From the NCBI RefSeq assembly GCF_000063445.1, contig NC_009464.1:1736001-1800000 (forward strand): DNA of 64,000 nt, written 5' to 3'. Shown here in pieces: positions 1 through 64,000 of the stretch; the stretch's first letter is position 1; each line of letters opens with the position of its first letter. Made by a program: the position numbers and the translations under genes. The notes beneath the pieces were generated by a model. The model saw only the letters and a list, made by a program, of their open reading frames with translations, ran no database searches and was not told the DNA's origin. Source of the stretch: Methanocella arvoryzae MRE50 (lineage in GTDB: Archaea > Halobacteriota > Methanocellia > Methanocellales > Methanocellaceae).

Positions 1-735
1 AACTTTTACCGGGGCCTGGTCATCGACGTGGAGGACCACATGGACCCGGGAGTGAAGCACCCGGAGCCTCTCATCGTCATAGACCCGGTGGACCCGAAGC
101 GGAACGTGGCCGCGGCGCTCTCGGAGCAGAAGCTCTACGAGTTCGTGGACGCATGCCGGCGCTTCCAGAAGGCCCCGAGCCTCGACATGTTCTTTCCGCC
201 CCCCGTCGAGCCGGTGGACGAGCCGGAACTGCTGGAGATCATCGACGACAGGGGCACGCTGCTGCTGACCATCACCTTCCGGGCGCCGGACATCGTAGAG
301 GATACTTTGTACCCGCAGCTCAGGAAGGCGGAAGAGTCGGTCGTGCGCATGCTGGAGCTGCACGAGTTCAAGGTATACCGGAGCGGCGTCTGGTCGAACG
401 GGAAGAGGTGCGCCATCGTGCTGGAAATGCTCGTCTGGTCTCTCCCCAACATCGAGCGCCACCTCGGCCCCCCGCTCGAGCAGCGGGAACACGCCGACCG
501 GTTCCGGGATAAGTACCCTGATGCATACGTATTCGGCTATCGCTATGCCGTCGACATCCCGAGAAAATACCCCCGGGCCGACGAGCTCATCCGGGCGAGG
601 CTCACCTCCTGCGCGTTGGGCAAGCAGGTCTCCGAATCGATCCGCCAGGACTTCATCGTGCTCTCCGGCACCTCCGTGCTGAGCGTCGGCGAAGGCATCG
701 GCGAATTCCTGCGAGAGCTGCTGCACAGGAAATAG
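1..735 (+). CDS. cca: CCA-adding enzyme (archaeal tRNA nucleotidyltransferase), C-terminal part
   Basis: The reading frame is open from base 1, so the N-terminal catalytic part lies outside the window. What remains is the C-terminal half of an archaeal class I CCA-adding enzyme, which adds or repairs the 3' CCA of tRNAs in the cytoplasm. The segment VIDPVDPKRNVAAALS followed by a helical stretch and PSLDMFFPPP is characteristic of the archaeal enzyme between its central and tail domains. The GTG at 28 is internal, not a start. The next gene is convergent on the other strand. The family call is confident; catalytic residues cannot be checked here. Confidence 0.9.
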   Translation, partial: NFYRGLVIDVEDHMDPGVKHPEPLIVIDPVDPKRNVAAALSEQKLYEFVDACRRFQKAPSLDMFFPPPVEPVDEPELLEIIDDRGTLLLTITFRAPDIVEDTLYPQLRKAEESVVRMLELHEFKVYRSGVWSNGKRCAIVLEMLVWSLPNIERHLGPPLEQREHADRFRDKYPDAYVFGYRYAVDIPRKYPRADELIRARLTSCALGKQVSESIRQDFIVLSGTSVLSVGEGIGEFLRELLHRK

Positions 736-790
736 AGGCCCTGGGTGACGGGTAAAAAGTTTGCTCGGCCCCGGGAGGCCTCGGTTTTAA

Positions 791-872
791 TTCGCAAAGG
801 CGCAGGGGCGCAACGACGCAAAGATCTTTTAGATAGCCCTGGCGTCTTTGCGCCCTTGCGCCCTTGCGAACT
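791..872. repeat. CGCAAAG-type inverted repeat between convergent genes
   Basis: Two arms built of degenerate repeats of CGCAAAGGCGCA (791-825) and TTTGCGCCCTTGCG (844-872) can fold back on each other around an AT-rich loop. The element lies between the convergent ends of cca and the deacetylase-like gene. It contains no believable reading frame. It may terminate transcription from both sides, or be a dispersed selfish repeat. Confidence 0.7.
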
Positions 873-918
873 AAGAACAAGGCGGCCTGGCGCCGAACAC
901 TACCCACTTTTCGCATTG

Positions 919-1914
919 TTATATACGCCAGTACTGTCGCTGGATCCGGACGGCCTCGCCAATGTGGGATACTGCACCGGCGGTTGTCTCTGGCTCGATC
1001 TCCGCGTCCTCGCCCAAAAACCCTCGTATGGAGGCGGCCACGCAGTCGGGCAGCAGGGCCGAGTACCCGCCCTCCAGCATAGCGACGACTCCCAGGGCGC
1101 TGCTCATCGTTCTGACCATGTAAGCCAGCTTCTGAAAGCCCCGGGGAGTCATTCGCATATCTCCGAGGGGGTCTCCTTGTGCCGGGTCGTAGCCTGCGGA
1201 CACGATCACCAGGCCTGGCTTATAGTCGTCCGTGATGGGCGTGAGCACCCTGAGAAAGGCCTCGAGGAAGTCGGCGTCGGTGGATCCTGCGGGCAGGGGC
1301 ACGTTCACATTAAAGCCTTCTCCTTCACCCTCGCCGGTCTCGGCGGCATCGCCGGTGTACGGGAAATGGGGGGACTGGTGCACGGAAAAGTATAGGACGT
1401 CCGGGGTGCGGTAAAAGATCTGCTGGGTGCCGTTGCCATGGTGCACGTCCCAGTCGACGACGAGCACTTTACGATAGTGATCCAGGGCCCGGGCGGCGCC
1501 GATCGCGGCGTTGTTGAAGATGCAGAAGCCCATCGCCCGGCCCGGGAGAGCGTGGTGTCCCGGGGGACGGACTAGGCCGAAGGCCAGCTCTCTGCCCTTG
1601 CGGACCTCCTCCACCGCGTCCAGAGCGGCACCAGCTGCCAGCCGGGCAGCATCCAGAGAGCCGGCGGTCATCTCGGTGTCGGGGTCCAGCATGCCGGTGC
1701 CAGATGTCTCGATATGCCTGACGTAGTCTAAATCATGCACTCTGGTCAGCTGCCTTTCGGCAGCCCTGCCCAGAGAGACCACGTCTACATGACCCATTAA
1801 TTCTGAAGAGTTCAGGCCCCCCATGATAGCGGTGAGCCTGCGAGCGTTCTCGATATGGCTTTCTGTCCCGTGGAGAAGGCACTGATCGGAGTACAGGACG
1901 CAGGCACGCTTCAT
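919..1914 (-). CDS. Histone deacetylase-family protein (AcuC/AphA-like deacylase)
   Basis: This 331-residue protein has the full arginase/deacetylase fold signature of the HDAC superfamily. RPPGHH (residues 116-121) supplies the active-site histidines. DWDVHHGNGT (154-163) supplies zinc ligands D156 and H158, and GYDP (241-244) the third ligand D243. Prokaryotic members hydrolyse acyl groups from lysines or small acylated amines; the substrate cannot be read from the sequence. The start is ATG at 1914 with no Shine-Dalgarno, so the mRNA may be leaderless. It converges on cca and stands alone. All key residues are intact. Confidence 0.9.
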   Translation of the reverse strand: MKRACVLYSDQCLLHGTESHIENARRLTAIMGGLNSSELMGHVDVVSLGRAAERQLTRVHDLDYVRHIETSGTGMLDPDTEMTAGSLDAARLAAGAALDAVEEVRKGRELAFGLVRPPGHHALPGRAMGFCIFNNAAIGAARALDHYRKVLVVDWDVHHGNGTQQIFYRTPDVLYFSVHQSPHFPYTGDAAETGEGEGEGFNVNVPLPAGSTDADFLEAFLRVLTPITDDYKPGLVIVSAGYDPAQGDPLGDMRMTPRGFQKLAYMVRTMSSALGVVAMLEGGYSALLPDCVAASIRGFLGEDAEIEPETTAGAVSHIGEAVRIQRQYWRI

Positions 1915-2416
1915 AATTAAGGAGGTACGAGGCGGGGATATTTGATGCTTTTGTTCGCCTGCAGCGGCCCGTAAACGAGCTTAAAATTGCCATCCGATTC
2001 CCGGTCAAATTATAGGCCAAAATTTAAAAATCCATGAACATCGGCCTCGAATTCTTTTTGGCCATCATATAAAAGAAGTTAAATGCGCCATTTTGAGTGA
2101 AAGTTTCGATCATATAATATTTGGCGTATAGCCCCGTGCCAGGCATTATAATTTCATCTGATGACATTCTCCAGGGGACCGTAAAAGCTTATCTACACCC
2201 CTTTTCCCTCGTCTCATTATTATCGTTCCGAAATATTTAAATATAAACGATTGGTTATGGTCTATCGGCGCTGCAAAATATTCAACACATATTTTATTAT
2301 CGCGTCTATAAGGATAAAGTATATATAATAACGGTTGCTATACTACCATTGTCAGAATCCCTATAATAAATATTTAATTCTGATAAGAAAATAATTTTCG
2401 ACAGAGGTGGACATAA
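1915..2416. other. AT-rich intergenic region with divergent promoters
   Basis: About 500 bases lie between two divergent genes, with no credible reading frame. Strongly AT-rich boxes occur at about 2229-2243 (ATATTTAAATATAAAC) and 2315-2332 (AAGTATATATAATAAC). They are the likely TATA elements for the regulator at 2417. The long leader of the regulator (70-150 bases) suggests control in this region, but no clear operator palindrome was found. Confidence 0.5.
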
Positions 2417-2800
2417 ATGAAAAAACTTACAGTACCGGTCCTTGACGAAAAGGACAAGGAATTCGTGGAGACCCTCGTGAACGTGGGCCTGAAGAGAAAC
2501 GTCGCCAAGACGTTAGTCTATCTTGCCAACGTCGACGAGACGATCAGCAGGGACATCGAGCTGGGAGCAGACCTCCGGCAGCCCGAAGTCAGCATCGTCA
2601 TGAGGGAGCTTCGCGACCAGAACTGGATTGAGGAGAGGGAAATCAAGAAGGAAGGCAAGGGCAGGCCGCTGAAGTGCTACAGGCTCGCCACGAGCATTAC
2701 CGACATCATTTCAACTCTCGAAGAGCGCAAGCGCATCGAAGCTCAGCTGCACCTGGACAACATTCAGAAGCTCAGGTCGCTGACCGACAAGCTGAAGTAA
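2417..2800 (+). CDS. Winged-helix transcriptional regulator
   Basis: A 127-residue archaeal DNA-binding protein. Residues about 15-95 form a winged helix: VGLKRNVAKTLVYLAN (first helices), ADLRQPEVSIVMRELRDQNWIE (recognition helix) and EGKGRPLKCYRLA (wing). A charged C-terminal helix (about 97-127) probably forms the dimer. The start is fixed by GAGGTGG at 2404-2410, six bases before the ATG. It resembles small single-domain TrmB/Lrs14/ArsR-type regulators of methanogens; its target and effector are unknown. It is monocistronic, followed by a hairpin with a T-run. Confidence 0.8.
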   Translation: MKKLTVPVLDEKDKEFVETLVNVGLKRNVAKTLVYLANVDETISRDIELGADLRQPEVSIVMRELRDQNWIEEREIKKEGKGRPLKCYRLATSITDIISTLEERKRIEAQLHLDNIQKLRSLTDKLK

Positions 2801-2834
2801 ATCAGAGTTTACAGTAATTCCAAAATGTTCACTT

Positions 2835-2870
2835 CCCGCAGCCTCTGCGGGAAAAAACTTCTACTTTTTT
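2835..2870 (+). terminator. Hairpin plus T-run after the winged-helix gene
   Basis: CCCGCA (2835-2840) pairs with TGCGGG (2846-2851), and a run of T follows at 2865-2870. This lies 35 bases past the regulator stop. Archaeal termination depends mainly on the T-run, so the hairpin itself may be secondary. Confidence 0.45.
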
Positions 2871-2910
2871 GCCGGCGCTGCCGGCGAGGCTTTCATGCAG
2901 CCCAAGAATA

Positions 2911-2920
2911 AAATATATAA
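2911..2920 (+). promoter_or_regulatory. TATA box AAATATATAA
   Basis: A strong archaeal TATA element whose centre lies about 31 bases before the ATG at 2946. It implies transcription starting at or just before that codon. This is the main argument for placing the start of the following gene at 2946 and not at the upstream in-frame ATG at 2895, which lies before the box. Confidence 0.6.
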
Positions 2921-2945
2921 TGGATTCGATCAAAACTCGTCTGCT

Positions 2946-3503
2946 ATGAGCGATGGGATTGGCGAAGGGCTGAAAGTCGTACAGATCGACGACGCAGGCA
3001 TCGGTTCCCCCGTAGGTGGCGCAGTCATAGGGATGCTCGACGTCGAGACCAGCGCTTTCTCGTACGGCATGATCGACGTGGAGTACTTCCAGGACGGCAA
3101 GTACGCGGCCCGGGAATACCAGAACCGCACTGTCGAGATCGTCGACGACCTGTTCCAGTCTGCCGGCATCACCAGCGAGACCCACCGGGTCGAGATCTGC
3201 TCCGGGCACATCTTCGACCGGGTTCGCATCTGGCTGGACGACGGGGGCTACTCGTGGAAGTCCGTCAAGATCGAAGACCCGCTCCAGTTTTTAATCGAGG
3301 ACTCGTTCAGCGACTACCTGGTCAGCATCGGCGTCCCCGAGAAGATCAGGAAGATCGAAGTGGGCAGAGACCAGTTCATGTACCTGTTCAACTGGGTAAA
3401 AGAGGACCCGGACAACAGAGTCAGGTACTGCAAGACCAATGGCAGCAAATGGAAGACCAAGTGGTCGCAGCGCCTGTATGAAAAGCCCCGGGTCCGGACC
3501 TGA
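2946..3503 (+). CDS. Conserved-looking hypothetical protein (185 aa)
   Basis: Not recognised as a named family. It is a soluble, acidic alpha/beta protein with no signal peptide or membrane segment. The N-terminal half (about 10-75) is rich in beta-type segments such as VGGAVIGMLDVETS. The C-terminal half is rich in tryptophan and charge, ending in KTKWSQRLYEKPRVRT. Three cysteines are scattered and do not form a metal motif. Start ATG 2946 was chosen because a TATA box lies at 2911-2920. Codon use matches the neighbours, so it is very likely a real gene. Function unknown. Confidence 0.7.
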   Translation: MSDGIGEGLKVVQIDDAGIGSPVGGAVIGMLDVETSAFSYGMIDVEYFQDGKYAAREYQNRTVEIVDDLFQSAGITSETHRVEICSGHIFDRVRIWLDDGGYSWKSVKIEDPLQFLIEDSFSDYLVSIGVPEKIRKIEVGRDQFMYLFNWVKEDPDNRVRYCKTNGSKWKTKWSQRLYEKPRVRT

Positions 3504-3554
3504 GCATTTTTTAGCCGCTCACCCACTCACTCGCTTTCTTTCCGACAGGATTTC

Positions 3555-3852
3555 TCAGAGGTACGTGAAGCCGCCGTATGGCCCGTAGCCGTACGGAGTC
3601 AGGCCGACGCCATAGTCGTAGGCATAGCCACCGCCCGGGTATGCGCCCCCATGCGCTGATCCCCGGGTACTGGTAGAACGTCTCTGAGACTTCGGCCTGA
3701 GGCGGCACGAAGGTGCCCCCGGCCACGCTCTTCTGGTAAGTCCTGGTAAACCCGCCCGTCTGCACCAGCTGCGCGGCCGCAGGGCCGATGGTCAGTACCG
3801 CCAGCGCAAGTACCACACAGGCAAGCATAAGGCACTTATTACTGCACTCCAT
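3555..3852 (-). pseudogene. Small secreted Gly/Tyr-rich protein, frameshifted
   Basis: Residues 1-27 form a clean signal peptide (CLMLACVVLALAVLTIGPAAAQ). A short mature part follows up to about residue 70 (YQYPGISAW). The uninterrupted frame then becomes arginine-rich and unlike a secreted protein. Shifting by one base at the run of five C at 3646-3650 restores a Gly/Tyr-rich tail (GAYPGGGYAYDYG ... GPYGGFTYL) ending at TGA 3557-3555. The original gene therefore very probably encoded about 98 residues, and an extra base in the homopolymer broke it. It may be a true mutation, phase variation or a sequencing error. Function unknown; cell-surface or exported. Confidence 0.65.
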
Positions 3853-4060
3853 GATTCATCCCCAGAGCGTTATCGAACGCCGGATTATAAAAGGGTTTGG
3901 TAAAAAGATAGCGGCGCCCGCTGCCGATCTATCAGCCCCGCCCCCGGAAGGGCAGACCCGAAGGGATTTAAAAAACGAGGACGTGTCAGCCTTCAAAACG
4001 GGCGTGCATACACTGATATTCGAAAAACTGCGGTCAGTCTCAGATTCAGGCACAGTCATC

Positions 4061-4981
4061 ATGATCGGCTTAGTCCTCGTCAACGTGTTCTGGGGCGCCT
4101 CGTCCATAGCGGCTAAAGAGGCCCTGATCCAGCTCACCCCGGTGGAGATAGTCACAGTGCGGTTCGCCGTCGCGTTCATCGCCGTACTGGCCCTCGCGCT
4201 CCTCTTCAACCGGGACGCGCTGAATGTCCGCCCCGCCGACCTCCCCGTGCTGATCTTCATGTCCGTCGCGGGCGTCTCCCTGCAGTTCGTCCTGCAGGTC
4301 ATGGCCCTGGTGTACACGACGGTGACCAACTTCTCCCTCCTCTTCAACCTCTCCGCGATCTTCATCATGATCTTCGGCGTGCTGCTCCTGAAAGAGCGCC
4401 CGTCCGGAAAACAGGCGCTCGGAGCGCTCATAGGCTTCGGAGGGGTCTTCCTCATCGTCACCGGCGGCTCGGGAGGCTTATCCCTCGCGCACCTGTCAGG
4501 AGACCTGCTGGGGCTGGCCAGCGCCGCGCTCTTCGGCCTGTACGCCATCGCCTCCAAGACAGTGGCGGACAGGTACGGCCCGCTGACCATCCTGATCTAC
4601 ACCTTCCTCTTCGGCATCCTGGGACTGCTGCCGGTATACTACTTCGCCACCCCCATGACCCCGCTCGCCGCCCTCACCCCTCTCTCCTGGGCATCCATCG
4701 GCTTTTTAGCCGTATGCTGCTCAGTCATAGCATTCCTGATCTTCAACCACGGCCTGAGCAGGCTTCCCTCGGCAGACGTGGGCATCACCATCTACGTCTC
4801 CCCGCTGGCAGGAGTGGCGCTGGCAGTGCTCCTGCTGGGAGAGACGCTGACCACCTTCACGATCGCCGGCGCTGCGCTCGTCATGGCAGGCCTCTACGTC
4901 ACCCAGGCCAGAGAAGGCGGCCACAGCGGAGAAGAAGAGGCTAAGGAAAAGGCCGACCGGCCTGCGACAGCAGACGGATAG
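4061..4981 (+). CDS. EamA/DMT-superfamily transporter
   Basis: From ATG 4061 the protein is 306 residues with about ten hydrophobic helices, arranged as two EamA repeats of five helices. The first helix carries the typical NVFWGASSIAAKEAL motif, and ERPSGKQALGALIGFGGVFLI and GETLTTFTIAGAALVMAGLYV mark the ends of each half. Such proteins export metabolites or amino acids; the substrate is unknown. The frame extends upstream to 3788, but that would overlap the secreted-protein gene and add a non-membrane tail. GTG 4004, about 30 bases after an AT-rich box at 3966-3974, is an alternative start. The C-terminal 20 residues are charged and cytoplasmic. Confidence 0.85.
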   Translation: MIGLVLVNVFWGASSIAAKEALIQLTPVEIVTVRFAVAFIAVLALALLFNRDALNVRPADLPVLIFMSVAGVSLQFVLQVMALVYTTVTNFSLLFNLSAIFIMIFGVLLLKERPSGKQALGALIGFGGVFLIVTGGSGGLSLAHLSGDLLGLASAALFGLYAIASKTVADRYGPLTILIYTFLFGILGLLPVYYFATPMTPLAALTPLSWASIGFLAVCCSVIAFLIFNHGLSRLPSADVGITIYVSPLAGVALAVLLLGETLTTFTIAGAALVMAGLYVTQAREGGHSGEEEAKEKADRPATADG

Positions 4982-5016
4982 ATACTTTTAACAGCCCGGA
5001 AGGTAATGAGAGCACG

Positions 5017-5475
5017 ATGCCCGATTTCACCGATCCCACCCATACGCTGGGCTACGAGTTCGAGCGGCACGTGATGAGCCTGTTCGGAAAGGAGTTCAAG
5101 ATCGTCGCCTGGGCGCAGGACGGCCAGCGCAGCAGGCAGGAGATCGACTTCAACCCCGACCTGATTATTGAACATTTGCCCTCGAAGACCGTGTTCGGGG
5201 TGGAATGCAAATTCAGATCAGGCCTGTTCGCCGGGAACATCGCCTGGGCCAAGGAATACCAGCCCCAGAAATACCAGCGGTATGTAACACAGACCGGGCA
5301 CAAAGTCTTCGTCATCATCGGCATAGGCGGCACTCCGGCAAACCCCAACTACATGTACTGCGTGCCGTTGTGGCAGGCGAAGTTCAACTTCCTGAACCCC
5401 GACGTGCTCAAGAGATACCGGCGCAACCCCCGGCGGATGTTCGAGTATGATAAGGCTTCGGGGCAGCTGAAATAG
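5017..5475 (+). CDS. PD-(D/E)XK nuclease-fold protein (restriction-endonuclease-like)
   Basis: A 152-residue protein. It starts with a helix holding an acidic residue (GYEFERHVMSLFG). It continues with FNPDLIIEH (about 49-57) and VFGVECKFRSGL (about 63-74), which give the D...ExK triad of the PD-(D/E)XK fold. A strand HKVFVIIGIGG and an LNPDVLKRYRRNPRRMFEY tail follow. Members cut or bind nucleic acids in repair, restriction or tRNA processing. No methylase or helicase partner is adjacent, so a restriction role is not supported. It is followed closely by the phosphoesterase at 5512. Confidence 0.65.
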   Translation: MPDFTDPTHTLGYEFERHVMSLFGKEFKIVAWAQDGQRSRQEIDFNPDLIIEHLPSKTVFGVECKFRSGLFAGNIAWAKEYQPQKYQRYVTQTGHKVFVIIGIGGTPANPNYMYCVPLWQAKFNFLNPDVLKRYRRNPRRMFEYDKASGQLK

Positions 5476-5511
5476 TAAGAATTATTTATCCTGCAATCAT
5501 TGTCTCGATCG

Positions 5512-6378
5512 ATGCGGGGCTGTACGCTACTCTTCTCAGACATCCACGCTGACATAGGCGCGCTGGACGCCATCCTCAAGGTGACCCACGACCCGGGCTT
5601 TTCCGGGCGGTTCGGCCCCGTGGAGAGAGTCCTCAACCTGGGCGACGTGGTCGAACGGGGCTACCACCCGTGCGAGGTCATCGACCGGCTCAGGTCGCTG
5701 CACCATCTGACTTCCGTGATGGGCAACCACGACGAGGCGTTCATCTGCGGCAGCCCGGTATCGGGAAGTGACGACCGGAGCGAGACTGCCAGCCTGCAGT
5801 GCCGGGCGCAGGGCACCTGGGAGGGATTTTTAGAAAAGGGGTACAACTACTGGCAGGACGACGAGGCCCGGCTGTTCGCCGCCCACGGCGGGCCGATCGA
5901 CCCGGAGAAGATCTGCCCCGGGGAGGCCGACTGCCTCACGGCATGGCTGCACGGCCGGACGTGGCAGAGGATATCCCGGGACGGCCGGCGGTACTTCGAC
6001 TGGAGCGGCTACCACTACCCGCCCGAAGACGCTTTCGCCGCCGTGCGAGATGCCCTCGACCCCGGCTTCGCCATCCTCTGCGGCCACGAGCACTCCGAAG
6101 CCGCCTACGAGGAAGACATAAACGGCAGCGTCACCGACGTACTATACGGGCTGCAGAAGTCCTCCTTCACAGTCAAGGGAAGGCGGATCGACGAGAAGCT
6201 GCTCCCCCTCCTCGAAGGCCGGAACTACCTGGTCAGGCTGGGGCTCGCGGGCCCCGAAGGGTACTACTCATACTTAGGGTGGGACCGGTCCTATTTCGGC
6301 GTGTACTACGAGAAAGACGGCCAGAGGTACATCTCCCTGCTCAGCTTCCTGCTCGGCAGGGACATGGTACCGCCATAA
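5512..6378 (+). CDS. Calcineurin-like metallophosphoesterase
   Basis: All metal-binding motifs of the family are present in order: SDIHAD near the N-terminus, GDVVERG (about 44-50), GNHDE (about 71-75), AAHGGP (about 124-129) and GHEHSE (about 190-195). The protein is therefore probably an active two-metal phosphatase or nucleotidase; the substrate is unknown. The start was placed at ATG 5512: an AT-rich TATA-like box (5478-5490) precedes it by about 28 bases, while the upstream TTG 5500 has no ribosome site. The C-terminal 80 residues, rich in Tyr, are unlike the core and may cap the active site. The stop codon is embedded in a 32-base tandem repeat. Confidence 0.85.
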   Translation: MRGCTLLFSDIHADIGALDAILKVTHDPGFSGRFGPVERVLNLGDVVERGYHPCEVIDRLRSLHHLTSVMGNHDEAFICGSPVSGSDDRSETASLQCRAQGTWEGFLEKGYNYWQDDEARLFAAHGGPIDPEKICPGEADCLTAWLHGRTWQRISRDGRRYFDWSGYHYPPEDAFAAVRDALDPGFAILCGHEHSEAAYEEDINGSVTDVLYGLQKSSFTVKGRRIDEKLLPLLEGRNYLVRLGLAGPEGYYSYLGWDRSYFGVYYEKDGQRYISLLSFLLGRDMVPP

Positions 6379-6443
6379 ACCTGTTAAGCAGAGAGATGGC
6401 GCTGCCATAAACCTGTTAAGCAGGGAGATGGTACCGCCATAAG
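6362..6443 (+). repeat. 32-base tandem repeat over a gene end (2.5 copies)
   Basis: Units at 6362-6393, 6394-6425 and 6426-6443 share the core CCATAAACCTGTTAAGCAG with few mismatches. The first unit contains the last five codons and stop of the phosphoesterase gene. Later copies duplicate those codons in frame after the stop. This looks like a recent slippage or tandem duplication. Confidence 0.8.
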
Positions 6444-6526
6444 TTCAAACAGCCCCGTAGCTTACCTAATTCTTATTAAACGGGACACTGTAACATATGA
6501 ATAGTGGGTTGGCAGGGGTCAACTGA

Positions 6527-6931
6527 ATGCTCGACGAAACGCTGATCTTAATCCTGGCCGCAGGCACAGCCTGCGTCGTTTTCTTCGCGGGGCTCTGCAT
6601 GGTAGCAGGCAGCCTCTACCTCTTCCTGAAACAGAGAAGCCGGACGGCCGGCGGAGTCCCGGCTTGGATGCTCGTGCTCGCAGTGGGACTCTTCCTTACA
6701 TTCGTGGTGCCGGGAGCCATCATCTTTCTCGCCGCTTACGTCATCGCCACCCAGACACCTCCTCCGGTGGTGACCTGCTATGCCCCGAAGCCTCCGGAGG
6801 TGACGGACTATACGTCGGCCGCCTCGTCGGTCACGATGGCCGTGCCCCTCGCGATGAGGCTGGAGCTGGCTGAAAAGCTCCGGGAGAGCGGCAAGCTGCC
6901 CGGGCACATTTATGATAAGATCAAAAAGTAG
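6527..6931 (+). CDS. Small membrane protein, two transmembrane segments
   Basis: A 134-residue protein with two hydrophobic helices at about 5-33 (LILILAAGTACVVFFAGLCM) and 47-73 (MLVLAVGLFLTFVVPGAIIF), joined by a basic loop KQRSRT. A proline-rich linker and a soluble amphipathic tail (RLELAEKLRESGKLPGHIYDKIKK) follow. The tail ends in a short helix-turn resembling SHOCT-type domains, but this is a weak resemblance. Function unknown. It is just upstream of the radical SAM gene and probably cotranscribed with it. Confidence 0.7.
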   Translation: MLDETLILILAAGTACVVFFAGLCMVAGSLYLFLKQRSRTAGGVPAWMLVLAVGLFLTFVVPGAIIFLAAYVIATQTPPPVVTCYAPKPPEVTDYTSAASSVTMAVPLAMRLELAEKLRESGKLPGHIYDKIKK

Positions 6932-6962
6932 GGCGGCTATGTTTCGGGAGGTCATGAACTCC

Positions 6963-7976
6963 ATGGCGGCGAAGGAGCCGGAAACCGGGTTCATCTACGA
7001 GGTCACCGCAGCCTGTAATAACCGTTGCCTGTACTGCTATAACGTGTGGAAGTGCCACGGCCGTACTGCGCCGGGAGATCTGCCCGCCCCGGAGTGGGCG
7101 AAGATCACCGGCAAGCTGCAGCGGGAGTCTTCTGTCAGGCTGATCACGGTCAGCGGCGGAGAGCCCCTCCTTAGAGAAGACCTGCCGGAAATACTCGGGG
7201 ACATCAAGACCAGAGGCATAGACATCAACCTGATCACCAACGGCACCCTGCTCTCAGAGGACGCCGTCGCCAGGACCATCGATAGCGTTTCGATGTACGA
7301 GCTGCCCCTGCTCAGTGACACAGCATCCCGGCACGACTACCTTGCGCAGTCTAAGGCGTTCGACAGGGTCATGGACGGCATGGCCAGCATCACTGATGCG
7401 GGCGGCAGGTTTGCGGCGGTCTTCGTCGCCACGAAAGTGAACGCGGAGGACCTCGAAGGCGCCTGCCTCATGGCCATCGCTCTCGGCGCCCGCACTCTGA
7501 TGTACAATCCCTTCAATCCCGGGGGCGAAGGGCTGAGGCACCTGGAAGAGCTCCGGCTGCCGGCCAGCACCCTGAAAGCCCACCTTGACAGGCTGGAAGA
7601 GCTGTCCCAGCAGTACGGCATTCCGGTCCACTGCGGAGTGCCCGTCCTGCCCTGCGTCCTGGACACCCGGGAATACAGGCGGATCACCTTCGGCACCTGC
7701 CCCGCGGGCGGGCGTGGGGCGTACTATACGATAGACCCGCAGGGCATGATGCGGATGTGCAACCATTCGCCCCGGGTGCTCGGGGACTTCAGGAGGGAGC
7801 CGTTCAGGAAGATCAAGGTTTCCGCAGCGGCGGAGAGCTTCAGGCGCTGCGTCCCGGAGAAATGCCGGGGCTGCGAGGATTTCCGGGCCTGCAGAGGGGG
7901 CTGCCGGGCCATACTGGAGCAGATCTACGGCAGGGCCGACGTGGACGAGCCCGCCTCCGGGGTAATCCGGGCTTAA
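6963..7976 (+). CDS. Radical SAM / SPASM-domain protein
   Basis: The N-terminal radical SAM core begins with CNNRCLYC, the CxxxCxxC cluster that binds the 4Fe-4S and S-adenosylmethionine. VSGGEPLL is the SAM-contacting GGE motif, and LITNGTLL follows. The C-terminal part carries a SPASM-type cysteine set: GTCPAG, MCNHS, and CRGCEDFRACRGGCR. Such enzymes modify peptides, cofactors or heme-like molecules; no precursor peptide was recognised nearby. ATG 6963 has GGGAGGT at 6946-6952, ten bases before it. ATG 6939 and 6954 or TTG/ATG 6912 are possible, the last overlapping the upstream gene by 20 bases. Confidence 0.88.
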   Translation: MAAKEPETGFIYEVTAACNNRCLYCYNVWKCHGRTAPGDLPAPEWAKITGKLQRESSVRLITVSGGEPLLREDLPEILGDIKTRGIDINLITNGTLLSEDAVARTIDSVSMYELPLLSDTASRHDYLAQSKAFDRVMDGMASITDAGGRFAAVFVATKVNAEDLEGACLMAIALGARTLMYNPFNPGGEGLRHLEELRLPASTLKAHLDRLEELSQQYGIPVHCGVPVLPCVLDTREYRRITFGTCPAGGRGAYYTIDPQGMMRMCNHSPRVLGDFRREPFRKIKVSAAAESFRRCVPEKCRGCEDFRACRGGCRAILEQIYGRADVDEPASGVIRA

Positions 7977-8018
7977 ACGCCCAATAGCTATTAGCCCTTT
8001 TAGTGATAAGTACAGCCT

Positions 8019-8849
8019 ATGTACTGCGAGGTCGGAGACCTTGAGATATATTACGAAGAGTATGGCGAGGGCACCCCAGTAGTGATGATCCACGGCTACG
8101 GCATCGATCACCACGTGATGACCGGGTGCATGGAGCCGGTTTTCTTAAAAAGGAAAGGGTACCGCCGCATTTACCTCGACCTGCCGGGCATGGGGCGGAC
8201 CAGAGCCCCCGGCCACCCCATGAACTCCGACCAGATACTGGATGCAGTCGCGGGCTTCTGCGAGAAAACCGTGCCCGGCGAGCCGTTCCTGGTCGCGGGA
8301 GAATCCTACGGAGGCTACCTGGCACGGGGCCTGGTCTACAAGATCCCCCACCGGCTCTCCGGGGTGCTGCTGATCTGCCCGGTCATCGTCGCCGAGAAGG
8401 CGAAGAGGACGCTCCCCGGCAGGAGCGTGTTCGCCAGGGACGAGGCCCTCCTGAAAAGCATCGAGCCGGAGGCGAGAGGCCTGTTCGAGCGCATGCTGGT
8501 ACTGCAGGACAGCAGGCGATGGGAGAGATTCCAGCAGGATATCCTGCCCGGCGTCAGGCTGAGAGACGAGGACTTCGTCAGAGATCTGATGAAAAACGGG
8601 TACCCGTTTACCTTCGACGTAGACAGGCTGGAAAGGTCGTTCGACAGGCCGTCGCTCCTGCTGGCCGGGCGACAGGATGCCTCAGTCGGGTACAAGGACA
8701 TGCTGCAGATCGCGGACAACTACCCCCGGGGCAGCGTGGTGGTGCTGGACCGGGCAGGCCACGGGCTCGAAGTAGAGCAGCAGCCGGTTTTCGAGTGCCT
8801 GGTCAACGAGTGGCTCGACCGGGTGCGAGGCCATGAAAGCTCACATTAA
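8019..8849 (+). CDS. Alpha/beta hydrolase
   Basis: A 276-residue alpha/beta-hydrolase fold protein. MIHGYGIDHHV is the oxyanion-hole HG segment, and GESYGG (about 94-99) holds the nucleophile serine. GRQDASVG (about 228-235) supplies the acid, and AGHGLE (about 251-256) the base histidine. The family includes esterases, lyases and proline-iminopeptidase-like enzymes; the substrate is unknown. No signal peptide, so cytoplasmic. It stands alone between the radical SAM gene and the kinase. Confidence 0.88.
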   Translation: MYCEVGDLEIYYEEYGEGTPVVMIHGYGIDHHVMTGCMEPVFLKRKGYRRIYLDLPGMGRTRAPGHPMNSDQILDAVAGFCEKTVPGEPFLVAGESYGGYLARGLVYKIPHRLSGVLLICPVIVAEKAKRTLPGRSVFARDEALLKSIEPEARGLFERMLVLQDSRRWERFQQDILPGVRLRDEDFVRDLMKNGYPFTFDVDRLERSFDRPSLLLAGRQDASVGYKDMLQIADNYPRGSVVVLDRAGHGLEVEQQPVFECLVNEWLDRVRGHESSH

Positions 8850-8987
8850 CCGTTTTTCCGGCATTTTCGCCGCAATTTCACTGCCAAATCTAATCAGCGC
8901 GTACAGAAAAGTGAAACTACGAATTTTGACATCGACAGCGCACATAGTGCCGGAAGATGGCGAGAGGCAGGGCGAATAGAGATAGAT

Positions 8988-10973
8988 ATGGACGGCCGTT
9001 CGGAAGGGTCTGGCGATAAGAAAAACGGATACCAGCCAGACGAGGATATGTTCCGCTTCATGATCGAGAACTCGGGGGACATCCTCTGGACCATAGACCT
9101 GACCGGCCGGTGGCAGTTCATGACCAGCAACGTCGAGAAGGCCATCCACATCAAAGCCAGCGAGATCATCGGAAAGATGGTATGGGACTTCGTCGCGCCG
9201 GAGTACGTGGGCATCCTGAAAGATATGCTGAAGCGGCGGCTGGCCGGAGAGGACATGCAGGCATACGAGGTGGTGGTTTTAGACCGGGACGGGAAGCGTG
9301 TCCCATTCGAAGTAAAGACTTCTCCCATCGTGGACAAGAACGGGAAAATCATCGGGATCCAGGGGGTATCCCGGGACATCAGCCAGCGGAAAAATGCGGA
9401 GGCTGCGCTGCGGGAGAGCGAAAAAAAGTTCCGCGACCTGGTGGAGAGCATCCACGACTGGGTATGGGAGGCGAACAGGAAAGTAGAATTCACTTATTCT
9501 AGCCCTCGAGTACTGGATTTACTGGGGTATGCCCCCCGGGAGATCATCGGCAGGCCCATGTGGGATTTCATGGAGCCTGCGGAAGCCAGGAGGATATCCG
9601 CCATACTTCAGAACCTGATCAGGCTGCACAAGCAGTACGACATAGCGGAGAAGACGATGCTTAGCAAGAAGGGCGACCCCGTTGCCATGGAAATGACGCT
9701 GACACTGACGTACGACGAAAAAGGGGACATCAAAGGCTTCAAGGGCATATGCAGGGATATCCGGGACCGCAAGCGGGCGGAAGAAGCGTTGAGGCGGGCG
9801 TACGGCGAGCTGGAAAAGCGGGTGCAGGAGCGCACCCGGGACCTGGCTCAGGCGAGAGGCACTCTCCAGGGGATCCTGGATACGGCCCCGATAGGCATCG
9901 TCGTCGCTAACGCCCCGGATGGCAACATCTCCTTCAGCTCGCCCGGGGCGGAAAAAATCTTCGCCGGAGAAGCCTCCGGCAACATCTATAACCCCATGAT
10001 CGAACAGCACCGGCTGCTGCGGACAGACGGCTCCCCGTTCACCCACAACGACCTGCCCTTCATGATCTCGCTTGAGCAGGGAAAACGCATCATCGACGCA
10101 GAGATGCAGTACATTAAGCAGGATGGCCGGACGATGAGCCTGCTGGTAAGCAGCGCCCCGATCCTCGACGAGAAAGGCAAGATACTCGCTGCAGTCGCCA
10201 CCATCGTCGACATCACCAGGCTGAAGTCGACGGAAAGAGAGCTGCGGGAAGCGAAGGCCCAGGCAGAACTGTACCTCGACCTGATGAGCCACGACATTAA
10301 CAATATGAACACCATGGCCATGGGCTACATCGACATGGCAAAGAGCAGGGTGGAAGCAGACAGAGAAACCGTGGCGCTGCTGGAAAAGTCGGGGGAGATG
10401 CTGGCGAGCAGCACCCAGCTCATCGACAACGTCAGGAAAATCCAGCAGGCCGAACAAAGGGGCCTGGAACCGCAGATCGTCGACCTCTGCGAGGTCATCG
10501 ACCGCGCGAAAAAGAGGTACTCCACCGGAAACATCACCATCACCGCCACCTACCCCGAAGGCCGGGCATGCATGGTGACCGCAAACCAGCTGATAGAGGA
10601 CGTCTTCACGAACCTGATAGACAACTCCATCAAGCATGCGACGCCCGGAAAGCCCGTGCACATCAACATCGTGGTGGCCGAAACAAAGCGGGCTGGCAGC
10701 AGATATTACAGAGTGACGGTCGAAGACGACGGCCCGGGAATCCCAGACGACGTGAAAGACAGGCTCTTCATAAGGTTCCAGCGGGGGAAAACGAAGGTGA
10801 CAGGCAGAGGGCTCGGGCTCTACCTGGTCAAAACCCTAGTCGAGGACTTCGGCGGGTGCGTCAGAGTAGAGGACAGGGTCAAAGGCAACTACCACGAAGG
10901 CACCCGGTTCATCGTGCTCCTGCCAGTCTCCGCCAGAGAACCGGAGAAAGGGACGGGAGCCTGCGCGGGATAA
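8988..10973 (+). CDS. Cytoplasmic PAS-PAS-PAS sensor histidine kinase
   Basis: 661 residues without a membrane segment, hence an intracellular sensor. Three PAS/PAC units lie at about 20-135, 140-260 and 290-405. Each of the first two ends in a PAC motif (GIQGVSRDISQRK, GFKGICRDIRDRK), and a coiled coil lies at about 262-290. The phosphoacceptor is H435 in LMSHDINNMN. ATP-binding motifs are NLIDNSIKHAT (about 542-552), EDDGPGIPDD and GRGLGLYLV. All catalytic elements look intact. No response regulator or HTH output gene is adjacent, so it is an orphan kinase. PAS domains suggest redox, light or ligand sensing; the signal is unknown. Confidence 0.92.
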   Translation: MDGRSEGSGDKKNGYQPDEDMFRFMIENSGDILWTIDLTGRWQFMTSNVEKAIHIKASEIIGKMVWDFVAPEYVGILKDMLKRRLAGEDMQAYEVVVLDRDGKRVPFEVKTSPIVDKNGKIIGIQGVSRDISQRKNAEAALRESEKKFRDLVESIHDWVWEANRKVEFTYSSPRVLDLLGYAPREIIGRPMWDFMEPAEARRISAILQNLIRLHKQYDIAEKTMLSKKGDPVAMEMTLTLTYDEKGDIKGFKGICRDIRDRKRAEEALRRAYGELEKRVQERTRDLAQARGTLQGILDTAPIGIVVANAPDGNISFSSPGAEKIFAGEASGNIYNPMIEQHRLLRTDGSPFTHNDLPFMISLEQGKRIIDAEMQYIKQDGRTMSLLVSSAPILDEKGKILAAVATIVDITRLKSTERELREAKAQAELYLDLMSHDINNMNTMAMGYIDMAKSRVEADRETVALLEKSGEMLASSTQLIDNVRKIQQAEQRGLEPQIVDLCEVIDRAKKRYSTGNITITATYPEGRACMVTANQLIEDVFTNLIDNSIKHATPGKPVHINIVVAETKRAGSRYYRVTVEDDGPGIPDDVKDRLFIRFQRGKTKVTGRGLGLYLVKTLVEDFGGCVRVEDRVKGNYHEGTRFIVLLPVSAREPEKGTGACAG

Positions 10974-11062
10974 ACGAGCGGACGCTGCCATCATATTGGC
11001 CGCCCGCCGCAAAGACTCCTGAATCCGGTTATAGTTTTTACTGTTACTTTTTGGATGTTCGC

Positions 11063-11330
11063 CATTCAGGCCCTCCCCGGCCTCCGATTCCTCACCGTAC
11101 TCCTCTCTGACCTCCCGACCTCTCTGACCTCTCCCCGAGATCGTTCTCTCTGATCTCCGGAGCCTCCGAAACCTACCTGTTGTCCGGTTTGCGCACACAT
11201 ACCTGGAAAACGGGGGGTTGGAGAGTGCCCGGAGGTCCGGGAGACTTTTTTCAAGCTGGGAGGTCAGGGAGGTCAGGAGGTCTGAGAGGAGGAAGGTGAG
11301 GGGACAGAGGATTGGAGAGGGAAAGGCGGC
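11063..11330. repeat. GACCTC/GAGGTC-type inverted repeat element
   Basis: A pyrimidine arm made of variants of CTCTGACCTCCCGACC (11063-11160) is followed by a purine arm made of variants of GGGAGGTCAGGGAGGTCAGG (11219-11330). Related arms occur at 43905-44137 and 60455-60572. Together with the palindrome at 11341-11380, it fills most of the gap 10974-11537. No reading frame here has credible coding character. Confidence 0.7.
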
Positions 11331-11340
11331 TGTCGGGAAT

Positions 11341-11380
11341 CGCCTTGAGAACGCCTGCCATGGCAGGCGTTCAAAAGGCG
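11341..11380. repeat. 40-base near-perfect palindrome
   Basis: CGCCTTGAGAACGCCTGCCA is followed directly by its reverse complement with two mismatches, centred at 11360/11361 with no loop. The inner 24 bases are perfect. It lies between the purine-rich repeat and the promoter region of the KGG gene. It could be a cruciform, a regulator site or a repeat-derived hairpin. Confidence 0.75.
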
Positions 11381-11537
11381 AATATCAAGGCACAGGAATT
11401 GTTCGAAATGTTTTAGAAAAGAATATACTTCGGCTGTTTTTCCCGGTATTCTTCATCGACACCCCAAATTTCTACTCTTTCGGATGCAGCGATTTATCAG
11501 TCCTACCCTCGTCTTAATTGATAGCTACGGTGATATT

Positions 11538-11837
11538 ATGGTGAAGAAGGAAGAAGAGAAGAAGGGCGGCATGTCCGTCCGCGAAGCAGGACACAAGGGC
11601 GGCGAGAAGACAGCAGAAACCCACGGCAGAGAATTCTACCAGGAGATAGGCGAAAAAGGCGGAGAGAGGACGGCAGAAACTCATGGCAAAGAGTTCTACC
11701 AGGAGATAGGCCACAAGGGCGGCGAGAAAGTAGCCGAAGAGAAAGGCCCCGAGTTCTACTCGAAGATCGGCCACAAAGGCGGCCAGAAGGTCAAAGACCT
11801 CATAGAGAAGGGAGAAGAGGCCGAAGAGAAAAAGTGA
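11538..11837 (+). CDS. KGG-repeat stress protein (GsiB/Em-like)
   Basis: A 99-residue, very hydrophilic protein made of four imperfect units with the pattern GHKGGEKTAETHGREFYQEI. The KGG signature appears as GHKGGEK, GEKGGER, GHKGGEK and GHKGGQK. KGG proteins are general-stress or desiccation proteins in bacteria and are related to plant Em/LEA proteins. They are intrinsically disordered and thought to protect the cell during water loss. ATG 11538 was chosen because it begins the repeat-type composition (VKKEEEKKGG) and has GGTGAT at 11529-11534. The open frame upstream to 11484 is hydrophobic and unrelated. Confidence 0.88.
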   Translation: MVKKEEEKKGGMSVREAGHKGGEKTAETHGREFYQEIGEKGGERTAETHGKEFYQEIGHKGGEKVAEEKGPEFYSKIGHKGGQKVKDLIEKGEEAEEKK

Positions 11838-11962
11838 GCCTGCCGAAGCCCCGCAGGATAAGCCCTTTCATACGGTAAACCGCCTTTCCTAGAACGATGT
11901 GGAAGCCGGGCGGAAAAGCCAGCCTGAAAGCCTGCGCAGGCTTTAGAAAGAACCCTCGCAGA

Positions 11963-13285
11963 CTATTTTCCATTTTCCCTGCTCTCGGGCGGCGGTGGCG
12001 GGGTTACCAGGACCTTGTCGACGCGCATACCGTCCATATCCACGACCTCATAGGTATAGCCGTCCACAGTGAACTTATTCCCCACAGCCGGAATGCGGTG
12101 CAGCCGGGTCATGACAAAGCCGCCCAGCGTCTGGAACATGCCGCTCTCCTCTTCGGGCAGGCTGTCGATGTCCAGCTCGTTCATGAACTCGTCGATGGGC
12201 AGCATCCCGTCCACCAGCCACGAGCCGTCATCCCGCTGGACAACCTTGGGGCCCTCGATCTCGGAGACCTCGCCGACCACGGACTCCATGATATCATGGA
12301 TGGTGACCAGCCCCTGCAACCCGCCGTACTCGTCGATGATCAGGGCCATGTTCTTGCCCGACTTCTTGAACAGCTCCAGCGCCTTCAGCGCGGGCATGCT
12401 CTCCGGGATAAAGAGAGGCTCCTTCATGCTCGCCTTCAAATCCAGCGGCTGGTTAGCCATGTACCTGCTCAGGAGGTCTTTCGCATACACAATGCCGAGC
12501 ACCTCGTCAAGGCTGCCCTCGCAGACAGGGAAGATCGAGTGCCCGCTCTCCTGGATCTTCTGTCGGATCTCCTCCACCGTATCATCCGTGTACAGGGCGG
12601 TCACGTCAGTCCGGGGCACCATCATGGCACTGATCCTCCGCTCCCCGAGCCGGAACACGCTCTCCACCATGTCGCTCTCCGCCTCCTCGAAGACGCCCGC
12701 CTTGGCGCCCTGGTCGATCAGGACCTTGATCTCCTCCTCAGTCACCGGAGGCTCCGCGGATGGCTTGACATGCAGCACCCGCAGCGACAGATCAGTCGAA
12801 AAGCTCAGCAGCCTGACGACGGGCATAGCCAGCATGGACAGGAAGCGCATCGGCCCCGCGATGATCAGGGCGATCCTCTCCGCGTTGCCCAGCCCGATCC
12901 GCTTGGGCACCAGCTCCCCGATCACGATGGTCAGGAAGGTGATTATGAGGACTACGGAGACAATGGCGATGGACCCTGCGTAAGGCGCGAGGGCCGGAAC
13001 GGCGCTGATATAGGGTACGAAGTCCTCCGCAATGGTAGCGCCTCCGAAAGCGCCCGCGAGGACGCCGATCAGCGTGATGCCGACCTGGATAGTCGACAGG
13101 AAGTCGCCGGGAGCCATGGCCAGGTCAAGAGCTACTTTAGCGTTCTTATCGCCCTCGTTGGCAAGCTGCTGCAGCCGGGCCTTACGGCTGGACACAATGG
13201 CGATCTCAGCCATCGCAAAAAGGCCGTTAAGAATGATCAGAAATACGACTATGACCGCTTCGATCAATAAATTGGACATTGACAA
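11963..13285 (-). CDS. CNNM/CorC-family membrane protein with CBS domains
   Basis: A 440-residue protein. An N-terminal DUF21/CNNM membrane domain (about 1-190, with FLIILNGLFAMAEIAIVSSRKARL and GELVPKRIGL) is followed by a CBS pair (about 205-330, MVPRTDVTAL ... YAKDLLSRY and MALIIDEYGGLQGLVTIHDIME). A CorC/HlyC C-terminal domain (about 345-430) completes it. The family handles divalent cations, mainly Mg2+ or Co2+ efflux, and CBS domains sense adenyl nucleotides. The start is ATG 13285 or 13279. An AT-rich TATA-like box at 13306-13315 is about 25 bases upstream, suggesting a nearly leaderless mRNA. Confidence 0.92.
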   Translation of the reverse strand: MSMSNLLIEAVIVVFLIILNGLFAMAEIAIVSSRKARLQQLANEGDKNAKVALDLAMAPGDFLSTIQVGITLIGVLAGAFGGATIAEDFVPYISAVPALAPYAGSIAIVSVVLIITFLTIVIGELVPKRIGLGNAERIALIIAGPMRFLSMLAMPVVRLLSFSTDLSLRVLHVKPSAEPPVTEEEIKVLIDQGAKAGVFEEAESDMVESVFRLGERRISAMMVPRTDVTALYTDDTVEEIRQKIQESGHSIFPVCEGSLDEVLGIVYAKDLLSRYMANQPLDLKASMKEPLFIPESMPALKALELFKKSGKNMALIIDEYGGLQGLVTIHDIMESVVGEVSEIEGPKVVQRDDGSWLVDGMLPIDEFMNELDIDSLPEEESGMFQTLGGFVMTRLHRIPAVGNKFTVDGYTYEVVDMDGMRVDKVLVTPPPPPESRENGK

Positions 13286-13556
13286 GTCTCTCCGGGACAG
13301 CCCAGATTAAATTCTTAGCGCGGCGGAATACGCCTGCAATACACAATTCTATTTAGTCTGTGGCCATCCTAAACTTTGCTATCATGCGTGCGCCGACCAG
13401 AGTATTATCGGGGCGCTGCCTGATAAAACAATAACATAGGATTAGGACATGGTTTATAAATTTTTTGTATCAATATAAATTGGCATCCAGCAAGACATAG
13501 TACACTTCCGTGGCTGACAGGCATAATAAATTGTATATTGATTGCCATGGGCAGGG
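13286..13556. other. Intergenic region beyond the distal end of the CRISPR array
   Basis: The first 40 bases hold the promoter of the CNNM/CorC gene. The rest (to 13556) is AT-rich with TTTATAAATTTTTTG at about 13451-13465. No reading frame or further repeat copies are seen. Since the array is transcribed towards this region, the T-rich stretch could stop crRNA precursor transcription. Confidence 0.4.
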
Positions 13557-16500
13557 TTGTTCACCCCCACATCCGTGGGGACCTATGATATTATCTTTTC
13601 ATAGAGCGCCTACTGACGGTTCACCCCCACGCCTGTGGGGACTTTTCGCAACAATCCCTATATATCCACGCCAACGACGGTTCACCCCCACGCCTGTGGG
13701 GACTTTGCCACATCGGTGCCTGCGATGTTCGGCTCGATCGGTTCACCCCCACGCCTGTGGGGACTTTATAGTTATCGCGAGGGGATCCGGAGCGGCCGGC
13801 GGTTCACCCCCACGCCTGTGGGGACTTTGCCCTCTTGAGGGTGGCAACGCCCCTGGATATCGGTTCACCCCCACGCCTGTGGGGACTTTGGCGAACGTAT
13901 GAACCTCATAGCTGACTGTCCCGGTTCACCCCCACGCCTGTGGGGACTTTCCGCCAGTTCTCCATGACGGCCCTGATCTTCGCGGTTCACCCCCACGCCT
14001 GTGGGGACTTTGGAAGTAGGCCCCGATACGATTGAGCAGCTTACGCGGTTCACCCCCACGCCTGTGGGGACTTTATTAGACGACGTACCGGGATTTGGTT
14101 GCGTTACGGTTCACCCCCACGCCTGTGGGGACTTTTGAGGCTGTCATACGAGAACGAAGAGTCGACATCGGTTCACCCCCACGCCTGTGGGGACTTTTAT
14201 CTGGGTCTTCATGTTGAACCGTGCGCCATCGGTTCACCCCCACGCCTGTGGGGACTTTCAGGCGTCGAACTCTGCCTTCTCGTCTTTGGCCGGTTCACCC
14301 CCACGCCTGTGGGGACTTTCTATCTCTTTTGAAAGATCGTAGTTGCTCATTCGGTTCACCCCCACGCCTGTGGGGACTTTTTGAATTGCTGGCCGTCCGA
14401 GATTGGGGTGATCGGTTCACCCCCACGCCTGTGGGGACTTTGCACTTGCGGGAATGTTCGGAGCTGCCGCCCTCGGTTCACCCCCACGCCTGTGGGGACT
14501 TTCAACCGAAATCATAAACGCACAGATTGCGAACCGGTTCACCCCCACGCCTGTGGGGACTTTATTACAGCCCCGATCCGAGTCTTACACTCGTACGGTT
14601 CACCCCCACGCCTGTGGGGACTTTCGCGTCGCCTACCTTCGTAAGGACAGGGACAACGGTTCACCCCCACGCCTGTGGGGACTTTTCGTCTGGTCCGCTA
14701 AGTCCTACCGCATTAACCGGTTCACCCCCACGCCTGTGGGGACTTTGCGACGTCTGCCCTAAAAATTCTCCGGTACAACGGTTCACCCCCACGCCTGTGG
14801 GGACTTTGCGGTCGGGGCGTCGTGGGTGTGGGGCGTCGCCGGTTCACCCCCACGCCTGTGGGGACTTTTTTTCACGGAAGCGCTACCTGTCCAGGCGTAC
14901 GGTTCACCCCCACGCCTGTGGGGACTTTTCATAGGCTCCCCCGTACATCGGGAAATGGTACGGTTCACCCCCACGCCTGTGGGGACTTTATAGGGTATCA
15001 AGTAAAAGTTTTAGCATATGCCGGTTCACCCCCACGCCTGTGGGGACTTTTCAGATTAGAAGGCTGTAAGTCAGTCTTCTTTCGGTTCACCCCCACGCCT
15101 GTGGGGACTTTGGGGTTTTCATTATCACCCACGCCTGCTCCATCGGTTCACCCCCACGCCTGTGGGGACTTTGACACAATGGACATATTAACTTACCATC
15201 ATGTCGGTTCACCCCCACGCCTGTGGGGACTTTGGCACAACCACCAGTTATCGATGAAGACAAACGGTTCACCCCCACGCCTGTGGGGACTTTGGCATGT
15301 TGACCGTGAACGATACGTGGTCCGGCGGTTCACCCCCACGCCTGTGGGGACTTTCTGCGCCTGCACAGCTGCAGGTGTAATCATCGCGGTTCACCCCCAC
15401 GCCTGTGGGGACTTTTTGTCGTGCCAGGCTGGATGATGCTTGCCGGTCGGTTCACCCCCACGCCTGTGGGGACTTTTCATTATATAACTGGAAAATTTTT
15501 GTGTTAAACGGTTCACCCCCACGCCTGTGGGGACTTTGGCAGGATAGATTCAATTGATAGTATGCATCCCGGTTCACCCCCACGCCTGTGGGGACTTTCT
15601 GTACCTCCTTGTTGTCATGATCTGCTGCTTCGGTTCACCCCCACGCCTGTGGGGACTTTACGGGCTTCGATTTCCAGGTACTTTTGATACCCGGTTCACC
15701 CCCACGCCTGTGGGGACTTTGAGAATAGTTAAAGAATACCCAATAATAGCGGCCGGTTCACCCCCACGCCTGTGGGGACTTTTTTGGGCATTTATCTATA
15801 CACTTGCCGCCATTCGGTTCACCCCCACGCCTGTGGGGACTTTTTCCTCCGCTTCAACACTCTTAAGATAGCTTTCGGTTCACCCCCACGCCTGTGGGGA
15901 CTTTCGCTGACGGGGCAGTATCCCACGCAAGAGCGCCGGTTCACCCCCACGCCTGTGGGGACTTTCGCTGCCAGCAGCCTATTAGTCAGCTCTTGCTCGG
16001 TTCACCCCCACGCCTGTGGGGACTTTGGGACGCTTAACCTCAATACCCACAAATACACCCGGTTCACCCCCACGCCTGTGGGGACTTTGCGTAGTCGGTA
16101 GGAAGGTCTATCGCAAAGAACGGTTCACCCCCACGCCTGTGGGGACTTTATTTGAAGCATCGTAGTTTCTGCCGGGGCCAGCGGTTCACCCCCACGCCTG
16201 TGGGGACTTTGAATGGGCAGAGCAGCAGTCATTCTTTGATGACGGTTCACCCCCACGCCTGTGGGGACTTTATTATGAGTCAGCATGGCGACATGACCAG
16301 GAACGGTTCACCCCCACGCCTGTGGGGACTTTGGAAAGGTCACCAATAGCAACGGACAGGCCACCGGTTCACCCCCACGCCTGTGGGGACTTTCACCACT
16401 GGCTTAAGCCAGTTCTTTTGTGTTCCGGTTCACCCCCACGCCTGTGGGGACTTTTAACAGAATTGCAATGGATACACGGTTCATCAACGGTTCACCCCCA

Positions 16501-19500
16501 CGCCTGTGGGGACTTTTTGTTTGTACAGGTGTGCTTCACGCTTAACGCGGTTCACCCCCACGCCTGTGGGGACTTTCATCTTATGAGCCTGATCGAATAA
16601 CTGGCTTGCGGTTCACCCCCACGCCTGTGGGGACTTTTCTCTAGGTTGAATCTTCCACTGTGCAACTTTCGGTTCACCCCCACGCCTGTGGGGACTTTAC
16701 TATCTTCATTTGTTCCTGAAGCTTTTCAAGCGGTTCACCCCCACGCCTGTGGGGACTTTGGGCAAAGGACGGCACTAACGTTCTCGCTCACGGCGGTTCA
16801 CCCCCACGCCTGTGGGGACTTTTTTTTATCAGTAGTGATCCTGCGGATATCGTTCGGTTCACCCCCACGCCTGTGGGGACTTTGTGATGGTCGTCTCCCG
16901 GTTCCTGCGCTACTATCGGTTCACCCCCACGCCTGTGGGGACTTTGTTTTGGAGCATTTAAAATAATCCTGTGTAGTCGGTTCACCCCCACGCCTGTGGG
17001 GACTTTTCCGGCTTCTTCCATAGCTTTAACACTCTGATCGGTTCACCCCCACGCCTGTGGGGACTTTTCAGCGATCTCTCCCCGCTTGATCTTAGTGACC
17101 GGTTCACCCCCACGCCTGTGGGGACTTTTGGGCTTCGGCTCTGGCCGTCCTCTCCATTCTCGGTTCACCCCCACGCCTGTGGGGACTTTTGTATGTATGA
17201 TACTAACACCAACCGATGCCGCGGTTCACCCCCACGCCTGTGGGGACTTTGTCCCTACACTATTTCCGTTAATGTCTCGGATCGGTTCACCCCCACGCCT
17301 GTGGGGACTTTGCGCTGGCTTGATACCTCAATGCCATCAAGGTCGGTTCACCCCCACGCCTGTGGGGACTTTTTCTTACGTGCAGCCTTAGTCTTAGCTC
17401 TCATCGGTTCACCCCCACGCCTGTGGGGACTTTATTTAATTTTTAAATCTATTAGTGGGTGCTGTCCGGTTCACCCCCACGCCTGTGGGGACTTTTATGC
17501 CGGACTGCATCTTAAGCACAGGGTATTCGGTTCACCCCCACGCCTGTGGGGACTTTAAAGCCGTCTTTGGTAAACTGGTTTGGTGTTACGGTTCACCCCC
17601 ACGCCTGTGGGGACTTTGTTTAATAGGAGGCAAACACGTTTTTTAGCTACGGTTCACCCCCACGCCTGTGGGGACTTTTCTGCGACCGGCGAGACGGATA
17701 GACGGCTTAACGGTTCACCCCCACGCCTGTGGGGACTTTGCCGCTGCGTGAATCTGCTCCTTAGTAACTTCCGGTTCACCCCCACGCCTGTGGGGACTTT
17801 TGTTTCCTTACCAGCATGTTTTCGGCGGCATACGGTTCACCCCCACGCCTGTGGGGACTTTGAATACGCAAAAAATTAATTTTTATCTTGTATCGGTTCA
17901 CCCCCACGCCTGTGGGGACTTTTCGATTACTGTGTCCCTTAACTCGTACCAACTCGGTTCACCCCCACGCCTGTGGGGACTTTGTATGGGAAAGGCAATT
18001 TCACGAACACGCTAACGGTTCACCCCCACGCCTGTGGGGACTTTCAAGGCTCCGCAGTGCTCCGCTGCGAGACATGCGGTTCACCCCCACGCCTGTGGGG
18101 ACTTTGCGTCAGGTATGGCCAGATTTGTGACTTGTGTAGGTTCACCCCCACGCCTGTGGGGACTTTGCTACCCCAAGATACGCTATTGAATTATAATACG
18201 GTTCACCCCCACGCCTGTGGGGACTTTGTGACAGTAACATCGTCTAACCCGCTATTGTACGGTTCACCCCCACGCCTGTGGGGACTTTGTCCAAGCATAT
18301 ACTATTTCTCCTATCGCTTGCGGTTCACCCCCACGCCTGTGGGGACTTTCCGCTTATCCACTATCGTCTCGGTGACGTCCTCGGTTCACCCCCACGCCTG
18401 TGGGGACTTTGTTCAGATATTTCAGGATGTTGTCGAACGATTCGGTTCACCCCCACGCCTGTGGGGACTTTGGTGATGCCTACGATGCCGGGGCCGATTG
18501 CCGCGGTTCACCCCCACGCCTGTGGGGACTTTCAATATTGTACATCTTCATATCAATCACCATTCGGTTCACCCCCACGCCTGTGGGGACTTTTAACTAC
18601 AAATTATACTTGCGTTAAGGTACACCGGTTCACCCCCACGCCTGTGGGGACTTTGCTCATACACTCGTTCCATCTCGGCCATACCGTCTGGTTCACCCCC
18701 ACGCCTGTGGGGACTTTGATTCTACGTAGGTCGTACTCCAATCAAATAACGGTTCACCCCCACGCCTGTGGGGACTTTTCGCAGTCTTATTACTGCTCCT
18801 GACGGATATACGGTTCACCCCCACGCCTGTGGGGACTTTCCAATAGCCTGATTTTGCAAAGTCTTAATGGCCGGTTCACCCCCACGCCTGTGGGGACTTT
18901 GCGCAGGCCCGAAGTTGCAGCGCTCGGCCCCCCGGTTCACCCCCACGCCTGTGGGGACTTTGACACGCTTCTGCACCGTATCCACGGGGATACCGGTTCA
19001 CCCCCACGCCTGTGGGGACTTTTGCTCAGGCCCAAGAGTGGTAGCAACTATAAGCGGTTCACCCCCACGCCTGTGGGGACTTTTGATTGCACCAAGTAAA
19101 ACACCAATAAGTAAACGGTTCACCCCCACGCCTGTGGGGACTTTCTTATGAAGCTAATCTCATGGCTTTTCAGGAACGGTTCACCCCCACGCCTGTGGGG
19201 ACTTTATACTAATGGAAATCAGGTAATTGCACAGTATCGGTTCACCCCCACGCCTGTGGGGACTTTATCTCCGCCACGATATCACCACTACAGACGACCG
19301 GTTCACCCCCACGCCTGTGGGGACTTTGGATCTAAAAGAGCTACACGGTAAGTGCCCGGCGGTTCACCCCCACGCCTGTGGGGACTTTGAGGGCCTTATT
19401 AATGTAGATGCCCTGAACGCCGGTTCACCCCCACGCCTGTGGGGACTTTGCCGTCTCGTATTAACTCCTGTATGTACCAGCTCGGTTCACCCCCACGCCT

Positions 19501-20549
19501 GTGGGGACTTTTATGATTTTGCCTCTTTCAATATCTTCAACGACGGTTCACCCCCACGCCTGTGGGGACTTTTGGGTGGGGAACAGGTAACCAAAACTCA
19601 ACATCGGTTCACCCCCACGCCTGTGGGGACTTTGATCCGGCCAGACAAAACACTTTGGGGTAAAACGGTTCACCCCCACGCCTGTGGGGACTTTCAGTTT
19701 GCTCTATGATATAATCGGCCTGTTCTCGGTTCACCCCCACGCCTGTGGGGACTTTCATTGCGTATCTCATCGGATGCGGTCAGGCTTCGGTTCACCCCCA
19801 CGCCTGTGGGGACTTTGTCTAATATTATTTCAAAATTATTTCTCTTAACGGTTCACCCCCACGCCTGTGGGGACTTTATCGGGGCCGTGGGGTAGATTCA
19901 TCCCACCGGCGGTTCACCCCCACGCCTGTGGGGACTTTGGCCTTAGCTCCCGCCATGAGCTTCTTGAGGTCGGTTCACCCCCACGCCTGTGGGGACTTTT
20001 TAGTGGCGTGAGCCTCTTCTCCCTGAGCTGCCGGTTCACCCCCACGCCTGTGGGGACTTTGCACAGTACGTGAAGACCCCGGGTGGGGTCTACGGTTCAC
20101 CCCCACGCCTGTGGGGACTTTCACGGCGCCGGGGACGGGGGCACTACGTTCAACCGGTTCACCCCCACGCCTGTGGGGACTTTCTTATACGGTGTGCCGT
20201 CAGGTCTAACTCCGTCGGTTCACCCCCACGCCTGTGGGGACTTTGGCTTTGATTATCGTACCATCCGCCGCCCATTCGGTTCACCCCCACGCCTGTGGGG
20301 ACTTTCCCTCGCGCTCACTCTGAAGAATGCTCTGTAACGGTTCACCCCCACGCCTGTGGGGACTTTGCACCGGCAGTATTCGGTTATGATTTGCTCTGCG
20401 GTTCACCCCCACGCCTGTGGGGACTTTTGATAGTGGTTATGATCCTATCGGATTGATTACGGTTCACCCCCACGCCTGTGGGGACTTTAATCTGTTTAAT
20501 GGTGACCGGGTTACTGATCACGGTTCACCCCCACGCCTGTGGGGACTTT
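13557..20549 (-). CRISPR. Type I-E CRISPR array, 115 repeats and 114 spacers
   Basis: Repeat starts counted by eye: one degenerate copy at 13557, then 114 copies from 13617 to 20521. The period is 61 bases (60-63), with 29-base repeats and spacers of about 32. On the transcribed (minus) strand the repeat has the hairpin CCCCAC-AGGC-GTGGGG and ends in GTGAACCG. That end corresponds to the eight-base 5' handle left by Cas6e in type I-E. The degenerate copy at the low-coordinate end marks the old, leader-distal side, and cas2 lies next to the young end. Variant copies are at 18138 (A for C at the first plus-strand base) and 18688 (T for G at the second). Spacers look unrelated to each other. Confidence 0.98.
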
Positions 20550-20576
20550 ACTTGAAAAAGAGCTTCGTTTTAATTA
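20550..20576 (-). promoter_or_regulatory. Very short leader between cas2 and the CRISPR array
   Basis: Only 27 AT-rich bases separate the cas2 stop codon (20579-20577) from the first repeat. No room exists for a separate archaeal promoter (TATA box plus start site). Array transcription must therefore start inside cas2 or continue from the cas operon, and any integration signals must be very compact or lie in cas2 coding DNA. Confidence 0.6.
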
Positions 20577-20867
20577 TTAAGGCTTTTCTTTAGTCATCAC
20601 TAAAGATAGCCCTTCGAAGTCTACTATTGTTCTGGTTGTATCTCCGTAGCTTTCTATCTTGTAGCCTTGTTCGTTGTTGTACGAATAGGCCATTGTGCAA
20701 CCTCCTTTTTTGATGTTTTTAATGATTTTGCCCCATAACTTGTTTCTCACCATTCCGGATAGTTTGCCGATGAATACGCCGGCCTTGGGTTCGATCATCC
20801 AGCGGGTCAGTTCTCCTCTGAGAGATGGGGAGACTGATTCTACGATAAATACTGAAAAAGATGCCAT
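20577..20867 (-). CDS. cas2: Cas2 (type I-E)
   Basis: 96 residues, close to the usual 94-97 of the I-E subtype. It is the structural partner of Cas1 in the spacer integrase. The pattern SLRGELTRWMIEPKAGVFIGKLSGMVRNKLWGKI matches the Cas2e fold, and the C-terminal strand DFEGLSLVM is the one that contacts Cas1. The gene starts six bases after cas1 ends. An in-frame internal ATG (20693) is preceded by a perfect GGAGG at 20705-20701 with seven-base spacing, which could yield a 39-residue C-terminal product. This is the last gene of the operon, immediately before the array. Confidence 0.95.
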   Translation of the reverse strand: MASFSVFIVESVSPSLRGELTRWMIEPKAGVFIGKLSGMVRNKLWGKIIKNIKKGGCTMAYSYNNEQGYKIESYGDTTRTIVDFEGLSLVMTKEKP

Positions 20868-20873
20868 ATAAGA

Positions 20874-21815
20874 TCACACGGCTTCGTTAGAGTAGTTCGT
20901 GCCTCCGGGCACCTGCCCTTTGTCGGGGTCCCAGACTTTTCCGGGCACTGTGAGGTCGGAGTCGAAATCGTCGAAGATCAGGTCGGAGGGTATCGGCACA
21001 TCGAGGGCTTTCTCGATATCGGGCACGATCTTTGACAGTAAGTCCAGGTCATTGAATTTGTCCCGGCAGGCGAGTCGGACCTTTCGCTCCAGGCTATCGT
21101 TGCCGAGTTCGGCTACTGCCCGGAAGGAAAGGGGGATCGTGATCGAGGCTTTGTAGAGGTCGGCGATGTCGTAGACGAAGGAGAGTTGTTTGCCGGTGTG
21201 GATGAAGCCCAGCGCTGTAGAGTACCCTACCGATATTATCGCTGCGCTGCAGATGCCGTAGAGGCAGGAATTTGCTACTGATAATGCCCGGTTAACCGGG
21301 TCTGCGTTCATCCAGTTGGAGGGGTCGAAGTTGCGGCCATTCCAGGGGATTCCCGTTTCTGCGCTGGCCAGGGCGTAGGTTTGCCTGACCCGGTAGCCTT
21401 CCATGCCTCGGAGCTGCTGGATGCTCAGGTTTTCAGGGATTTCCTTGAAACGCATTCGGTACATCTTTTCCACTACTTTCAGCCGTAGCGCCGGGTGGCT
21501 GACTAGAAGAGCCTGTTTGAGCAGTTTGGAAGAGTGGCGGGTTTCGCCGAAGCCCTGAGCGTAGAAGCGGATGCCGCCTTCGCCGCACCAGGCGGCGAGG
21601 CAGCCGTTGTCCGCCAGTGTTTTTACCGCTTCGTGGGTGATGCTGGTGCCCGGGCCCAGCATCAGCAAGGCGAGGCTGGCGCAGGGTACTTTGGCCTTGC
21701 CTCGCTCGTCGTGGATAGCTACAGCTTTGTCCTCCCTGTCGATCTTGCAGTGCTCGACGTACAGGTAGCTCCACCCGTCTTCGACCCGGGGGAGTTCGTG
21801 CAGGTCTTTGGGCAT
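20874..21815 (-). CDS. cas1: Cas1 integrase (type I-E)
   Basis: A 313-residue Cas1, the metal-dependent integrase that inserts prespacers at the leader end. Predicted active-site residues are E139 (LRGMEGYR), H206 (GFIHTG) and D219 (YDIADLYK); this pattern matches the E. coli enzyme. The N-terminal beta domain starts at LPRVEDGWSYLYVEHCKI. It lies four bases after casE and six before cas2, in one operon. The enzyme looks complete, so the array may still acquire spacers. Confidence 0.96.
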   Translation of the reverse strand: MPKDLHELPRVEDGWSYLYVEHCKIDREDKAVAIHDERGKAKVPCASLALLMLGPGTSITHEAVKTLADNGCLAAWCGEGGIRFYAQGFGETRHSSKLLKQALLVSHPALRLKVVEKMYRMRFKEIPENLSIQQLRGMEGYRVRQTYALASAETGIPWNGRNFDPSNWMNADPVNRALSVANSCLYGICSAAIISVGYSTALGFIHTGKQLSFVYDIADLYKASITIPLSFRAVAELGNDSLERKVRLACRDKFNDLDLLSKIVPDIEKALDVPIPSDLIFDDFDSDLTVPGKVWDPDKGQVPGGTNYSNEAV

Positions 21816-21819
21816 TGGC

Positions 21820-22572
21820 TCACCTTGCCGGAGCTAAGGATAGGAGGCCGAAGCCATAGGCTTTGCCGCTGCCGATGCCGGATTTGAGGGTTTCGAGGAA
21901 CTTTTCTGCATTTGTCACTTTCAGGGTGCCTTCGAAAAGGACCGAGCCGAAGGTTAATCTATTTTCCCGGGCGTTTTTCTGGACTTTTGCTTTTATTCCA
22001 GTGTCGAAGGTGTATATTTTCTGATGGCCTTCTTCACTGATGAGCACATCGGAGAGTTCGCTAAACCTCTTCGTGGACATGAGTTCGAAGCCTCCTGCCG
22101 CGCCTTTTCTTTTCAGCCAGAGGATCTGGTCGCTCTCGTTTCTGATCGGCACCCGCCGCCCGTTATTTTTAGGCTTGCCGGCTTTGATGTCCTCAATCCG
22201 GGACGTGCCGATCTTTTTCGTAGGATTGGCTCGAAGACGGAAAGCATAGACATCGCCGGCCTTTATTTTCCCGTACTGTTCGTCTATAGCCTTACAGGCT
22301 GGATTTTCCGTGCCCGTATTTTCGAGTAGATAGCCTTCTGGCAGCTTTGACCAGTCGGGCTTTTCCTGCGACTGGACCAGTAGTACGATCGCGCCGCTTC
22401 TGGGGTGGATGTCGATCCGGTGGAGAACGCCGAAGGTTTCCCTTGCTTCGCCTCCTTTTCCATTAAGGTCCGGAAAGCCCCCCAGAATAGTCCGATGAAG
22501 TTCGTGGCAGTCAGCGAGGTCTCTTCTGACAGCCCTTGTTCTCGGGTTCAGGATCAGTCTTGATAAATACAT
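21820..22572 (-). CDS. casE: Cas6e (CasE) crRNA endoribonuclease
   Basis: A 250-residue Cas6e, which cuts the precursor at the 3' base of each repeat hairpin and stays in the Cascade complex. The N-terminus MYLSRLILNP is typical. H26 (in HELHRTILGGFPD) sits at the position of the catalytic histidine in the Thermus enzyme. The glycine-rich loop GIGSGKAYGFGLLSL near the C-terminus binds RNA. The start codon overlaps the end of casD, indicating translational coupling. Confidence 0.95.
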   Translation of the reverse strand: MYLSRLILNPRTRAVRRDLADCHELHRTILGGFPDLNGKGGEARETFGVLHRIDIHPRSGAIVLLVQSQEKPDWSKLPEGYLLENTGTENPACKAIDEQYGKIKAGDVYAFRLRANPTKKIGTSRIEDIKAGKPKNNGRRVPIRNESDQILWLKRKGAAGGFELMSTKRFSELSDVLISEEGHQKIYTFDTGIKAKVQKNARENRLTFGSVLFEGTLKVTNAEKFLETLKSGIGSGKAYGFGLLSLAPAR

Positions 22573-23255
22573 TAAAGGCCCTCTCCTTCTGCTTGAAGTT
22601 TTACAGTGCTCATCCGGACGTGCCTGATGCCGTACATTCTGGCCGGGCTTTTCGTCATCCGATCAGTCCTCTGGTAAGGTCCGGAGAGGTCTTCGACTAT
22701 ACATTTTAATTCTTTGGGGTGCGCTTTGCGGGCTTCCATAGTCCCGGAACTCCACGGGTGTCGGCTCAGTGCATCGTCTATCGAAGCATAGTCAGTGGTC
22801 AGGGTTTCGAAGACGGGGCGGGTCGGTGGGCAGGATTTTCTTCCCAGATAGATTGGCCATACAGGGTCTTTCAGAGCGTTGCTTATTCTGGTAAGCAGTT
22901 CTCCCGGGCCTTCGAGTACTACGAGGAACGCTGCATCCTGGAGATAGTCTCTGAAGGATACAATCGTCGTTTCGCGGAGCTTACCTTCGGCGGTCCGAAG
23001 CTCTCCGCTGACCGTGTGGTAATCCCTGGCGATTTCGCCGGGGCACTCCACACGAATGCCTATCCGAAGTTGTGAGTCCAGTTCGTCAGTCAGCCGCGGG
23101 TCCTTTCGGGCATATCCGAGAGCGCAGCCGAGCAGTCCGATGATGCCGGACTTGGTAGGCTCGTCCCCGGTATCTCTGATATCCCACCTGGCTTTCAGCC
23201 CCCATGACTGCATTGGCCCCTCCAGCCTCAACAGCAGGAGCAATGGGTTGTCCAT
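22572..23255 (-). CDS. casD: Cas5e (CasD) Cascade subunit
   Basis: 227 residues. Cas5 caps the 5' handle of the crRNA in Cascade. The N-terminus LLLLRLEGPMQSWG is the signature of the I-E Cas5 family. RTAEGKLRETTIVSFRDYLQDAAFLVVLEG and YLGRKSCPPTRPVF follow in the expected order. It begins 14 bases after casC and overlaps casE by one base. Confidence 0.95.
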   Translation of the reverse strand: MDNPLLLLLRLEGPMQSWGLKARWDIRDTGDEPTKSGIIGLLGCALGYARKDPRLTDELDSQLRIGIRVECPGEIARDYHTVSGELRTAEGKLRETTIVSFRDYLQDAAFLVVLEGPGELLTRISNALKDPVWPIYLGRKSCPPTRPVFETLTTDYASIDDALSRHPWSSGTMEARKAHPKELKCIVEDLSGPYQRTDRMTKSPARMYGIRHVRMSTVKLQAEGEGL

Positions 23256-23269
23256 TCAGTCACCACCGT

Positions 23270-24445
23270 TTAGAGGGCACTGTTTATACCGGATATTAGA
23301 TCGTTGATCGTCTGGCAGGTTTCCGTTCCGGCGAGCGCCTTATCGCCCGCAACGAACCAGAGCCGCCTGGTCGATCTCAGGTTGAACTTCTCAGTCTGGA
23401 GCTCGACATGTTTCACGAATTTGTTCAGGGTATCTTCCACCATGTCGACACCGTTTCTCGGGCGGGCCGGATCAACGAACGCGTTAGCGTAGCTTACTGG
23501 CGTCTTTGTTGGCCGAATTTCCACAAGGACGGCGCTGGGGAGCTGATGCGCGGCGAAGCTGTTCTGCTTTCCACTGGGCGTCGTGTAGATGGCCGCTTTT
23601 AGAAAGGCGGTGATAGTGATCGCGGCGACTTTTTTCGCGTTTTCCAGCGATTCAGCATAGGCTTTTTTATCGGCTTCCGTGGCATTATCTCCGGGTTTCA
23701 AGCCTGCGAGATTCTGTATCAGGGCATCGTAATCCAGTGAGAAGTACTTGTAGTAGCAGGCAGAGTTGAACTGGACGTCGCCGATCATATCTGCTCCGGG
23801 GCCGTCGGAAGACTTCTGAAGGTCATCCACGGCAGTGAAGTAATCAAACTCGTGGTCCATTTTGTTCGTGGAGATCGCATGGGCCACCTGCATGGATGCC
23901 TCGATGTCCATGAATGCATCCGATGTGATCATCCGGCCGAAAAGGGCCAGGTCCGGTGTTACAGGCCGCCATCCCTTGAGTTCTGCGGCTTTTTGAAGAT
24001 CGGCGGCTTTCATGTCCTTGAATGCCTTAGGGTTTCCGGCTTTCAGGATGGCATCCTTCATGACCGATGCTACAGCGTCGACGTCAGACTGGGTTATGAA
24101 CATTGTCTGGGCCGTGTTCAGGTCTTCCTCGCGTTCTTTACCGTCCTTGGTTCCGAAACCGGTGGCCTTTTCTGCCGCTATGGCCGCCATCTTTTCGTCT
24201 ATTCCATCACTGATGAGCTTGGCCTTGACGAGTTCAGGAAGCCTGCGTGTCCTGTTCGCCAGTTCGATTCCCTTCATCTCTTCCTTGAATATCGGGGACA
24301 TCCTGATGCTGCGCTTGATGCTCTGGCTGGATATCCTCGATCGCCTGATGCCGCCGAACATGCAGTCTTTCGGGCTTCCTGTGTCATCCCTGTTCAGATT
24401 GCAGGGAGCGTGGTTCTGGATCATGTGTATCTCGATTAATTTCAT
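23270..24445 (-). CDS. casC: Cas7e (CasC) Cascade backbone
   Basis: 391 residues. Cas7 forms the six-subunit backbone that holds the crRNA. The N-terminal block IHMIQNHAPCNLNRDDTGSPKDCMFGG followed by RISSQSIKRSIR is a hallmark of the I-E subtype. It is slightly longer than the E. coli protein (about 363), with an insertion around residues 240-265. It overlaps casB by four bases. Confidence 0.95.
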   Translation of the reverse strand: MKLIEIHMIQNHAPCNLNRDDTGSPKDCMFGGIRRSRISSQSIKRSIRMSPIFKEEMKGIELANRTRRLPELVKAKLISDGIDEKMAAIAAEKATGFGTKDGKEREEDLNTAQTMFITQSDVDAVASVMKDAILKAGNPKAFKDMKAADLQKAAELKGWRPVTPDLALFGRMITSDAFMDIEASMQVAHAISTNKMDHEFDYFTAVDDLQKSSDGPGADMIGDVQFNSACYYKYFSLDYDALIQNLAGLKPGDNATEADKKAYAESLENAKKVAAITITAFLKAAIYTTPSGKQNSFAAHQLPSAVLVEIRPTKTPVSYANAFVDPARPRNGVDMVEDTLNKFVKHVELQTEKFNLRSTRRLWFVAGDKALAGTETCQTINDLISGINSAL

Positions 24446-25032
24446 GCTTTTGCCTCCTCTTTTGACTCTTTAGTTTCAGATTCTACCGGCTTTCCGTAGC
24501 CGAAATATGATCTGGCCCATCTCTTCTGTACTCTCTTTTCCGGGTAGCCCCAGTATTTCAGGTCCTGCAGGAGCCTGTACCAGTCTACCCCGATCTCGTG
24601 GCCGCTGGCCAGTTTCACGCATTGCCGCAGCCGATAGGCGAGTTCTCCCCCGCCGGGTTTTATCCCGTCGACGATGTTGAACTCGCTGTCGAGCAGAGTT
24701 GACACTCTCTGGTCGATGCTTTCCGAGTTTGAGCTCTCTCTTACAAGCTTCATCGTCTGTCCGAAGTCCCCTGTAAATCGGTACTTATTATGCCCGTACA
24801 GAGTGGCTATCAGGAAGTAGATCTCCTCGTAGGGGGAATCTGAAATGCCGTAAGGTAGCAGGCTATAGAAAGTTTTCATCGCGCCGCGAGACTCTGCTAT
24901 CGTGTTGCCGGCGTTTCGCTTCAGGATGGCCATACCGCCACGATCGGATTCGGCCATCTTTGCTAAGTTCGCCAGGAACTCCTCATCCTTTTTACTCTTC
25001 TGGTGCTCTTTGTTTTCGTTGGGAGCGGTCAT
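24442..25032 (-). CDS. casB: Cse2 (CasB, Cas11e) small subunit
   Basis: 196 residues, mostly helical and basic. The dimer of this subunit stabilises the R-loop in Cascade. The segment ESDRGGMAILKRNAGNTIAESRG is the conserved positively charged face. WARSYFGYGK is the typical end of the core, followed by a charged tail. It overlaps casA and casC by four bases at each end, as expected for coupled translation. Confidence 0.93.
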   Translation of the reverse strand: MTAPNENKEHQKSKKDEEFLANLAKMAESDRGGMAILKRNAGNTIAESRGAMKTFYSLLPYGISDSPYEEIYFLIATLYGHNKYRFTGDFGQTMKLVRESSNSESIDQRVSTLLDSEFNIVDGIKPGGGELAYRLRQCVKLASGHEIGVDWYRLLQDLKYWGYPEKRVQKRWARSYFGYGKPVESETKESKEEAKA

Positions 25033-26630
25033 TTATCCTCCTTATTTTTCTGTCGATTCTTTTTCTTCGCCTGTATGGAATCAGGGTACAGCGCAAATCT
25101 GATGCCTGAACTGTACTCGTTCATCGCCTTGACCTGGCGGCGTAGCGAATCGCCGTCAGTATCCAGCGGTCCGAGGCCTTTATCGAGCGCGTTCTTTCCA
25201 GTATCGTCCAGTATTTTCTTCCACTGTTCCATGAGCTTAGTGTATGCGTCGAGATCATTTTCGTCCTGTTGAGACAGCGTTTTTAAGAAAATGCTTTCGA
25301 ACTGGCCTTTCAGATGGCTCCAGTAGGAAGACTGAACGCTCAGAATGAGATTGTCGAATCCACTCTCGTTAGATTTTGCATTTCTCGGGTAGGCTTTTTT
25401 CATGGCTTTCCGGAGTATGTAAGCTACGCTATCTGCGAGGTCCATCGCGTCCTGTATTTGTCGGCCGGAGTTTGCCTTTTTCAAGATTTCTATGGGAAGA
25501 GCTAGTTTTTCATGGTACCATTCGTAAATCTTCATTTTTCCATCTGTGCGGATACCATAAACTTCCAGTCTTAAAGGCTCGCTGCGTTTGATCATACCAT
25601 TGCTGACCATCTGTTTGTACTGAGTAACTACCGCCGGCCGATCGAAGCTTACTTTTCCGTCTTTGCCCGAGTAGTCCCCGTGTTGCAGGAGCATCAACGG
25701 CCCAATGTCTCGCCACAGCGCCTTGTTCTCGTCCGGCCTGAGCGGCCTGATGGCATCCTTAGTCTTTTTATATGCTACCTGAGGATCGACCCACAGGCCT
25801 GGCTCGGGCGATTTTTGTCCCGGGTAATAATGCATGTGGCTGACCGTGTCAACGTCTTTTTCTCCAGTATACGTGCATGTGCCCTTGCCGTTTCCCGGGA
25901 TAAGCTGAATGATCCTGGGCCTCCAGGTCAGACCTTCGACGATGGAAAAGGTTTTAGGTTCATCGCCGGGATCGATTCGTTTGTCGTTCCTCCAGGCTAC
26001 AGGTGAATCTCCGATAGGTTTGACAGTCATTGGTATCTGGCAGACGTTGTAGAGGAGAGTCTCGAACAGGTTGTTGCCTTTTACAAGAACGTACCAAGGT
26101 GGGCTGCCGTTAATGCTTGGGGACAGGCCAGCGCCGCCGGCTGTCATGAACGGGGCTATAGTCACCAGCCCTTTGGCGCACTGCTCGAAAGAGAAGGAGT
26201 TCTCATCCCAGCGTCCATGGTGAAAATGGGAGACGTTAGTGCCTGCCGGCAGATGCTGCATCAACCTGGAGATCGGCTCGGGAGGTTTCTTTATTACCCC
26301 CGTTATTGCCTGCTGTAAGAACGGGTATTTTTCGTCGAACAGATCAAACCGGTCTCTCCACCTGGCGGCATATTCGTCCAGCGCTGTGGGGTCTAACCGC
26401 TTACGGTCGAGGAGATCGGCCAGATCCTCCAGTCCCTGAGGCTGGAAGACATCTGTTATAAAAGCGATCAGCAGGCGGTATATTCCGAATTCTACCGGAG
26501 GAGCCGGATCAAAAATACTGTCGATCTTATGTGCGTTTTTCAAAGTCGCCAGTATTCCCTCCTGCACCGGGTTTCCGGACAGGTCGATGGATGTGATCCA
26601 CGGTTCTGTTAACAAGTTATATGAGACCAA
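25029..26630 (-). CDS. casA: Cse1 (CasA, Cas8e) large subunit
   Basis: This subunit recognises the PAM and recruits Cas3. SYNLLTEPWITSIDLSGNPVQEGILATLKNAHKI is the standard start of the family, and HFHHGRWDENSFSFEQCAKGLV is typical of the core. TTG 26630 is proposed as start: GAGGTG, which overlaps the cas3 stop, ends five bases before it, and the resulting N-terminus MVSYNLLTEPW matches family length (533 aa). An ATG ten codons upstream (26660) would overlap cas3 and is the alternative. Confidence 0.93.
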   Translation of the reverse strand: MVSYNLLTEPWITSIDLSGNPVQEGILATLKNAHKIDSIFDPAPPVEFGIYRLLIAFITDVFQPQGLEDLADLLDRKRLDPTALDEYAARWRDRFDLFDEKYPFLQQAITGVIKKPPEPISRLMQHLPAGTNVSHFHHGRWDENSFSFEQCAKGLVTIAPFMTAGGAGLSPSINGSPPWYVLVKGNNLFETLLYNVCQIPMTVKPIGDSPVAWRNDKRIDPGDEPKTFSIVEGLTWRPRIIQLIPGNGKGTCTYTGEKDVDTVSHMHYYPGQKSPEPGLWVDPQVAYKKTKDAIRPLRPDENKALWRDIGPLMLLQHGDYSGKDGKVSFDRPAVVTQYKQMVSNGMIKRSEPLRLEVYGIRTDGKMKIYEWYHEKLALPIEILKKANSGRQIQDAMDLADSVAYILRKAMKKAYPRNAKSNESGFDNLILSVQSSYWSHLKGQFESIFLKTLSQQDENDLDAYTKLMEQWKKILDDTGKNALDKGLGPLDTDGDSLRRQVKAMNEYSSGIRFALYPDSIQAKKKNRQKNKEDK

Positions 26631-26634
26631 ATGT

Positions 26635-29304
26635 TCACCTCTTTTCACTCGATTTTTCAAATCTCAGTCCTAGTTCGTCATCGTTTATGATGATCGCATG
26701 ATTGCCAGAATCATCCGTCCCTTTCCACGAGCCGGATATAGTTTTCAGGATGCTAATGCCCTTTAGCCAGGCGGGGCCTTCCTGAATCGGCTCGTAACCC
26801 TGCTCCGGCGTGTATCCATTTACCCACCAGCGGGGGATGTTTACCATTTTTAGCATTATTTCTCTTATGACGCTGACTGGAGGGACCGATTTAGATGCAA
26901 GTATGCCGGAATACTCCCCATCGTTTAATACTACGACTCGTAAAGAATCATCTCCTAGTCTTGTGCTTGCTTTAAAATACGACTTGGTTCCGGCTTCATC
27001 CTCTTCAAGGGAATAGGTGTTGATCGTGAACTCCTTCGGGTTCGGATCAGCGATCAGATACTTAGATGCCAGACCTTCGCTCTCGTGTAAACGCTTCCGC
27101 ATATCACTATAAGCTGCCGCCAGATCATCTGAAGAGGACGTTTTGGAGGCGGATGATATTTCCTCTGTATAGGGCCTATAAACAGTTTCTACAAGCGTCT
27201 TGATATCGGAGGGAATCTCGATTAAATCACGTTCGAGGAGCGTGTCCATAGTTCTTAGCAAGACGTATCGTTCGTAGACCTTTTCCGAGCTTCCGAAACT
27301 AGCCTTCTCCCCGTCAGGTAATAAGACATGGAGTTGTGGAACAGGACCTGTAGGCCTGTTCTTACGATCGTGCCGGTGCAGGCGGCCTGCCCGCTGTAAG
27401 AGGAGGTCGATCGGGGCGATCTCGGTGATCATTTCATCGAAATCCAGGTCGAGGCTTTGCTCGACAACCTGGGTGGCAACAAGTATAGCCCTCTTTGGCC
27501 GTGCCTGATAGTCTGGATCGAACTCTTCCAGGAGGCTGCGCTTATCGAAGAGCCGTAAGGCATTTTTCTCAATCTCATCACGCCTTCCCGCAGTGAAGCG
27601 AGCGTGAAAAAGCATAACTTGATGCTCTCCAGTTGACAGATTCTTTATCCGCTCGTAGACGCTCTGCGCGCCCTTGACCGTATTCATGATAATGCATATG
27701 CAGCCTCCATTTACAGATCGTTCCATGGCCAGTGAGGCGATCAGATCATAATCTCCGAGGTATCCCTCATGCTTTGTTACCCGGATATTGACGCGTTTGG
27801 AAGACCCTGGTACTAGTTTCTCGTATATCCCGCCATCTGCATTGACAATAGTGATAAGCGGATAATCCATGGAAGGCTTGAATCTGCCGGGTTCATCAGA
27901 ACTAGTTCTATACATTTCCAGTAATTCCAGCTTTTTCTCGGAAGGCAAGGTCGCCGATAGCATGATCACAGGTATCTGCAGACAAGAGCACCACTGGAGC
28001 AGCAGTTTAAGGATCGTGCTCATGTAGGCGTCATAGGCGTGTACTTCGTCTATGATCAGCACTTTGTTCGCCAGACCGAAAAGTCTTAGAAAGCCGAATT
28101 TAACCTTCAGTACACTCATCAGGCTCTGATCGATCGTGCCGACGGAATAAGGGGCGATGAGTGCTCTCTTAGAAGGCTTGAACCACTCGATCATTTCATA
28201 TGAGTCGCTACCATCGCCATTTTCGGCCTTGACAGCGAAGCTGCTCGCATCGTCGACCAGCCATGACATTCCGTGCACAAGGCGTGCTTTTACAGTTTTA
28301 TCGCTCTGGTGCATGTCGAGAAACGCGTTGAACCGCTGGAACATTTGATTGCTAGTCGCTGCAGTAGGAAGGGCGACGTACATGCCGGATAGATCGTACT
28401 CCTTTAAAAGCTGAACTGCCGAGTAGATCCCGGCCTCAGTTTTACCCTCGCCCATCGGAGCTTCGATGATAAGCAGGCGCGGCTTAATTTCGCTTTGGAA
28501 AATGTCTACGCATGCCCTCTGGACAGGGCGTAGTTCCTTGAAGCCACCTCCGGGCCACACATCGGAGAAGCTGCTGTTTTCAGGCCAGGATACCGAAACG
28601 TTAAACCCGAGACGGGTGATAGCCCTCTCGGAACAGTTCCTGCTAATTAACGCATAATCCTGAACTGAGCATTCAAGGCCCTTACAGGACATGAGCTCTT
28701 CATTCGAAGCTATCCAGTCGCTTAAGACGATGAGCCCGCTCAGCAGCAAACCAGCTTCGCTATTGTCGCTGAAATCGACCGGTTCGTTATCGTAATCGAA
28801 GACCCTTTTAATCTCCTCTTCCAGCCGCCGCTTTATCGTGTCCCATATTTCGGGACTGCTCAGGAGCTCTCCATCCGAACTTCGGCTGTGATGCAAGAGT
28901 ATGCTATTAGAAATCGTATTGCGGGATCGTCTAGTCCATTCCGCTTCTTCCAGTAATCCCCTGACCCATTCAGAGCTACTTCTCTCGTGGCGAAACTTCT
29001 TATCGGGCTCTGAAGGAAAAGGCATGCCCTGTTCTCGTAAGATAGCGGCGTAGCCATCGTTTAAGAGCTGGAAATTCGGATCGCATTTCCCGATATCATG
29101 CATGGCAACGAGATATGCCAGCCAGACGTCGCATGCCTCTCGTGGACAGCCGGTAGCCTTTGAGAACTTATCTCCGACTACTTTGAAGGCAGGAGTCTGT
29201 AAAAGGCTCAGAGCAACATTTCCAGCATCAATCATATGGTATAGGAGAGGATGAAAAGGGTCACTCTTCGCCCATATCTTCAATAAATCCTCGTACTCAG
29301 CCAT
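26635..29304 (-). CDS. cas3: Cas3 nuclease-helicase (type I-E)
   Basis: 889 residues, almost the length of the E. coli protein. The N-terminal HD nuclease contains AMHDIGKC with H69-D70. The superfamily 2 helicase follows with Walker A EAPMGEGKT (281-289), DEVH (419-422) and SATLP (450-454). VVEQSLDLDFD and LLLQRAGRLHRH are motifs V and VI. The protein unwinds and degrades DNA bound by Cascade. It is the first gene of the operon. An inverted repeat TGTCAA-N6-TTGACA lies about 35-52 bases before the start. All motifs appear intact. Confidence 0.97.
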   Translation of the reverse strand: MAEYEDLLKIWAKSDPFHPLLYHMIDAGNVALSLLQTPAFKVVGDKFSKATGCPREACDVWLAYLVAMHDIGKCDPNFQLLNDGYAAILREQGMPFPSEPDKKFRHERSSSEWVRGLLEEAEWTRRSRNTISNSILLHHSRSSDGELLSSPEIWDTIKRRLEEEIKRVFDYDNEPVDFSDNSEAGLLLSGLIVLSDWIASNEELMSCKGLECSVQDYALISRNCSERAITRLGFNVSVSWPENSSFSDVWPGGGFKELRPVQRACVDIFQSEIKPRLLIIEAPMGEGKTEAGIYSAVQLLKEYDLSGMYVALPTAATSNQMFQRFNAFLDMHQSDKTVKARLVHGMSWLVDDASSFAVKAENGDGSDSYEMIEWFKPSKRALIAPYSVGTIDQSLMSVLKVKFGFLRLFGLANKVLIIDEVHAYDAYMSTILKLLLQWCSCLQIPVIMLSATLPSEKKLELLEMYRTSSDEPGRFKPSMDYPLITIVNADGGIYEKLVPGSSKRVNIRVTKHEGYLGDYDLIASLAMERSVNGGCICIIMNTVKGAQSVYERIKNLSTGEHQVMLFHARFTAGRRDEIEKNALRLFDKRSLLEEFDPDYQARPKRAILVATQVVEQSLDLDFDEMITEIAPIDLLLQRAGRLHRHDRKNRPTGPVPQLHVLLPDGEKASFGSSEKVYERYVLLRTMDTLLERDLIEIPSDIKTLVETVYRPYTEEISSASKTSSSDDLAAAYSDMRKRLHESEGLASKYLIADPNPKEFTINTYSLEEDEAGTKSYFKASTRLGDDSLRVVVLNDGEYSGILASKSVPPVSVIREIMLKMVNIPRWWVNGYTPEQGYEPIQEGPAWLKGISILKTISGSWKGTDDSGNHAIIINDDELGLRFEKSSEKR

Positions 29305-29400
29305 ATCCCCTCAACTCTACCTCTTACACCAGACTATATGTCAACAAATATTGACATGTGACATGACAAGTAGCCATTAGTTAATACTTGTATTTAATAG
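29305..29400 (-). promoter_or_regulatory. Promoter and candidate operator of the cas operon
   Basis: The inverted repeat TGTCAA (29339-29344) / TTGACA (29351-29356) with a six-base AT spacer is followed by direct copies of TGACATG (29352-29358, 29359-29365). Read on the minus strand, an AT-rich box (CATATAG, around 29335) lies about 30 bases before the cas3 start, so a bound protein would cover the basal promoter. A purine-rich ribosome site (GAGGGG) sits just before the ATG. The rest of the gap to 29619 is AT-rich and otherwise featureless. Confidence 0.5.
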
Positions 29401-29619
29401 TATTGTAAGTGATATAGGACATAGCTATTATTAAGCTATCATAAGTGCAGCCTGAAAGTTTCCTGGCTATTGAAAGAATTCTGCTACTGCGAAAGTGAAT
29501 GGATACAGCAGAGGCAGATTTGATTAAAAATCTACTATTAACTGATTGTGATAGAACCCTTATATAACACCAAGATAAAACCACTTGTATAGAACTCGTA
29601 TAGAAAAGGAGTGACACGA

Positions 29620-30111
29620 TTGACCGTTCATTGCCCCAGGTGCGCCGGCGAGCCCCACGAGTACGCTGTAGCCTGGAGGCGTACCGGAAAAAAGAAGTGG
29701 CTGTCGCTCCAGAAGTACCGGTGCCTGAAATGCGGCCACAGGTTCGAAAAGAAGCACTCCGGAAAGCCCCCGAAGAGCCTGGCCAGAGCCATAGCAGAGA
29801 AGCTCCAGTACGGGAAGTACACTGGAATCTTCCAGGAGTTCGGCATCGTCCGGGACAACTTCTGCTGGGAAAAGACGTTCCTGTTCGTGGACATCAAAGA
29901 CATCTACGGCAATCTGGTGAGAGATCACCAGTGGTTCAGGTACGACAGCAGGCTGGAGATGCTCCGGCTGCAAACTGGCGACCGGATAGCGTTCACCGCT
30001 AAAATTGGAACCTATAAGAAAGGCTACAGGGGCAAAGATCCGGTAGGAAGGGCGCTACACCCGGTAATTCGGGCAACAGGCCTTGTACTTAGCGAGATTG
30101 AGAGAGCTTAA
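29620..30111 (+). CDS. Zinc-ribbon protein with probable OB-like C-terminal domain
   Basis: The N-terminus has a zinc ribbon: CPRC, then CLKCGH about 30 residues later. The C-terminal part (VRDHQWFRYDSRLEMLRLQTGDRIAFTAKIGTYKKGYRG) has the strand pattern and the GDxIxFxAxV motif of an OB-type nucleic-acid-binding fold. A role in binding DNA or RNA is inference. TTG 29620 has AAAGGAG at 29604-29610 with nine-base spacing; GTG 29611 overlaps that site and is less likely. It follows the cas promoter divergently, but no cas family is recognised in it. Confidence 0.65.
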   Translation: MTVHCPRCAGEPHEYAVAWRRTGKKKWLSLQKYRCLKCGHRFEKKHSGKPPKSLARAIAEKLQYGKYTGIFQEFGIVRDNFCWEKTFLFVDIKDIYGNLVRDHQWFRYDSRLEMLRLQTGDRIAFTAKIGTYKKGYRGKDPVGRALHPVIRATGLVLSEIERA

Positions 30112-30151
30112 GCTAAAGCTAAAAGTTGAAGAATCAAAGAATTAGTTTTAG

Positions 30152-30224
30152 AGCCTCGGGCGAGATTTGAACTCGCGACCTCGTCCTTACCAAGGACGCG
30201 CTATGCCGGCTAAGCCACCGAGGC
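30152..30224 (-). tRNA. tRNA-Thr (anticodon GGT)
   Basis: A full cloverleaf: acceptor stem GCCTCGG/CCGAGGC, D arm with TGGCTTAGCCGGCATAGC, anticodon stem CGTCC/GGACG around loop TTGGTAA, and T arm GCGAG-TTCAAAT-CTCGC. The discriminator base is U, as expected for archaeal tRNA-Thr. CCA is not encoded and no intron is present. It decodes ACC (and ACU by wobble). Confidence 0.96.
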
Positions 30225-30254
30225 ATCCAGAATTCAGCAACACCCAAATGTCAC

Positions 30255-30275
30255 ACCTTATTAATAAATATGTCG
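30255..30275 (-). promoter_or_regulatory. Putative tRNA-Thr promoter
   Basis: On the minus strand an AT box (ATATTTATTAATAAG) lies about 35-45 bases before the tRNA 5' end. The remaining DNA up to 30447 has a GC hairpin (GCCCGCCTGTGGCGGGC, 30281-30297) and no believable gene. Confidence 0.4.
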
Positions 30276-30447
30276 GTCGTGCCCGCCTGTGGCGGGCCAA
30301 ATCGGCGTGGTATACACCCCTGAAAGCCGGGGACCTGCTGTCCCGTGAGAATATGGGCCGCAGGCATCAGTGATAGAGATGGAGGCACGCGATACCACGG
30401 TGACTGGCGGAGGACTAATGGATGGATTGCAGGGCTGGCCCGACATA

Positions 30448-30571
30448 TCTGCGCTGGTAAGCGCAGACTAATCATCGATACTCTTTGTTAGGCCCCCGCG
30501 ATCCTCCCTTCCGCACGACCTTACAACTCATATCTACCGAAAGGCAAGCGGCGGTACTCCCCTAGATCTTG
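30448..30571 (-). repeat. Noncoding repeat, copy A (possible IS200/IS605 right end)
   Basis: Copy A matches copy B (31253-31373) along about 120 bases, clearly homologous by eye. Shared blocks on the minus strand include CGCTTGCCTTTCGGTAGAT, GAGTTGTAAG, TCGTGCGGAAG and GAGGATCGCGG, then a hairpin with arms CTGCGCT and AGCGCAG. The frame ending at TAA 30523-30521 reads YRRLPFGRYEL in copy A and YRRLPFGRSEL in copy B. That resembles a TnpB tail, but no tnpB body is present. Its first ten bases overlap the peroxiredoxin stop. Confidence 0.55.
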
Positions 30572-31125
30572 CCCACCATATCAATGGTGGGCTCAAGCGT
30601 TTCTTCGCCCGGCTGCCAGCTGGCGGGACATACTCTCCCCTTGTGGTCGTGGACGAACTTGGCCGCCTCCAGCTTTCTCAGCAGCTCTTTCGCGCTCCGG
30701 CCGAAGCTGTTGTCGTGCATCTCGATCGCCTTCAGATATCCGTCCGGGTCGATGATGAAGCTGGCTCTCAGGGATACGCCCTCCTCTTCGATGTAGGTGC
30801 CGAACTCCCTGCATAGCTTACCGGTGGGATCGGCCAGCATCGGGTACCTGATCTTCTTGATCGCCGGGGAGTTGTCGTGCCAGGCCTTGTGAACGAAGGC
30901 AGTGTCCCGGCTGACGCTGAACACCTCGGCGTTGAGCTCTTTGAACTTCGGGTACAGGTCAGCCATTTCCTCCAGCTCCGTAGGGCAGACAAAGGTGAAG
31001 TCGGCGGGATAGAAAATGAGCACCATCCACTTGCCCCTATAGTCAGAAAACTTGATCTTTTTGATATCGTTGTCAGCAAATGCATCCACTTCGAAGTCGG
31101 GAACCCGGTCGTTAATCCTGAGCAT
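30562..31125 (-). CDS. 2-Cys peroxiredoxin (AhpC type)
   Basis: 187 residues from ATG 31125. The peroxidatic cysteine is in DFTFVCPTELEEM, the resolving cysteine in GRVCPASWQPG, and the conserved arginine in LRASFIIDPDG. The enzyme reduces hydrogen peroxide and organic peroxides, important in an oxygen-sensitive methanogen. The longer TTG start at 31131 adds two residues and is less likely. A TATA element (TTTATATAAA, about 31158-31167) lies about 35 bases upstream. The gene is bracketed by the two noncoding repeat copies. Confidence 0.95.
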   Translation of the reverse strand: MLRINDRVPDFEVDAFADNDIKKIKFSDYRGKWMVLIFYPADFTFVCPTELEEMADLYPKFKELNAEVFSVSRDTAFVHKAWHDNSPAIKKIRYPMLADPTGKLCREFGTYIEEEGVSLRASFIIDPDGYLKAIEMHDNSFGRSAKELLRKLEAAKFVHDHKGRVCPASWQPGEETLEPTIDMVGKI

Positions 31126-31252
31126 GGGCAATCACATTATAAGATTTAATAATACGCGTTTATATAAATTATTGAGCTTTCCGGGATGCTTCGATCCTGG
31201 AGGCTGGCGGGCTGTTGATCATCCGGTAAAGAGGCACACGGATAAACCTCGC

Positions 31253-31373
31253 ATGCGCTGAAAGCGCAGGCTAACCCCCGATATCTTTGTCGGGCTTCCG
31301 CGATCCTCTCTTCCGCACGAGCTTACAACTCAGATCTACCGAAAGGCAAGCGACGGTACCCCGCATAGATCTT
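31253..31373 (-). repeat. Noncoding repeat, copy B (possible IS200/IS605 right end)
   Basis: Homologous to copy A, at an offset of about 802 bases in the same orientation. It has a better preserved hairpin CCCGA-N8-TCGGG preceded by GCGGAAG on the minus strand. That layout is like the subterminal hairpin of IS200/IS605 right ends, where the TnpB guide RNA also maps. A second hairpin GCGCTTTCAGCGC follows. No transposase gene lies within the window, so it would be a solo remnant. Confidence 0.5.
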
Positions 31374-31423
31374 TCAGCCCGCAGGACAATAATTATTATA
31401 TAGTATTTTTTAAAGACACTCCT

Positions 31424-31657
31424 TTGCGCGGCGGGGTGGACGATATATACTCGGAGAAGCTTTTCAGGGGACACGTCATACAGGCGCTGCTTACTTGCAG
31501 CCCGGAAGTCTTCCGTAACCTCTGGGCGTCATATTCTGATCCACAAGTATGCCCACTGGACATGTGCCGCCGGCTTCTGCGATACCCGTACTGCCCTGAG
31601 GAAAGGCCTGACCCCGAGGTAATTACCCTTATCATCGGCCAGAGGCTGCGATGGTAG
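31424..31657 (+). CDS. Small hypothetical protein (77 aa)
   Basis: A short soluble protein with codon use like its neighbours, moderately rich in Cys and Pro (SDPQVCPLDMCRRLLRYPYCPEERPDP). A TATA-like element ATTATATAG at 31394-31402 lies about 25-30 bases before TTG 31424, suggesting a leaderless mRNA; GTG 31436 is another possible start. The four cysteines do not make a recognised zinc motif. No family recognised. Confidence 0.45.
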   Translation: MRGGVDDIYSEKLFRGHVIQALLTCSPEVFRNLWASYSDPQVCPLDMCRRLLRYPYCPEERPDPEVITLIIGQRLRW

Positions 31658-31857
31658 CTATCGGCCATGAGTGCGACGCTGGCCGTTTTTCTTGCAGAGC
31701 AAAGGCCAGGGCGACAGGCGGTTTGAACGCATTCGCAGGGTCCTGGAATAGTAGTGCAACCATTAGTTTACGATAATCTTTTTATTATAATACGATTTAT
31801 GAGCCCTGAAACCCGTGGGGTTAAATAAACTTTTTATACGTTATGATTGAAAAGTGA

Positions 31858-32307
31858 ATGTATATGGCTGAAGGGATGGATCGTTCGTCGATCAGGGCTC
31901 ATATTGAGTCTAATACGCTGATAATAGGGAAAAATTCCAACTATATCAAGCCTATCAACTACAGGGTCAACCTGCTGGCCGGAATGAACTCGAGGCTGCT
32001 GGAACACGTCGCCATAGACGGCGACCTCATCCTGAGCAAAGGCGCCCAGGCCATGGGTGACGTCAAGGCCAACAACGTGATCCTCGGCCCCTGGACCATC
32101 ATAAGAGGCGACCTCACCGTCAAAGGCGACCTCATGGCCCTCGACCACGCCAGAGTCCTCGGCAAGGTCACCTGCAAAGGCAGCGCCGTCATCCGCCCCG
32201 ACGTGGCCTTCGGCGAGCTCCAGTCCAATGGACTCATCGAATACTACGGCAAAAAGCCGGCCAAAAAGACCAGGGGCAAGATCGTGACCAAAAAAGTGGA
32301 AAAATAG
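31858..32307 (+). CDS. Bactofilin-like / polymer-forming beta-helix protein
   Basis: 149 residues. The central part (about 40-125) consists of short repeated strands (VAIDGDLILSKGAQAMGDVKANNVILGPWTIIRGDLTVKGDL) with the regular GD and V/I spacing of a right-handed beta-helix, as in bactofilins. The tail is lysine-rich (GKKPAKKTRGK). Such proteins polymerise into filaments or scaffolds; an actual function here is inference. A TATA-like TTTTTATAC at 31831-31839 precedes ATG 31858 by about 25 bases; ATG 31864 is also possible. Confidence 0.6.
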   Translation: MYMAEGMDRSSIRAHIESNTLIIGKNSNYIKPINYRVNLLAGMNSRLLEHVAIDGDLILSKGAQAMGDVKANNVILGPWTIIRGDLTVKGDLMALDHARVLGKVTCKGSAVIRPDVAFGELQSNGLIEYYGKKPAKKTRGKIVTKKVEK

Positions 32308-32381
32308 AATAAAGGCTTACCCCGGCCCGGCAATCCTTTTTTAATAATAGCCACAGGCTTCAGAGAAACACGTCGACGGCT

Positions 32382-32580
32382 CACCACAGAGGCACAGAGA
32401 GACACAGAGACACACAGAGTAATATTCTATTTTAAGTATTGGGGTGTCGAAGCTGTTCGGTTATATCAACTATATAGGCCTGATGCACGTAGGCCAATCC
32501 ATAAGTTAAAAGAAAGATATGGGCACGCCCCATGATTATTAAGTAAATCTCTGTGAACCTCTGTGCCTCTGTGGTAAACT
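32382..32580. repeat. CACAGAG-type inverted repeat
   Basis: CCACAGAGGCACAGAG at 32384-32399 is matched by its exact reverse complement at 32559-32574, with further degenerate CACAGAG units beside both arms and about 130 unrelated bases between. Related elements occur at 42085-42135 and 52540-52745. It fills the gap between the bactofilin-like gene and hypF. Confidence 0.8.
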
Positions 32581-32602
32581 AAATCCCTGTGCCCCCGTAA
32601 GC

Positions 32603-34861
32603 TCATTTCTCGACTGTTCTGTTGGCCAGCACGGCCTGGCCGAAGGAGACTCCGCCGTCGCCGCAGGGGAGCTTGTGGTTGGTGACGAATTTGAGGCCAT
32701 TCTCTTTCACCGTGTTCTCGATGACGGCGCCGATGGCCGCGTTGACTGCGACCCCGCCGCTGAAGCCGACGATGTTTTTGCCGGCCTTCTTGGCCTCCTC
32801 GCAGGCCTGGTCTGCGAACGCCTTTGCCAGCGTCTCCTGGGCTGCTGCGGCGATGTCGGCTTTTCGTTTGCCTGCATCCAGTGCCTCTACTACTGATACG
32901 AGCAGGGATCTGGAGTCCACGAACTGCATGCCGTTCTCCGTGATCAGGTCGCAGCGGAGCTTCACGTTGCTGGCGTCGCCGTAATAGGCGGCGCTCTCCA
33001 GCTTCATCGCGGGCTCGCCTTCGTAGGTCCGGCGGTAGCATACTCCGAGTACGGCGGCGACCGCGTCGAGCACTCTGCCGGCGCTGGAGGTGCGGGCTAC
33101 GTTGAGGCCGGTCTGGAGTTGCCGCATGACCACGTTCGCCTCGATCTCCGTCATTCCCTGCTCCAGCATCTTTATAATGCGGCTATCCTCGATCGAGGAG
33201 CCGTGCAGCAGGCCGGCGACCATCCTCAGCGGGAACCTGGTGGCCAGGTCGCCGCCGGGCATGGGTACCGGGAGCAGGCCGACAGGGTGGCCTTTGCCGG
33301 TAAATATTTCCCCGCCCCAGACGGTGCCGTCTTCCCCGAAGCCCACGCCGTCCATGGCCACCCCGACTATGTCGTCGACGCTGACGTCGGCGCTGCCGAC
33401 ATGCTCGATGACGAGGGAGCCGATGTGCGCCCGGTGGTGCTGGACCGGCACTACCGAGGCGCCGAACTTCTGCGCCAGCTCCCTGCCGAGCCGGGTGGAC
33501 AGGAAGGAGGGGTGCAGGTCGCAGGCTATGATCTCCGGCTTCACCTGGGTCATCTTCAATAGACGGTCTACGGTTTCCCGGAGGTTGTCGAGCGCGAGCG
33601 GATTCGTGATGTTGCCCAGATGATGGGAGACGTAGCACAGGTTATCCTTGTAGATCGATATGGTCGAGTTGAGCTCCGGGCCCATGGCTAAAATGGCTTT
33701 GGGCGCCTTCTCTTTCATGACGAAGGACGTGGGAGCGTAGCCTCTGGCCATCCTGGTGAAGAACATGCTGCCGTTGTTCCACCTCAGGACAGAGTCGTCG
33801 CACCGGTTCAAAATGCGGCGGTTGTGGAGCAGGAAGCAGTCGGCGATGCCGCCCAGCCTCTCGAAAGCCTCCTCGTTGTCCCTGACCATGGGCTCGCTGG
33901 GCAGGTTGGCGCTGGTCATGATGAGCGGCTCCCGAATTTTCGAGAACAGCAGGTGGTGGAAGCCGGTGTACGGGGTCATGAAGCCCACGGTATGCAGGCC
34001 CGGGGAAACCGCTTCGGGCACGTTGTCCTTCCGCCGCAGCAGCACAATCGGCCGCTTCAGCGAGTCGAGCAGCCCGCGCTCGCCCTCGGATACGCAGGCG
34101 TAGTCCTCGATCATGGGCAGCGGCGCCATGAGCGCGAAGGGCTGCTCCGGCCGCTTCCTGCGCTCCCGCAGCAGCGGCGTCACGTCCATCCGGCAGCATA
34201 AGTGGAAACCGCCGACGCCCTTGATGGCCACTATTTTACCGTCCTGGAGGGCGGAGATCGTCTGTTCCAGGGGAGGCGAGAGCTCCTGTCTTTCGGAATT
34301 ATAGAAGCTGAGTTTAGGCCCGCACTTAGGGCAGGAGATGGTCTGCGCGTGGTACCTCCTGTCCTTCGGATTGGTATATTCTTTCAGGCAGTCCTCGCAC
34401 AGCGGGAAGTCTGTCATGGAGGTGGTTTCCCGGTCGTAGGGCAGGGTGTCCATGATGGCGTACCGGGGCCCGCAGTCTACGCAGGAGGTGGCCCAGTAGT
34501 CTTTATAGTGAGCGGTGTGCCGCATGTCGTCTATGCAAGAATTGCAGATGCCGGTGTCGGGGGGTATGAAGCCGCCGAAGCCGGACAGGCCGCTCTTTTC
34601 GATTACGAATTCCTTGTATTTGACCTCATAGGGCTGGTACTCTACTTCCACTGAGTCGATGCGGGACAGGGGCGGCCCGATCCTGAGTTTGGCGATGAAG
34701 GTCTCTACGGCGGCGTCTTCGCCCTCGGCCTCGATGGCGACGCTGGTGCCCAGGTTCTGCACGAATCCCACGACGCCGGCCTCGTTTGCGATTCTGTGGA
34801 CGAACGGCCGGAAGCCAACCCCCTGGACAATACCCTTTACCGTAATTTTTGCCTTTTTCAT
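32603..34861 (-). CDS. hypF: HypF carbamoyltransferase, [NiFe]-hydrogenase maturation
   Basis: 752 residues, standard length. An acylphosphatase domain (GIVQGVGFRPFVHRIA, about 9-24) is followed by two zinc fingers (CNSCIDDM ... CVDCGPRY and CEDC ... CPKCGP), a YrdC domain (about 200-380) and a Kae1-like domain (HHRAHIGSLVIEH and the GGVAVN segment near the end). HypF uses carbamoyl phosphate and ATP to make the cyanide ligands of the hydrogenase active site, working with HypE. No other hyp genes are adjacent. Methanogen hydrogenases would be the clients. Confidence 0.97.
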   Translation of the reverse strand: MKKAKITVKGIVQGVGFRPFVHRIANEAGVVGFVQNLGTSVAIEAEGEDAAVETFIAKLRIGPPLSRIDSVEVEYQPYEVKYKEFVIEKSGLSGFGGFIPPDTGICNSCIDDMRHTAHYKDYWATSCVDCGPRYAIMDTLPYDRETTSMTDFPLCEDCLKEYTNPKDRRYHAQTISCPKCGPKLSFYNSERQELSPPLEQTISALQDGKIVAIKGVGGFHLCCRMDVTPLLRERRKRPEQPFALMAPLPMIEDYACVSEGERGLLDSLKRPIVLLRRKDNVPEAVSPGLHTVGFMTPYTGFHHLLFSKIREPLIMTSANLPSEPMVRDNEEAFERLGGIADCFLLHNRRILNRCDDSVLRWNNGSMFFTRMARGYAPTSFVMKEKAPKAILAMGPELNSTISIYKDNLCYVSHHLGNITNPLALDNLRETVDRLLKMTQVKPEIIACDLHPSFLSTRLGRELAQKFGASVVPVQHHRAHIGSLVIEHVGSADVSVDDIVGVAMDGVGFGEDGTVWGGEIFTGKGHPVGLLPVPMPGGDLATRFPLRMVAGLLHGSSIEDSRIIKMLEQGMTEIEANVVMRQLQTGLNVARTSSAGRVLDAVAAVLGVCYRRTYEGEPAMKLESAAYYGDASNVKLRCDLITENGMQFVDSRSLLVSVVEALDAGKRKADIAAAAQETLAKAFADQACEEAKKAGKNIVGFSGGVAVNAAIGAVIENTVKENGLKFVTNHKLPCGDGGVSFGQAVLANRTVEK

Positions 34862-34941
34862 AAAACTAGCTCAGATTGGTGTGATGCTTCAAAAAGTTTA
34901 TTGCCGATTTGTGATATATTTTTCTATGTCATGTTTTATGG

Positions 34942-35475
34942 ATGGAGCCCAGTTTAATGGAGCCGAGCGTTAAGAGGACAAAGATCATCAATGATGCTGC
35001 GGACATGGTGCCGCTTTTGCAGGTATTCAACTCGCGACTGCACTCGCAGGTATTCGACGAGGTGTCGGCCGGGTGGAAGACGAAGGAGGAGCTGGACACG
35101 ATCACCGGCAAGGATACTACCAAGAGCCTTGAGGCCCTGCGGCAGGGCGGCCTTGTCGAGAGCAGGTGGCGTATGCCTGAGCCCGGCCAGCAGCCGGTGC
35201 TGGAGTACCGTACTTCCTACAGCGAGGTGCGAGCCAGCTTCCAGTGCACGATGAAGGAGATGAGCGAGCTGATCATGATCTCGTTCTCGATGGACGAGGG
35301 CCTGCGAAAGCTGGCCGAGGACATCGAGGCCGAGGTGGAAAAGGGGAACGCTTCCCTGATCAACCTCGCCCGGGTGTTCGAACGGAGCCCCATGTTCCTG
35401 AAGGCGATAGCCAAGCGGTCGGGGCGCATCGCGGTCAAGGGACAGCGGCTGGAGATCGTCAGGGACCGGCCGTGA
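34942..35475 (+). CDS. Archaeal winged-helix transcriptional regulator
   Basis: 177 residues. An ArsR-like winged helix covers about 25-95: LLQVFNSRLHSQVFDEVSAGWKTKEELDTITG, recognition helix TTKSLEALRQGGLVESRW, and the wing. The C-terminal half is helical and acidic, probably for dimerisation or ligand binding. A TATA-like GATATATTTTTC (34911-34922) precedes ATG 34942 by about 25 bases. The next regulator starts 19 bases downstream, so the two are probably one transcription unit. The target is unknown. Confidence 0.72.
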   Translation: MEPSLMEPSVKRTKIINDAADMVPLLQVFNSRLHSQVFDEVSAGWKTKEELDTITGKDTTKSLEALRQGGLVESRWRMPEPGQQPVLEYRTSYSEVRASFQCTMKEMSELIMISFSMDEGLRKLAEDIEAEVEKGNASLINLARVFERSPMFLKAIAKRSGRIAVKGQRLEIVRDRP

Positions 35476-35494
35476 CGAGTCAGGGAATAAGATC

Positions 35495-36271
35495 ATGACG
35501 GTGCTGGAGAAGAAGCGGGAGGTGACGCGGTTCCAGATCCTCGTGGAGGTCGCCGCGAGCCAGCCCCAGATCAAGCAGAGCCAGATCGCCGACTCCCTGG
35601 GGATTACCCCGCAGGCCGTATCTGAGTACATCAAAGACCTGGTAGCCGAGGGCATGATTAGCTCCGGGGGCCGGGGCCAGTACACGGTGACACCGCTGGG
35701 TGTAGAGTCCATCATTTCCGGGGCGCGGGAGCTGAAAGACTATTCTGAGTACGTGCTCAACAACGTGATCGGGCAGGTTACGGTCTGGGCGGCGATCGCC
35801 CGGGAGCCGGTAAAGAAGGATGACGTGGTCAGCCTCACCATGGAGGAGGGCGTCCTCTACGCCGGGCGGGGGAGCGGAAGCGCGAGCGGCACCGCGATCA
35901 ACGCGGCGGGCGCCGGGGAGGACGTGGGCGTGTCAGGGCTGAAAGGCCTCATACCGCTGAAGCAGGAAAAAGTAACTGTGGTCCGGGTGCCGGCCATTGC
36001 AAGCGGCGGCTCGCATAACGTCGACTGTGCATCGCTGAAACGCTCAGTGAGCGGCATCGTGTGCGTGTCAGGCATCGAAGCGCTGGCAGCGCTGAGGAAG
36101 GCCGGGCTGAAGCCCGAAGTCCGGTTCGGGGCCGTCGAAGCCGCGGTGGAAGCGGCGATGAAGGGAGTTAAAGCCTCGCTGGTAATCTCCGAGGACATGG
36201 CCCCGCAGGCGGTCCAGAAGCTCGAGGCTGCCGGGGTCGGGTACGAGATCGCCGATCTGAGCCAGAGCTGA
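35495..36271 (+). CDS. Winged-helix regulator with C-terminal ligand-type domain
   Basis: 258 residues. An N-terminal winged helix (KREVTRFQILVEVAASQPQIKQSQIADSLGITPQAVSEYIKDLVAEGMI, about 6-55) is followed by a Gly/Ala-rich alpha/beta domain. That domain has two similar segments (VSLTMEEGVLYAG and VVRVPAIASGGSHNVDC), and a C-terminal half suggests a Rossmann-like binding fold. Homologues are common in methanogens as predicted repressors. The exact effector is unknown. It follows the preceding regulator closely, a tandem that suggests shared control. Confidence 0.72.
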   Translation: MTVLEKKREVTRFQILVEVAASQPQIKQSQIADSLGITPQAVSEYIKDLVAEGMISSGGRGQYTVTPLGVESIISGARELKDYSEYVLNNVIGQVTVWAAIAREPVKKDDVVSLTMEEGVLYAGRGSGSASGTAINAAGAGEDVGVSGLKGLIPLKQEKVTVVRVPAIASGGSHNVDCASLKRSVSGIVCVSGIEALAALRKAGLKPEVRFGAVEAAVEAAMKGVKASLVISEDMAPQAVQKLEAAGVGYEIADLSQS

Positions 36272-36290
36272 ACGAAGCCGAAGCCCGGGC

Positions 36291-36953
36291 TCAGGTCATC
36301 TTATTCAATGCCCTGCGGAGCTCCGACAGATCTTCTTCGCAGAACAGGTCTTCCAGCCTCAAATCAGGGTACTTTTTGTCGATCAGCCCGCCCATGCAGA
36401 CGCAGCACGTCCCGTTCTCGTGGTGGCGGCAGACAGAGTTGATGCACTTCCCGGGGTTGCGGCAGTGGCTGACGTCCCCGGTGAGGTTCTCGTACAGCTC
36501 GTGGAGCGCCACCGCCACGAGGTAAGAGTCCATGGTTTCCGGGGTGTGATCGCAGTCCGGAGAGATGGGGTCGAGCTCCGGAGGCACGCCTACGAAGATG
36601 AGCTTATGCCTGGCCACGTTGAACCCGATGATGTTCGTGTGCGGTGCCATCCCGAAGGCGAGGTCCTCGGCGCCGTCGACGAAAACGATCCTTATCCTGT
36701 TCTCCGGGTCCGCGGCCCTGATCTGGCGGACGACCTGTCGGAAGGTTCTGTATACTTTATATCTGCGGCCCATAGAAGAAGCTAGCGATCGTAGGCGGCT
36801 ACCCTGCCTGTCGCCATTATCCGGCTTGAAGGGGCCGGTGAACGCTTTGCTGTCCGGGAACAGCGCCGGGTCGTACTCGAGATCGATTTCGAACAGCTTC
36901 GCGAGCACCGCGCGCAGCATGGGGAAATCCCGGTTGGTCACCGCCGCGAGCAA
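36291..36953 (-). CDS. Archaemetzincin-like protein with altered metal motif
   Basis: The sequence VALHELYENLTGDVSHCRNPGKCINSVC recalls the archaemetzincin signature HExxHxxGxxHC, including the trailing cysteines. However, the second histidine is replaced by glutamate (HELYE) and the spacing to the last histidine is longer. It may be an inactive or differently metallated zincin. More cysteines follow (CCVCMGG), perhaps a structural zinc site. The frame starts at TTG 36953; ATG 36920 is the alternative. A TATA box (about 36990-37002) points to transcription from near 36970, where an ATG opens a nine-codon reading frame in another frame. Confidence 0.6.
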   Translation of the reverse strand: MLAAVTNRDFPMLRAVLAKLFEIDLEYDPALFPDSKAFTGPFKPDNGDRQGSRLRSLASSMGRRYKVYRTFRQVVRQIRAADPENRIRIVFVDGAEDLAFGMAPHTNIIGFNVARHKLIFVGVPPELDPISPDCDHTPETMDSYLVAVALHELYENLTGDVSHCRNPGKCINSVCRHHENGTCCVCMGGLIDKKYPDLRLEDLFCEEDLSELRRALNKMT

Positions 36954-37054
36954 GGAATCAGCTCCATGATAGATTCTCCGCGTCTCTGCATTAAATATAT
37001 AATCCCTGCCGCCGTGACTGATCGATCAAACTTCACTAGCTTCCGGGAGGCAAA

Positions 37055-37783
37055 ATGAGGACCTACTACGATGTGCTGGGAGTCGGCCGGGACGCTAGCC
37101 CCGGGGAAATCAAGCGGGCATACCATCAGCTCGCCCTACACTACCACCCGGACAAAAACCAGTCGGCAGAGGCTGCGGAGAAGATGCGCCAGCTCAATGA
37201 GGCGTACCAGACGCTTTCAGACCCCGTAGCCAGAGAGCGATATGATGCGGCATTGCGATCGCCCTCGCCGGGGTACCAGACATACAGAAGCACCGGATAC
37301 TCCGGCAATACGTGGGCCGATTACGGATACGAGGCCCCCCGGCACACCAACGTTTACCACCACACCGTCTACTTCTCGTTCGAAAACCTCGTAGCCGCGG
37401 CGATCACCGGCGCCACCATAGGCGCGATCATAGCGGTCGCGTTCGTCTTTCTGGGCATCCGCCTCGACACCCGTCCCGGCCTGGTCGCGGCGCTCATGCT
37501 GGCGGCCGTCGCCACCTTCGCCCCGCCGGTGCTCACCGTGATCCAGCTTCGCAAATCCATCGGCAGCGACGGCGAAGCCCGGATGGCCGGCGCCATCGCC
37601 CTGGCAGCCACCCTCTCGATAGCAGTCGCCGGGGCTACCATATTCACCGCCATCTTCGGCGAGCCGGGCCTCGGCCTCAATCCAGTATGCGGGTGCTGCG
37701 GACTCGCCCCCGCTATGGCCGTCGCCGGGTGGGTCATCGGCGGCCGGGTGGGCAAGATCACCAGGAACATATTCCCCATCTGA
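37055..37783 (+). CDS. J-domain membrane protein
   Basis: 242 residues. Residues 1-66 are a complete J domain with the HPD motif (LHYHPDKN), which stimulates DnaK-type chaperones. A Tyr/Ser-rich linker follows. About four hydrophobic segments come next (AAAITGATIGAIIAVAFVFLG, LVAALMLAAVATFAPPVL, GAIALAATLSIAVAGATIF and AMAVAGWVIGGRVG). The J domain is thus tethered on the cytoplasmic face. GGGAGG at 37045-37050 with four to five-base spacing supports ATG 37055. Its client is unknown. No dnaK is nearby. Confidence 0.85.
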   Translation: MRTYYDVLGVGRDASPGEIKRAYHQLALHYHPDKNQSAEAAEKMRQLNEAYQTLSDPVARERYDAALRSPSPGYQTYRSTGYSGNTWADYGYEAPRHTNVYHHTVYFSFENLVAAAITGATIGAIIAVAFVFLGIRLDTRPGLVAALMLAAVATFAPPVLTVIQLRKSIGSDGEARMAGAIALAATLSIAVAGATIFTAIFGEPGLGLNPVCGCCGLAPAMAVAGWVIGGRVGKITRNIFPI

Positions 37784-37826
37784 AGGCGCGGGAAGAAAAA
37801 CGATCGCGTCCCGGGATTGTTTGCAA

Positions 37827-39008
37827 CTAGTTATACATAGGGTCCATGCCTCTGTCGACCACGACGTCGAAGTCGAGCCGGTCTTCCCAGTCCCAGTAGA
37901 TCCACGCCTGGAAGATCAGGTCGTCGACGCCGGAGGTCTTGATGCTGGTCGGCTTTTTGACGCACACGGAAAGCTCTCTGATCTGGATGTCGTAGTAGCC
38001 ATTCTCTTTATAGTGCCGGGGATTGTCGAACACGTTCCACGTGGGGTCGGCGTGGATCCACCTCGAGCCGTCCCAGGCCTCGAGCCAGGCGTGGCTGTAG
38101 ACGGAGTCGTTCCGGTTCTTTTCCACGCAGATGATGAACTTTGCCGGGATGCCCATGGACCTGTAGTAGGACCGGGCCAGCGAGACGTAGTCTTTGCAGA
38201 TCCCGTGATACCGGGGGCCGTAGCCTGACTGGTTGAACCCTATGTACCAGTCGCTCTGGGTGAATTCACCATAATATGGGTCTTTCTGCCACCGGTCCGT
38301 ATCGGAGGTCATCTGGCGGTTTACGTACGAGGTCAGGTTTTTCATAGCCCCGTACAGGTCTTTCGTGCGGTAGGGCTCCACACCGTTGGTCAGTCCCATG
38401 GCAGCGTGCAGGGAATTATTGTACGCCTCCGCCTGCCTCGTGAAGAAACGCTGATCATAGTAGCCGGTGGGCACGAGGGTGCTGAGATCGTCGTTCCCGA
38501 GGTTGTCGCCCGCGGGGTCGGGATCGGATATGGCGAAGGTGACGAAAATATATTTCCCGGTCTCGTCGAGGTAATCGAAGGCCAGCGTCTCGTTCACCTC
38601 GTCGAGGTCGAGCCGGAACTCCGGAGAGATGGCGCCCGCGTACCCGTCCGGGGGCACTGTGTAGTCGAACTCGAGGGTCAGGTCCGAGCCCCGGGTCCAG
38701 TTTTTGAAAGAGACGGATTTAGCGCTATAACCGTCGTCGGGAAGGCTGAAGGTCAGGTTGCCGCTGATCTCTTCCACGCCCGAATAGTCCCTGCGGAAAG
38801 TGACGGTGGACGAGTGAGAGCTGCCGAGAGGCTGCCACTGGTCCAGATCGGCGCTCACGAAACTAATGTTACCCGCTGTAGGCGTAGCGATGACAGGCTC
38901 TGCCTGACTGCCGGACAGCGCGCCGTAGAAGAGAACTACTGCGACCATCACGCCGATGAACAGCAGACACGCCAGCAACATTGAAGATGATCTATGCCCT
39001 TCCGACAC
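37827..39008 (-). CDS. Exported transglutaminase-like protein
   Basis: 393 residues. A single N-terminal hydrophobic segment (SMLLACLLFIGVMVAVVLFYGAL, about 9-31) is a signal anchor, so the rest is outside the cell. The C-terminal transglutaminase-like domain has a full triad: cysteine in GICKDYVSLA, histidine in SHAWLEAWD and aspartate in HADPTWNVFD. The preceding region (about 45-190) is beta-rich. Members are cysteine proteases or cross-linking enzymes. The start is GTG 39008; ATG 38981 is the alternative. The protein carries several N-x-S/T sites that could be glycosylated. Confidence 0.85.
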   Translation of the reverse strand: MSEGHRSSSMLLACLLFIGVMVAVVLFYGALSGSQAEPVIATPTAGNISFVSADLDQWQPLGSSHSSTVTFRRDYSGVEEISGNLTFSLPDDGYSAKSVSFKNWTRGSDLTLEFDYTVPPDGYAGAISPEFRLDLDEVNETLAFDYLDETGKYIFVTFAISDPDPAGDNLGNDDLSTLVPTGYYDQRFFTRQAEAYNNSLHAAMGLTNGVEPYRTKDLYGAMKNLTSYVNRQMTSDTDRWQKDPYYGEFTQSDWYIGFNQSGYGPRYHGICKDYVSLARSYYRSMGIPAKFIICVEKNRNDSVYSHAWLEAWDGSRWIHADPTWNVFDNPRHYKENGYYDIQIRELSVCVKKPTSIKTSGVDDLIFQAWIYWDWEDRLDFDVVVDRGMDPMYN

Positions 39009-39140
39009 GGTTAGACTTCCTGGACCGCCTCCAGAACGAGGCCTGAGCCGGGAGGATATCTGGGTTGCTAGTATTAACCCTTTCTGTCATAATCTGTTAA
39101 TCCACCCTCAGGGCGATTGGGCAGATAGAACAGGGGAAAG

Positions 39141-39401
39141 CTACCGCTCTCCGGAAGGCGATCCCGGCTTCGGGATTTCCGGCATGTCCAGTATGCCCGG
39201 CTCCGGCTTGTTGTGCTTGCAGGTCCTGTTGGACACCAGCGGGTCGAGGACGTCGACCTTTCTGGGGCTGCCGCCGTAGGTGCACAGGGTGGTGCGGTCG
39301 GGCAGAGCGCGCAGGAACTCGCACCCGATGCAGGATAACGGGTATTCTTTCTTCATGCGGTCGATGAGAGACTCTGGGTACCGGGGCCTTTCGAGATCCA
39401 T
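39141..39401 (-). CDS. Small cysteine-motif protein (86 aa)
   Basis: A short soluble protein with four cysteines arranged CIGC, then LCTYGG, then TCKHN. The pattern could bind one zinc or an iron-sulfur cluster. It reads divergently from the helicase gene at 39487 and has an ATG start at 39401. An overlapping frame (39097-39408) has poor coding character and was left out. No family recognised. Confidence 0.65.
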   Translation of the reverse strand: MDLERPRYPESLIDRMKKEYPLSCIGCEFLRALPDRTTLCTYGGSPRKVDVLDPLVSNRTCKHNKPEPGILDMPEIPKPGSPSGER

Positions 39402-39486
39402 GATGCACTATCCGCGCTCATTCCGCATATATTCTCGGGAGCAAATAACGATTTATATGAGCAGCATCATCTATTCCGAGTAATAC

Positions 39487-42069
39487 ATGGCGCTATACGT
39501 CGTTTTCGTGCCCTACCGCAAGGACGAGTACCGGGTCTACCCTGTGAAAGGCGAGGGCACGCCCGTCTTCTCGGGCGTGCTCACCGTGCAGGAGACCTCC
39601 AGGGGCATCAGGCCGCTCAAGGTGAGGGTGATCAAGGAAAAGGGAGACGAGTACCTGCCGGTGTCGACGTTCACGGAACTGCTCAAGGCCGCCGACTGCC
39701 TTTTTACCACGATGATGGCGGACGCCCAGGAGCAGCCGCTCAACGACATGCTGAAAGCCTACCAGCTCACGTCCCAGAGGATAGGCGTCTGCCGGTTCTG
39801 CCTGATGGAGGATAAGATCACCTTCAGGAAGCCCGACATGGTCAGGTTCAAGAGCGAGCTGGTCTGCCTGGACTGCGCCAAAAAAGAGCTGAAGAGGGAG
39901 CTGAGCTTCCGGGGCAGGATCACTTCGAAGGGCCTCGACCGGATGGAGGCCATCCTCGAGAAGACGAGGGACCTGAACCGGGTGCTCGCCCTGCTCAACC
40001 CGTCCAACCTGCCCCCGGAGCTGACGAAGTTCGACCTGATCCCGGCGGCGGAGTCGAGGATTAAGCCGGTGAAGGTCTCCGACCTCAAGATCGACCCGAA
40101 ACTCAAAGAGGTACTCCTCGGCAAGGTGGAGAGCCTCCTCCCGGTGCAGTCCAAATCGGTGAGCTCCGGCCTGCTCGAAGGCAAGAGCCAGCTCGTCGTC
40201 TCGGCCACCGCCACGGGCAAGACGCTGATCGGCGAGCTCGCGGGCGTCAACAACATCCTGGCCGGCAAAGGGAAGATGCTGTTCCTGGTGCCGCTGGTCG
40301 CGCTGGCCAACCAGAAGTACGAGCAGTTCAAGAAGCGGTACTCCCCCCTCGGGCTGAAGACCGCCATCCGGGTGGGCACGTCCCGGATTTCCCTGAACTC
40401 GGTCAAGCTGAACACCTCGCTGGACTCGGACATCGTGGTGGGCACGTACGAGGGCCTGGACTACGTGCTCCGCACCTCCGGCCCCGCCGGGGTAAAAAAG
40501 ATCGGCACCGTGGTGATCGACGAGGTGCACATGCTGGAGGACCCGGAGAGAGGCCACCGGCTGGACGGGCTCATAGCGAGGCTCAAGGCCTGCGCCCCCG
40601 CCGCCCAGTTCGTCTTTTTATCGGCGACCATCGGCAACCCGAAAGAGGTGGCAAAGCACCTGGGCGGGACGCTGGTCGAGTACGAGCACAGGCCCGTGCC
40701 TCTCGAAAGGCACCTGATCTTCGCGCAGGAGCACGAGAAGTACCGCCTCATCGACGAGTACGCCTCCAAGGAGTACTCGAAGACCTCCTCGAAAGGCTTC
40801 AAGGGCCAGACCATCGTCTTCACCAACTCCAGGAAGAAGTGCCACTCCATCAGCCAGGCGCTCCGCATCAACTCCGCCCCATACCACGCCGGCCTGACGT
40901 ACCCGCAGCGCAAGAGCGTGGAGGACCGGTTCGCGAAGGGCGAGATCAAGGTAGTGGTCACCACGGCAGCTCTTGCGGCAGGCGTGGACTTCCCCGCCTC
41001 GCAGGTGATCTTCGAGTCCCTGGCGATGGGCAAAGACTGGCTGTCGGTCAGCGAGTTCCAGCAGATGCAGGGCAGGGCGGGCAGGCCAGACTTCCACGAC
41101 CTCGGCAAGGTCGTCGTCCTCTCCGACCCCGACAGCACCATCGAGGGGGAGAGCGAGGAAGAGGTCGCATTCCGCCTGCTGGGCGGCAGCGCCGAGCACG
41201 TGAACGTCTGCTATGACGAGCCGGAGCAGATGGAGGAATGCCTGGCGAATACTAGCGTCGCACCGGAGGAGAAGGTGCTGGAGAAGATCAACGACGGGAT
41301 GCTGGGCATCACCTGCCCGACCTCTGCGCTGGTCCAGAAATGCGTCTCCGGCGGCCTGCTGGTCAAAGAAAAGGGCCTGGTGAAGCAGACGCAGATGGGC
41401 CGGGCTGTCGTGACTCATTTCCTCAGCGTCGCGAACGCCCTCCTGATCCGGGACCGGCTGCGAAAGAAGGTCGCCCCGCTGGACATCGCCGTCGAGCTGG
41501 AGGCGTTCGACGCCGTGTACTTCAGAGGAGCAGACAGGTTATCGAAGATCATCGGCATCAGCGTGCCCTCAAGGGTGTTCAGCCCGTCCAGCCTCGACAT
41601 CGTCTTCTCCTGCGACGCGATAGCGAAGATGGACCACGGGATGCGGGACCAGTTCCTGGAGTTCAGCGCCGACTTCCTGGACTGCGTGTGCGAGGACAGC
41701 CCGTTCTGCGGCTGCGCCGAGCGCAAGTTCAGCAAGAAGCTGATCGCCTATCGTCTGAAAGGAAAAGACCCCCACGGCATAGCGAGAGCGATAGCCGCCG
41801 ACTACAACCTGAACGCCTTCGAAGGCGACATCCTGGGATATCTGGATCGCACGGTGAGAAACCTGGACGCCGTCCACGAGATCGCCCGCATCGAGCGGCT
41901 CAACCCGGCCGCCGCGGAGGCTAAGTTACTGAGAGAGGGCGTCGAGGATCCGGAGAAGATCACCCAGGAGCAGTACAACGCTTTAGTGGGCACCACCAGG
42001 AAACGGACGTATGCGCCGAGAAAGAAGGCGAAAGCTGCGCTGGACGACGATGAGGACGAGGACTACTAG
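39487..42069 (+). CDS. DEAD/DEAH-type superfamily 2 helicase (DUF5814-like N-terminus)
   Basis: 860 residues. The N-terminal 180 residues carry a four-cysteine zinc site (CRFCLMED ... CLDCAKKE). The helicase core has Walker A SATATGKTLIGE, DEVHMLED as motif II, SATIGNP as motif III, and ALAAGVDFPASQ with MQGRAGRPDF as motifs V and VI. The latter resemble Ski2/Hel308-type helicases. A further cysteine cluster CVCEDSPFCGCAERK sits near residue 735, and HhH-like segments follow. The tail is acidic (DDDEDEDY). A role in DNA repair or RNA processing is likely. Confidence 0.9.
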   Translation: MALYVVFVPYRKDEYRVYPVKGEGTPVFSGVLTVQETSRGIRPLKVRVIKEKGDEYLPVSTFTELLKAADCLFTTMMADAQEQPLNDMLKAYQLTSQRIGVCRFCLMEDKITFRKPDMVRFKSELVCLDCAKKELKRELSFRGRITSKGLDRMEAILEKTRDLNRVLALLNPSNLPPELTKFDLIPAAESRIKPVKVSDLKIDPKLKEVLLGKVESLLPVQSKSVSSGLLEGKSQLVVSATATGKTLIGELAGVNNILAGKGKMLFLVPLVALANQKYEQFKKRYSPLGLKTAIRVGTSRISLNSVKLNTSLDSDIVVGTYEGLDYVLRTSGPAGVKKIGTVVIDEVHMLEDPERGHRLDGLIARLKACAPAAQFVFLSATIGNPKEVAKHLGGTLVEYEHRPVPLERHLIFAQEHEKYRLIDEYASKEYSKTSSKGFKGQTIVFTNSRKKCHSISQALRINSAPYHAGLTYPQRKSVEDRFAKGEIKVVVTTAALAAGVDFPASQVIFESLAMGKDWLSVSEFQQMQGRAGRPDFHDLGKVVVLSDPDSTIEGESEEEVAFRLLGGSAEHVNVCYDEPEQMEECLANTSVAPEEKVLEKINDGMLGITCPTSALVQKCVSGGLLVKEKGLVKQTQMGRAVVTHFLSVANALLIRDRLRKKVAPLDIAVELEAFDAVYFRGADRLSKIIGISVPSRVFSPSSLDIVFSCDAIAKMDHGMRDQFLEFSADFLDCVCEDSPFCGCAERKFSKKLIAYRLKGKDPHGIARAIAADYNLNAFEGDILGYLDRTVRNLDAVHEIARIERLNPAAAEAKLLREGVEDPEKITQEQYNALVGTTRKRTYAPRKKAKAALDDDEDEDY

Positions 42070-42084
42070 CTCGTGGTGAATAAT

Positions 42085-42135
42085 TTACCACAGAGACCCA
42101 TAGAGAACGGTTCGCCACAGATTCAGAGAAACTCT
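42085..42135. repeat. CACAGAG-type repeat, single arm
   Basis: ACCACAGAGACCCATAGAG and GCCACAGATTCAGAGAAACTC are degenerate versions of the unit seen at 32.4 and 52.6 kb. The opposing arm is missing. It lies just after the helicase stop codon. Confidence 0.55.
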
Positions 42136-42152
42136 CGCTTAAAATTGGGGGG

Positions 42153-42185
42153 AGATGGCTGTGGCTATCTAAAGCACAGCCATCT
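42153..42185. terminator. Hairpin between convergent genes
   Basis: AGATGGCTGTG (42153-42163) pairs perfectly with CACAGCCATCT (42175-42185) around an 11-base loop. It lies between the convergent ends of the helicase and the gene at 42230, and could serve both directions. Confidence 0.6.
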
Positions 42186-42229
42186 TTGATAATTGTCAGT
42201 ACGACAGGCGTTCTGCGCTATCGGTCCAC

Positions 42230-42748
42230 TTACTTCTTCTTGATCGGGCCGGGAGCTTCGTCGTCCACTGCGTTGATGAAGACGCACTTCTTCTCATCCC
42301 TCACGGGGATGGCCTTGCCGCCGCTGAACCTGATCCGGCCGTCGGCCACGATGACGTTGTCCTCTTCCGTGTCCTCGATCTCCTCGATGACGCCGGTCGC
42401 GGGGTTCTGCCTGAGGCGCTTCTTCTTCGGGCCGTTGCTGGTGGCAGCCTGTGCCGGAGCCGCTTTAGGAGCGGAGGCTTCGTCGTCGAAGGGCGTCTCG
42501 GGAACGCTGGCTGAGGCTGCCGCGCTGCCACTGGGCAGCACGTCCATGGCCGCATTCAGCATTCTGGCCAGCATGACGAGCTTGAGCTCGAGGCCGATGA
42601 TCCGGCTCTCGGTGTCCGCCGGGTTTTCCGATATCTTCGCATCGTACTGGCTGACCGCCTCTTTGAGGTCCGTGATGTCGACCTCTGCGCCAGCCGCGGA
42701 GAGCTTCTGCTCTATCCTGTCGAAAATGGTCGTTCCTGCACCATCCAT
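42230..42748 (-). CDS. Hypothetical protein with coiled-coil N-terminus (172 aa)
   Basis: Not recognised as a named family. Residues 1-75 are helical, with a leucine-rich stretch RIIGLELKLVMLARMLNAAM. An Ala/Pro-rich linker (about 78-105) leads to a basic patch PKKKRLRQNP. A short beta-rich domain (VIEEIEDTEEDNVIVADGRIRFSGGKAIPV) and a basic end follow. The alternation of acidic and basic segments would suit an interaction protein. Codon use is normal. It converges on the helicase gene. Confidence 0.65.
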   Translation of the reverse strand: MDGAGTTIFDRIEQKLSAAGAEVDITDLKEAVSQYDAKISENPADTESRIIGLELKLVMLARMLNAAMDVLPSGSAAASASVPETPFDDEASAPKAAPAQAATSNGPKKKRLRQNPATGVIEEIEDTEEDNVIVADGRIRFSGGKAIPVRDEKKCVFINAVDDEAPGPIKKK

Positions 42749-42940
42749 CGATATTATCCCCTATAGGCATTAAATGCGGGGGGATTTCGCTTAAACCTTT
42801 TGGTGCCGGATAGAAAGCATCTGTAATATAGTCGCCTGTATTAGTTACGCTATCTGTACGCGGGCGCAGCGGCTGGACAGGAATAAATATAAGCTTGCAG
42901 CAATAATTAATCGGCAATCTATCATCATCTAGTGACTCGT

Positions 42941-43801
42941 ATGCAAAACTGGAAAGAGATGAGGGCGATCAATGAGGGTATTGATCAGCTGCTGGCCGGA
43001 GTCGAGCTGCCGGAGATCAGGCAGGGCATGGCCCATTCGCTGAAGACTTCCGGGAAGAGGCTGCGACCTCTCACGCTGTTAATCATGGCAGAGCTGAACG
43101 GCGGTACCGTTGAAAAAGCGCTGAACGCCGCGCTCGGGATAGAGTGCATCCACACGGCGTCCCTGATCCAGGACGACATACTCGACGAGGGCCTGAAGCG
43201 CCGGGGAGAATTGACTTCCCACGAGAAGTTCGGCATCTTCATCGCCACTGTGTCCGCCGATTACCTGATATCCAGGGCAGTGATGCTCTACTCTGGCTAC
43301 GATGCGAAGTCGATCGAGGCATTCGGCCGGATGGGCCTGGAGCTGGCCGAAGGAGAGGTGCTCGACATCAAAACCAGGAGATCGAAGACTGACGAGGCCT
43401 ACTACCTCGAGTGCGTCCGCCGGAAAACTGCGACGGCCTTCGCCTCGTGCTTCGAGATCGGCGCGAGGATCGCGGGCGTCTCCGACGATAAGGCAGAGCT
43501 CTGCCGGAAGATGGGAGAAGAGTTCGGCATCGCCTACCAGATTGTGGACGACCTGATCGAGTTCACCCGGATCGACGACGAGAACAAGATCTCGTTGCAG
43601 CAGTCCTACATCCTGCCCCTCATGTACCTCGAAACCATGCCCCGGGAACAGGCAATAGATGCCTGCATGAAGCAGGTGGAGAAGCGGATCGAGTTCATAG
43701 AGCAGTCCCTCGGAGAGTTCGATGACGGGGAGCCGAAGGACAAGCTGCGGGAAGTAGTGGACGTCCTCAGAAAGTACAATGGAGTCAAGATCAAAGGATA
43801 G
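42941..43801 (+). CDS. Polyprenyl synthetase-family protein, atypical second motif
   Basis: 286 residues from ATG 42941. SGKRLRPLTLLIMAEL and the first aspartate motif DDILDEGLKRRGELTSHEKFG are normal for trans-prenyltransferases that build C15-C20+ chains. The second motif reads QIVDDLIEFT instead of DDxxD. The usual loop with GKxxGxD and a lysine before TLPLIYA is shortened to DENKISLQQSYILPL. It may be a regulatory or inactive paralogue, or an enzyme with another allylic substrate. GTG 42932 is the alternative start. An AT-rich box at 42900-42910 precedes it. Confidence 0.85.
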   Translation: MQNWKEMRAINEGIDQLLAGVELPEIRQGMAHSLKTSGKRLRPLTLLIMAELNGGTVEKALNAALGIECIHTASLIQDDILDEGLKRRGELTSHEKFGIFIATVSADYLISRAVMLYSGYDAKSIEAFGRMGLELAEGEVLDIKTRRSKTDEAYYLECVRRKTATAFASCFEIGARIAGVSDDKAELCRKMGEEFGIAYQIVDDLIEFTRIDDENKISLQQSYILPLMYLETMPREQAIDACMKQVEKRIEFIEQSLGEFDDGEPKDKLREVVDVLRKYNGVKIKG

Positions 43802-43904
43802 CTAAGTAAAGTGCACAGGCTAAGCCTTAATACTTCCATAACCGGCGTACGCTGCGCTATTACCCTGCTATTGGTCGAAAATGCCGCCAGGCACTCGTAA
43901 ATGA

Positions 43905-44137
43905 AGTCGGAGAGGTTCTCCGGGTATAGAGAGGACTTTCAAGCTGAGAGGTCAGAGAGATCAGGAGTTCTGAGAGGGGGTTATGTGAGGTACCCGGAGG
44001 TCAGAGAGAATATATAAGTAAATCCTCTCAGACCTTTCCACACTCCCAATCCTCCTCTCAGACCTCTCCACCCTCTCCAACCTCCCGGCCTGAAAATCCT
44101 CCCAGACCTCCAGGGAACTCCCCGACCTCCAGAAGTT
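43905..44137. repeat. GACCTC-type inverted repeat element
   Basis: A purine arm (variants of GAGAGGTCAGAGAG, 43905-44010) and a pyrimidine arm (variants of CTCTCAGACCTCTCC, 44026-44137) face each other across a short AT-rich loop. The pyrimidine arm is nearly the same as 60455-60572 over about 110 bases. The rest of the gap to 44326 is AT-rich and holds the CDC48 promoter region (TTATATTATATTGATTATATTT, from about 44283). Confidence 0.75.
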
Positions 44138-44326
44138 TTTCACCAGCTTGACTTAAAAAATCCAATTTTGTATATAACTATATTATCTGGCCAGCTTGAT
44201 CACCTGTAAGATCAGCCTACCGCATGCCATGCATGCCATTATTCTAGCCTGCGCTAAATGCCGTGATAACCGAAACTCACATTTATATTATATTGATTAT
44301 ATTTATTATTCTGTTGAGGTTTGACG

Positions 44327-46609
44327 ATGACCGTGCAGAAAGAGGAGAAAGCTAAGCTGCGGCTGAAGGTGGCGGAAGCAGATAAGCGCGAGGTCGGGAG
44401 GGGCATCGCGAGGATCAACGAGCGCCACATCAAGGAAATCGGCGTCTCGTACGGCGACATCATCCAGATCACGGGCCGCCGGACCACCTCGGCCATCGTG
44501 GGCAGCGCCTTTCCCTCGGACATGCACCTGGACATCATCAGGGTGGATGGCATCGTCCGGCACAACGCGGGGACTACTTTGGGGGACTATGTGGAGATTT
44601 CCCGCGCCCGGTGGAACGAGGCCAGGAAAGTGGTGTTGACGCCTGTTCAGAAAGGCATACGCATCTACGCATCTCCCGACAGCCTGCAGGCCTCATTTCT
44701 CAACCGGCCGGTGTCCCAGGGGGACATCGTGTCCACGTCGACGTACAACCCGCCGAGCCAGTCGTTCAACTCCAACCTGATGTTCGAGGAGTTCTTCCGC
44801 GACTTCTTCTCCAACCCTTCGCTGGGCCTGGGCGAGGTCAAGCTGGCCGTGGCGTCGACCGTCCCGGCGGGCATAGTAAAGATAACCGAGGTGACTGAAA
44901 TTCAGCTGATGCCGGAGGCGACCGAGATCTCCAGGACTGAGGTGCCAGAGGTGACCTATGAAGACCTGGGGGGCATCAGGGACGCCATACAGAAGATCAG
45001 AGAGATGATCGAGCTGCCGTTGAAGTACCCCGAGCTGTTCAACAGGCTGGGCATAGATCCCCCGAAGGGGGTGCTGATCCTGGGGCCCCCGGGCACCGGC
45101 AAGACGCTGCTGGCCAAAGCTGTGGCTAACGAGTCGGACGCGTACTTCACTTCCATCAACGGCCCGGAGATCATGTCGAAGTACTACGGCGAGTCCGAGC
45201 AGCACCTCAGAGACGTGTTCAAGGAGGCGGAGAATAACGCTCCCGCCATCATCTTCATCGACGAGCTGGACTCCATCGCCACCAAGCGGGCGGAAGTTAC
45301 CGGGGAGGTGGAGCGCAGAGTGGTGGCCCAGCTATTGTCCCTCATGGACGGCCTGAAGTCCAGGAAGAACGTCATCGTCATCGGCGCGACCAACCGGCCG
45401 GAGGCGATCGACAACGCGCTGCGCCGGCCGGGCAGGTTCGACCGTGAAATCGAGCTCAGGGTGCCGGACAAGGCCGGAAGGAAGGAGATCCTGCAGATCC
45501 ACACGAGGAGTATGCCGCTCACCCCCGACGTGGACCTGGACGAGCTGTCCGACCGGACGTACGGCTTCGTGGGCGCGGACATCGCCGCGCTCTGCAAGGA
45601 GTCGGCCATGAACGTCCTGCGCCGGGTGCTCCCGAACATCGACATGAAAGAGCAGTCTCTGCCCGTGCAGGTACTGGACAAGCTGCGCGTCACCCGCCAG
45701 GACTTCGAGGAGGCGCTGCGGATCGTCCAGCCCTCCGCGCTGAGAGAGATCATGATCGAGGTGCCCAACGTCACCTGGGGAGACATCGGAGGCCTGGAGA
45801 GCGTCAAGATGCTCCTGCGGGAAGCCGTGGAATGGCCGCTGAGATACGCGGACTCGTTCCGGCGCATAGGCGTCGAAGCCCCGAAGGGCGTGCTGCTGTA
45901 CGGCCCGCCCGGCACGGGCAAGACGCTGCTGGCCAAGGCGATCGCCAACGAGAGCCAGGCGAACTTCATCACGGCGAAGGGCAGCGATCTGCTGTCCAAG
46001 TGGTACGGCGAGTCGGAGAAGCACATCAGCGAGGTGTTCAAGAAGGCCCGGCAGGTCTCTCCCGCGGTCGTCTTCCTCGACGAGCTGGACGCACTCGCCC
46101 CGGTGAGGGGCGGGGCCAGCGGAGAGCCCAGGGTCACGGAAAGGATCGTCAACCAGCTCCTGTCCGAGCTGGACGGCCTGGAAGAGCTCAGGGGCGTCGT
46201 CGTCATCGGCGCGACCAACCGGCCGGACATCATCGACCCCGCCCTGCTGCGGCCGGGCCGGTTCGACGAGATCATCCTGGTGCCGGTGCCCGACCGGGGC
46301 GCCCGGAGGGAGATCTTCAAGGTGCACATGCGCCGCATGCCTGTCGCCCCGGACGTGAAGCTGGAAGAGCTGGTGGACAGGACCGATATGTACACAGGCG
46401 CAGACATCGCCTACCTGTGCAAAAAAGCCGGCAGGCTCGCGCTCAGGGAAGACCTGAAGGCGACCGTCGTCAGAAAGAAGCACTTCATGGAAGCCCTGAA
46501 GACCACCGAGCCTTCGGTAACCGACGAGGCTATGAGATTCTACCAGAACGTGGGCGGAGAACTGAAACGGAAGGGCAGCAAGGAGATCGAGAAGAGCATG
46601 TACTTGTAG
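44327..46609 (+). CDS. cdc48: CDC48/VAT-type AAA+ ATPase
   Basis: A 760-residue hexameric unfoldase. The N domain (about 1-190, double-psi barrel; REVGRGIARINERHIKEIGVSYGD) is followed by two AAA+ modules. D1 has GPPGTGKTLLAKA near 252 and FIDELDSIA. D2 has the same Walker A near 526 and FLDELDALAP. Each has an arginine finger region (RRPGRFDREI, LRPGRFDEII). It extracts and unfolds proteins for the archaeal proteasome. GAGGT at 44316-44320 fixes ATG 44327 with six-base spacing, not TTG 44321. Confidence 0.97.
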   Translation: MTVQKEEKAKLRLKVAEADKREVGRGIARINERHIKEIGVSYGDIIQITGRRTTSAIVGSAFPSDMHLDIIRVDGIVRHNAGTTLGDYVEISRARWNEARKVVLTPVQKGIRIYASPDSLQASFLNRPVSQGDIVSTSTYNPPSQSFNSNLMFEEFFRDFFSNPSLGLGEVKLAVASTVPAGIVKITEVTEIQLMPEATEISRTEVPEVTYEDLGGIRDAIQKIREMIELPLKYPELFNRLGIDPPKGVLILGPPGTGKTLLAKAVANESDAYFTSINGPEIMSKYYGESEQHLRDVFKEAENNAPAIIFIDELDSIATKRAEVTGEVERRVVAQLLSLMDGLKSRKNVIVIGATNRPEAIDNALRRPGRFDREIELRVPDKAGRKEILQIHTRSMPLTPDVDLDELSDRTYGFVGADIAALCKESAMNVLRRVLPNIDMKEQSLPVQVLDKLRVTRQDFEEALRIVQPSALREIMIEVPNVTWGDIGGLESVKMLLREAVEWPLRYADSFRRIGVEAPKGVLLYGPPGTGKTLLAKAIANESQANFITAKGSDLLSKWYGESEKHISEVFKKARQVSPAVVFLDELDALAPVRGGASGEPRVTERIVNQLLSELDGLEELRGVVVIGATNRPDIIDPALLRPGRFDEIILVPVPDRGARREIFKVHMRRMPVAPDVKLEELVDRTDMYTGADIAYLCKKAGRLALREDLKATVVRKKHFMEALKTTEPSVTDEAMRFYQNVGGELKRKGSKEIEKSMYL

Positions 46610-46722
46610 CCGGAAGATCGGCGGGCGACCCTGCCTAAGACAGGATTCGGAGAATCGCCAGTAATAAATCCATAATCCCGGCCTCCGGCAATATCCCTGA
46701 TCCAGCGATCTCGAGGTAGTTT

Positions 46723-47802
46723 ATGAAAGCGGCAGCCATCACACCCGGCAAGAAGGACAGCCTCAGGGTCATCGACGTCGATCGGCCCCGGCCCGGGGCT
46801 GGCGAAGTTTTAGTGAGGATGCTGGAGGCCGGCGTCTGCGGCACTGACGAGGAGCTCAACCTGGGCATCATCGGGGAGGCGCCTGCCGGCAGCGATTACC
46901 TGATCATAGGCCACGAGAACCTCGGAGTCGTGGAAGAGGCGGGCAAGGACGTCAGGGCTTTTCGGAAAGGCGATCTGGTCGTGGCCACCGTCCGCCGGTC
47001 GTGCCCGGGGATGTGCTTCGCGTGCAGGACGGGACAGCCAGACATGTGCGACTCAGACGACTACCTCGAGCGGGGGATCAAGGGCATGCACGGGTATATG
47101 GCTGAATACTACACCGAGCGCCCGGAAAACCTGATCCCAGTCCCGCAGTCCCTGCGGAAGGTCGCAGTGCTGCTGGAGCCCCTGAGCATTGTGGAGAAGG
47201 GCATCGAGCAGGCGTTCAAGATCCAGGAACGCATGATCTGGCGTCCCCGGAGGGCGCTGGTCGCGGGCGCAGGCCCCATCGGGCTGCTGGCTGCGCTTAT
47301 TTTGAGAGACGTCGGGCTGGAGGTGAGCACCTTCGCCACCCGGAGCCGGGAGAGCCTGAAGGCCCGGATAGCTGAAGCAGCCGGCATCGAGTATTTTAAC
47401 GTGAAGGAGACCCCGATCGAGCAAATCGCCGAACTGCAGGGGCCCTTAGACATGATCGTGGAGGCGACGGGCTCCAGCGAGATCGCGTTCAAGGCGATAG
47501 GCCTCACTGACAGCAACGGGATCGTCTGCCTGACCGGCTTATCCCCGGAGCAGCGGACACATTCGGTGTGCACCGACTGCGTAAACCAGGATCTCGTAAT
47601 GCACAACAAGGCAGTCTTCGGCACGGTGAGCAGCAACCGGGTCCACTTCGAGCGGGGCATCGACCGGCTGACATCGATAGAGCGCCGGTGGCCCGGCCTG
47701 CTGGAGCGGATGTTCAGCCGCAGGGTCCGCCTGGAGAACGTGAAAGAAGGCCTGAAAGGGGATAAGGAAGACGTTAAAGTCCTGGTGGAAATCGGCGCAT
47801 GA
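46723..47802 (+). CDS. gdh: Medium-chain zinc dehydrogenase, glucose 1-dehydrogenase-like
   Basis: 359 residues. The catalytic zinc site is CGTDEELN with GHENLG. A structural zinc lobe follows (CPGMCFACRTGQPDMC). The Rossmann NAD(P) motif is GAGPIGLLAAL (about 181-191). The layout and length fit the archaeal glucose/galactose 1-dehydrogenases that oxidise aldoses to lactones. A different sugar or alcohol is possible. The last 29 bases overlap the convergent gene that follows, so the two 3' ends form antisense RNA. Confidence 0.87.
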   Translation: MKAAAITPGKKDSLRVIDVDRPRPGAGEVLVRMLEAGVCGTDEELNLGIIGEAPAGSDYLIIGHENLGVVEEAGKDVRAFRKGDLVVATVRRSCPGMCFACRTGQPDMCDSDDYLERGIKGMHGYMAEYYTERPENLIPVPQSLRKVAVLLEPLSIVEKGIEQAFKIQERMIWRPRRALVAGAGPIGLLAALILRDVGLEVSTFATRSRESLKARIAEAAGIEYFNVKETPIEQIAELQGPLDMIVEATGSSEIAFKAIGLTDSNGIVCLTGLSPEQRTHSVCTDCVNQDLVMHNKAVFGTVSSNRVHFERGIDRLTSIERRWPGLLERMFSRRVRLENVKEGLKGDKEDVKVLVEIGA

Positions 47803-48574
47803 GCAGCAGGAAAAGCAGGGCTCCGGGGAGAGACGCCAGGCTGGCGGCAAGGGCCCGGCCTGCGGCGATGCCCGAGGCGTCGAGGTCGTTCAGCCGCACC
47901 TGGTCGAAAGGCTGGCCATTATCGTATTGAAACGACCCGTTTTTCAGGTAGTAGACGGCCGTCAGCGGAGCTTCCACATAGGGATACATGGCAGGGGGCA
48001 GATTCGGATCGTAGACCGAAATACGCGTCTCGTTTTCGCCGACGTCCGCCCGGTACGCGACCACCGCGTGCCCCGGATGGCCTCCCGCCGAATAGTAGAC
48101 GCCGATCACCGCAGGCTTTCCCGACTTCAGCCGTTCTATGATCTTTTCGTACTCGGCCCGGTTGTCCAGGGCTTTGCCGCCGAACGGAAACCGGGCGTAC
48201 TCCGCAATATAGTAGAAGGACTGATCTGTCTGGATCCGGTCGATGCAGGGCATGGCTTCGTCGATCGGCTGGTCTGCAGGAGTGCGGTTGGCCAGAAAGT
48301 CGTCGACGCTCGCGCTGGCCATCCCGTAGCAGTGGCCCGTGTGGCGAAAGATCTCGTCGTGGAAATCGGATCCCAGCACAGCACCGAGGTCGATGCCGTA
48401 GTACACCTCGGGGTCGCCGAAATTCTGGAAAGAGAAGCCGTGAGTCCAGGGACGATACCCTGTGTCTACGATCTCTGTCGAGACAGAGGCCTCCGCGCCT
48501 GCTGCGCCGGCGAAGAGAAGAATATTGGCGAATAAGAACATGGCTAACGCCATTGCCACGAGCCGAGCGTTCAA
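47774..48574 (-). CDS. Secreted papain-fold (C39-like) protein with C-terminal anchor
   Basis: 266 residues. A signal peptide (VAMALAMFLFANILLFAGAAGAEA) is followed by a catalytic domain with cysteine in TGHCYGMASAS, histidine in PGHAVVAYR and an aspartate/asparagine pair in YDPNLP, as in papain/C39-type peptidases. The C-terminus has a hydrophobic segment (LASLPGALLFLLLMRRF), so the protein is anchored outside the cell. TTG 48574 is the start, with AAGGTGAT at 48586-48579. The gap to 48864 holds promoters of both divergent genes and nothing else recognised. Confidence 0.72.
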   Translation of the reverse strand: MNARLVAMALAMFLFANILLFAGAAGAEASVSTEIVDTGYRPWTHGFSFQNFGDPEVYYGIDLGAVLGSDFHDEIFRHTGHCYGMASASVDDFLANRTPADQPIDEAMPCIDRIQTDQSFYYIAEYARFPFGGKALDNRAEYEKIIERLKSGKPAVIGVYYSAGGHPGHAVVAYRADVGENETRISVYDPNLPPAMYPYVEAPLTAVYYLKNGSFQYDNGQPFDQVRLNDLDASGIAAGRALAASLASLPGALLFLLLMRRFPPGL

Positions 48575-48864
48575 ATGATCACCTTCTTATTAAAATATCG
48601 CCAATAATACTGGTCGTATCAGCTTTTGGCGCTTATAGCTCGGCTAAAAAGGAAAAATACTTTCTGTTAGCAGGCGGTTGCCTGTAAACTGATTGGATCG
48701 CCCGATTACTCTATTATGGTTTCCCCATATGGCATACCTTAGGCCGGGCCGAGGCCGACCTTTACCGACACCTGTACCAGGCTGAAGGCCCTGAAGTTAA
48801 TCCCAAGAAAGTATATTTGTCATCAGGGTAACTCTAATTACATCAACCCCATCGAGGTTAATGA

Positions 48865-50376
48865 ATGAAGCTCAGAGCACAGCCCTATGACATCGAAGTG
48901 GGCCGGTACGAAGTGATCATCAACTCCGCCGACGCGGAGGAGCTAGGCGTGCTGGCGGGCGACCGCGTCCAGGTGAAGGACAAGGATACTATTACTGCGG
49001 TCGTAGAGACGACGGACGCCATCGTGAGCCCGGGCAAAATCGGCATCTACCGCGAAGCGTGGGAATCCATTAAGGTAGTGCCCGATGAGGTGGTCGAAGT
49101 GCTGCCCGCGGCCAAGCCCAAGTCAGTCTCCTTCATCAGGAAGAAGATGGACAAGCAAAAGCTGACCAGCGAAGAGATGCACGCCATCATCGAGGACATC
49201 GTGGACGGCAACCTCACCGAGGTCGAGCTGACCGCCTTCGTCACGGCATCGTACATCTACACCATGGACTCGGACGAGATCGAGTGGATGACCCGGGCTA
49301 TGGTGAAGACGGGCGACCAGATCTCGTTCGACGTCCACCCGGTCATGGACCACCACAGCATCGGCGGCGTCCCCGGCAACAAGATCTCGCTCTGCATCGT
49401 GCCCATCATCGCCGCGGCGGGCCTGCTGATCCCCAAGACCAGCAGCCGGGCCATCACCGGCGCCGGAGGCAGCGCAGACCTCATGGAAATCCTCTGCCCC
49501 GTCAGCTTCAGGGCGGACGAGATCAAGAAGATGACGACCAAAGTCGGAGGCTGCCTCGTCTGGGGCGGGGCCACCAACATCGCCCCGGCGGACGACAAGA
49601 TCATCAACGTCGAATACCCGCTGTCCATCGACCCGAAATCCCAGTTGCTGGCGTCGGTCATGGCCAAGAAGTTTGCCGTAGGCGCAGACACTATGGTGCT
49701 CGACATACCGTGCGGCAACGAGACCAAGATTCCGACAGTGCAGGAAGGCAGGAAGCTCGCCAGGGACTTCATGGAACTCGGCGACCGGTTAGGCATGAAG
49801 ATCGAGTGCGCCTTAACGTATGGCGGCACCCCGCTGGGCCGGGCCATCGGCGGCGGAGTGGAAGTCAGGGAGGCCATGGTCATGCTTGAAAAGTTCGAAG
49901 GGCCCCGGAGCTTGTTGGAGAAGACCATCGCCATCTCCGGCATGATGCTGGAAATGGGCGGCGTCGCCCCAAAGAACGAGGGCGCGAAGATGGCCGTCGA
50001 ACTGGTCAAGAGCGGCAAAGCCCTGCAAAAGTTCAAGGAGATCATCGAAGTCCAGGGCGGCGACCCAAAGGTCACCTCCGACATGGTCCCCATCGGCGAC
50101 AAGGTCGCGACCGTGCTATCCCCCCAGGACGGCTACGTCCTCGAAATATCCAACAAGAGACTGGTCTACATGTGCCGCCTCGCCGGCGCCCCCCACGACA
50201 AAGGAGTGGGCGTCATTCTCCACAAGAAGAAAGGGGAGTACGTGAAGAAGGGCGACGGACTCTTTACATTGTATGCGGACAAGGAGTGGAAGCTGGACGC
50301 TGCGATAAAAGAGTCCCTGAGGAATCCGATCATGATGGTCGAGGGCATGATCCTGGAGAAAATCGAGGTGGTTTAA
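48865..50376 (+). CDS. deoA: AMP phosphorylase (archaeal thymidine phosphorylase-like)
   Basis: 503 residues. An extra N-terminal domain of about 85 residues (MKLRAQPYDIEVGRYEVII) is diagnostic of the archaeal AMP phosphorylases. The rest is the nucleoside-phosphorylase II fold (MDHHSIGGVPGNKISLCIV, KTSSRAITGAGGSADLMEIL). It converts AMP and phosphate into adenine and ribose-1,5-bisphosphate, which feeds type III RuBisCO after isomerisation. The isomerase and RuBisCO are not in the window. GAGGT at 48854-48858 supports ATG 48865. It is transcribed alone. Confidence 0.96.
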   Translation: MKLRAQPYDIEVGRYEVIINSADAEELGVLAGDRVQVKDKDTITAVVETTDAIVSPGKIGIYREAWESIKVVPDEVVEVLPAAKPKSVSFIRKKMDKQKLTSEEMHAIIEDIVDGNLTEVELTAFVTASYIYTMDSDEIEWMTRAMVKTGDQISFDVHPVMDHHSIGGVPGNKISLCIVPIIAAAGLLIPKTSSRAITGAGGSADLMEILCPVSFRADEIKKMTTKVGGCLVWGGATNIAPADDKIINVEYPLSIDPKSQLLASVMAKKFAVGADTMVLDIPCGNETKIPTVQEGRKLARDFMELGDRLGMKIECALTYGGTPLGRAIGGGVEVREAMVMLEKFEGPRSLLEKTIAISGMMLEMGGVAPKNEGAKMAVELVKSGKALQKFKEIIEVQGGDPKVTSDMVPIGDKVATVLSPQDGYVLEISNKRLVYMCRLAGAPHDKGVGVILHKKKGEYVKKGDGLFTLYADKEWKLDAAIKESLRNPIMMVEGMILEKIEVV

Positions 50377-50437
50377 GCTTCCTTGTGAGAGGCTTAAACA
50401 TCTTCTTTTTTATATAATACGGTTTTTCCATAGAATT

Positions 50438-50986
50438 CATCGCGGGTCGACGCCCGTCCACTGACGGGCTACTCGTCTTTTCTGGTACTCCGATGCCGGG
50501 ACCGCACTCGCACCCTCGGAGGCACGACCTGGCTGCGCCTTCGGCTACGCCAGTCGAACCCCCTTCGCAAGCGCTAAGCGACGCCACTTCGTAGGCGTCC
50601 ATTGCCCCGTTATCTCCGTATCATCGCTGATGGGCAGGACAAGCCCGAAACGCCTCGCCGACCGCTAAACCTTTCAAGTAGTACCGATTCGCCGATAGAA
50701 TAAGTACTAACTGTATGCGGTCGACGGAGGTTTTTCGGGTCTGCCCGGAGCGAAGCGGAGGGATGCGGAGGCGGCAGGGCAATGGACGCCTACGAAGTGG
50801 CGTCGCTTAGGGCTTGCGAAGCAATGTGAGGTCGGCGGCTGCGTAGCGCCAGCCGGCCTGTCATTGCGAGGGTGCGAGCCCGGCCCTGACGGCGCAGCAC
50901 CCGAAAAACCGTAGTAGGCCGACCATCAGGTCGGCCGTCGACCCGCGTGTTAGGTTATATTCTTTTTGGGCGGCCGTCGACCCGCG
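50438..50986. mobile_element. Palindromic MITE-like element
   Basis: Terminal CATCGCGGGTCGACG at the left is mirrored by CCGTCGACCCGCG at 50935-50947 and again at 50972-50986. Inner arms 50503-50613 and 50777-50880 are long reverse complements, including about 45 nearly perfect bases around GGACGCCTACGAAGTGGCGT. The whole is centred near 50694. AGAATT occurs directly outside both ends (50432-50437 and 50987-50992), like a 6-base target duplication. No transposase frame exists. The remaining gap to 51140 is AT-rich and empty. Confidence 0.6.
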
Positions 50987-51140
50987 AGAATTGTTATAGA
51001 AAATCGCTATTGCTGGTATTGACCGGCGATGTAAGCAAAATATGATTTAAGAAGCTGAACTAGCTCGAGGCAGACGACACCCCTTTGAGTTCACACATAC
51101 GGCATGAAAGCAATTCAAAAAAGTATAGAGCCGAGATGCT

Positions 51141-51458
51141 TTAGCGCGCCCTCGAAGCTCTTACAGTGGACGCAGCCTTGACTGTCGTCTTCTTCTTAGG
51201 TGCCGCACGTTTTCCTGCTGCCCTGACTGGCCGGCGTTCTTCGGCCTCGTCGGAATTCAGCGGAGTGTTGCAGCGGTTGCATTCGGTCACACACCACCGG
51301 TGGTAGGTGGCAGTGCAGGCCGGGCATACGGTGGCGTCGTCCTTCTTGACTTTGAGACCGCACTCGTCGCAGCGTCCGGACTCGTCAGCCTCCAGGTCGT
51401 CGTCCATCTCGTCCCTTGCATCAAATTCGTCGAAGTCGTCGTCGTCAACGTATGTCAT
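51141..51458 (-). CDS. Small zinc-finger protein (RING/PHD-like)
   Basis: 105 residues from ATG 51458. An acidic N-terminus (DDDDFDEFDARDEMDDDLE) is followed by a Cys/His cluster: CDEC, CPAC, HRWC and CNRC. Eight ligands fit two zinc ions in a cross-brace, as in RING/PHD-like fingers. The C-terminus is basic (KRAAPKKKTTVKAASTVRASRAR). GGAG about six bases before ATG 51458, together with an AT-rich box at 51490-51503, favours this start over 51485. A role in protein or nucleic-acid binding is inference. Confidence 0.7.
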   Translation of the reverse strand: MTYVDDDDFDEFDARDEMDDDLEADESGRCDECGLKVKKDDATVCPACTATYHRWCVTECNRCNTPLNSDEAEERRPVRAAGKRAAPKKKTTVKAASTVRASRAR

Positions 51459-51670
51459 ACTGAACTCCAGCAAGAATCCTATCATAGATAATATTTAAAA
51501 TTTGTGGGCGGAATGGAGGAGGGATTTTGTTGCAACCGTCGACGTTTATAAGGCATACGCGGAGGCCGCGCGGATTACGCGCATAGCAGGCGACAGCTTT
51601 TTATTTTTATCCTCTGAGACTACTTAATATAGCCTGCGTATTGCAGGCAAGATTCTATCGACGTGATCCA

Positions 51671-51937
51671 ATGGCTGAACCGGACGTACAGAGCAAGATC
51701 GACGAAGCAGTCACCAGGGGAGACTACCCCGACAGGAAAGCCGCCATCGCAGGCCTCATGAAGCAGCTGATCGACTACCAGAAAGGCATGCTCAAAGGCC
51801 GGGGTTCCGGCGATACCGTGGCAGAGATCGAGAAGCTCCGGGAGGAGAAGTGGAAGGCCTTGCTGGAGCAGGCCGGCGGCGACGACGAGAAGGCTGCCCG
51901 GGCTTACGTGGAAGAGATCGGGAAGTTCAGCCGATAG
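51671..51937 (+). CDS. Small helical hypothetical protein (88 aa)
   Basis: A soluble, charged, largely helical protein (PDVQSKIDEAVTRGDYPDRKAAIAGLMKQLIDYQKGML ... AYVEEIGKFSR). Its layout suggests a ribbon-helix-helix or antitoxin-like size, but no clear motif supports that. ATG 51671 was chosen over the earlier frame start at 51641, which adds an arginine-rich stretch without a ribosome site; GTGAT (51663-51667) precedes it. A PIN-domain gene lies next to it, but on the other strand. Confidence 0.6.
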   Translation: MAEPDVQSKIDEAVTRGDYPDRKAAIAGLMKQLIDYQKGMLKGRGSGDTVAEIEKLREEKWKALLEQAGGDDEKAARAYVEEIGKFSR

Positions 51938-52012
51938 AACTGTTTTGAGAAATGTGAACTGCCTCCCGGGGGAGGCGGTCTTAAAGCGTGCCAGTCACAT
52001 TACCGGCGGCTG

Positions 52013-52459
52013 TCAGCCCATGCTGATCAGGTCTTCTGGGGACATGATCCCGGCAAAGCTGCGCACGTTGAGCATGGTATTCATATCCCTCGTGACGATC
52101 AGCGCGTTGTTCCGGTGTGCAAAAACTACGTGCAGCGCCCGGAGGAAGGGGATCTCGTAGGTCCTCGAAAGCTTCAGCGCCCCGATGATGATGCTCTCGT
52201 TGGCCACCAGCAAATCCCCGCCGTGCAGCAGCATCATAGGCCGCAGCACCTGGTCCACGTACTCTCGCGGAGCCCCCGCGGCGACCAGCTCGGCTGCGGT
52301 GTGCTCGGATACGAGCACCTGGTATTTCCCCTCCGCCGCCTCATAGAGCAGCTTCGCCACGTTCTCCCCGAGCCTGACACCGTTCGCTTCCTCATCCCTC
52401 AGCAAACTGAGCAGGACGCCCGAATCAAGGTACAGCTTGAGCTTGATGTTCCCCGGCAT
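52013..52459 (-). CDS. PIN-domain protein
   Basis: 148 residues. The PIN-fold acidic positions are visible: D in KLYLDSGVLLSLL, E in EHTAAELVAAG, and D in NALIVTRDMNTM. PIN domains are RNA nucleases, often VapC-like toxins. No antitoxin gene overlaps it on the same strand. It therefore may be an orphan or a housekeeping RNase (for example in rRNA processing). A TATA-like GGTATTTAAAG (52477-52487) lies about 20-25 bases upstream on its strand. Confidence 0.7.
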   Translation of the reverse strand: MPGNIKLKLYLDSGVLLSLLRDEEANGVRLGENVAKLLYEAAEGKYQVLVSEHTAAELVAAGAPREYVDQVLRPMMLLHGGDLLVANESIIIGALKLSRTYEIPFLRALHVVFAHRNNALIVTRDMNTMLNVRSFAGIMSPEDLISMG

Positions 52460-52539
52460 GATATCACTTAAGTATCGCCTTCCCGGTATTTAAAGGCAGC
52501 CCGCAGCGAACCATAGAGGATGGATCGGCTATTCACCAC

Positions 52540-52745
52540 CGAGATACTCAGAGAGTGGTTCACCACAGAGGGCACAGAGACACACAGAGAATTTTGATGA
52601 AATGTATTGAAAAATAATCACTTGTTAAATAAGCCTCTGTGCACCTCTGTGCCCTCTGTGGTAAAACCAGTACTCTGTGCCCTCTGTGCCCTCTGTGCCC
52701 TCTGTGGTAAACTAGGAACTCTGTGCACCTCTGTGCCTCTATGGT
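52540..52745. repeat. CACAGAG-type inverted repeat, expanded right arm
   Basis: The left arm CACCACAGAGGGCACAGAG begins at 52561. The right arm from 52634 is tandemly repeated, with at least four copies of CTCTGTGCCCTCTGTG variants up to 52745. Arms can pair in several registers. The gap between the PIN gene and the polymerase subunit gene (52460-52763) is otherwise short and has no gene. Confidence 0.78.
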
Positions 52746-52763
52746 GATAGCAATTCCATGGAG

Positions 52764-54308
52764 CTATTCACGGAACCCGACTATCGAAACCTCGCCGGTA
52801 TTGAGGTCGACGAGGGGTATGCGGGCCGGGTCGGGCTGGATGTTCATTCTCTTCTGGAATTCGGTCTGGCCCTGCCATGTTCCGGAATTTGCCAGGATGA
52901 CGCCGCGGTGCCTGCAGACGCCTACGGTGTGGACGTGGCCGCTGTGGATGATCTCGGGTATGGGGTCGATGATGAAGTGGTCTTTTTCCTCGGGCGCGAT
53001 CATCACTCTGCCTCCGTAGATGGGCGATAAGTGGCGGCGTTTGAGGAGTTCGGCCATGGCGAGCTCGGGCCGGGAGTACGATGCGCCGGGTAAATTGGAT
53101 ACCAGGTCGTCGATGGACCTGCCGTGGTAGATCATGACTCTTACCCCCTCTATTTCCACTGCAGACGGGTTGCCGACGAAGGTGACGTTGCCCTGTTTGA
53201 ACATGTCCTGCACTTCCCTGGAAAGGGCTGGCTGGGGCTCGGCCTGCCTGACGGCGTCGTGGTTTCCTGGAGAAATGACGATCTGGATGTGCTTCGGGAT
53301 CATGGAGAAGTACTCGGCGGCCTTACGGTACTGGTCGTAGACGTCGAGGATGTGCAGCTCTTTTTCCTGCCCGGGGTAGATGCCGATGCCGTCCACGAGG
53401 TCGCCGGCCACTATGATGTACTTGAGCCGGGACACAAGGTCGGCGTCTCTGTCGGTGGGGCAGTCCCCGTTCACCCAGTCCAGGAACTTCATCCAGTCGT
53501 CCTCGAGGAAGGTGTCGCTGCCCACGTGGACATCGGAGATCAGCGCTGCTATGGATGGCTCTGATGAGCGGCGGGGGATGTTGGTGTAAGGCACGTCAGG
53601 GTAGACGAGGGATTTGGCGATGAGCAGGCCCCCGTCGCCGGACAGCTGGCCGGACACTCCGATCACCTCGTCGAGGATGAGCGGGCTCTCGAAGATGTCA
53701 CTGTCCTTCATGATCAGCACGTTGATCGAGCCCGTGGGATCCTCCAGCTCGATCATGCGGTGGCCTCCCGACGTCTGGCGAAGATCGCTGACCATGCCTA
53801 TGACCGCGACCTCGCTCTTGCCGTCTCCGCTACTGGACCGGCGGCCGCCCTTTTTGAGGCTCTCGATGGGGCGGGAGCTGACCCGGCTGCGGATCATGTC
53901 GCCCAGCTTTGTATAACGATAGCGGAAATATCCTACAAACTCGTCGTAGTCGCCGATACAGGTGGAATTGTTAGTAATGTCGTTGAGGACCCTGACTTCT
54001 CCTGCAGATGCGACGGGCTGGATCTGCCTGGGCTTTGCCGGAGACCTGTAGGCAGGCGTGGCCTGGGATGGCGGAACAGTGCTCCCATGAGATCTGTCAG
54101 AGCTGCCCGATACGGAGGCTCTGATCACCTCTTCTGAGGACAGGATTCGCCTGACGTCCTCCACAGTGACCATGAACGCGGAAGCGTCCATCCCGTCAAG
54201 AAGGCGCTCCAGGTCGCGGCTGCTTTTAGCCTTGAGCAGTTCCAGGGCTTCCGGCTCTACCATGAAACCTCTGCTGGCCAGCTTGTTGACGATCTCCATC
54301 CCGGACAT
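52764..54308 (-). CDS. polB: DNA polymerase II (D family) small subunit DP1
   Basis: 514 residues from ATG 54308. The N-terminal part has a helical domain and a Ser/Pro-rich linker; an OB domain follows (about 165-260, VAVIGMVSDLRQTSGGHRMIELEDPTGSINVLI). The C-terminal calcineurin-type nuclease has SDVHVGSD, AGDLVDG, PGNHD, YHGRS and SGHVHTVG. These are intact metal sites, so the 3'-5' proofreading exonuclease should be active. It pairs with the large subunit DP2, which is not in the window. TTG 54323 and ATG 54299 are other starts. It lies about 3 kb from the Orc1/Cdc6 gene and origin. Confidence 0.96.
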   Translation of the reverse strand: MSGMEIVNKLASRGFMVEPEALELLKAKSSRDLERLLDGMDASAFMVTVEDVRRILSSEEVIRASVSGSSDRSHGSTVPPSQATPAYRSPAKPRQIQPVASAGEVRVLNDITNNSTCIGDYDEFVGYFRYRYTKLGDMIRSRVSSRPIESLKKGGRRSSSGDGKSEVAVIGMVSDLRQTSGGHRMIELEDPTGSINVLIMKDSDIFESPLILDEVIGVSGQLSGDGGLLIAKSLVYPDVPYTNIPRRSSEPSIAALISDVHVGSDTFLEDDWMKFLDWVNGDCPTDRDADLVSRLKYIIVAGDLVDGIGIYPGQEKELHILDVYDQYRKAAEYFSMIPKHIQIVISPGNHDAVRQAEPQPALSREVQDMFKQGNVTFVGNPSAVEIEGVRVMIYHGRSIDDLVSNLPGASYSRPELAMAELLKRRHLSPIYGGRVMIAPEEKDHFIIDPIPEIIHSGHVHTVGVCRHRGVILANSGTWQGQTEFQKRMNIQPDPARIPLVDLNTGEVSIVGFRE

Positions 54309-54430
54309 AGGCAGTATAGGCAATGTACCGATGTGCCAATTAACTTTTGGTTAACCAGGCGGCATCACAGGGCTCCAGCGGATATCTATATATTATAATA
54401 ATGCTGATATTTTATTCTGGAGCGGATAGG

Positions 54431-54982
54431 GTGGACATTATAAGGAAATTTTTGAAGAGCAAGAACTTCTGGGTTTCTACGGCGAGGGAATTCCTGTTCG
54501 CCTTCGCCTTCATCGCGGTGGTAGCAGGGGCGCTGTACGCGTATTCGGGGGCATGGCCGCCGCTGGTGAGCGTAAACGGCCTCAGCATGCACCCGCACAT
54601 GCAGGACGGAGACCTCATTCTCATACAGAAGCTGAGCTCCGACCAGATCCAGACCTATGAAGAGGCTAAACTGTCAGGCTACAAGACTTTTGACGGCTAC
54701 GGCGACGTGCTCGTCTACAGGCCCTTCGGGCGGACCGATATTACGCCCGTGATCCACCGGGCCATGTCCCGGGTCAACGCGTCGAGCCCCATGTGGGAAG
54801 GCAGCACCCTTGCGCCCAACAGCGGCTTCGTCACTCAGGGCGACAACAACTACCTGTTCGATCAGAGCTGCGCCATCTGCCCGAACACGCCTGTCCAGGA
54901 AGACTGGATCCTCGGGGTGGCCAGGTTCAGGATACCGTATCTGGGGTACGTGCGGAGCCTGATCGGCATATTCGGGCTGTGA
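54431..54982 (+). CDS. sec11: Signal peptidase I, archaeal (Sec11-like), first copy
   Basis: 183 residues from GTG 54431. An N-terminal membrane helix (EFLFAFAFIAVVAGALYAYSG) is followed by the catalytic serine in VNGLSMHPHM, the catalytic histidine in TPVIHRAM and the aspartate in QGDNNYLFD. This Ser/His/Asp pattern belongs to the archaeal and ER type, not the bacterial Ser/Lys type. GGAG (54419-54422) supports GTG 54431 with an eight-base gap. It cleaves signal peptides on the outer face of the membrane. A second copy lies at 55638. Confidence 0.92.
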   Translation: MDIIRKFLKSKNFWVSTAREFLFAFAFIAVVAGALYAYSGAWPPLVSVNGLSMHPHMQDGDLILIQKLSSDQIQTYEEAKLSGYKTFDGYGDVLVYRPFGRTDITPVIHRAMSRVNASSPMWEGSTLAPNSGFVTQGDNNYLFDQSCAICPNTPVQEDWILGVARFRIPYLGYVRSLIGIFGL

Positions 54983-54988
54983 TCTGAA

Positions 54989-55471
54989 TTACTTAGCGCC
55001 GGCCATCTGCCTGAGCTTCATGGTGATATACCCGAGGTCGGGCACGTTGGGCGGGCTGGCCCCGCGGTAAGCGTACTGGATGACGCCGTCCTTGTCGATG
55101 ATGAAGGCAGCGGGCCAGGTCCAGTTGGTCGTGGGGTTGTAGACGTCGTACTTCCTGACCGAGTCGAGCTCAGGATCGCTCAGCAGCGTAAACGGCGGCT
55201 TGAGGTTTTCGGTGATCGTCTTCACCTTGCCGGGGAGCTCGGGGGTGATAGCTATCACGTCTGCGCCGAGCTCTCTCAGGTCCTGGTACCTGTCGATGAA
55301 GTCCCGGAGGCTGCGCATCGAGTGCAGGTCGAAGCCGCCGAGGAAGAAGATCATCACGAGGTTGCTCCTGCCTATGTAGTCGCTGAGGGAAACGTCTTTG
55401 CCATCGGCGTTTTTCAGCCTGGCGTCCTCCGCCCGGCTGCCCACGTCCAGCCTTAAGATCATCTTGTACAT
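54989..55471 (-). CDS. Peroxiredoxin-like protein without any cysteine
   Basis: 160 residues with the thioredoxin/peroxiredoxin fold pattern: LSDYIGRSNLVMIFFLGGFDLHSMRSLRDF, GADVIAITPELPGKVK, FTLLSDPELDSVRKYDVYN, and PAAFIIDKDGVIQYAYRG. The place of the peroxidatic cysteine (normally VCT/PxE) is HSM, and no cysteine exists anywhere. Peroxidase chemistry is therefore not expected; a binding or chaperone role is possible. The fold call is good, the function open. It lies between two signal peptidase genes on the opposite strand. Confidence 0.8.
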   Translation of the reverse strand: MYKMILRLDVGSRAEDARLKNADGKDVSLSDYIGRSNLVMIFFLGGFDLHSMRSLRDFIDRYQDLRELGADVIAITPELPGKVKTITENLKPPFTLLSDPELDSVRKYDVYNPTTNWTWPAAFIIDKDGVIQYAYRGASPPNVPDLGYITMKLRQMAGAK

Positions 55472-55637
55472 ACAGATCGTAGAAATCTCTCGGCTGCATT
55501 GTTAAATAGAGTCCCCAAGAATAAACTGCCAGACGATTCTACCCCGTATTTATCACCTGCTGCCTCGCGGAATACTCCCCGGATTTTCGGAGGAAAATGC
55601 CCGAGAATTTATGTGACGGCCTCCCTATATCTCGATC

Positions 55638-56195
55638 ATGGAACCTCGAAGCTCCCGGGGCCTGGCAGCCATCTTTATGTCGAAGGACTTCTGGATCGAG
55701 CTGGCCAAGGATCTGGCCTTCACGGCAGGCTTCGTGCTCGTGCTCGTCGGGCTGCTGTACGCCTACTCCGGGGTGTGGCCCCCGATGGTCGCCGTCGAAG
55801 GGCATAGCATGCTCCCCAACCTGAAGCCCGACGACCTCATTATTATGCAGAGCCTCGACCGGGCCAGCGTAACCACGTATAACGAAGCCGTCGACCGGGG
55901 CTACAAGGCGTTCAACGACTTCGGGGACGTGATCGTCTTCAAGCCTATGGGCGACTCCACAGTGACGCCCGTCATCCACCGGGCCATGTACTACGTAGAA
56001 GAAGGCCAGCCCATGTGGACCGGCGGACCTCCGGCACCTCACTCCGGCTACATCACCCAGGGCGACAACAACTACCTGTACGACCAGTCCAGCCCTATCT
56101 CCCAGAACCAGCCTGTGAAAAAAGAGTGGGTCCTCGGGGTCTCGCAGTTCAGGATACCATACCTGGGGAAGCTAAGGACGTTGCTCGGGGTATAG
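55638..56195 (+). CDS. sec11: Signal peptidase I, archaeal (Sec11-like), second copy
   Basis: 185 residues. The membrane helix is DLAFTAGFVLVLVGLLYAYSG; the catalytic serine is near 57 in VEGHSMLPNL, histidine near 114 in TPVIHRAM and aspartate in QGDNNYLYD. The copy is clearly paralogous to the gene at 54431 (shared KDFW/NFW start, GDVIVFKPMG and RIPYLG tail). Both copies look functional. Duplicated signal peptidases may split substrates. It converges on the Orc1/Cdc6 gene with only seven bases between. Confidence 0.93.
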   Translation: MEPRSSRGLAAIFMSKDFWIELAKDLAFTAGFVLVLVGLLYAYSGVWPPMVAVEGHSMLPNLKPDDLIIMQSLDRASVTTYNEAVDRGYKAFNDFGDVIVFKPMGDSTVTPVIHRAMYYVEEGQPMWTGGPPAPHSGYITQGDNNYLYDQSSPISQNQPVKKEWVLGVSQFRIPYLGKLRTLLGV

Positions 56196-56202
56196 CGAAA
56201 AG

Positions 56203-57669
56203 TTACAGCCGTTGCTGGTTGTAGAACGGCTTGCTATCCTTGAGCGACCTCAGCCGGTAGTCGTCGAGGAGGACTTTGCGGGTGCTCTCCGCCGGCACGC
56301 TCAGCGCGATTTCCTTGGTTCTGCCGTACCTGCCTTTGCTGACTACGGTGGCGTTGACGATGCCCAGCATGTCCAGCTCGCTGATCAGGTCTGTGACCCT
56401 GCGCTGGGTGAGCACGTCGGAGTCGATCATGCGGCACAGCCGGCGGTAGACGTTATACACGTCACCGGTGTTGAGCTCGTGGGTATCGTTGCCCTTGTCG
56501 AGCAGCACTATACTGTACAGCACGAGCTTGCTCTGGGTCGGCAGCGTCCGGACGACCTCGGTGATCCGGTCCTGCTCGATCTTCTCTCTGGCCCTGCGCA
56601 CGTGCTCTTCTTTGACAACCGAGTCTCTAGAGCGCTCGGCGATCTCGCCCGATACCCTCAACAGGTCGAGCGCCTTTCTCGCATCGCCGTGCTCCTGGGC
56701 CGCGAAGGCCGAGCACAGCGGTATAACCGAGGGTTCGAGGGTATTTTCCTTGAACGCCATCTTGCTGCGCTGCTCCAGAATATCGCTGAGCTGCAGGGCA
56801 TTGTATGGCGGAAAGATGATCTCCTCCTCGCCCAGGGACGATTTGACTCTGGGATCCAGGTAGTCGGTGAACGTGAGGTCGTTGGAGATGCCGATGATGC
56901 TGACTTTGGCCTTTTTAAGGTCAGAGTTGATGCGCGATAAATTGTAGAGAATGTCGTCGCCGCTCTTCTTTACCAGGTTGTCGATCTCGTCCAGGATGAT
57001 GATGGCGACCTGCTCTTTCTTGTCCAGCGCGTCCCGGAACTCGTTGAACACCTGGTCGGTGGGCCAGCCGGTGATTGGTACTTCCCGGTTGTAGTGCCTG
57101 GCGAGGTGGGCGAGGATCCTGTACTGCGTGTCTATGCGCTCGCAGTTGATGAAGAGGACCCTGCACTCGACGTTCATTTTTTCCGCCAGATCCATGAGTT
57201 TCTTGCTCACGCTCTCGAGCGTAGCAGTCTTCCCAGTGCCGGTTTTGCCGTAGATCAGGATGTTGGACGGCGATTCGCCCCTGAGAGCCGATACGAGAAT
57301 CTCTGCCACAGCGTTGATCTGGTCCATCCTGTGAGGCAGGTAGTCAGGAGTGTAAGATGAACGGAGAACTTCACGGTTCTGGAATATGCCCTTCATGCTG
57401 AGCAGGTTTTGGAAGATGTTGTCGAGGGACTTATCTTCTGCGCTGTTCACAAGGTTGTCGAAAAGTCCCTTGCTGTCCTTATTACCTTCTTTAGCAGCAT
57501 TATCAGATGCCACTATGCCGGCATCGGCAGATGCTTTTGTACTATCACCAGATAATTTACCAACATCAGAAGATGTTCTACCAGCATCAGCAGATGCTCC
57601 AGCATCTGTGGGGGTGTTAGTCTCGGCACCTCCAGGGGGAAGAGGTGGTGTGGTCTTGTCAGTCAACAT
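56203..57669 (-). CDS. cdc6: Orc1/Cdc6 replication initiator
   Basis: 488 residues. Walker A GKTGTGKT (141-148), Walker B IIILDEIDNL (about 218-227) and sensor residues in SIIGISNDLTF are intact. A C-terminal winged helix binds origin DNA (about 395-470). Residues 1-85 are unusual: low complexity with repeated ASADAG/TDAGASADAG motifs. The protein binds ORB sites and loads the MCM helicase. It starts at ATG 57669 next to the origin. An ORB-like site at 57693-57709 sits just before the start, which suggests autoregulation. Confidence 0.95.
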   Translation of the reverse strand: MLTDKTTPPLPPGGAETNTPTDAGASADAGRTSSDVGKLSGDSTKASADAGIVASDNAAKEGNKDSKGLFDNLVNSAEDKSLDNIFQNLLSMKGIFQNREVLRSSYTPDYLPHRMDQINAVAEILVSALRGESPSNILIYGKTGTGKTATLESVSKKLMDLAEKMNVECRVLFINCERIDTQYRILAHLARHYNREVPITGWPTDQVFNEFRDALDKKEQVAIIILDEIDNLVKKSGDDILYNLSRINSDLKKAKVSIIGISNDLTFTDYLDPRVKSSLGEEEIIFPPYNALQLSDILEQRSKMAFKENTLEPSVIPLCSAFAAQEHGDARKALDLLRVSGEIAERSRDSVVKEEHVRRAREKIEQDRITEVVRTLPTQSKLVLYSIVLLDKGNDTHELNTGDVYNVYRRLCRMIDSDVLTQRRVTDLISELDMLGIVNATVVSKGRYGRTKEIALSVPAESTRKVLLDDYRLRSLKDSKPFYNQQRL

Positions 57670-58426
57670 AAGATATGCACCAGAACCAGGCGTTTCCAGA
57701 GGAAATGATAGTATTTGTCATGTATTAATAGTTGTGGTAGAGAGAACCCCTTTATTTCTTGTGGAAATTCGGACAATTTGAGATGTGTTTTTGATTTAAC
57801 GATATTTAATGCCAAATAAAAATTTTTTCTTCTGCACTGTAAGTCCATAAAGTGTCCAGAGCCAGAATATCAAAAATCGTGCCGACGTAAGGCCATCATT
57901 TCCACTGGAACTTATTTTATGCCGGATACCCCCACCCCTTAATTTCTACTGGAACTGAAAATCCAAAGCCAAGCTTTAGATTTGTCAGATGAAAATACCT
58001 TGTTGTAGTGGTTTGCAGATCAAAGTATTTATAGATAACGATTTATAGCTTAATAGATTATTTTTATTTAATTAAGTTTAATCTAAAATAGAATGGATTT
58101 TCGCGGGAAAATTATCTTTTGAATATGGGATGATCCATAGTACTGAATAATGAAATAATCATTATTTTGACTTATTTTCCAATATTACATCAAATTTCAG
58201 ACTATCTTGAGCCGAAAATCCCGATATACCGGCTCCATTGGAAATAAAGGGGTAGGTGTGTTACCGCTAGCGAGTGAGCTCTAAAAATTTTTATGGAATT
58301 TTTACGTAAGAACAATGTCTATCGCTATTATAGACATGCTACAGAATTACAGACGTGCTACAATTATAGTCGTGCCACAGAACATCTATAGAAATAAATA
58401 TTATCCACCAGCCCAATGCTGTTATT
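57670..58426. other. Predicted replication origin (oriC) with ORB elements
   Basis: The 757-base gap is very AT-rich. Five ORB-like boxes were found: 57693-57709 (TTTCCAGAGGAAATGAT), 57746-57768 (minus orientation, GGAAAT with G-run), 57898-57912 (TTTCCACTGGAACT), 57929-57956 (minus orientation, with GGGGTGGGG string) and 58233-58258 (plus orientation, ATTGGAAATAAAGGGG). The last two point inward across an AT-rich stretch (57960-58230), which would be the unwinding element. This is the classic layout beside an orc1/cdc6 gene. A short iteron-like repeat follows at 58329-58384. Confidence 0.82.
58329..58384. repeat. Iteron-like direct repeat near oriC
   Basis: Three degenerate copies of GACATGCTACAGAAT occur at 58333, 58352 and 58369 (spacing 19 and 17). 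They lie at the right side of the origin, before the phosphoesterase gene. They may bind a protein, but this is inference. Confidence 0.5.
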
Positions 58427-59074
58427 ATGAAGGTACTTGCCCTATCCGACCTGCATGGTAAGTTTTTCAGGCTCGACGCAATTATCAAGAAGAGCGATCC
58501 GGTAGACGCCATCGTCATCTGCGGAGACATCACTCACGGAGGCCCGGAGGTGAGCGCGGTTCGTACGATCTCGGAGCTGAAGCAACTCTGCCCGACAGTG
58601 CTCTTTGTCCCGGGCAACTGGGATACCCGGGAAGTCGTCGAAGGCCTGGGCAGGTACACTGATGCCATCAACCTGGACGTGTCTCCGAGGATTATCAAGA
58701 ATACGCTGTTCATGGGCATAGGCTACTCTAACCCGACAGGCAACAATACTCCATCGGAAATATCGGAGGAGGAGATCGCAAACAAGCTCGAGACGCTCTT
58801 TAGAGAGATGCCCGCGGTGGACAGAAAAGTTCTCGTGACACACGCGCCTCCGCTGGACACGCTGGACATGACGCCGAAGGGTGCCATGGGCAGCAAGTCT
58901 CTCAGGGCAGCGCTGGACAAGTTCGACCTGATCATCTGCGGCCACATACACAAAGCCAGAGGCAAAGTCAAAGACGGTGCCTGGCTGATCAATCCCGGCT
59001 ACGCGGCCGAAGGGCAGGCAGCCATCATCGATCTTGAAACTTTTGACGTCGTCTGGATCGACTCTGTCATCTAA
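58427..59074 (+). CDS. Calcineurin-like phosphoesterase (MJ0936/YfcE-like)
   Basis: 215 residues with the complete motif set: LSDLHGKF, CGDITHGG, PGNWD (N-W-D in place of NHD), THAPPLD and GHIHKARG. Such small phosphoesterases hydrolyse phosphodiesters or cyclic nucleotides, needing Mn2+ or Ni2+. A TATA-like box (AATAAATATTATCC, about 58391-58404) is about 28 bases before ATG 58427, so the mRNA may be leaderless. It begins next to the origin and diverges from cdc6. Confidence 0.88.
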   Translation: MKVLALSDLHGKFFRLDAIIKKSDPVDAIVICGDITHGGPEVSAVRTISELKQLCPTVLFVPGNWDTREVVEGLGRYTDAINLDVSPRIIKNTLFMGIGYSNPTGNNTPSEISEEEIANKLETLFREMPAVDRKVLVTHAPPLDTLDMTPKGAMGSKSLRAALDKFDLIICGHIHKARGKVKDGAWLINPGYAAEGQAAIIDLETFDVVWIDSVI

Positions 59075-59355
59075 ATCGACTGTGTCATCTGAGCCCCCGT
59101 CATCTGAGCCTCTCCCAGGCGACTGATTCCACGGCCCCGGTATCGTAAGGCCGGGAATAATATTTATTTCCAGCAGATAATATAATTCGTCTGATGATGT
59201 CGATCAGTGATGTCGATCAGGACACTTGCAGCACCGTCAGGGCTCATTTTTATCTCCACACGATCTCATTCGCACCCATATCGGACAGGTACGCCGGGGG
59301 GCTGTCGCCCGCCCGGTTTTCAGCTATCTACAGCAGTTTTACCCGGTGATTTCCA

Positions 59356-60399
59356 GTGCAGGAAACGAAAAAAAGAGCATCCGCCAGATCAGAGTCTCCA
59401 CGGACATCCGGTGAGATCCACCGGTGGCTGCGTCGCCTGGCCAGGGAAAACCCCGATATCTTCGGCAGAGGCGGGCAGTGGAAGATCAGGCCCGTCAAAG
59501 AGCAGCACGCCTCTTCCCACGTCACCGAAGTCTACCAGATCGACGATAAGCGGGTCCACGTCAAGTTCTTCCGCAGAACGCTGGGGCCTACAAGCACGAC
59601 CTACGAGCCCTGCAGGGAGATGGCGACGGAATTCGCCACCCTCAAGGAATACGAGCGAAGAGGGTTCGGATCCGGCAAGTATCAGGTAGCGAGAGCCCTC
59701 GGCAGCGACGAGCGCCTTGACTGCGCGCTTGCCACTTTATACGTGGGAGGCTTCACCCTCCAGTCCCTCATACAGGACGTGATCCACGGCAAGAGGGGCC
59801 CCGCCGAACTGTATATGGGGCTAGAGCTGACCGCAGGCCTCCTCAGGCGCATCCACACAGAGATGCCCCAGAGCTACTATATCGACCAGTGCGAGATGTT
59901 CTACTCGTACCTGAAAGCCCTCCTCCGCCTCGAAGAAACAGGGGCGCTGGGAGGCTTCCACAGGAAAGCAATGCGCAACATGGCCAGGTGGTACGAGCAC
60001 CAGCCCCTCTTCAGGCAGAGAGGCGTCACGGTGCACGGAGACGCCAACCCCTCGAACTTCAAGATCAAAGACGGCATCATCTACGCCTTCGACGTAGAGC
60101 GCAGCCGGCCCAGGCGCAGCAAATGCGTGGACTTAGGAAGCATAGCGGCGGATCTGTGGCACCAGTTCGCCTACGAGGGCGGGGACGGCAACAAGGCAGA
60201 GCCTTACGTGCAGCATTTCATCAGGGCATATGAGCCGGATAGAAAGCATCGAAATGAGATTCAGGATCTCCTGCCATTCTACACATCCCAGTCCCTGTAC
60301 AAGATCGCTTCGCTGGGGTTCTGGGACGGGGAGTACAGGAGGCGGCTCATAGAAGAGGGAACGAGGCGGGCTGAAGAGGTGCCAGAGTTATCAAAGTAG
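59356..60399 (+). CDS. Phosphotransferase (APH/choline-kinase-like)
   Basis: 347 residues with a protein-kinase-like fold. VTVHGDANPSNFKIKDG carries the catalytic aspartate and asparagine; AFDVERSRPRRSKCVDLGS carries the metal-binding DxE motif. The N-terminal lobe (HASSHVTEVYQIDDKRVHVKFFRR) has the ATP lysine. Substrates in this family include aminoglycosides, choline or sugars; none can be assigned. GTG 59356 has GGTGAT (59344-59349) at six-base spacing. The preceding gap (59075-59355) contains only a small direct repeat TGATGTCGATCAG (59195-59220). Confidence 0.8.
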   Translation: MQETKKRASARSESPRTSGEIHRWLRRLARENPDIFGRGGQWKIRPVKEQHASSHVTEVYQIDDKRVHVKFFRRTLGPTSTTYEPCREMATEFATLKEYERRGFGSGKYQVARALGSDERLDCALATLYVGGFTLQSLIQDVIHGKRGPAELYMGLELTAGLLRRIHTEMPQSYYIDQCEMFYSYLKALLRLEETGALGGFHRKAMRNMARWYEHQPLFRQRGVTVHGDANPSNFKIKDGIIYAFDVERSRPRRSKCVDLGSIAADLWHQFAYEGGDGNKAEPYVQHFIRAYEPDRKHRNEIQDLLPFYTSQSLYKIASLGFWDGEYRRRLIEEGTRRAEEVPELSK

Positions 60400-60454
60400 T
60401 GCAAATCGGCATTTGTCATTGTAATAGTAGTCCGAGAGAATTAACTTAGAAATA

Positions 60455-60572
60455 TCCTCTCAGACCTTTCCACACTCCCCGACCTCCCCTCAAACCTCTC
60501 CACCCTCCCAGACCTCCCAGCCTGAAAATCCTCCCAGACCTCCCGTGAACTCCCCGACCTCCGAAGACTTTC
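60455..60572. repeat. GACCTC-type pyrimidine repeat arm
   Basis: About 115 bases made of variants of CTCTCAGACCTTTCC and CCTCCCAGACCTCC. They match the pyrimidine arm at 44026-44137 closely, including AGCCTGAAAATCCTCCCAGA. The opposing purine arm is absent, so this is a half element. The remaining 290-base gap (60400-60690) has the promoter of the HD gene and no other gene. Confidence 0.72.
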
Positions 60573-60690
60573 TAGCGCTGTACGTCCGATGGAAAAAGTA
60601 TCTGGCTATATTCTCGTATCTGGAGCAGGGCATGATGATGAACAGCTTTTTATCGATTAGATGGCCAATCACTCATAGCCGGTGAAACCG

Positions 60691-61194
60691 ATGCAGAAGC
60701 CTTCCCTCGAAGACGTGATCATTCTCGCCACCCAGTCCCACAAAGGCCAGCGGGACCGGGCTGACCTGCCCTACATTCTCCATCCGCTCAGGGTGATGAT
60801 GGAAATGGACCCGGCCGACGAGGACGCCATGATCGTGGCGGTCCTCCACGACGTGGTCGAGGACACCAGTGTCACGCTCAGCGACCTCCAGTCGAAAGGC
60901 TACCCGGACAACATCGTCGATGCCCTCGACTGCCTCACCAAGAGAACCAACCCCGCCGAGGCCGGATCGGGTGTCTACGACATAAATGGCAAGGAGAGGT
61001 ACAGCTATTATATCAGGCGCATTAAGCAGAACCCCCTCGCCACGAAAGTCAAGATCGCCGACCTCAGGCACAACTCCGACCTCGGCCGCCTCAGGAAGGT
61101 CGAATCCTGGGATTTGAAGAGGCTGGACAGATACCAGAGGGCGCTGATGTACTTGACTAACAGGTACGGGTCGCCGGACATCCTGGTGGACTAA
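60691..61194 (+). CDS. HD-domain protein, (p)ppGpp hydrolase-like (Mesh1/SpoT type)
   Basis: 167 residues from ATG 60691, chosen because GGTGA (60681-60685) precedes it. ILATQSHKGQRDRADLPYILHPLRVM contains the first metal histidine, VAVLHDVVEDT the HD pair, and KIADLRHNSDLG the late aspartate. This is the hydrolase signature of RelA/SpoT and Mesh1 proteins. No synthetase domain is present, so it is a stand-alone hydrolase. Archaea rarely use (p)ppGpp, so another nucleotide substrate (for example NADPH or pyrophosphorylated nucleotides) is plausible. Confidence 0.85.
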   Translation: MQKPSLEDVIILATQSHKGQRDRADLPYILHPLRVMMEMDPADEDAMIVAVLHDVVEDTSVTLSDLQSKGYPDNIVDALDCLTKRTNPAEAGSGVYDINGKERYSYYIRRIKQNPLATKVKIADLRHNSDLGRLRKVESWDLKRLDRYQRALMYLTNRYGSPDILVD

Positions 61195-61227
61195 GACTAT
61201 TTTTTATCGAAAATCACTGCCGGCTAA

Positions 61228-61743
61228 TTAGTGTAACATATACGGGTTAGGAGCCCAGCTCGCAATACACTTATTTGCCGTCTCAGGATCAAATGACGGC
61301 CGACGTTTTCGTTTCGGGGGTTCCTCATCGCCCCATAACATCTCGTACTCTCCTGGCCCCGGGCGCTGACCCCCGGTACATACAGGATAGGGAAGGTCTT
61401 CCGGAGGCAGGATTGCTTCTACGCTGATCTTTACAACCTGCTCCGACCGAAAATCGTAAACGTAGGTAAACTCGCTGACATTCTTTAATGCCTTTTCTAT
61501 TTTGGCGCACTTCTCGTCGATTACATCCTCGTCGTAATTCTTATTGCCGTATTCTTTCCTGCCGATCCGGAAGACGTGAAGGTGCTCTTCCTCCCAGTCC
61601 ATCAGGCACTGAATGGCGCTATGGAGCTCGGCAAGGGTCGAATCTCCGCTGATTTTCAGCCTCCTCCACAGGGGCGGACTTGTTCCCTTGAGTTTCATGT
61701 ATAGCTGGTACGTTCTAGTTCGCTTTTCCGCAGCCTCTTTCAT
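61228..61743 (-). CDS. Plasmid pRiA4b ORF-3-like protein
   Basis: 171 residues. TYQLYMKLKGTSPPLWRRLKISGDSTLAELHSAIQCLMDWEEEHLHVFRIGRKEYG is the hallmark start of the pRiA4b ORF-3 family, and YVYDFRSEQ (a YDFGD-like motif) together with PVCTGGQRPGP and DPETAN complete it. The biochemical role of the family is unknown; it is common on plasmids and in genomic islands. ATG 61743 is followed by an AT-rich divergent promoter region shared with the lysyl-tRNA synthetase gene. Confidence 0.88.
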   Translation of the reverse strand: MKEAAEKRTRTYQLYMKLKGTSPPLWRRLKISGDSTLAELHSAIQCLMDWEEEHLHVFRIGRKEYGNKNYDEDVIDEKCAKIEKALKNVSEFTYVYDFRSEQVVKISVEAILPPEDLPYPVCTGGQRPGPGEYEMLWGDEEPPKRKRRPSFDPETANKCIASWAPNPYMLH

Positions 61744-61862
61744 GGTAATAAATATAATATCATATGATATAATATGTATTCGGCCTCTGTATCTTGGAAA
61801 ATAACTTATACGATGATGTATTAGATTCAGGCGAACAGAGACACAGACAGGCAGGCACTATC

Positions 61863-63491
61863 ATGGTTCACAGGGTTTTCTGGGCAGACACTCTAGCCGA
61901 CGAAGTGATCGAGCGCTACGGCAAGGACGGCGAAGTCGACGACACTGTCGTCGTCAAGTGCGCGGCGTCGCCCTCGGGCGGCAAGCACATCGGCAACATC
62001 AACGACATTCTCAGAGGATATTTCATCAAGGAGTCGCTCAAGAGCATGGGCGTCAGGACGAGGCATGTCCACACCAGCGACGACCGTGATCCATTGAGAA
62101 AGATCCCGGAGAGGATGCCCGACCGTGAGGGCAACTGGAAAATTCTGACGGAACAAGAGCTGAAAGAGCTGAACAAGTACGTCGGCCTCCCCTATGTGCA
62201 TGTCCCCGACCCGTTCGGGTGCTGCAAGTCCTGGGCAGAGCACTTCAACAACGTGTGGCTCGACGGCGTCAGGTCCCTTGGAGTGGAAGTAGAGGACTAC
62301 AGCAATCACGCCCTGTATAACGAGGGCAAGTTCGAGGCTCCGACGAGGACGATCCTCTCGGACATTCCCCTGGCGAGGGAAGTCATCTCAAAATACCAGA
62401 AGAACACCCCCGAGGACTACATTCCCTTTAACCCGATATGCGAGAACTGCGGCCGTATCACGGCAAAGGCAGTCTCCGTCGACCTCGATAACTGGACCGT
62501 GGACTACGTCTGCGAAAGCAAGTCGCTTGCGGGCGAGTTCGAGGTGCCGGGCTGCGGCCACAAGGGCACTACCTCTCTGAACAACGGCAAGCTGCCGTGG
62601 CGGTTTGAATGGCCTTCCCAGTGGCAGATCTTCGACGTCAAGATGGAGCCCTTCGGCAAGGACCACTACGAAGGCTCGTGGCCATCCGGTCAGGAAATAT
62701 CAAAGGTCATCCTCAAGAGGCAGCCGCCCGTGTATTCAGTATACGAGTTCTTCCTCGTGAACTCGGCCAAGATGTCCACAAGGCACGGCAACGTCTACAT
62801 TACCCAGGACATGAACAAAATCATGGAGCCCGAGGCCTTCCTGTACTTCTACTCGCTCAACCCCATGAAGCAGAAGAACCTCGAAGTCAAGAACATCAAC
62901 TTCCTCGTGGACGGCTTCGACCGGTTCGAGCGTTTATACTATAACGAAGTGGAAGCGGCTGACGCCGAGGAAAAGGAACTGGCCGATCGTGTGTACCCCA
63001 TGCTTCCGATCGAGAAGCGCCGCAAAATCAGGATACCGTACACCTTCGCCGCCATGGTCAGCGTCTCCAAGAACGAGGAGCACATCCTCCGCACCCTGAA
63101 GAAGACCGGCCACCTGCCCGCCGACGCCACGAAGGAACAGGAGCAGGACGCCCTCACCCGGGTCAAGCTCGCCGGCTACTGGGCCCGCAACTTCGGCCCC
63201 GAGGAGTACAACATCTCCATCAAGGAGGACCTGGAGATTCCGGCCGACATCACCGACGCCGAGAAGGACGCCCTGAGGGAGATGGCCGACTACATCGAGG
63301 CAAGGCACACTGAGGAAGAGACCCAGTACGAGATCTTCGAGATGGCCAAGCGCAGGGACATCAAACCCGCCAGGCTCTTCAAGACCGCGTACACACTGCT
63401 GCTCGGCAAGCCCAGAGGCCCGAAACTCGGGCCGTTCGTGCTGGCGCTGGATACCGAATTCGTGACGAAGAGGCTCAGGCTCGAGGCCTGA
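61863..63491 (+). CDS. lysK: Lysyl-tRNA synthetase, class I
   Basis: 542 residues from ATG 61863 (MVHRVFWADTLADEVIERYG). The class I signatures are HIGN (about 43-46, in SGGKHIGNIND) and KMSTR (about 303-307, in SAKMSTRHGN). A zinc-type cysteine cluster (CENC ... C ... CGH) lies between them. It charges tRNA-Lys in archaea. TTG 61794 would add 23 residues without homology. TATA-like ATAACTTATACG (61800-61811) sits before it. A T-rich stretch follows the stop codon at 63496-63506. Confidence 0.97.
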   Translation: MVHRVFWADTLADEVIERYGKDGEVDDTVVVKCAASPSGGKHIGNINDILRGYFIKESLKSMGVRTRHVHTSDDRDPLRKIPERMPDREGNWKILTEQELKELNKYVGLPYVHVPDPFGCCKSWAEHFNNVWLDGVRSLGVEVEDYSNHALYNEGKFEAPTRTILSDIPLAREVISKYQKNTPEDYIPFNPICENCGRITAKAVSVDLDNWTVDYVCESKSLAGEFEVPGCGHKGTTSLNNGKLPWRFEWPSQWQIFDVKMEPFGKDHYEGSWPSGQEISKVILKRQPPVYSVYEFFLVNSAKMSTRHGNVYITQDMNKIMEPEAFLYFYSLNPMKQKNLEVKNINFLVDGFDRFERLYYNEVEAADAEEKELADRVYPMLPIEKRRKIRIPYTFAAMVSVSKNEEHILRTLKKTGHLPADATKEQEQDALTRVKLAGYWARNFGPEEYNISIKEDLEIPADITDAEKDALREMADYIEARHTEEETQYEIFEMAKRRDIKPARLFKTAYTLLLGKPRGPKLGPFVLALDTEFVTKRLRLEA

Positions 63492-63528
63492 GCATTTTAA
63501 CTTTTTATAAGAACAGTTTTGCCGAATC

Positions 63529-64000
63529 TTACCCTGTAGAGTCTGCGGAAATATTATCGATCGATGGCAAACCATAGGTCCCATTGACAGGTGTAAAGTG
63601 TCCGATACCTACCGGATGAATATATTTTACCAACGGGTCTTTCGATGCTCGGTCGATGAAGTCGGTTTGATTATTAGTTTCATACTCAATGGATTGTAAA
63701 TGCAAATTTTCCTCTGTCAGGCGGTATACCTTTCCGTCATATTTATCTCCGAATCTTTCCAGAGAACCAGGAAGTTTCCAGAATCCGATCGTTACAATAT
63801 TATGATCGTATTCAACCCCCTTCTCATCGAGGTCTGCGGGGTACACAATTTCAGGTTTTCCAGCTGATAAATTGGAAAGTTCATTCATCGAAGGCAAGCC
63901 AACTGTCACGTTTGCTGGGACTAAATGCCCTATGTAAACAGGGTTAATATACCTGACACGAGGGTCTTTTGATGCCCTTTCTATAAAGTCGGTCTGGTTT
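63529..64000 (-). CDS. Protein with subtilase-propeptide-like repeats, C-terminal part
   Basis: The frame is open to the window edge. Two similar units are visible: NQTDFIERASKDPRVRYINP and NQTDFIDRASKDPLVKYIHP, each followed by IGH and PSM/PSIDN-type segments. The core strand IVTIGFWKLPGSLERFGDKYDGKVYRL with FI(E/D)RASKDPxVxYIxP resembles the propeptide (inhibitor I9) of S8 proteases. No catalytic Asp, His or Ser domain follows: the frame ends at TAA 63531-63529. The protein may be a secreted repeat protein or inhibitor. Its N-terminus is unseen. Confidence 0.6.
   Translation of the reverse strand, partial: NQTDFIERASKDPRVRYINPVYIGHLVPANVTVGLPSMNELSNLSAGKPEIVYPADLDEKGVEYDHNIVTIGFWKLPGSLERFGDKYDGKVYRLTEENLHLQSIEYETNNQTDFIDRASKDPLVKYIHPVGIGHFTPVNGTYGLPSIDNISADSTG

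What the first reader, a model, noticed from the sequence alone, without database searches (positions are those of the whole stretch)
13557..20549. Giant type I-E CRISPR array (115 repeats, 114 spacers) with complete cas operon in an archaeal chromosome
The 29-base repeat is almost invariant over nearly 7 kb; one degenerate repeat marks the distal end, and all eight cas genes have intact motifs. Type I-E is mainly bacterial, so this looks like a transferred but active system. The large spacer set is a record of mobile elements of this lineage.
Basis: partly seen in the sequence, partly recalled or inferred. Interest (0 to 1): 0.6.

Follow-up and report, generated by a model that had tools for sequence, protein, structure and literature searches.

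The report
Known archaeal type I-E CRISPR locus
A methane-producing archaeon carries a complete bacterial-style CRISPR immune system with 114 stored spacers, acquired from bacteria and sitting in a roughly 22-kb insertion beside a tRNA gene; the system was already on record and is not unusual in size or kind.

Summary
The genome is almost certainly Methanocella arvoryzae MRE50, whose type I-E system is already in the literature (PMC12195208). "Giant" is overstated: six of the 80 related loci fetched have at least 104 repeats, one of them archaeal (118). Transfer from bacteria is supported: Cas1, Cas3, Cas7 and Cas8e nest among bacterial sequences, apart from the I-E systems of other methanogens, and a single archaeal Cas1 clade is rejected. 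The locus lies in a ~22-kb stretch between a radical-SAM gene and tRNA-Thr(GGT); in a related genus the same neighbours are ~0.7 kb apart, and that genus carries its own I-E cassette beside a different tRNA (Arg-TCG). Function as standard I-E immunity is inferred. No spacer target was found in phages, plasmids, the host genome, 392 other archaeal genomes or seven IMG/VR scans, so no PAM could be derived. A minor oddity: only 27 nt separate the cas2 stop from the first repeat, so the leader is tiny or runs into cas2.

The parts
13557..20549 (-). CRISPR array, 115 repeats of 29 nt and 114 spacers; leader end at 20549
   Evidence: direct count; repeat families
13557..13585 (-). degenerate terminal repeat (7 mismatches), leader-distal end
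20550..20576 (-). 27-nt interval between cas2 stop codon and first repeat (leader; TATA-like TAATTAAAA)
   Evidence: promoter role inferred
20577..20867 (-). cas2e
   Evidence: PF09707, TIGR01873
20874..21815 (-). cas1e; E139, H206, D216, D219 kept
   Evidence: TIGR03638 373 bits, cut-off 216; alignment; PDB 6kdv
21820..22572 (-). cas6e; H26 kept
   Evidence: PF08798, TIGR01907; aligned with 1wj9
22572..23255 (-). cas5e
   Evidence: PF09704, TIGR01868
23270..24445 (-). cas7e
   Evidence: PF09344, TIGR01869
24442..25032 (-). cse2 (cas11e)
   Evidence: PF09485, TIGR02548
25029..26660 (-). cas8e (cse1)
   Evidence: PF09481, TIGR02547
26635..29304 (-). cas3, HD nuclease and helicase, motifs intact
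   Evidence: PF18019, PF22590, TIGR01587; aligned with 4q2c
30151..30224 (-). tRNA-Thr(GGT), 846 bp upstream of cas3, right edge of the inserted stretch
   Evidence: ARAGORN
7977..30150 (.). about 22-kb stretch absent from the matching site of G003, holding the CRISPR-Cas locus; exact ends not defined
   Evidence: synteny with G003 and G001

Best explanation
This is a complete, probably working type I-E CRISPR-Cas immune system in the methanogen Methanocella arvoryzae. An ancestor gained it from bacteria, separately from the I-E systems of other methanogens, and it lies in an insertion next to a tRNA-Thr gene. By homology, Cas1-Cas2 add spacers at the cas2-side end, Cas6e cuts the transcript, Cascade (Cas8e-Cse2-Cas7-Cas5-Cas6e) carries the guide RNA, and Cas3 degrades matching DNA. 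Shown here: anatomy, intact motifs, bacterial ancestry and an empty site in relatives. Inferred: expression, spacer acquisition, interference and the identity of the targets.
For: Repeat and spacer count; family models for all eight genes; catalytic residues; Cas1, Cas7, Cas8e and Cas3 trees nested in bacteria; AU test rejecting one archaeal Cas1 clade, p 3.5e-81; empty site in G003 and no cas genes at the site in G001; no self-target; spacer GC 48% against 57% in the window; published listing of a I-E system for M. arvoryzae MRE50 (PMC12195208).
Against: No spacer target found, so immunity against any element is not shown. No expression data. The insertion has no detected att repeats.
Confidence: 0.93

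Rival explanations
1. The system is a fossil: the genes are intact but no longer expressed or acquiring spacers, and the array is an old archive.
For: No spacer matched any sequence searched; the leader is very short.
Against: All genes open and motifs intact; 112 of 115 repeats identical; the same short leader occurs in G003 with its own array, so it is a shared trait rather than decay. Missing targets are expected: a published search linked Methanocellaceae to IMG/VR v4 only twice (PMC12143468).
Confidence: 0.1
2. Type I-E was inherited vertically in methanogens from a common archaeal ancestor, not acquired separately from bacteria.
For: Several methanogen families carry I-E systems. Cas divergence between the window and G003 (57-86% identity) brackets that of the housekeeping gene hypF (75%), so inheritance within Methanocellaceae is possible.
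Against: Cas1, Cas7, Cas8e and Cas3 each separate Methanocella from other archaea; one archaeal Cas1 clade is rejected. The locus is at non-matching sites in the two genera, and two other Methanocellaceae genomes lack Cas1.
Confidence: 0.03

Closest known systems
Type I-E CRISPR-Cas of Methanocella arvoryzae MRE50 as listed in PMC12195208
   Same: Very probably the same locus: I-E with cas1-3, cas5-7, cse1-2
   Different: The parts of the paper read here give no array map, ancestry or insertion site for it
Bacterial type I-E systems, model E. coli K-12 and Thermus thermophilus
   Same: Same eight genes, 29-nt repeat with the I-E hairpin, 61-nt period, close structural matches
   Different: Archaeal host, 27-nt interval between cas2 and array, tRNA-linked location
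Type I-E systems of other methanogens (Methanosarcinaceae, Methanocalculus, Methanoregulaceae)
   Same: Archaeal hosts and the same subtype
   Different: Separate Cas1 clade (about 45% identity to the window), intergenic leaders of 84-135 nt

Membership tests
CRISPR-Cas type I-E | Cas8e (Cse1) and Cse2 present | tested here: met
   TIGR02547 130 bits, cut-off 70; TIGR02548 58 bits, cut-off 28.5
CRISPR-Cas type I-E | Cas5e, Cas6e, Cas7e and Cas3 with HD and helicase domains | tested here: met
   type-specific models above cut-off; HD and helicase domains in one Cas3
CRISPR-Cas type I-E | Cas1e and Cas2e adaptation module, no Cas4 in the operon | tested here: met
   TIGR03638, TIGR01873; every operon gene assigned to another family
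CRISPR-Cas type I-E | about 29-nt repeat with short hairpin and about 32-nt spacers | tested here: met
   29-nt repeat with CCCCAC/GTGGGG arms, 99 of 114 spacers 32 nt
CRISPR-Cas type I-E | leader between cas2 and array | tested here: inconclusive
   only 27 nt between cas2 stop and repeat; same in G003
CRISPR-Cas type I-E | PAM beside targets | tested here: inconclusive
   no protospacer found
CRISPR-Cas type I-E | crRNA-guided DNA interference | not testable with these tools
   needs an experiment

The most novel reading that the evidence does not exclude
Archaeal type I-E cassettes travel as tRNA-associated insertions. The window (Thr), G003 (Arg) and Methanohalophilus (Thr, two genomes) each have a same-strand tRNA 0.4-1.3 kb upstream of cas3, against 0 of 46 bacterial loci. 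In Methanocellaceae the leader has shrunk to about 27 nt, so the array promoter and the integration signal overlap the end of cas2.
Probability: 0.25. Interest if true: 0.4.

Novelty: already known. Interest (0 to 1): 0.2.

Why it matters
It documents a bacterial immune system that entered methanogens at least twice and kept all its genes. The 114 spacers are a ready resource for finding viruses of rice-paddy methanogens, which are still very poorly sampled. As a CRISPR system it is ordinary.

Tried and rejected
Spacer searches came up empty: phages (best E 2), plasmids (the significant matches are to unannotated repetitive stretches that look like other I-E arrays), own genome (best other E 0.13), 4 Methanocellales and 393 archaeal genomes (the significant matches look like other CRISPR arrays), and seven seed-pattern scans of IMG/VR, each for one spacer (chance-level only; best match not selected by a pattern 25 of 32). 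I looked for proviruses in Methanocellales as a lead to target viruses; one terminase and one portal model found none. I looked for copies of the tRNA 3' end as att sites in the window and in G003: none. A second cas1 in the genome belongs to what is almost certainly the published casposon MetArv-C1, not to a second CRISPR system.

Full report
The array runs from 13557 to 20549 and has 115 repeats and 114 different spacers. Of the repeats, 112 are identical, two differ at one base, and the one at 13557 differs at seven. Array and operon read on the minus strand.

The operon is complete. Cas3, Cas8e, Cse2, Cas7e, Cas5e, Cas6e, Cas1e and Cas2e exceed curated cut-offs of Pfam or NCBIfam models. 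Cas1 keeps E139, H206, D216 and D219, which correspond to E141, H208, D218 and D221 named for E. coli Cas1 in PMC4046053. Cas3 keeps the HD, Walker A, DEVH and SAT motifs in the alignment with 4q2c. Cas6e keeps H26 in the alignment with Thermus 1wj9. Motifs of the other five proteins were judged by model score alone.

The genome is one contig of 3,179,916 bases. By size (from memory), by a I-E system listed for Methanocella arvoryzae MRE50 (PMC12195208) and by a casposon region with an insertion sequence, as described for MetArv-C1 (PMC4046053), it is almost certainly that strain. The system is therefore already on record.

The size is not exceptional. Counted the same way within at most 10 kb of flank, related loci have 122 (L024), 104 (L025), 119 (L026), 156 (L037), 118 (L097, Methanosarcina) and 119 (L098) repeats, against 114 for the window by that count. 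PMC12195208 reports archaeal arrays of up to 221 spacers.

The transfer claim is supported. In a Cas1 tree of 84 sequences the window and G003 sit in a clade otherwise bacterial (Acidobacteriota, Chloroflexota, Hydrogenedentota and others), while I-E Cas1 of Methanosarcinaceae, Methanoregulaceae and Methanocalculus form another group. The one bacterial-labelled row inside that group (Sumerlaeota L071) is identical to Methanosalsum and looks like a binning error. Forcing all archaeal sequences together is rejected, AU p 3.5e-81. Cas8e groups with Armatimonadota L033 and L040 (SH-aLRT 99). Cas7 and Cas3 group with L033, L040 and L042 (97 and 100). The donor lineage cannot be named, because these bacteria come from several phyla. 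I-E is rare in the phylum: 4 of 393 genomes matched Cas8e, although that single-sequence search finds only part of the diversity.

The site shows an insertion. In G003 the radical-SAM gene orthologous to window 6912-7976 ends about 0.72 kb from tRNA-Thr and the peroxiredoxin-hypF block. G001 has the same tRNA-Thr and hypF block near orthologues of window 2.8-6.4 kb, without cas genes between. In the window about 22 kb lies between them, holding the CRISPR locus, a hydrolase, a PAS histidine kinase and ORFs of unknown function. Whether all of this came in at once is not known. G003 has its own I-E cassette on another contig, next to tRNA-Arg(TCG). Same-strand tRNAs within 1.5 kb upstream of cas3 occur in 4 of 12 archaeal loci and 0 of 46 bacterial ones (Fisher p 0.0012). 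That count includes one Methanohalophilus locus twice (L021 and L076) and leaves out G003, whose fetched flank was too short for the test. The test was made after the pattern was seen, so it is a lead only.

The leader is short. Only 27 nt separate the cas2 stop from the first repeat, and G003 is nearly the same, with 20 of 30 bases identical from the stop codon to the repeat. Relatives L023, L027 and L036 have 7-10 nt. An archaeal TATA-like stretch (TAATAATTAAAA) lies where a transcription start at the first repeat would need it. This is inference.

The spacers remain unassigned. Phages, plasmids, the genome itself, four Methanocellales and 393 archaeal genomes gave only apparent other arrays or chance matches. 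Seven seed scans of IMG/VR, each for one spacer, gave chance-level matches. This agrees with a published search in which Methanocellaceae yielded only 2 linkages to IMG/VR v4 (PMC12143468). Spacer GC is 48% against 57% in the window, consistent with foreign DNA. The last spacer base is A or C in 79 of 114 (p 1e-4 for that column, uncorrected), which could reflect spacer selection by Cas1-Cas2. No PAM could be derived.

Verdict: a real, complete, previously listed type I-E system of bacterial ancestry in a methanogen; ordinary as a system, with a mildly interesting tRNA-linked location and compressed leader.

Noticed in passing
L233:7946-14160 (own genome, about 2,699,945-2,706,159): A stand-alone Cas1 closest to the solved Methanosarcina casposase 6opm, beside a weakly PolB-like protein and a transposase, with no CRISPR array within 20 kb: almost certainly the published casposon MetArv-C1.
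   Followed up: yes
window 30151-30224; L020:19556-19630; L076:1757-1830; L084:1082-1153: Archaeal I-E cassettes repeatedly have a same-strand tRNA gene 0.4-1.3 kb upstream of cas3 (Thr, Arg, Thr, Thr); none of 46 bacterial loci does. No att-like repeats found.
   Followed up: partly
window 20550-20576; L020 10257-10283; L023; L027; L036: Very short interval (7-27 nt) between cas2 stop and first repeat in this I-E clade, so leader signals may lie inside cas2.
   Followed up: partly
window 11897-13270: 457-aa ORF beside the distal end of the array with no Pfam, NCBIfam, PADLOC or PHROGs match; an overlapping 440-aa ORF on the other strand (11963-13285) was not examined.
   Followed up: partly
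window 29611-30108: 166-aa ORF between cas3 and tRNA-Thr with a weak zinc-ribbon match and a weak match to phage family phrog_10675; possible remnant of the inserted element.
   Followed up: partly
L020 9738-9981: The G003 array contains two spacers present twice, from a duplicated 122-nt two-unit block.
   Followed up: no
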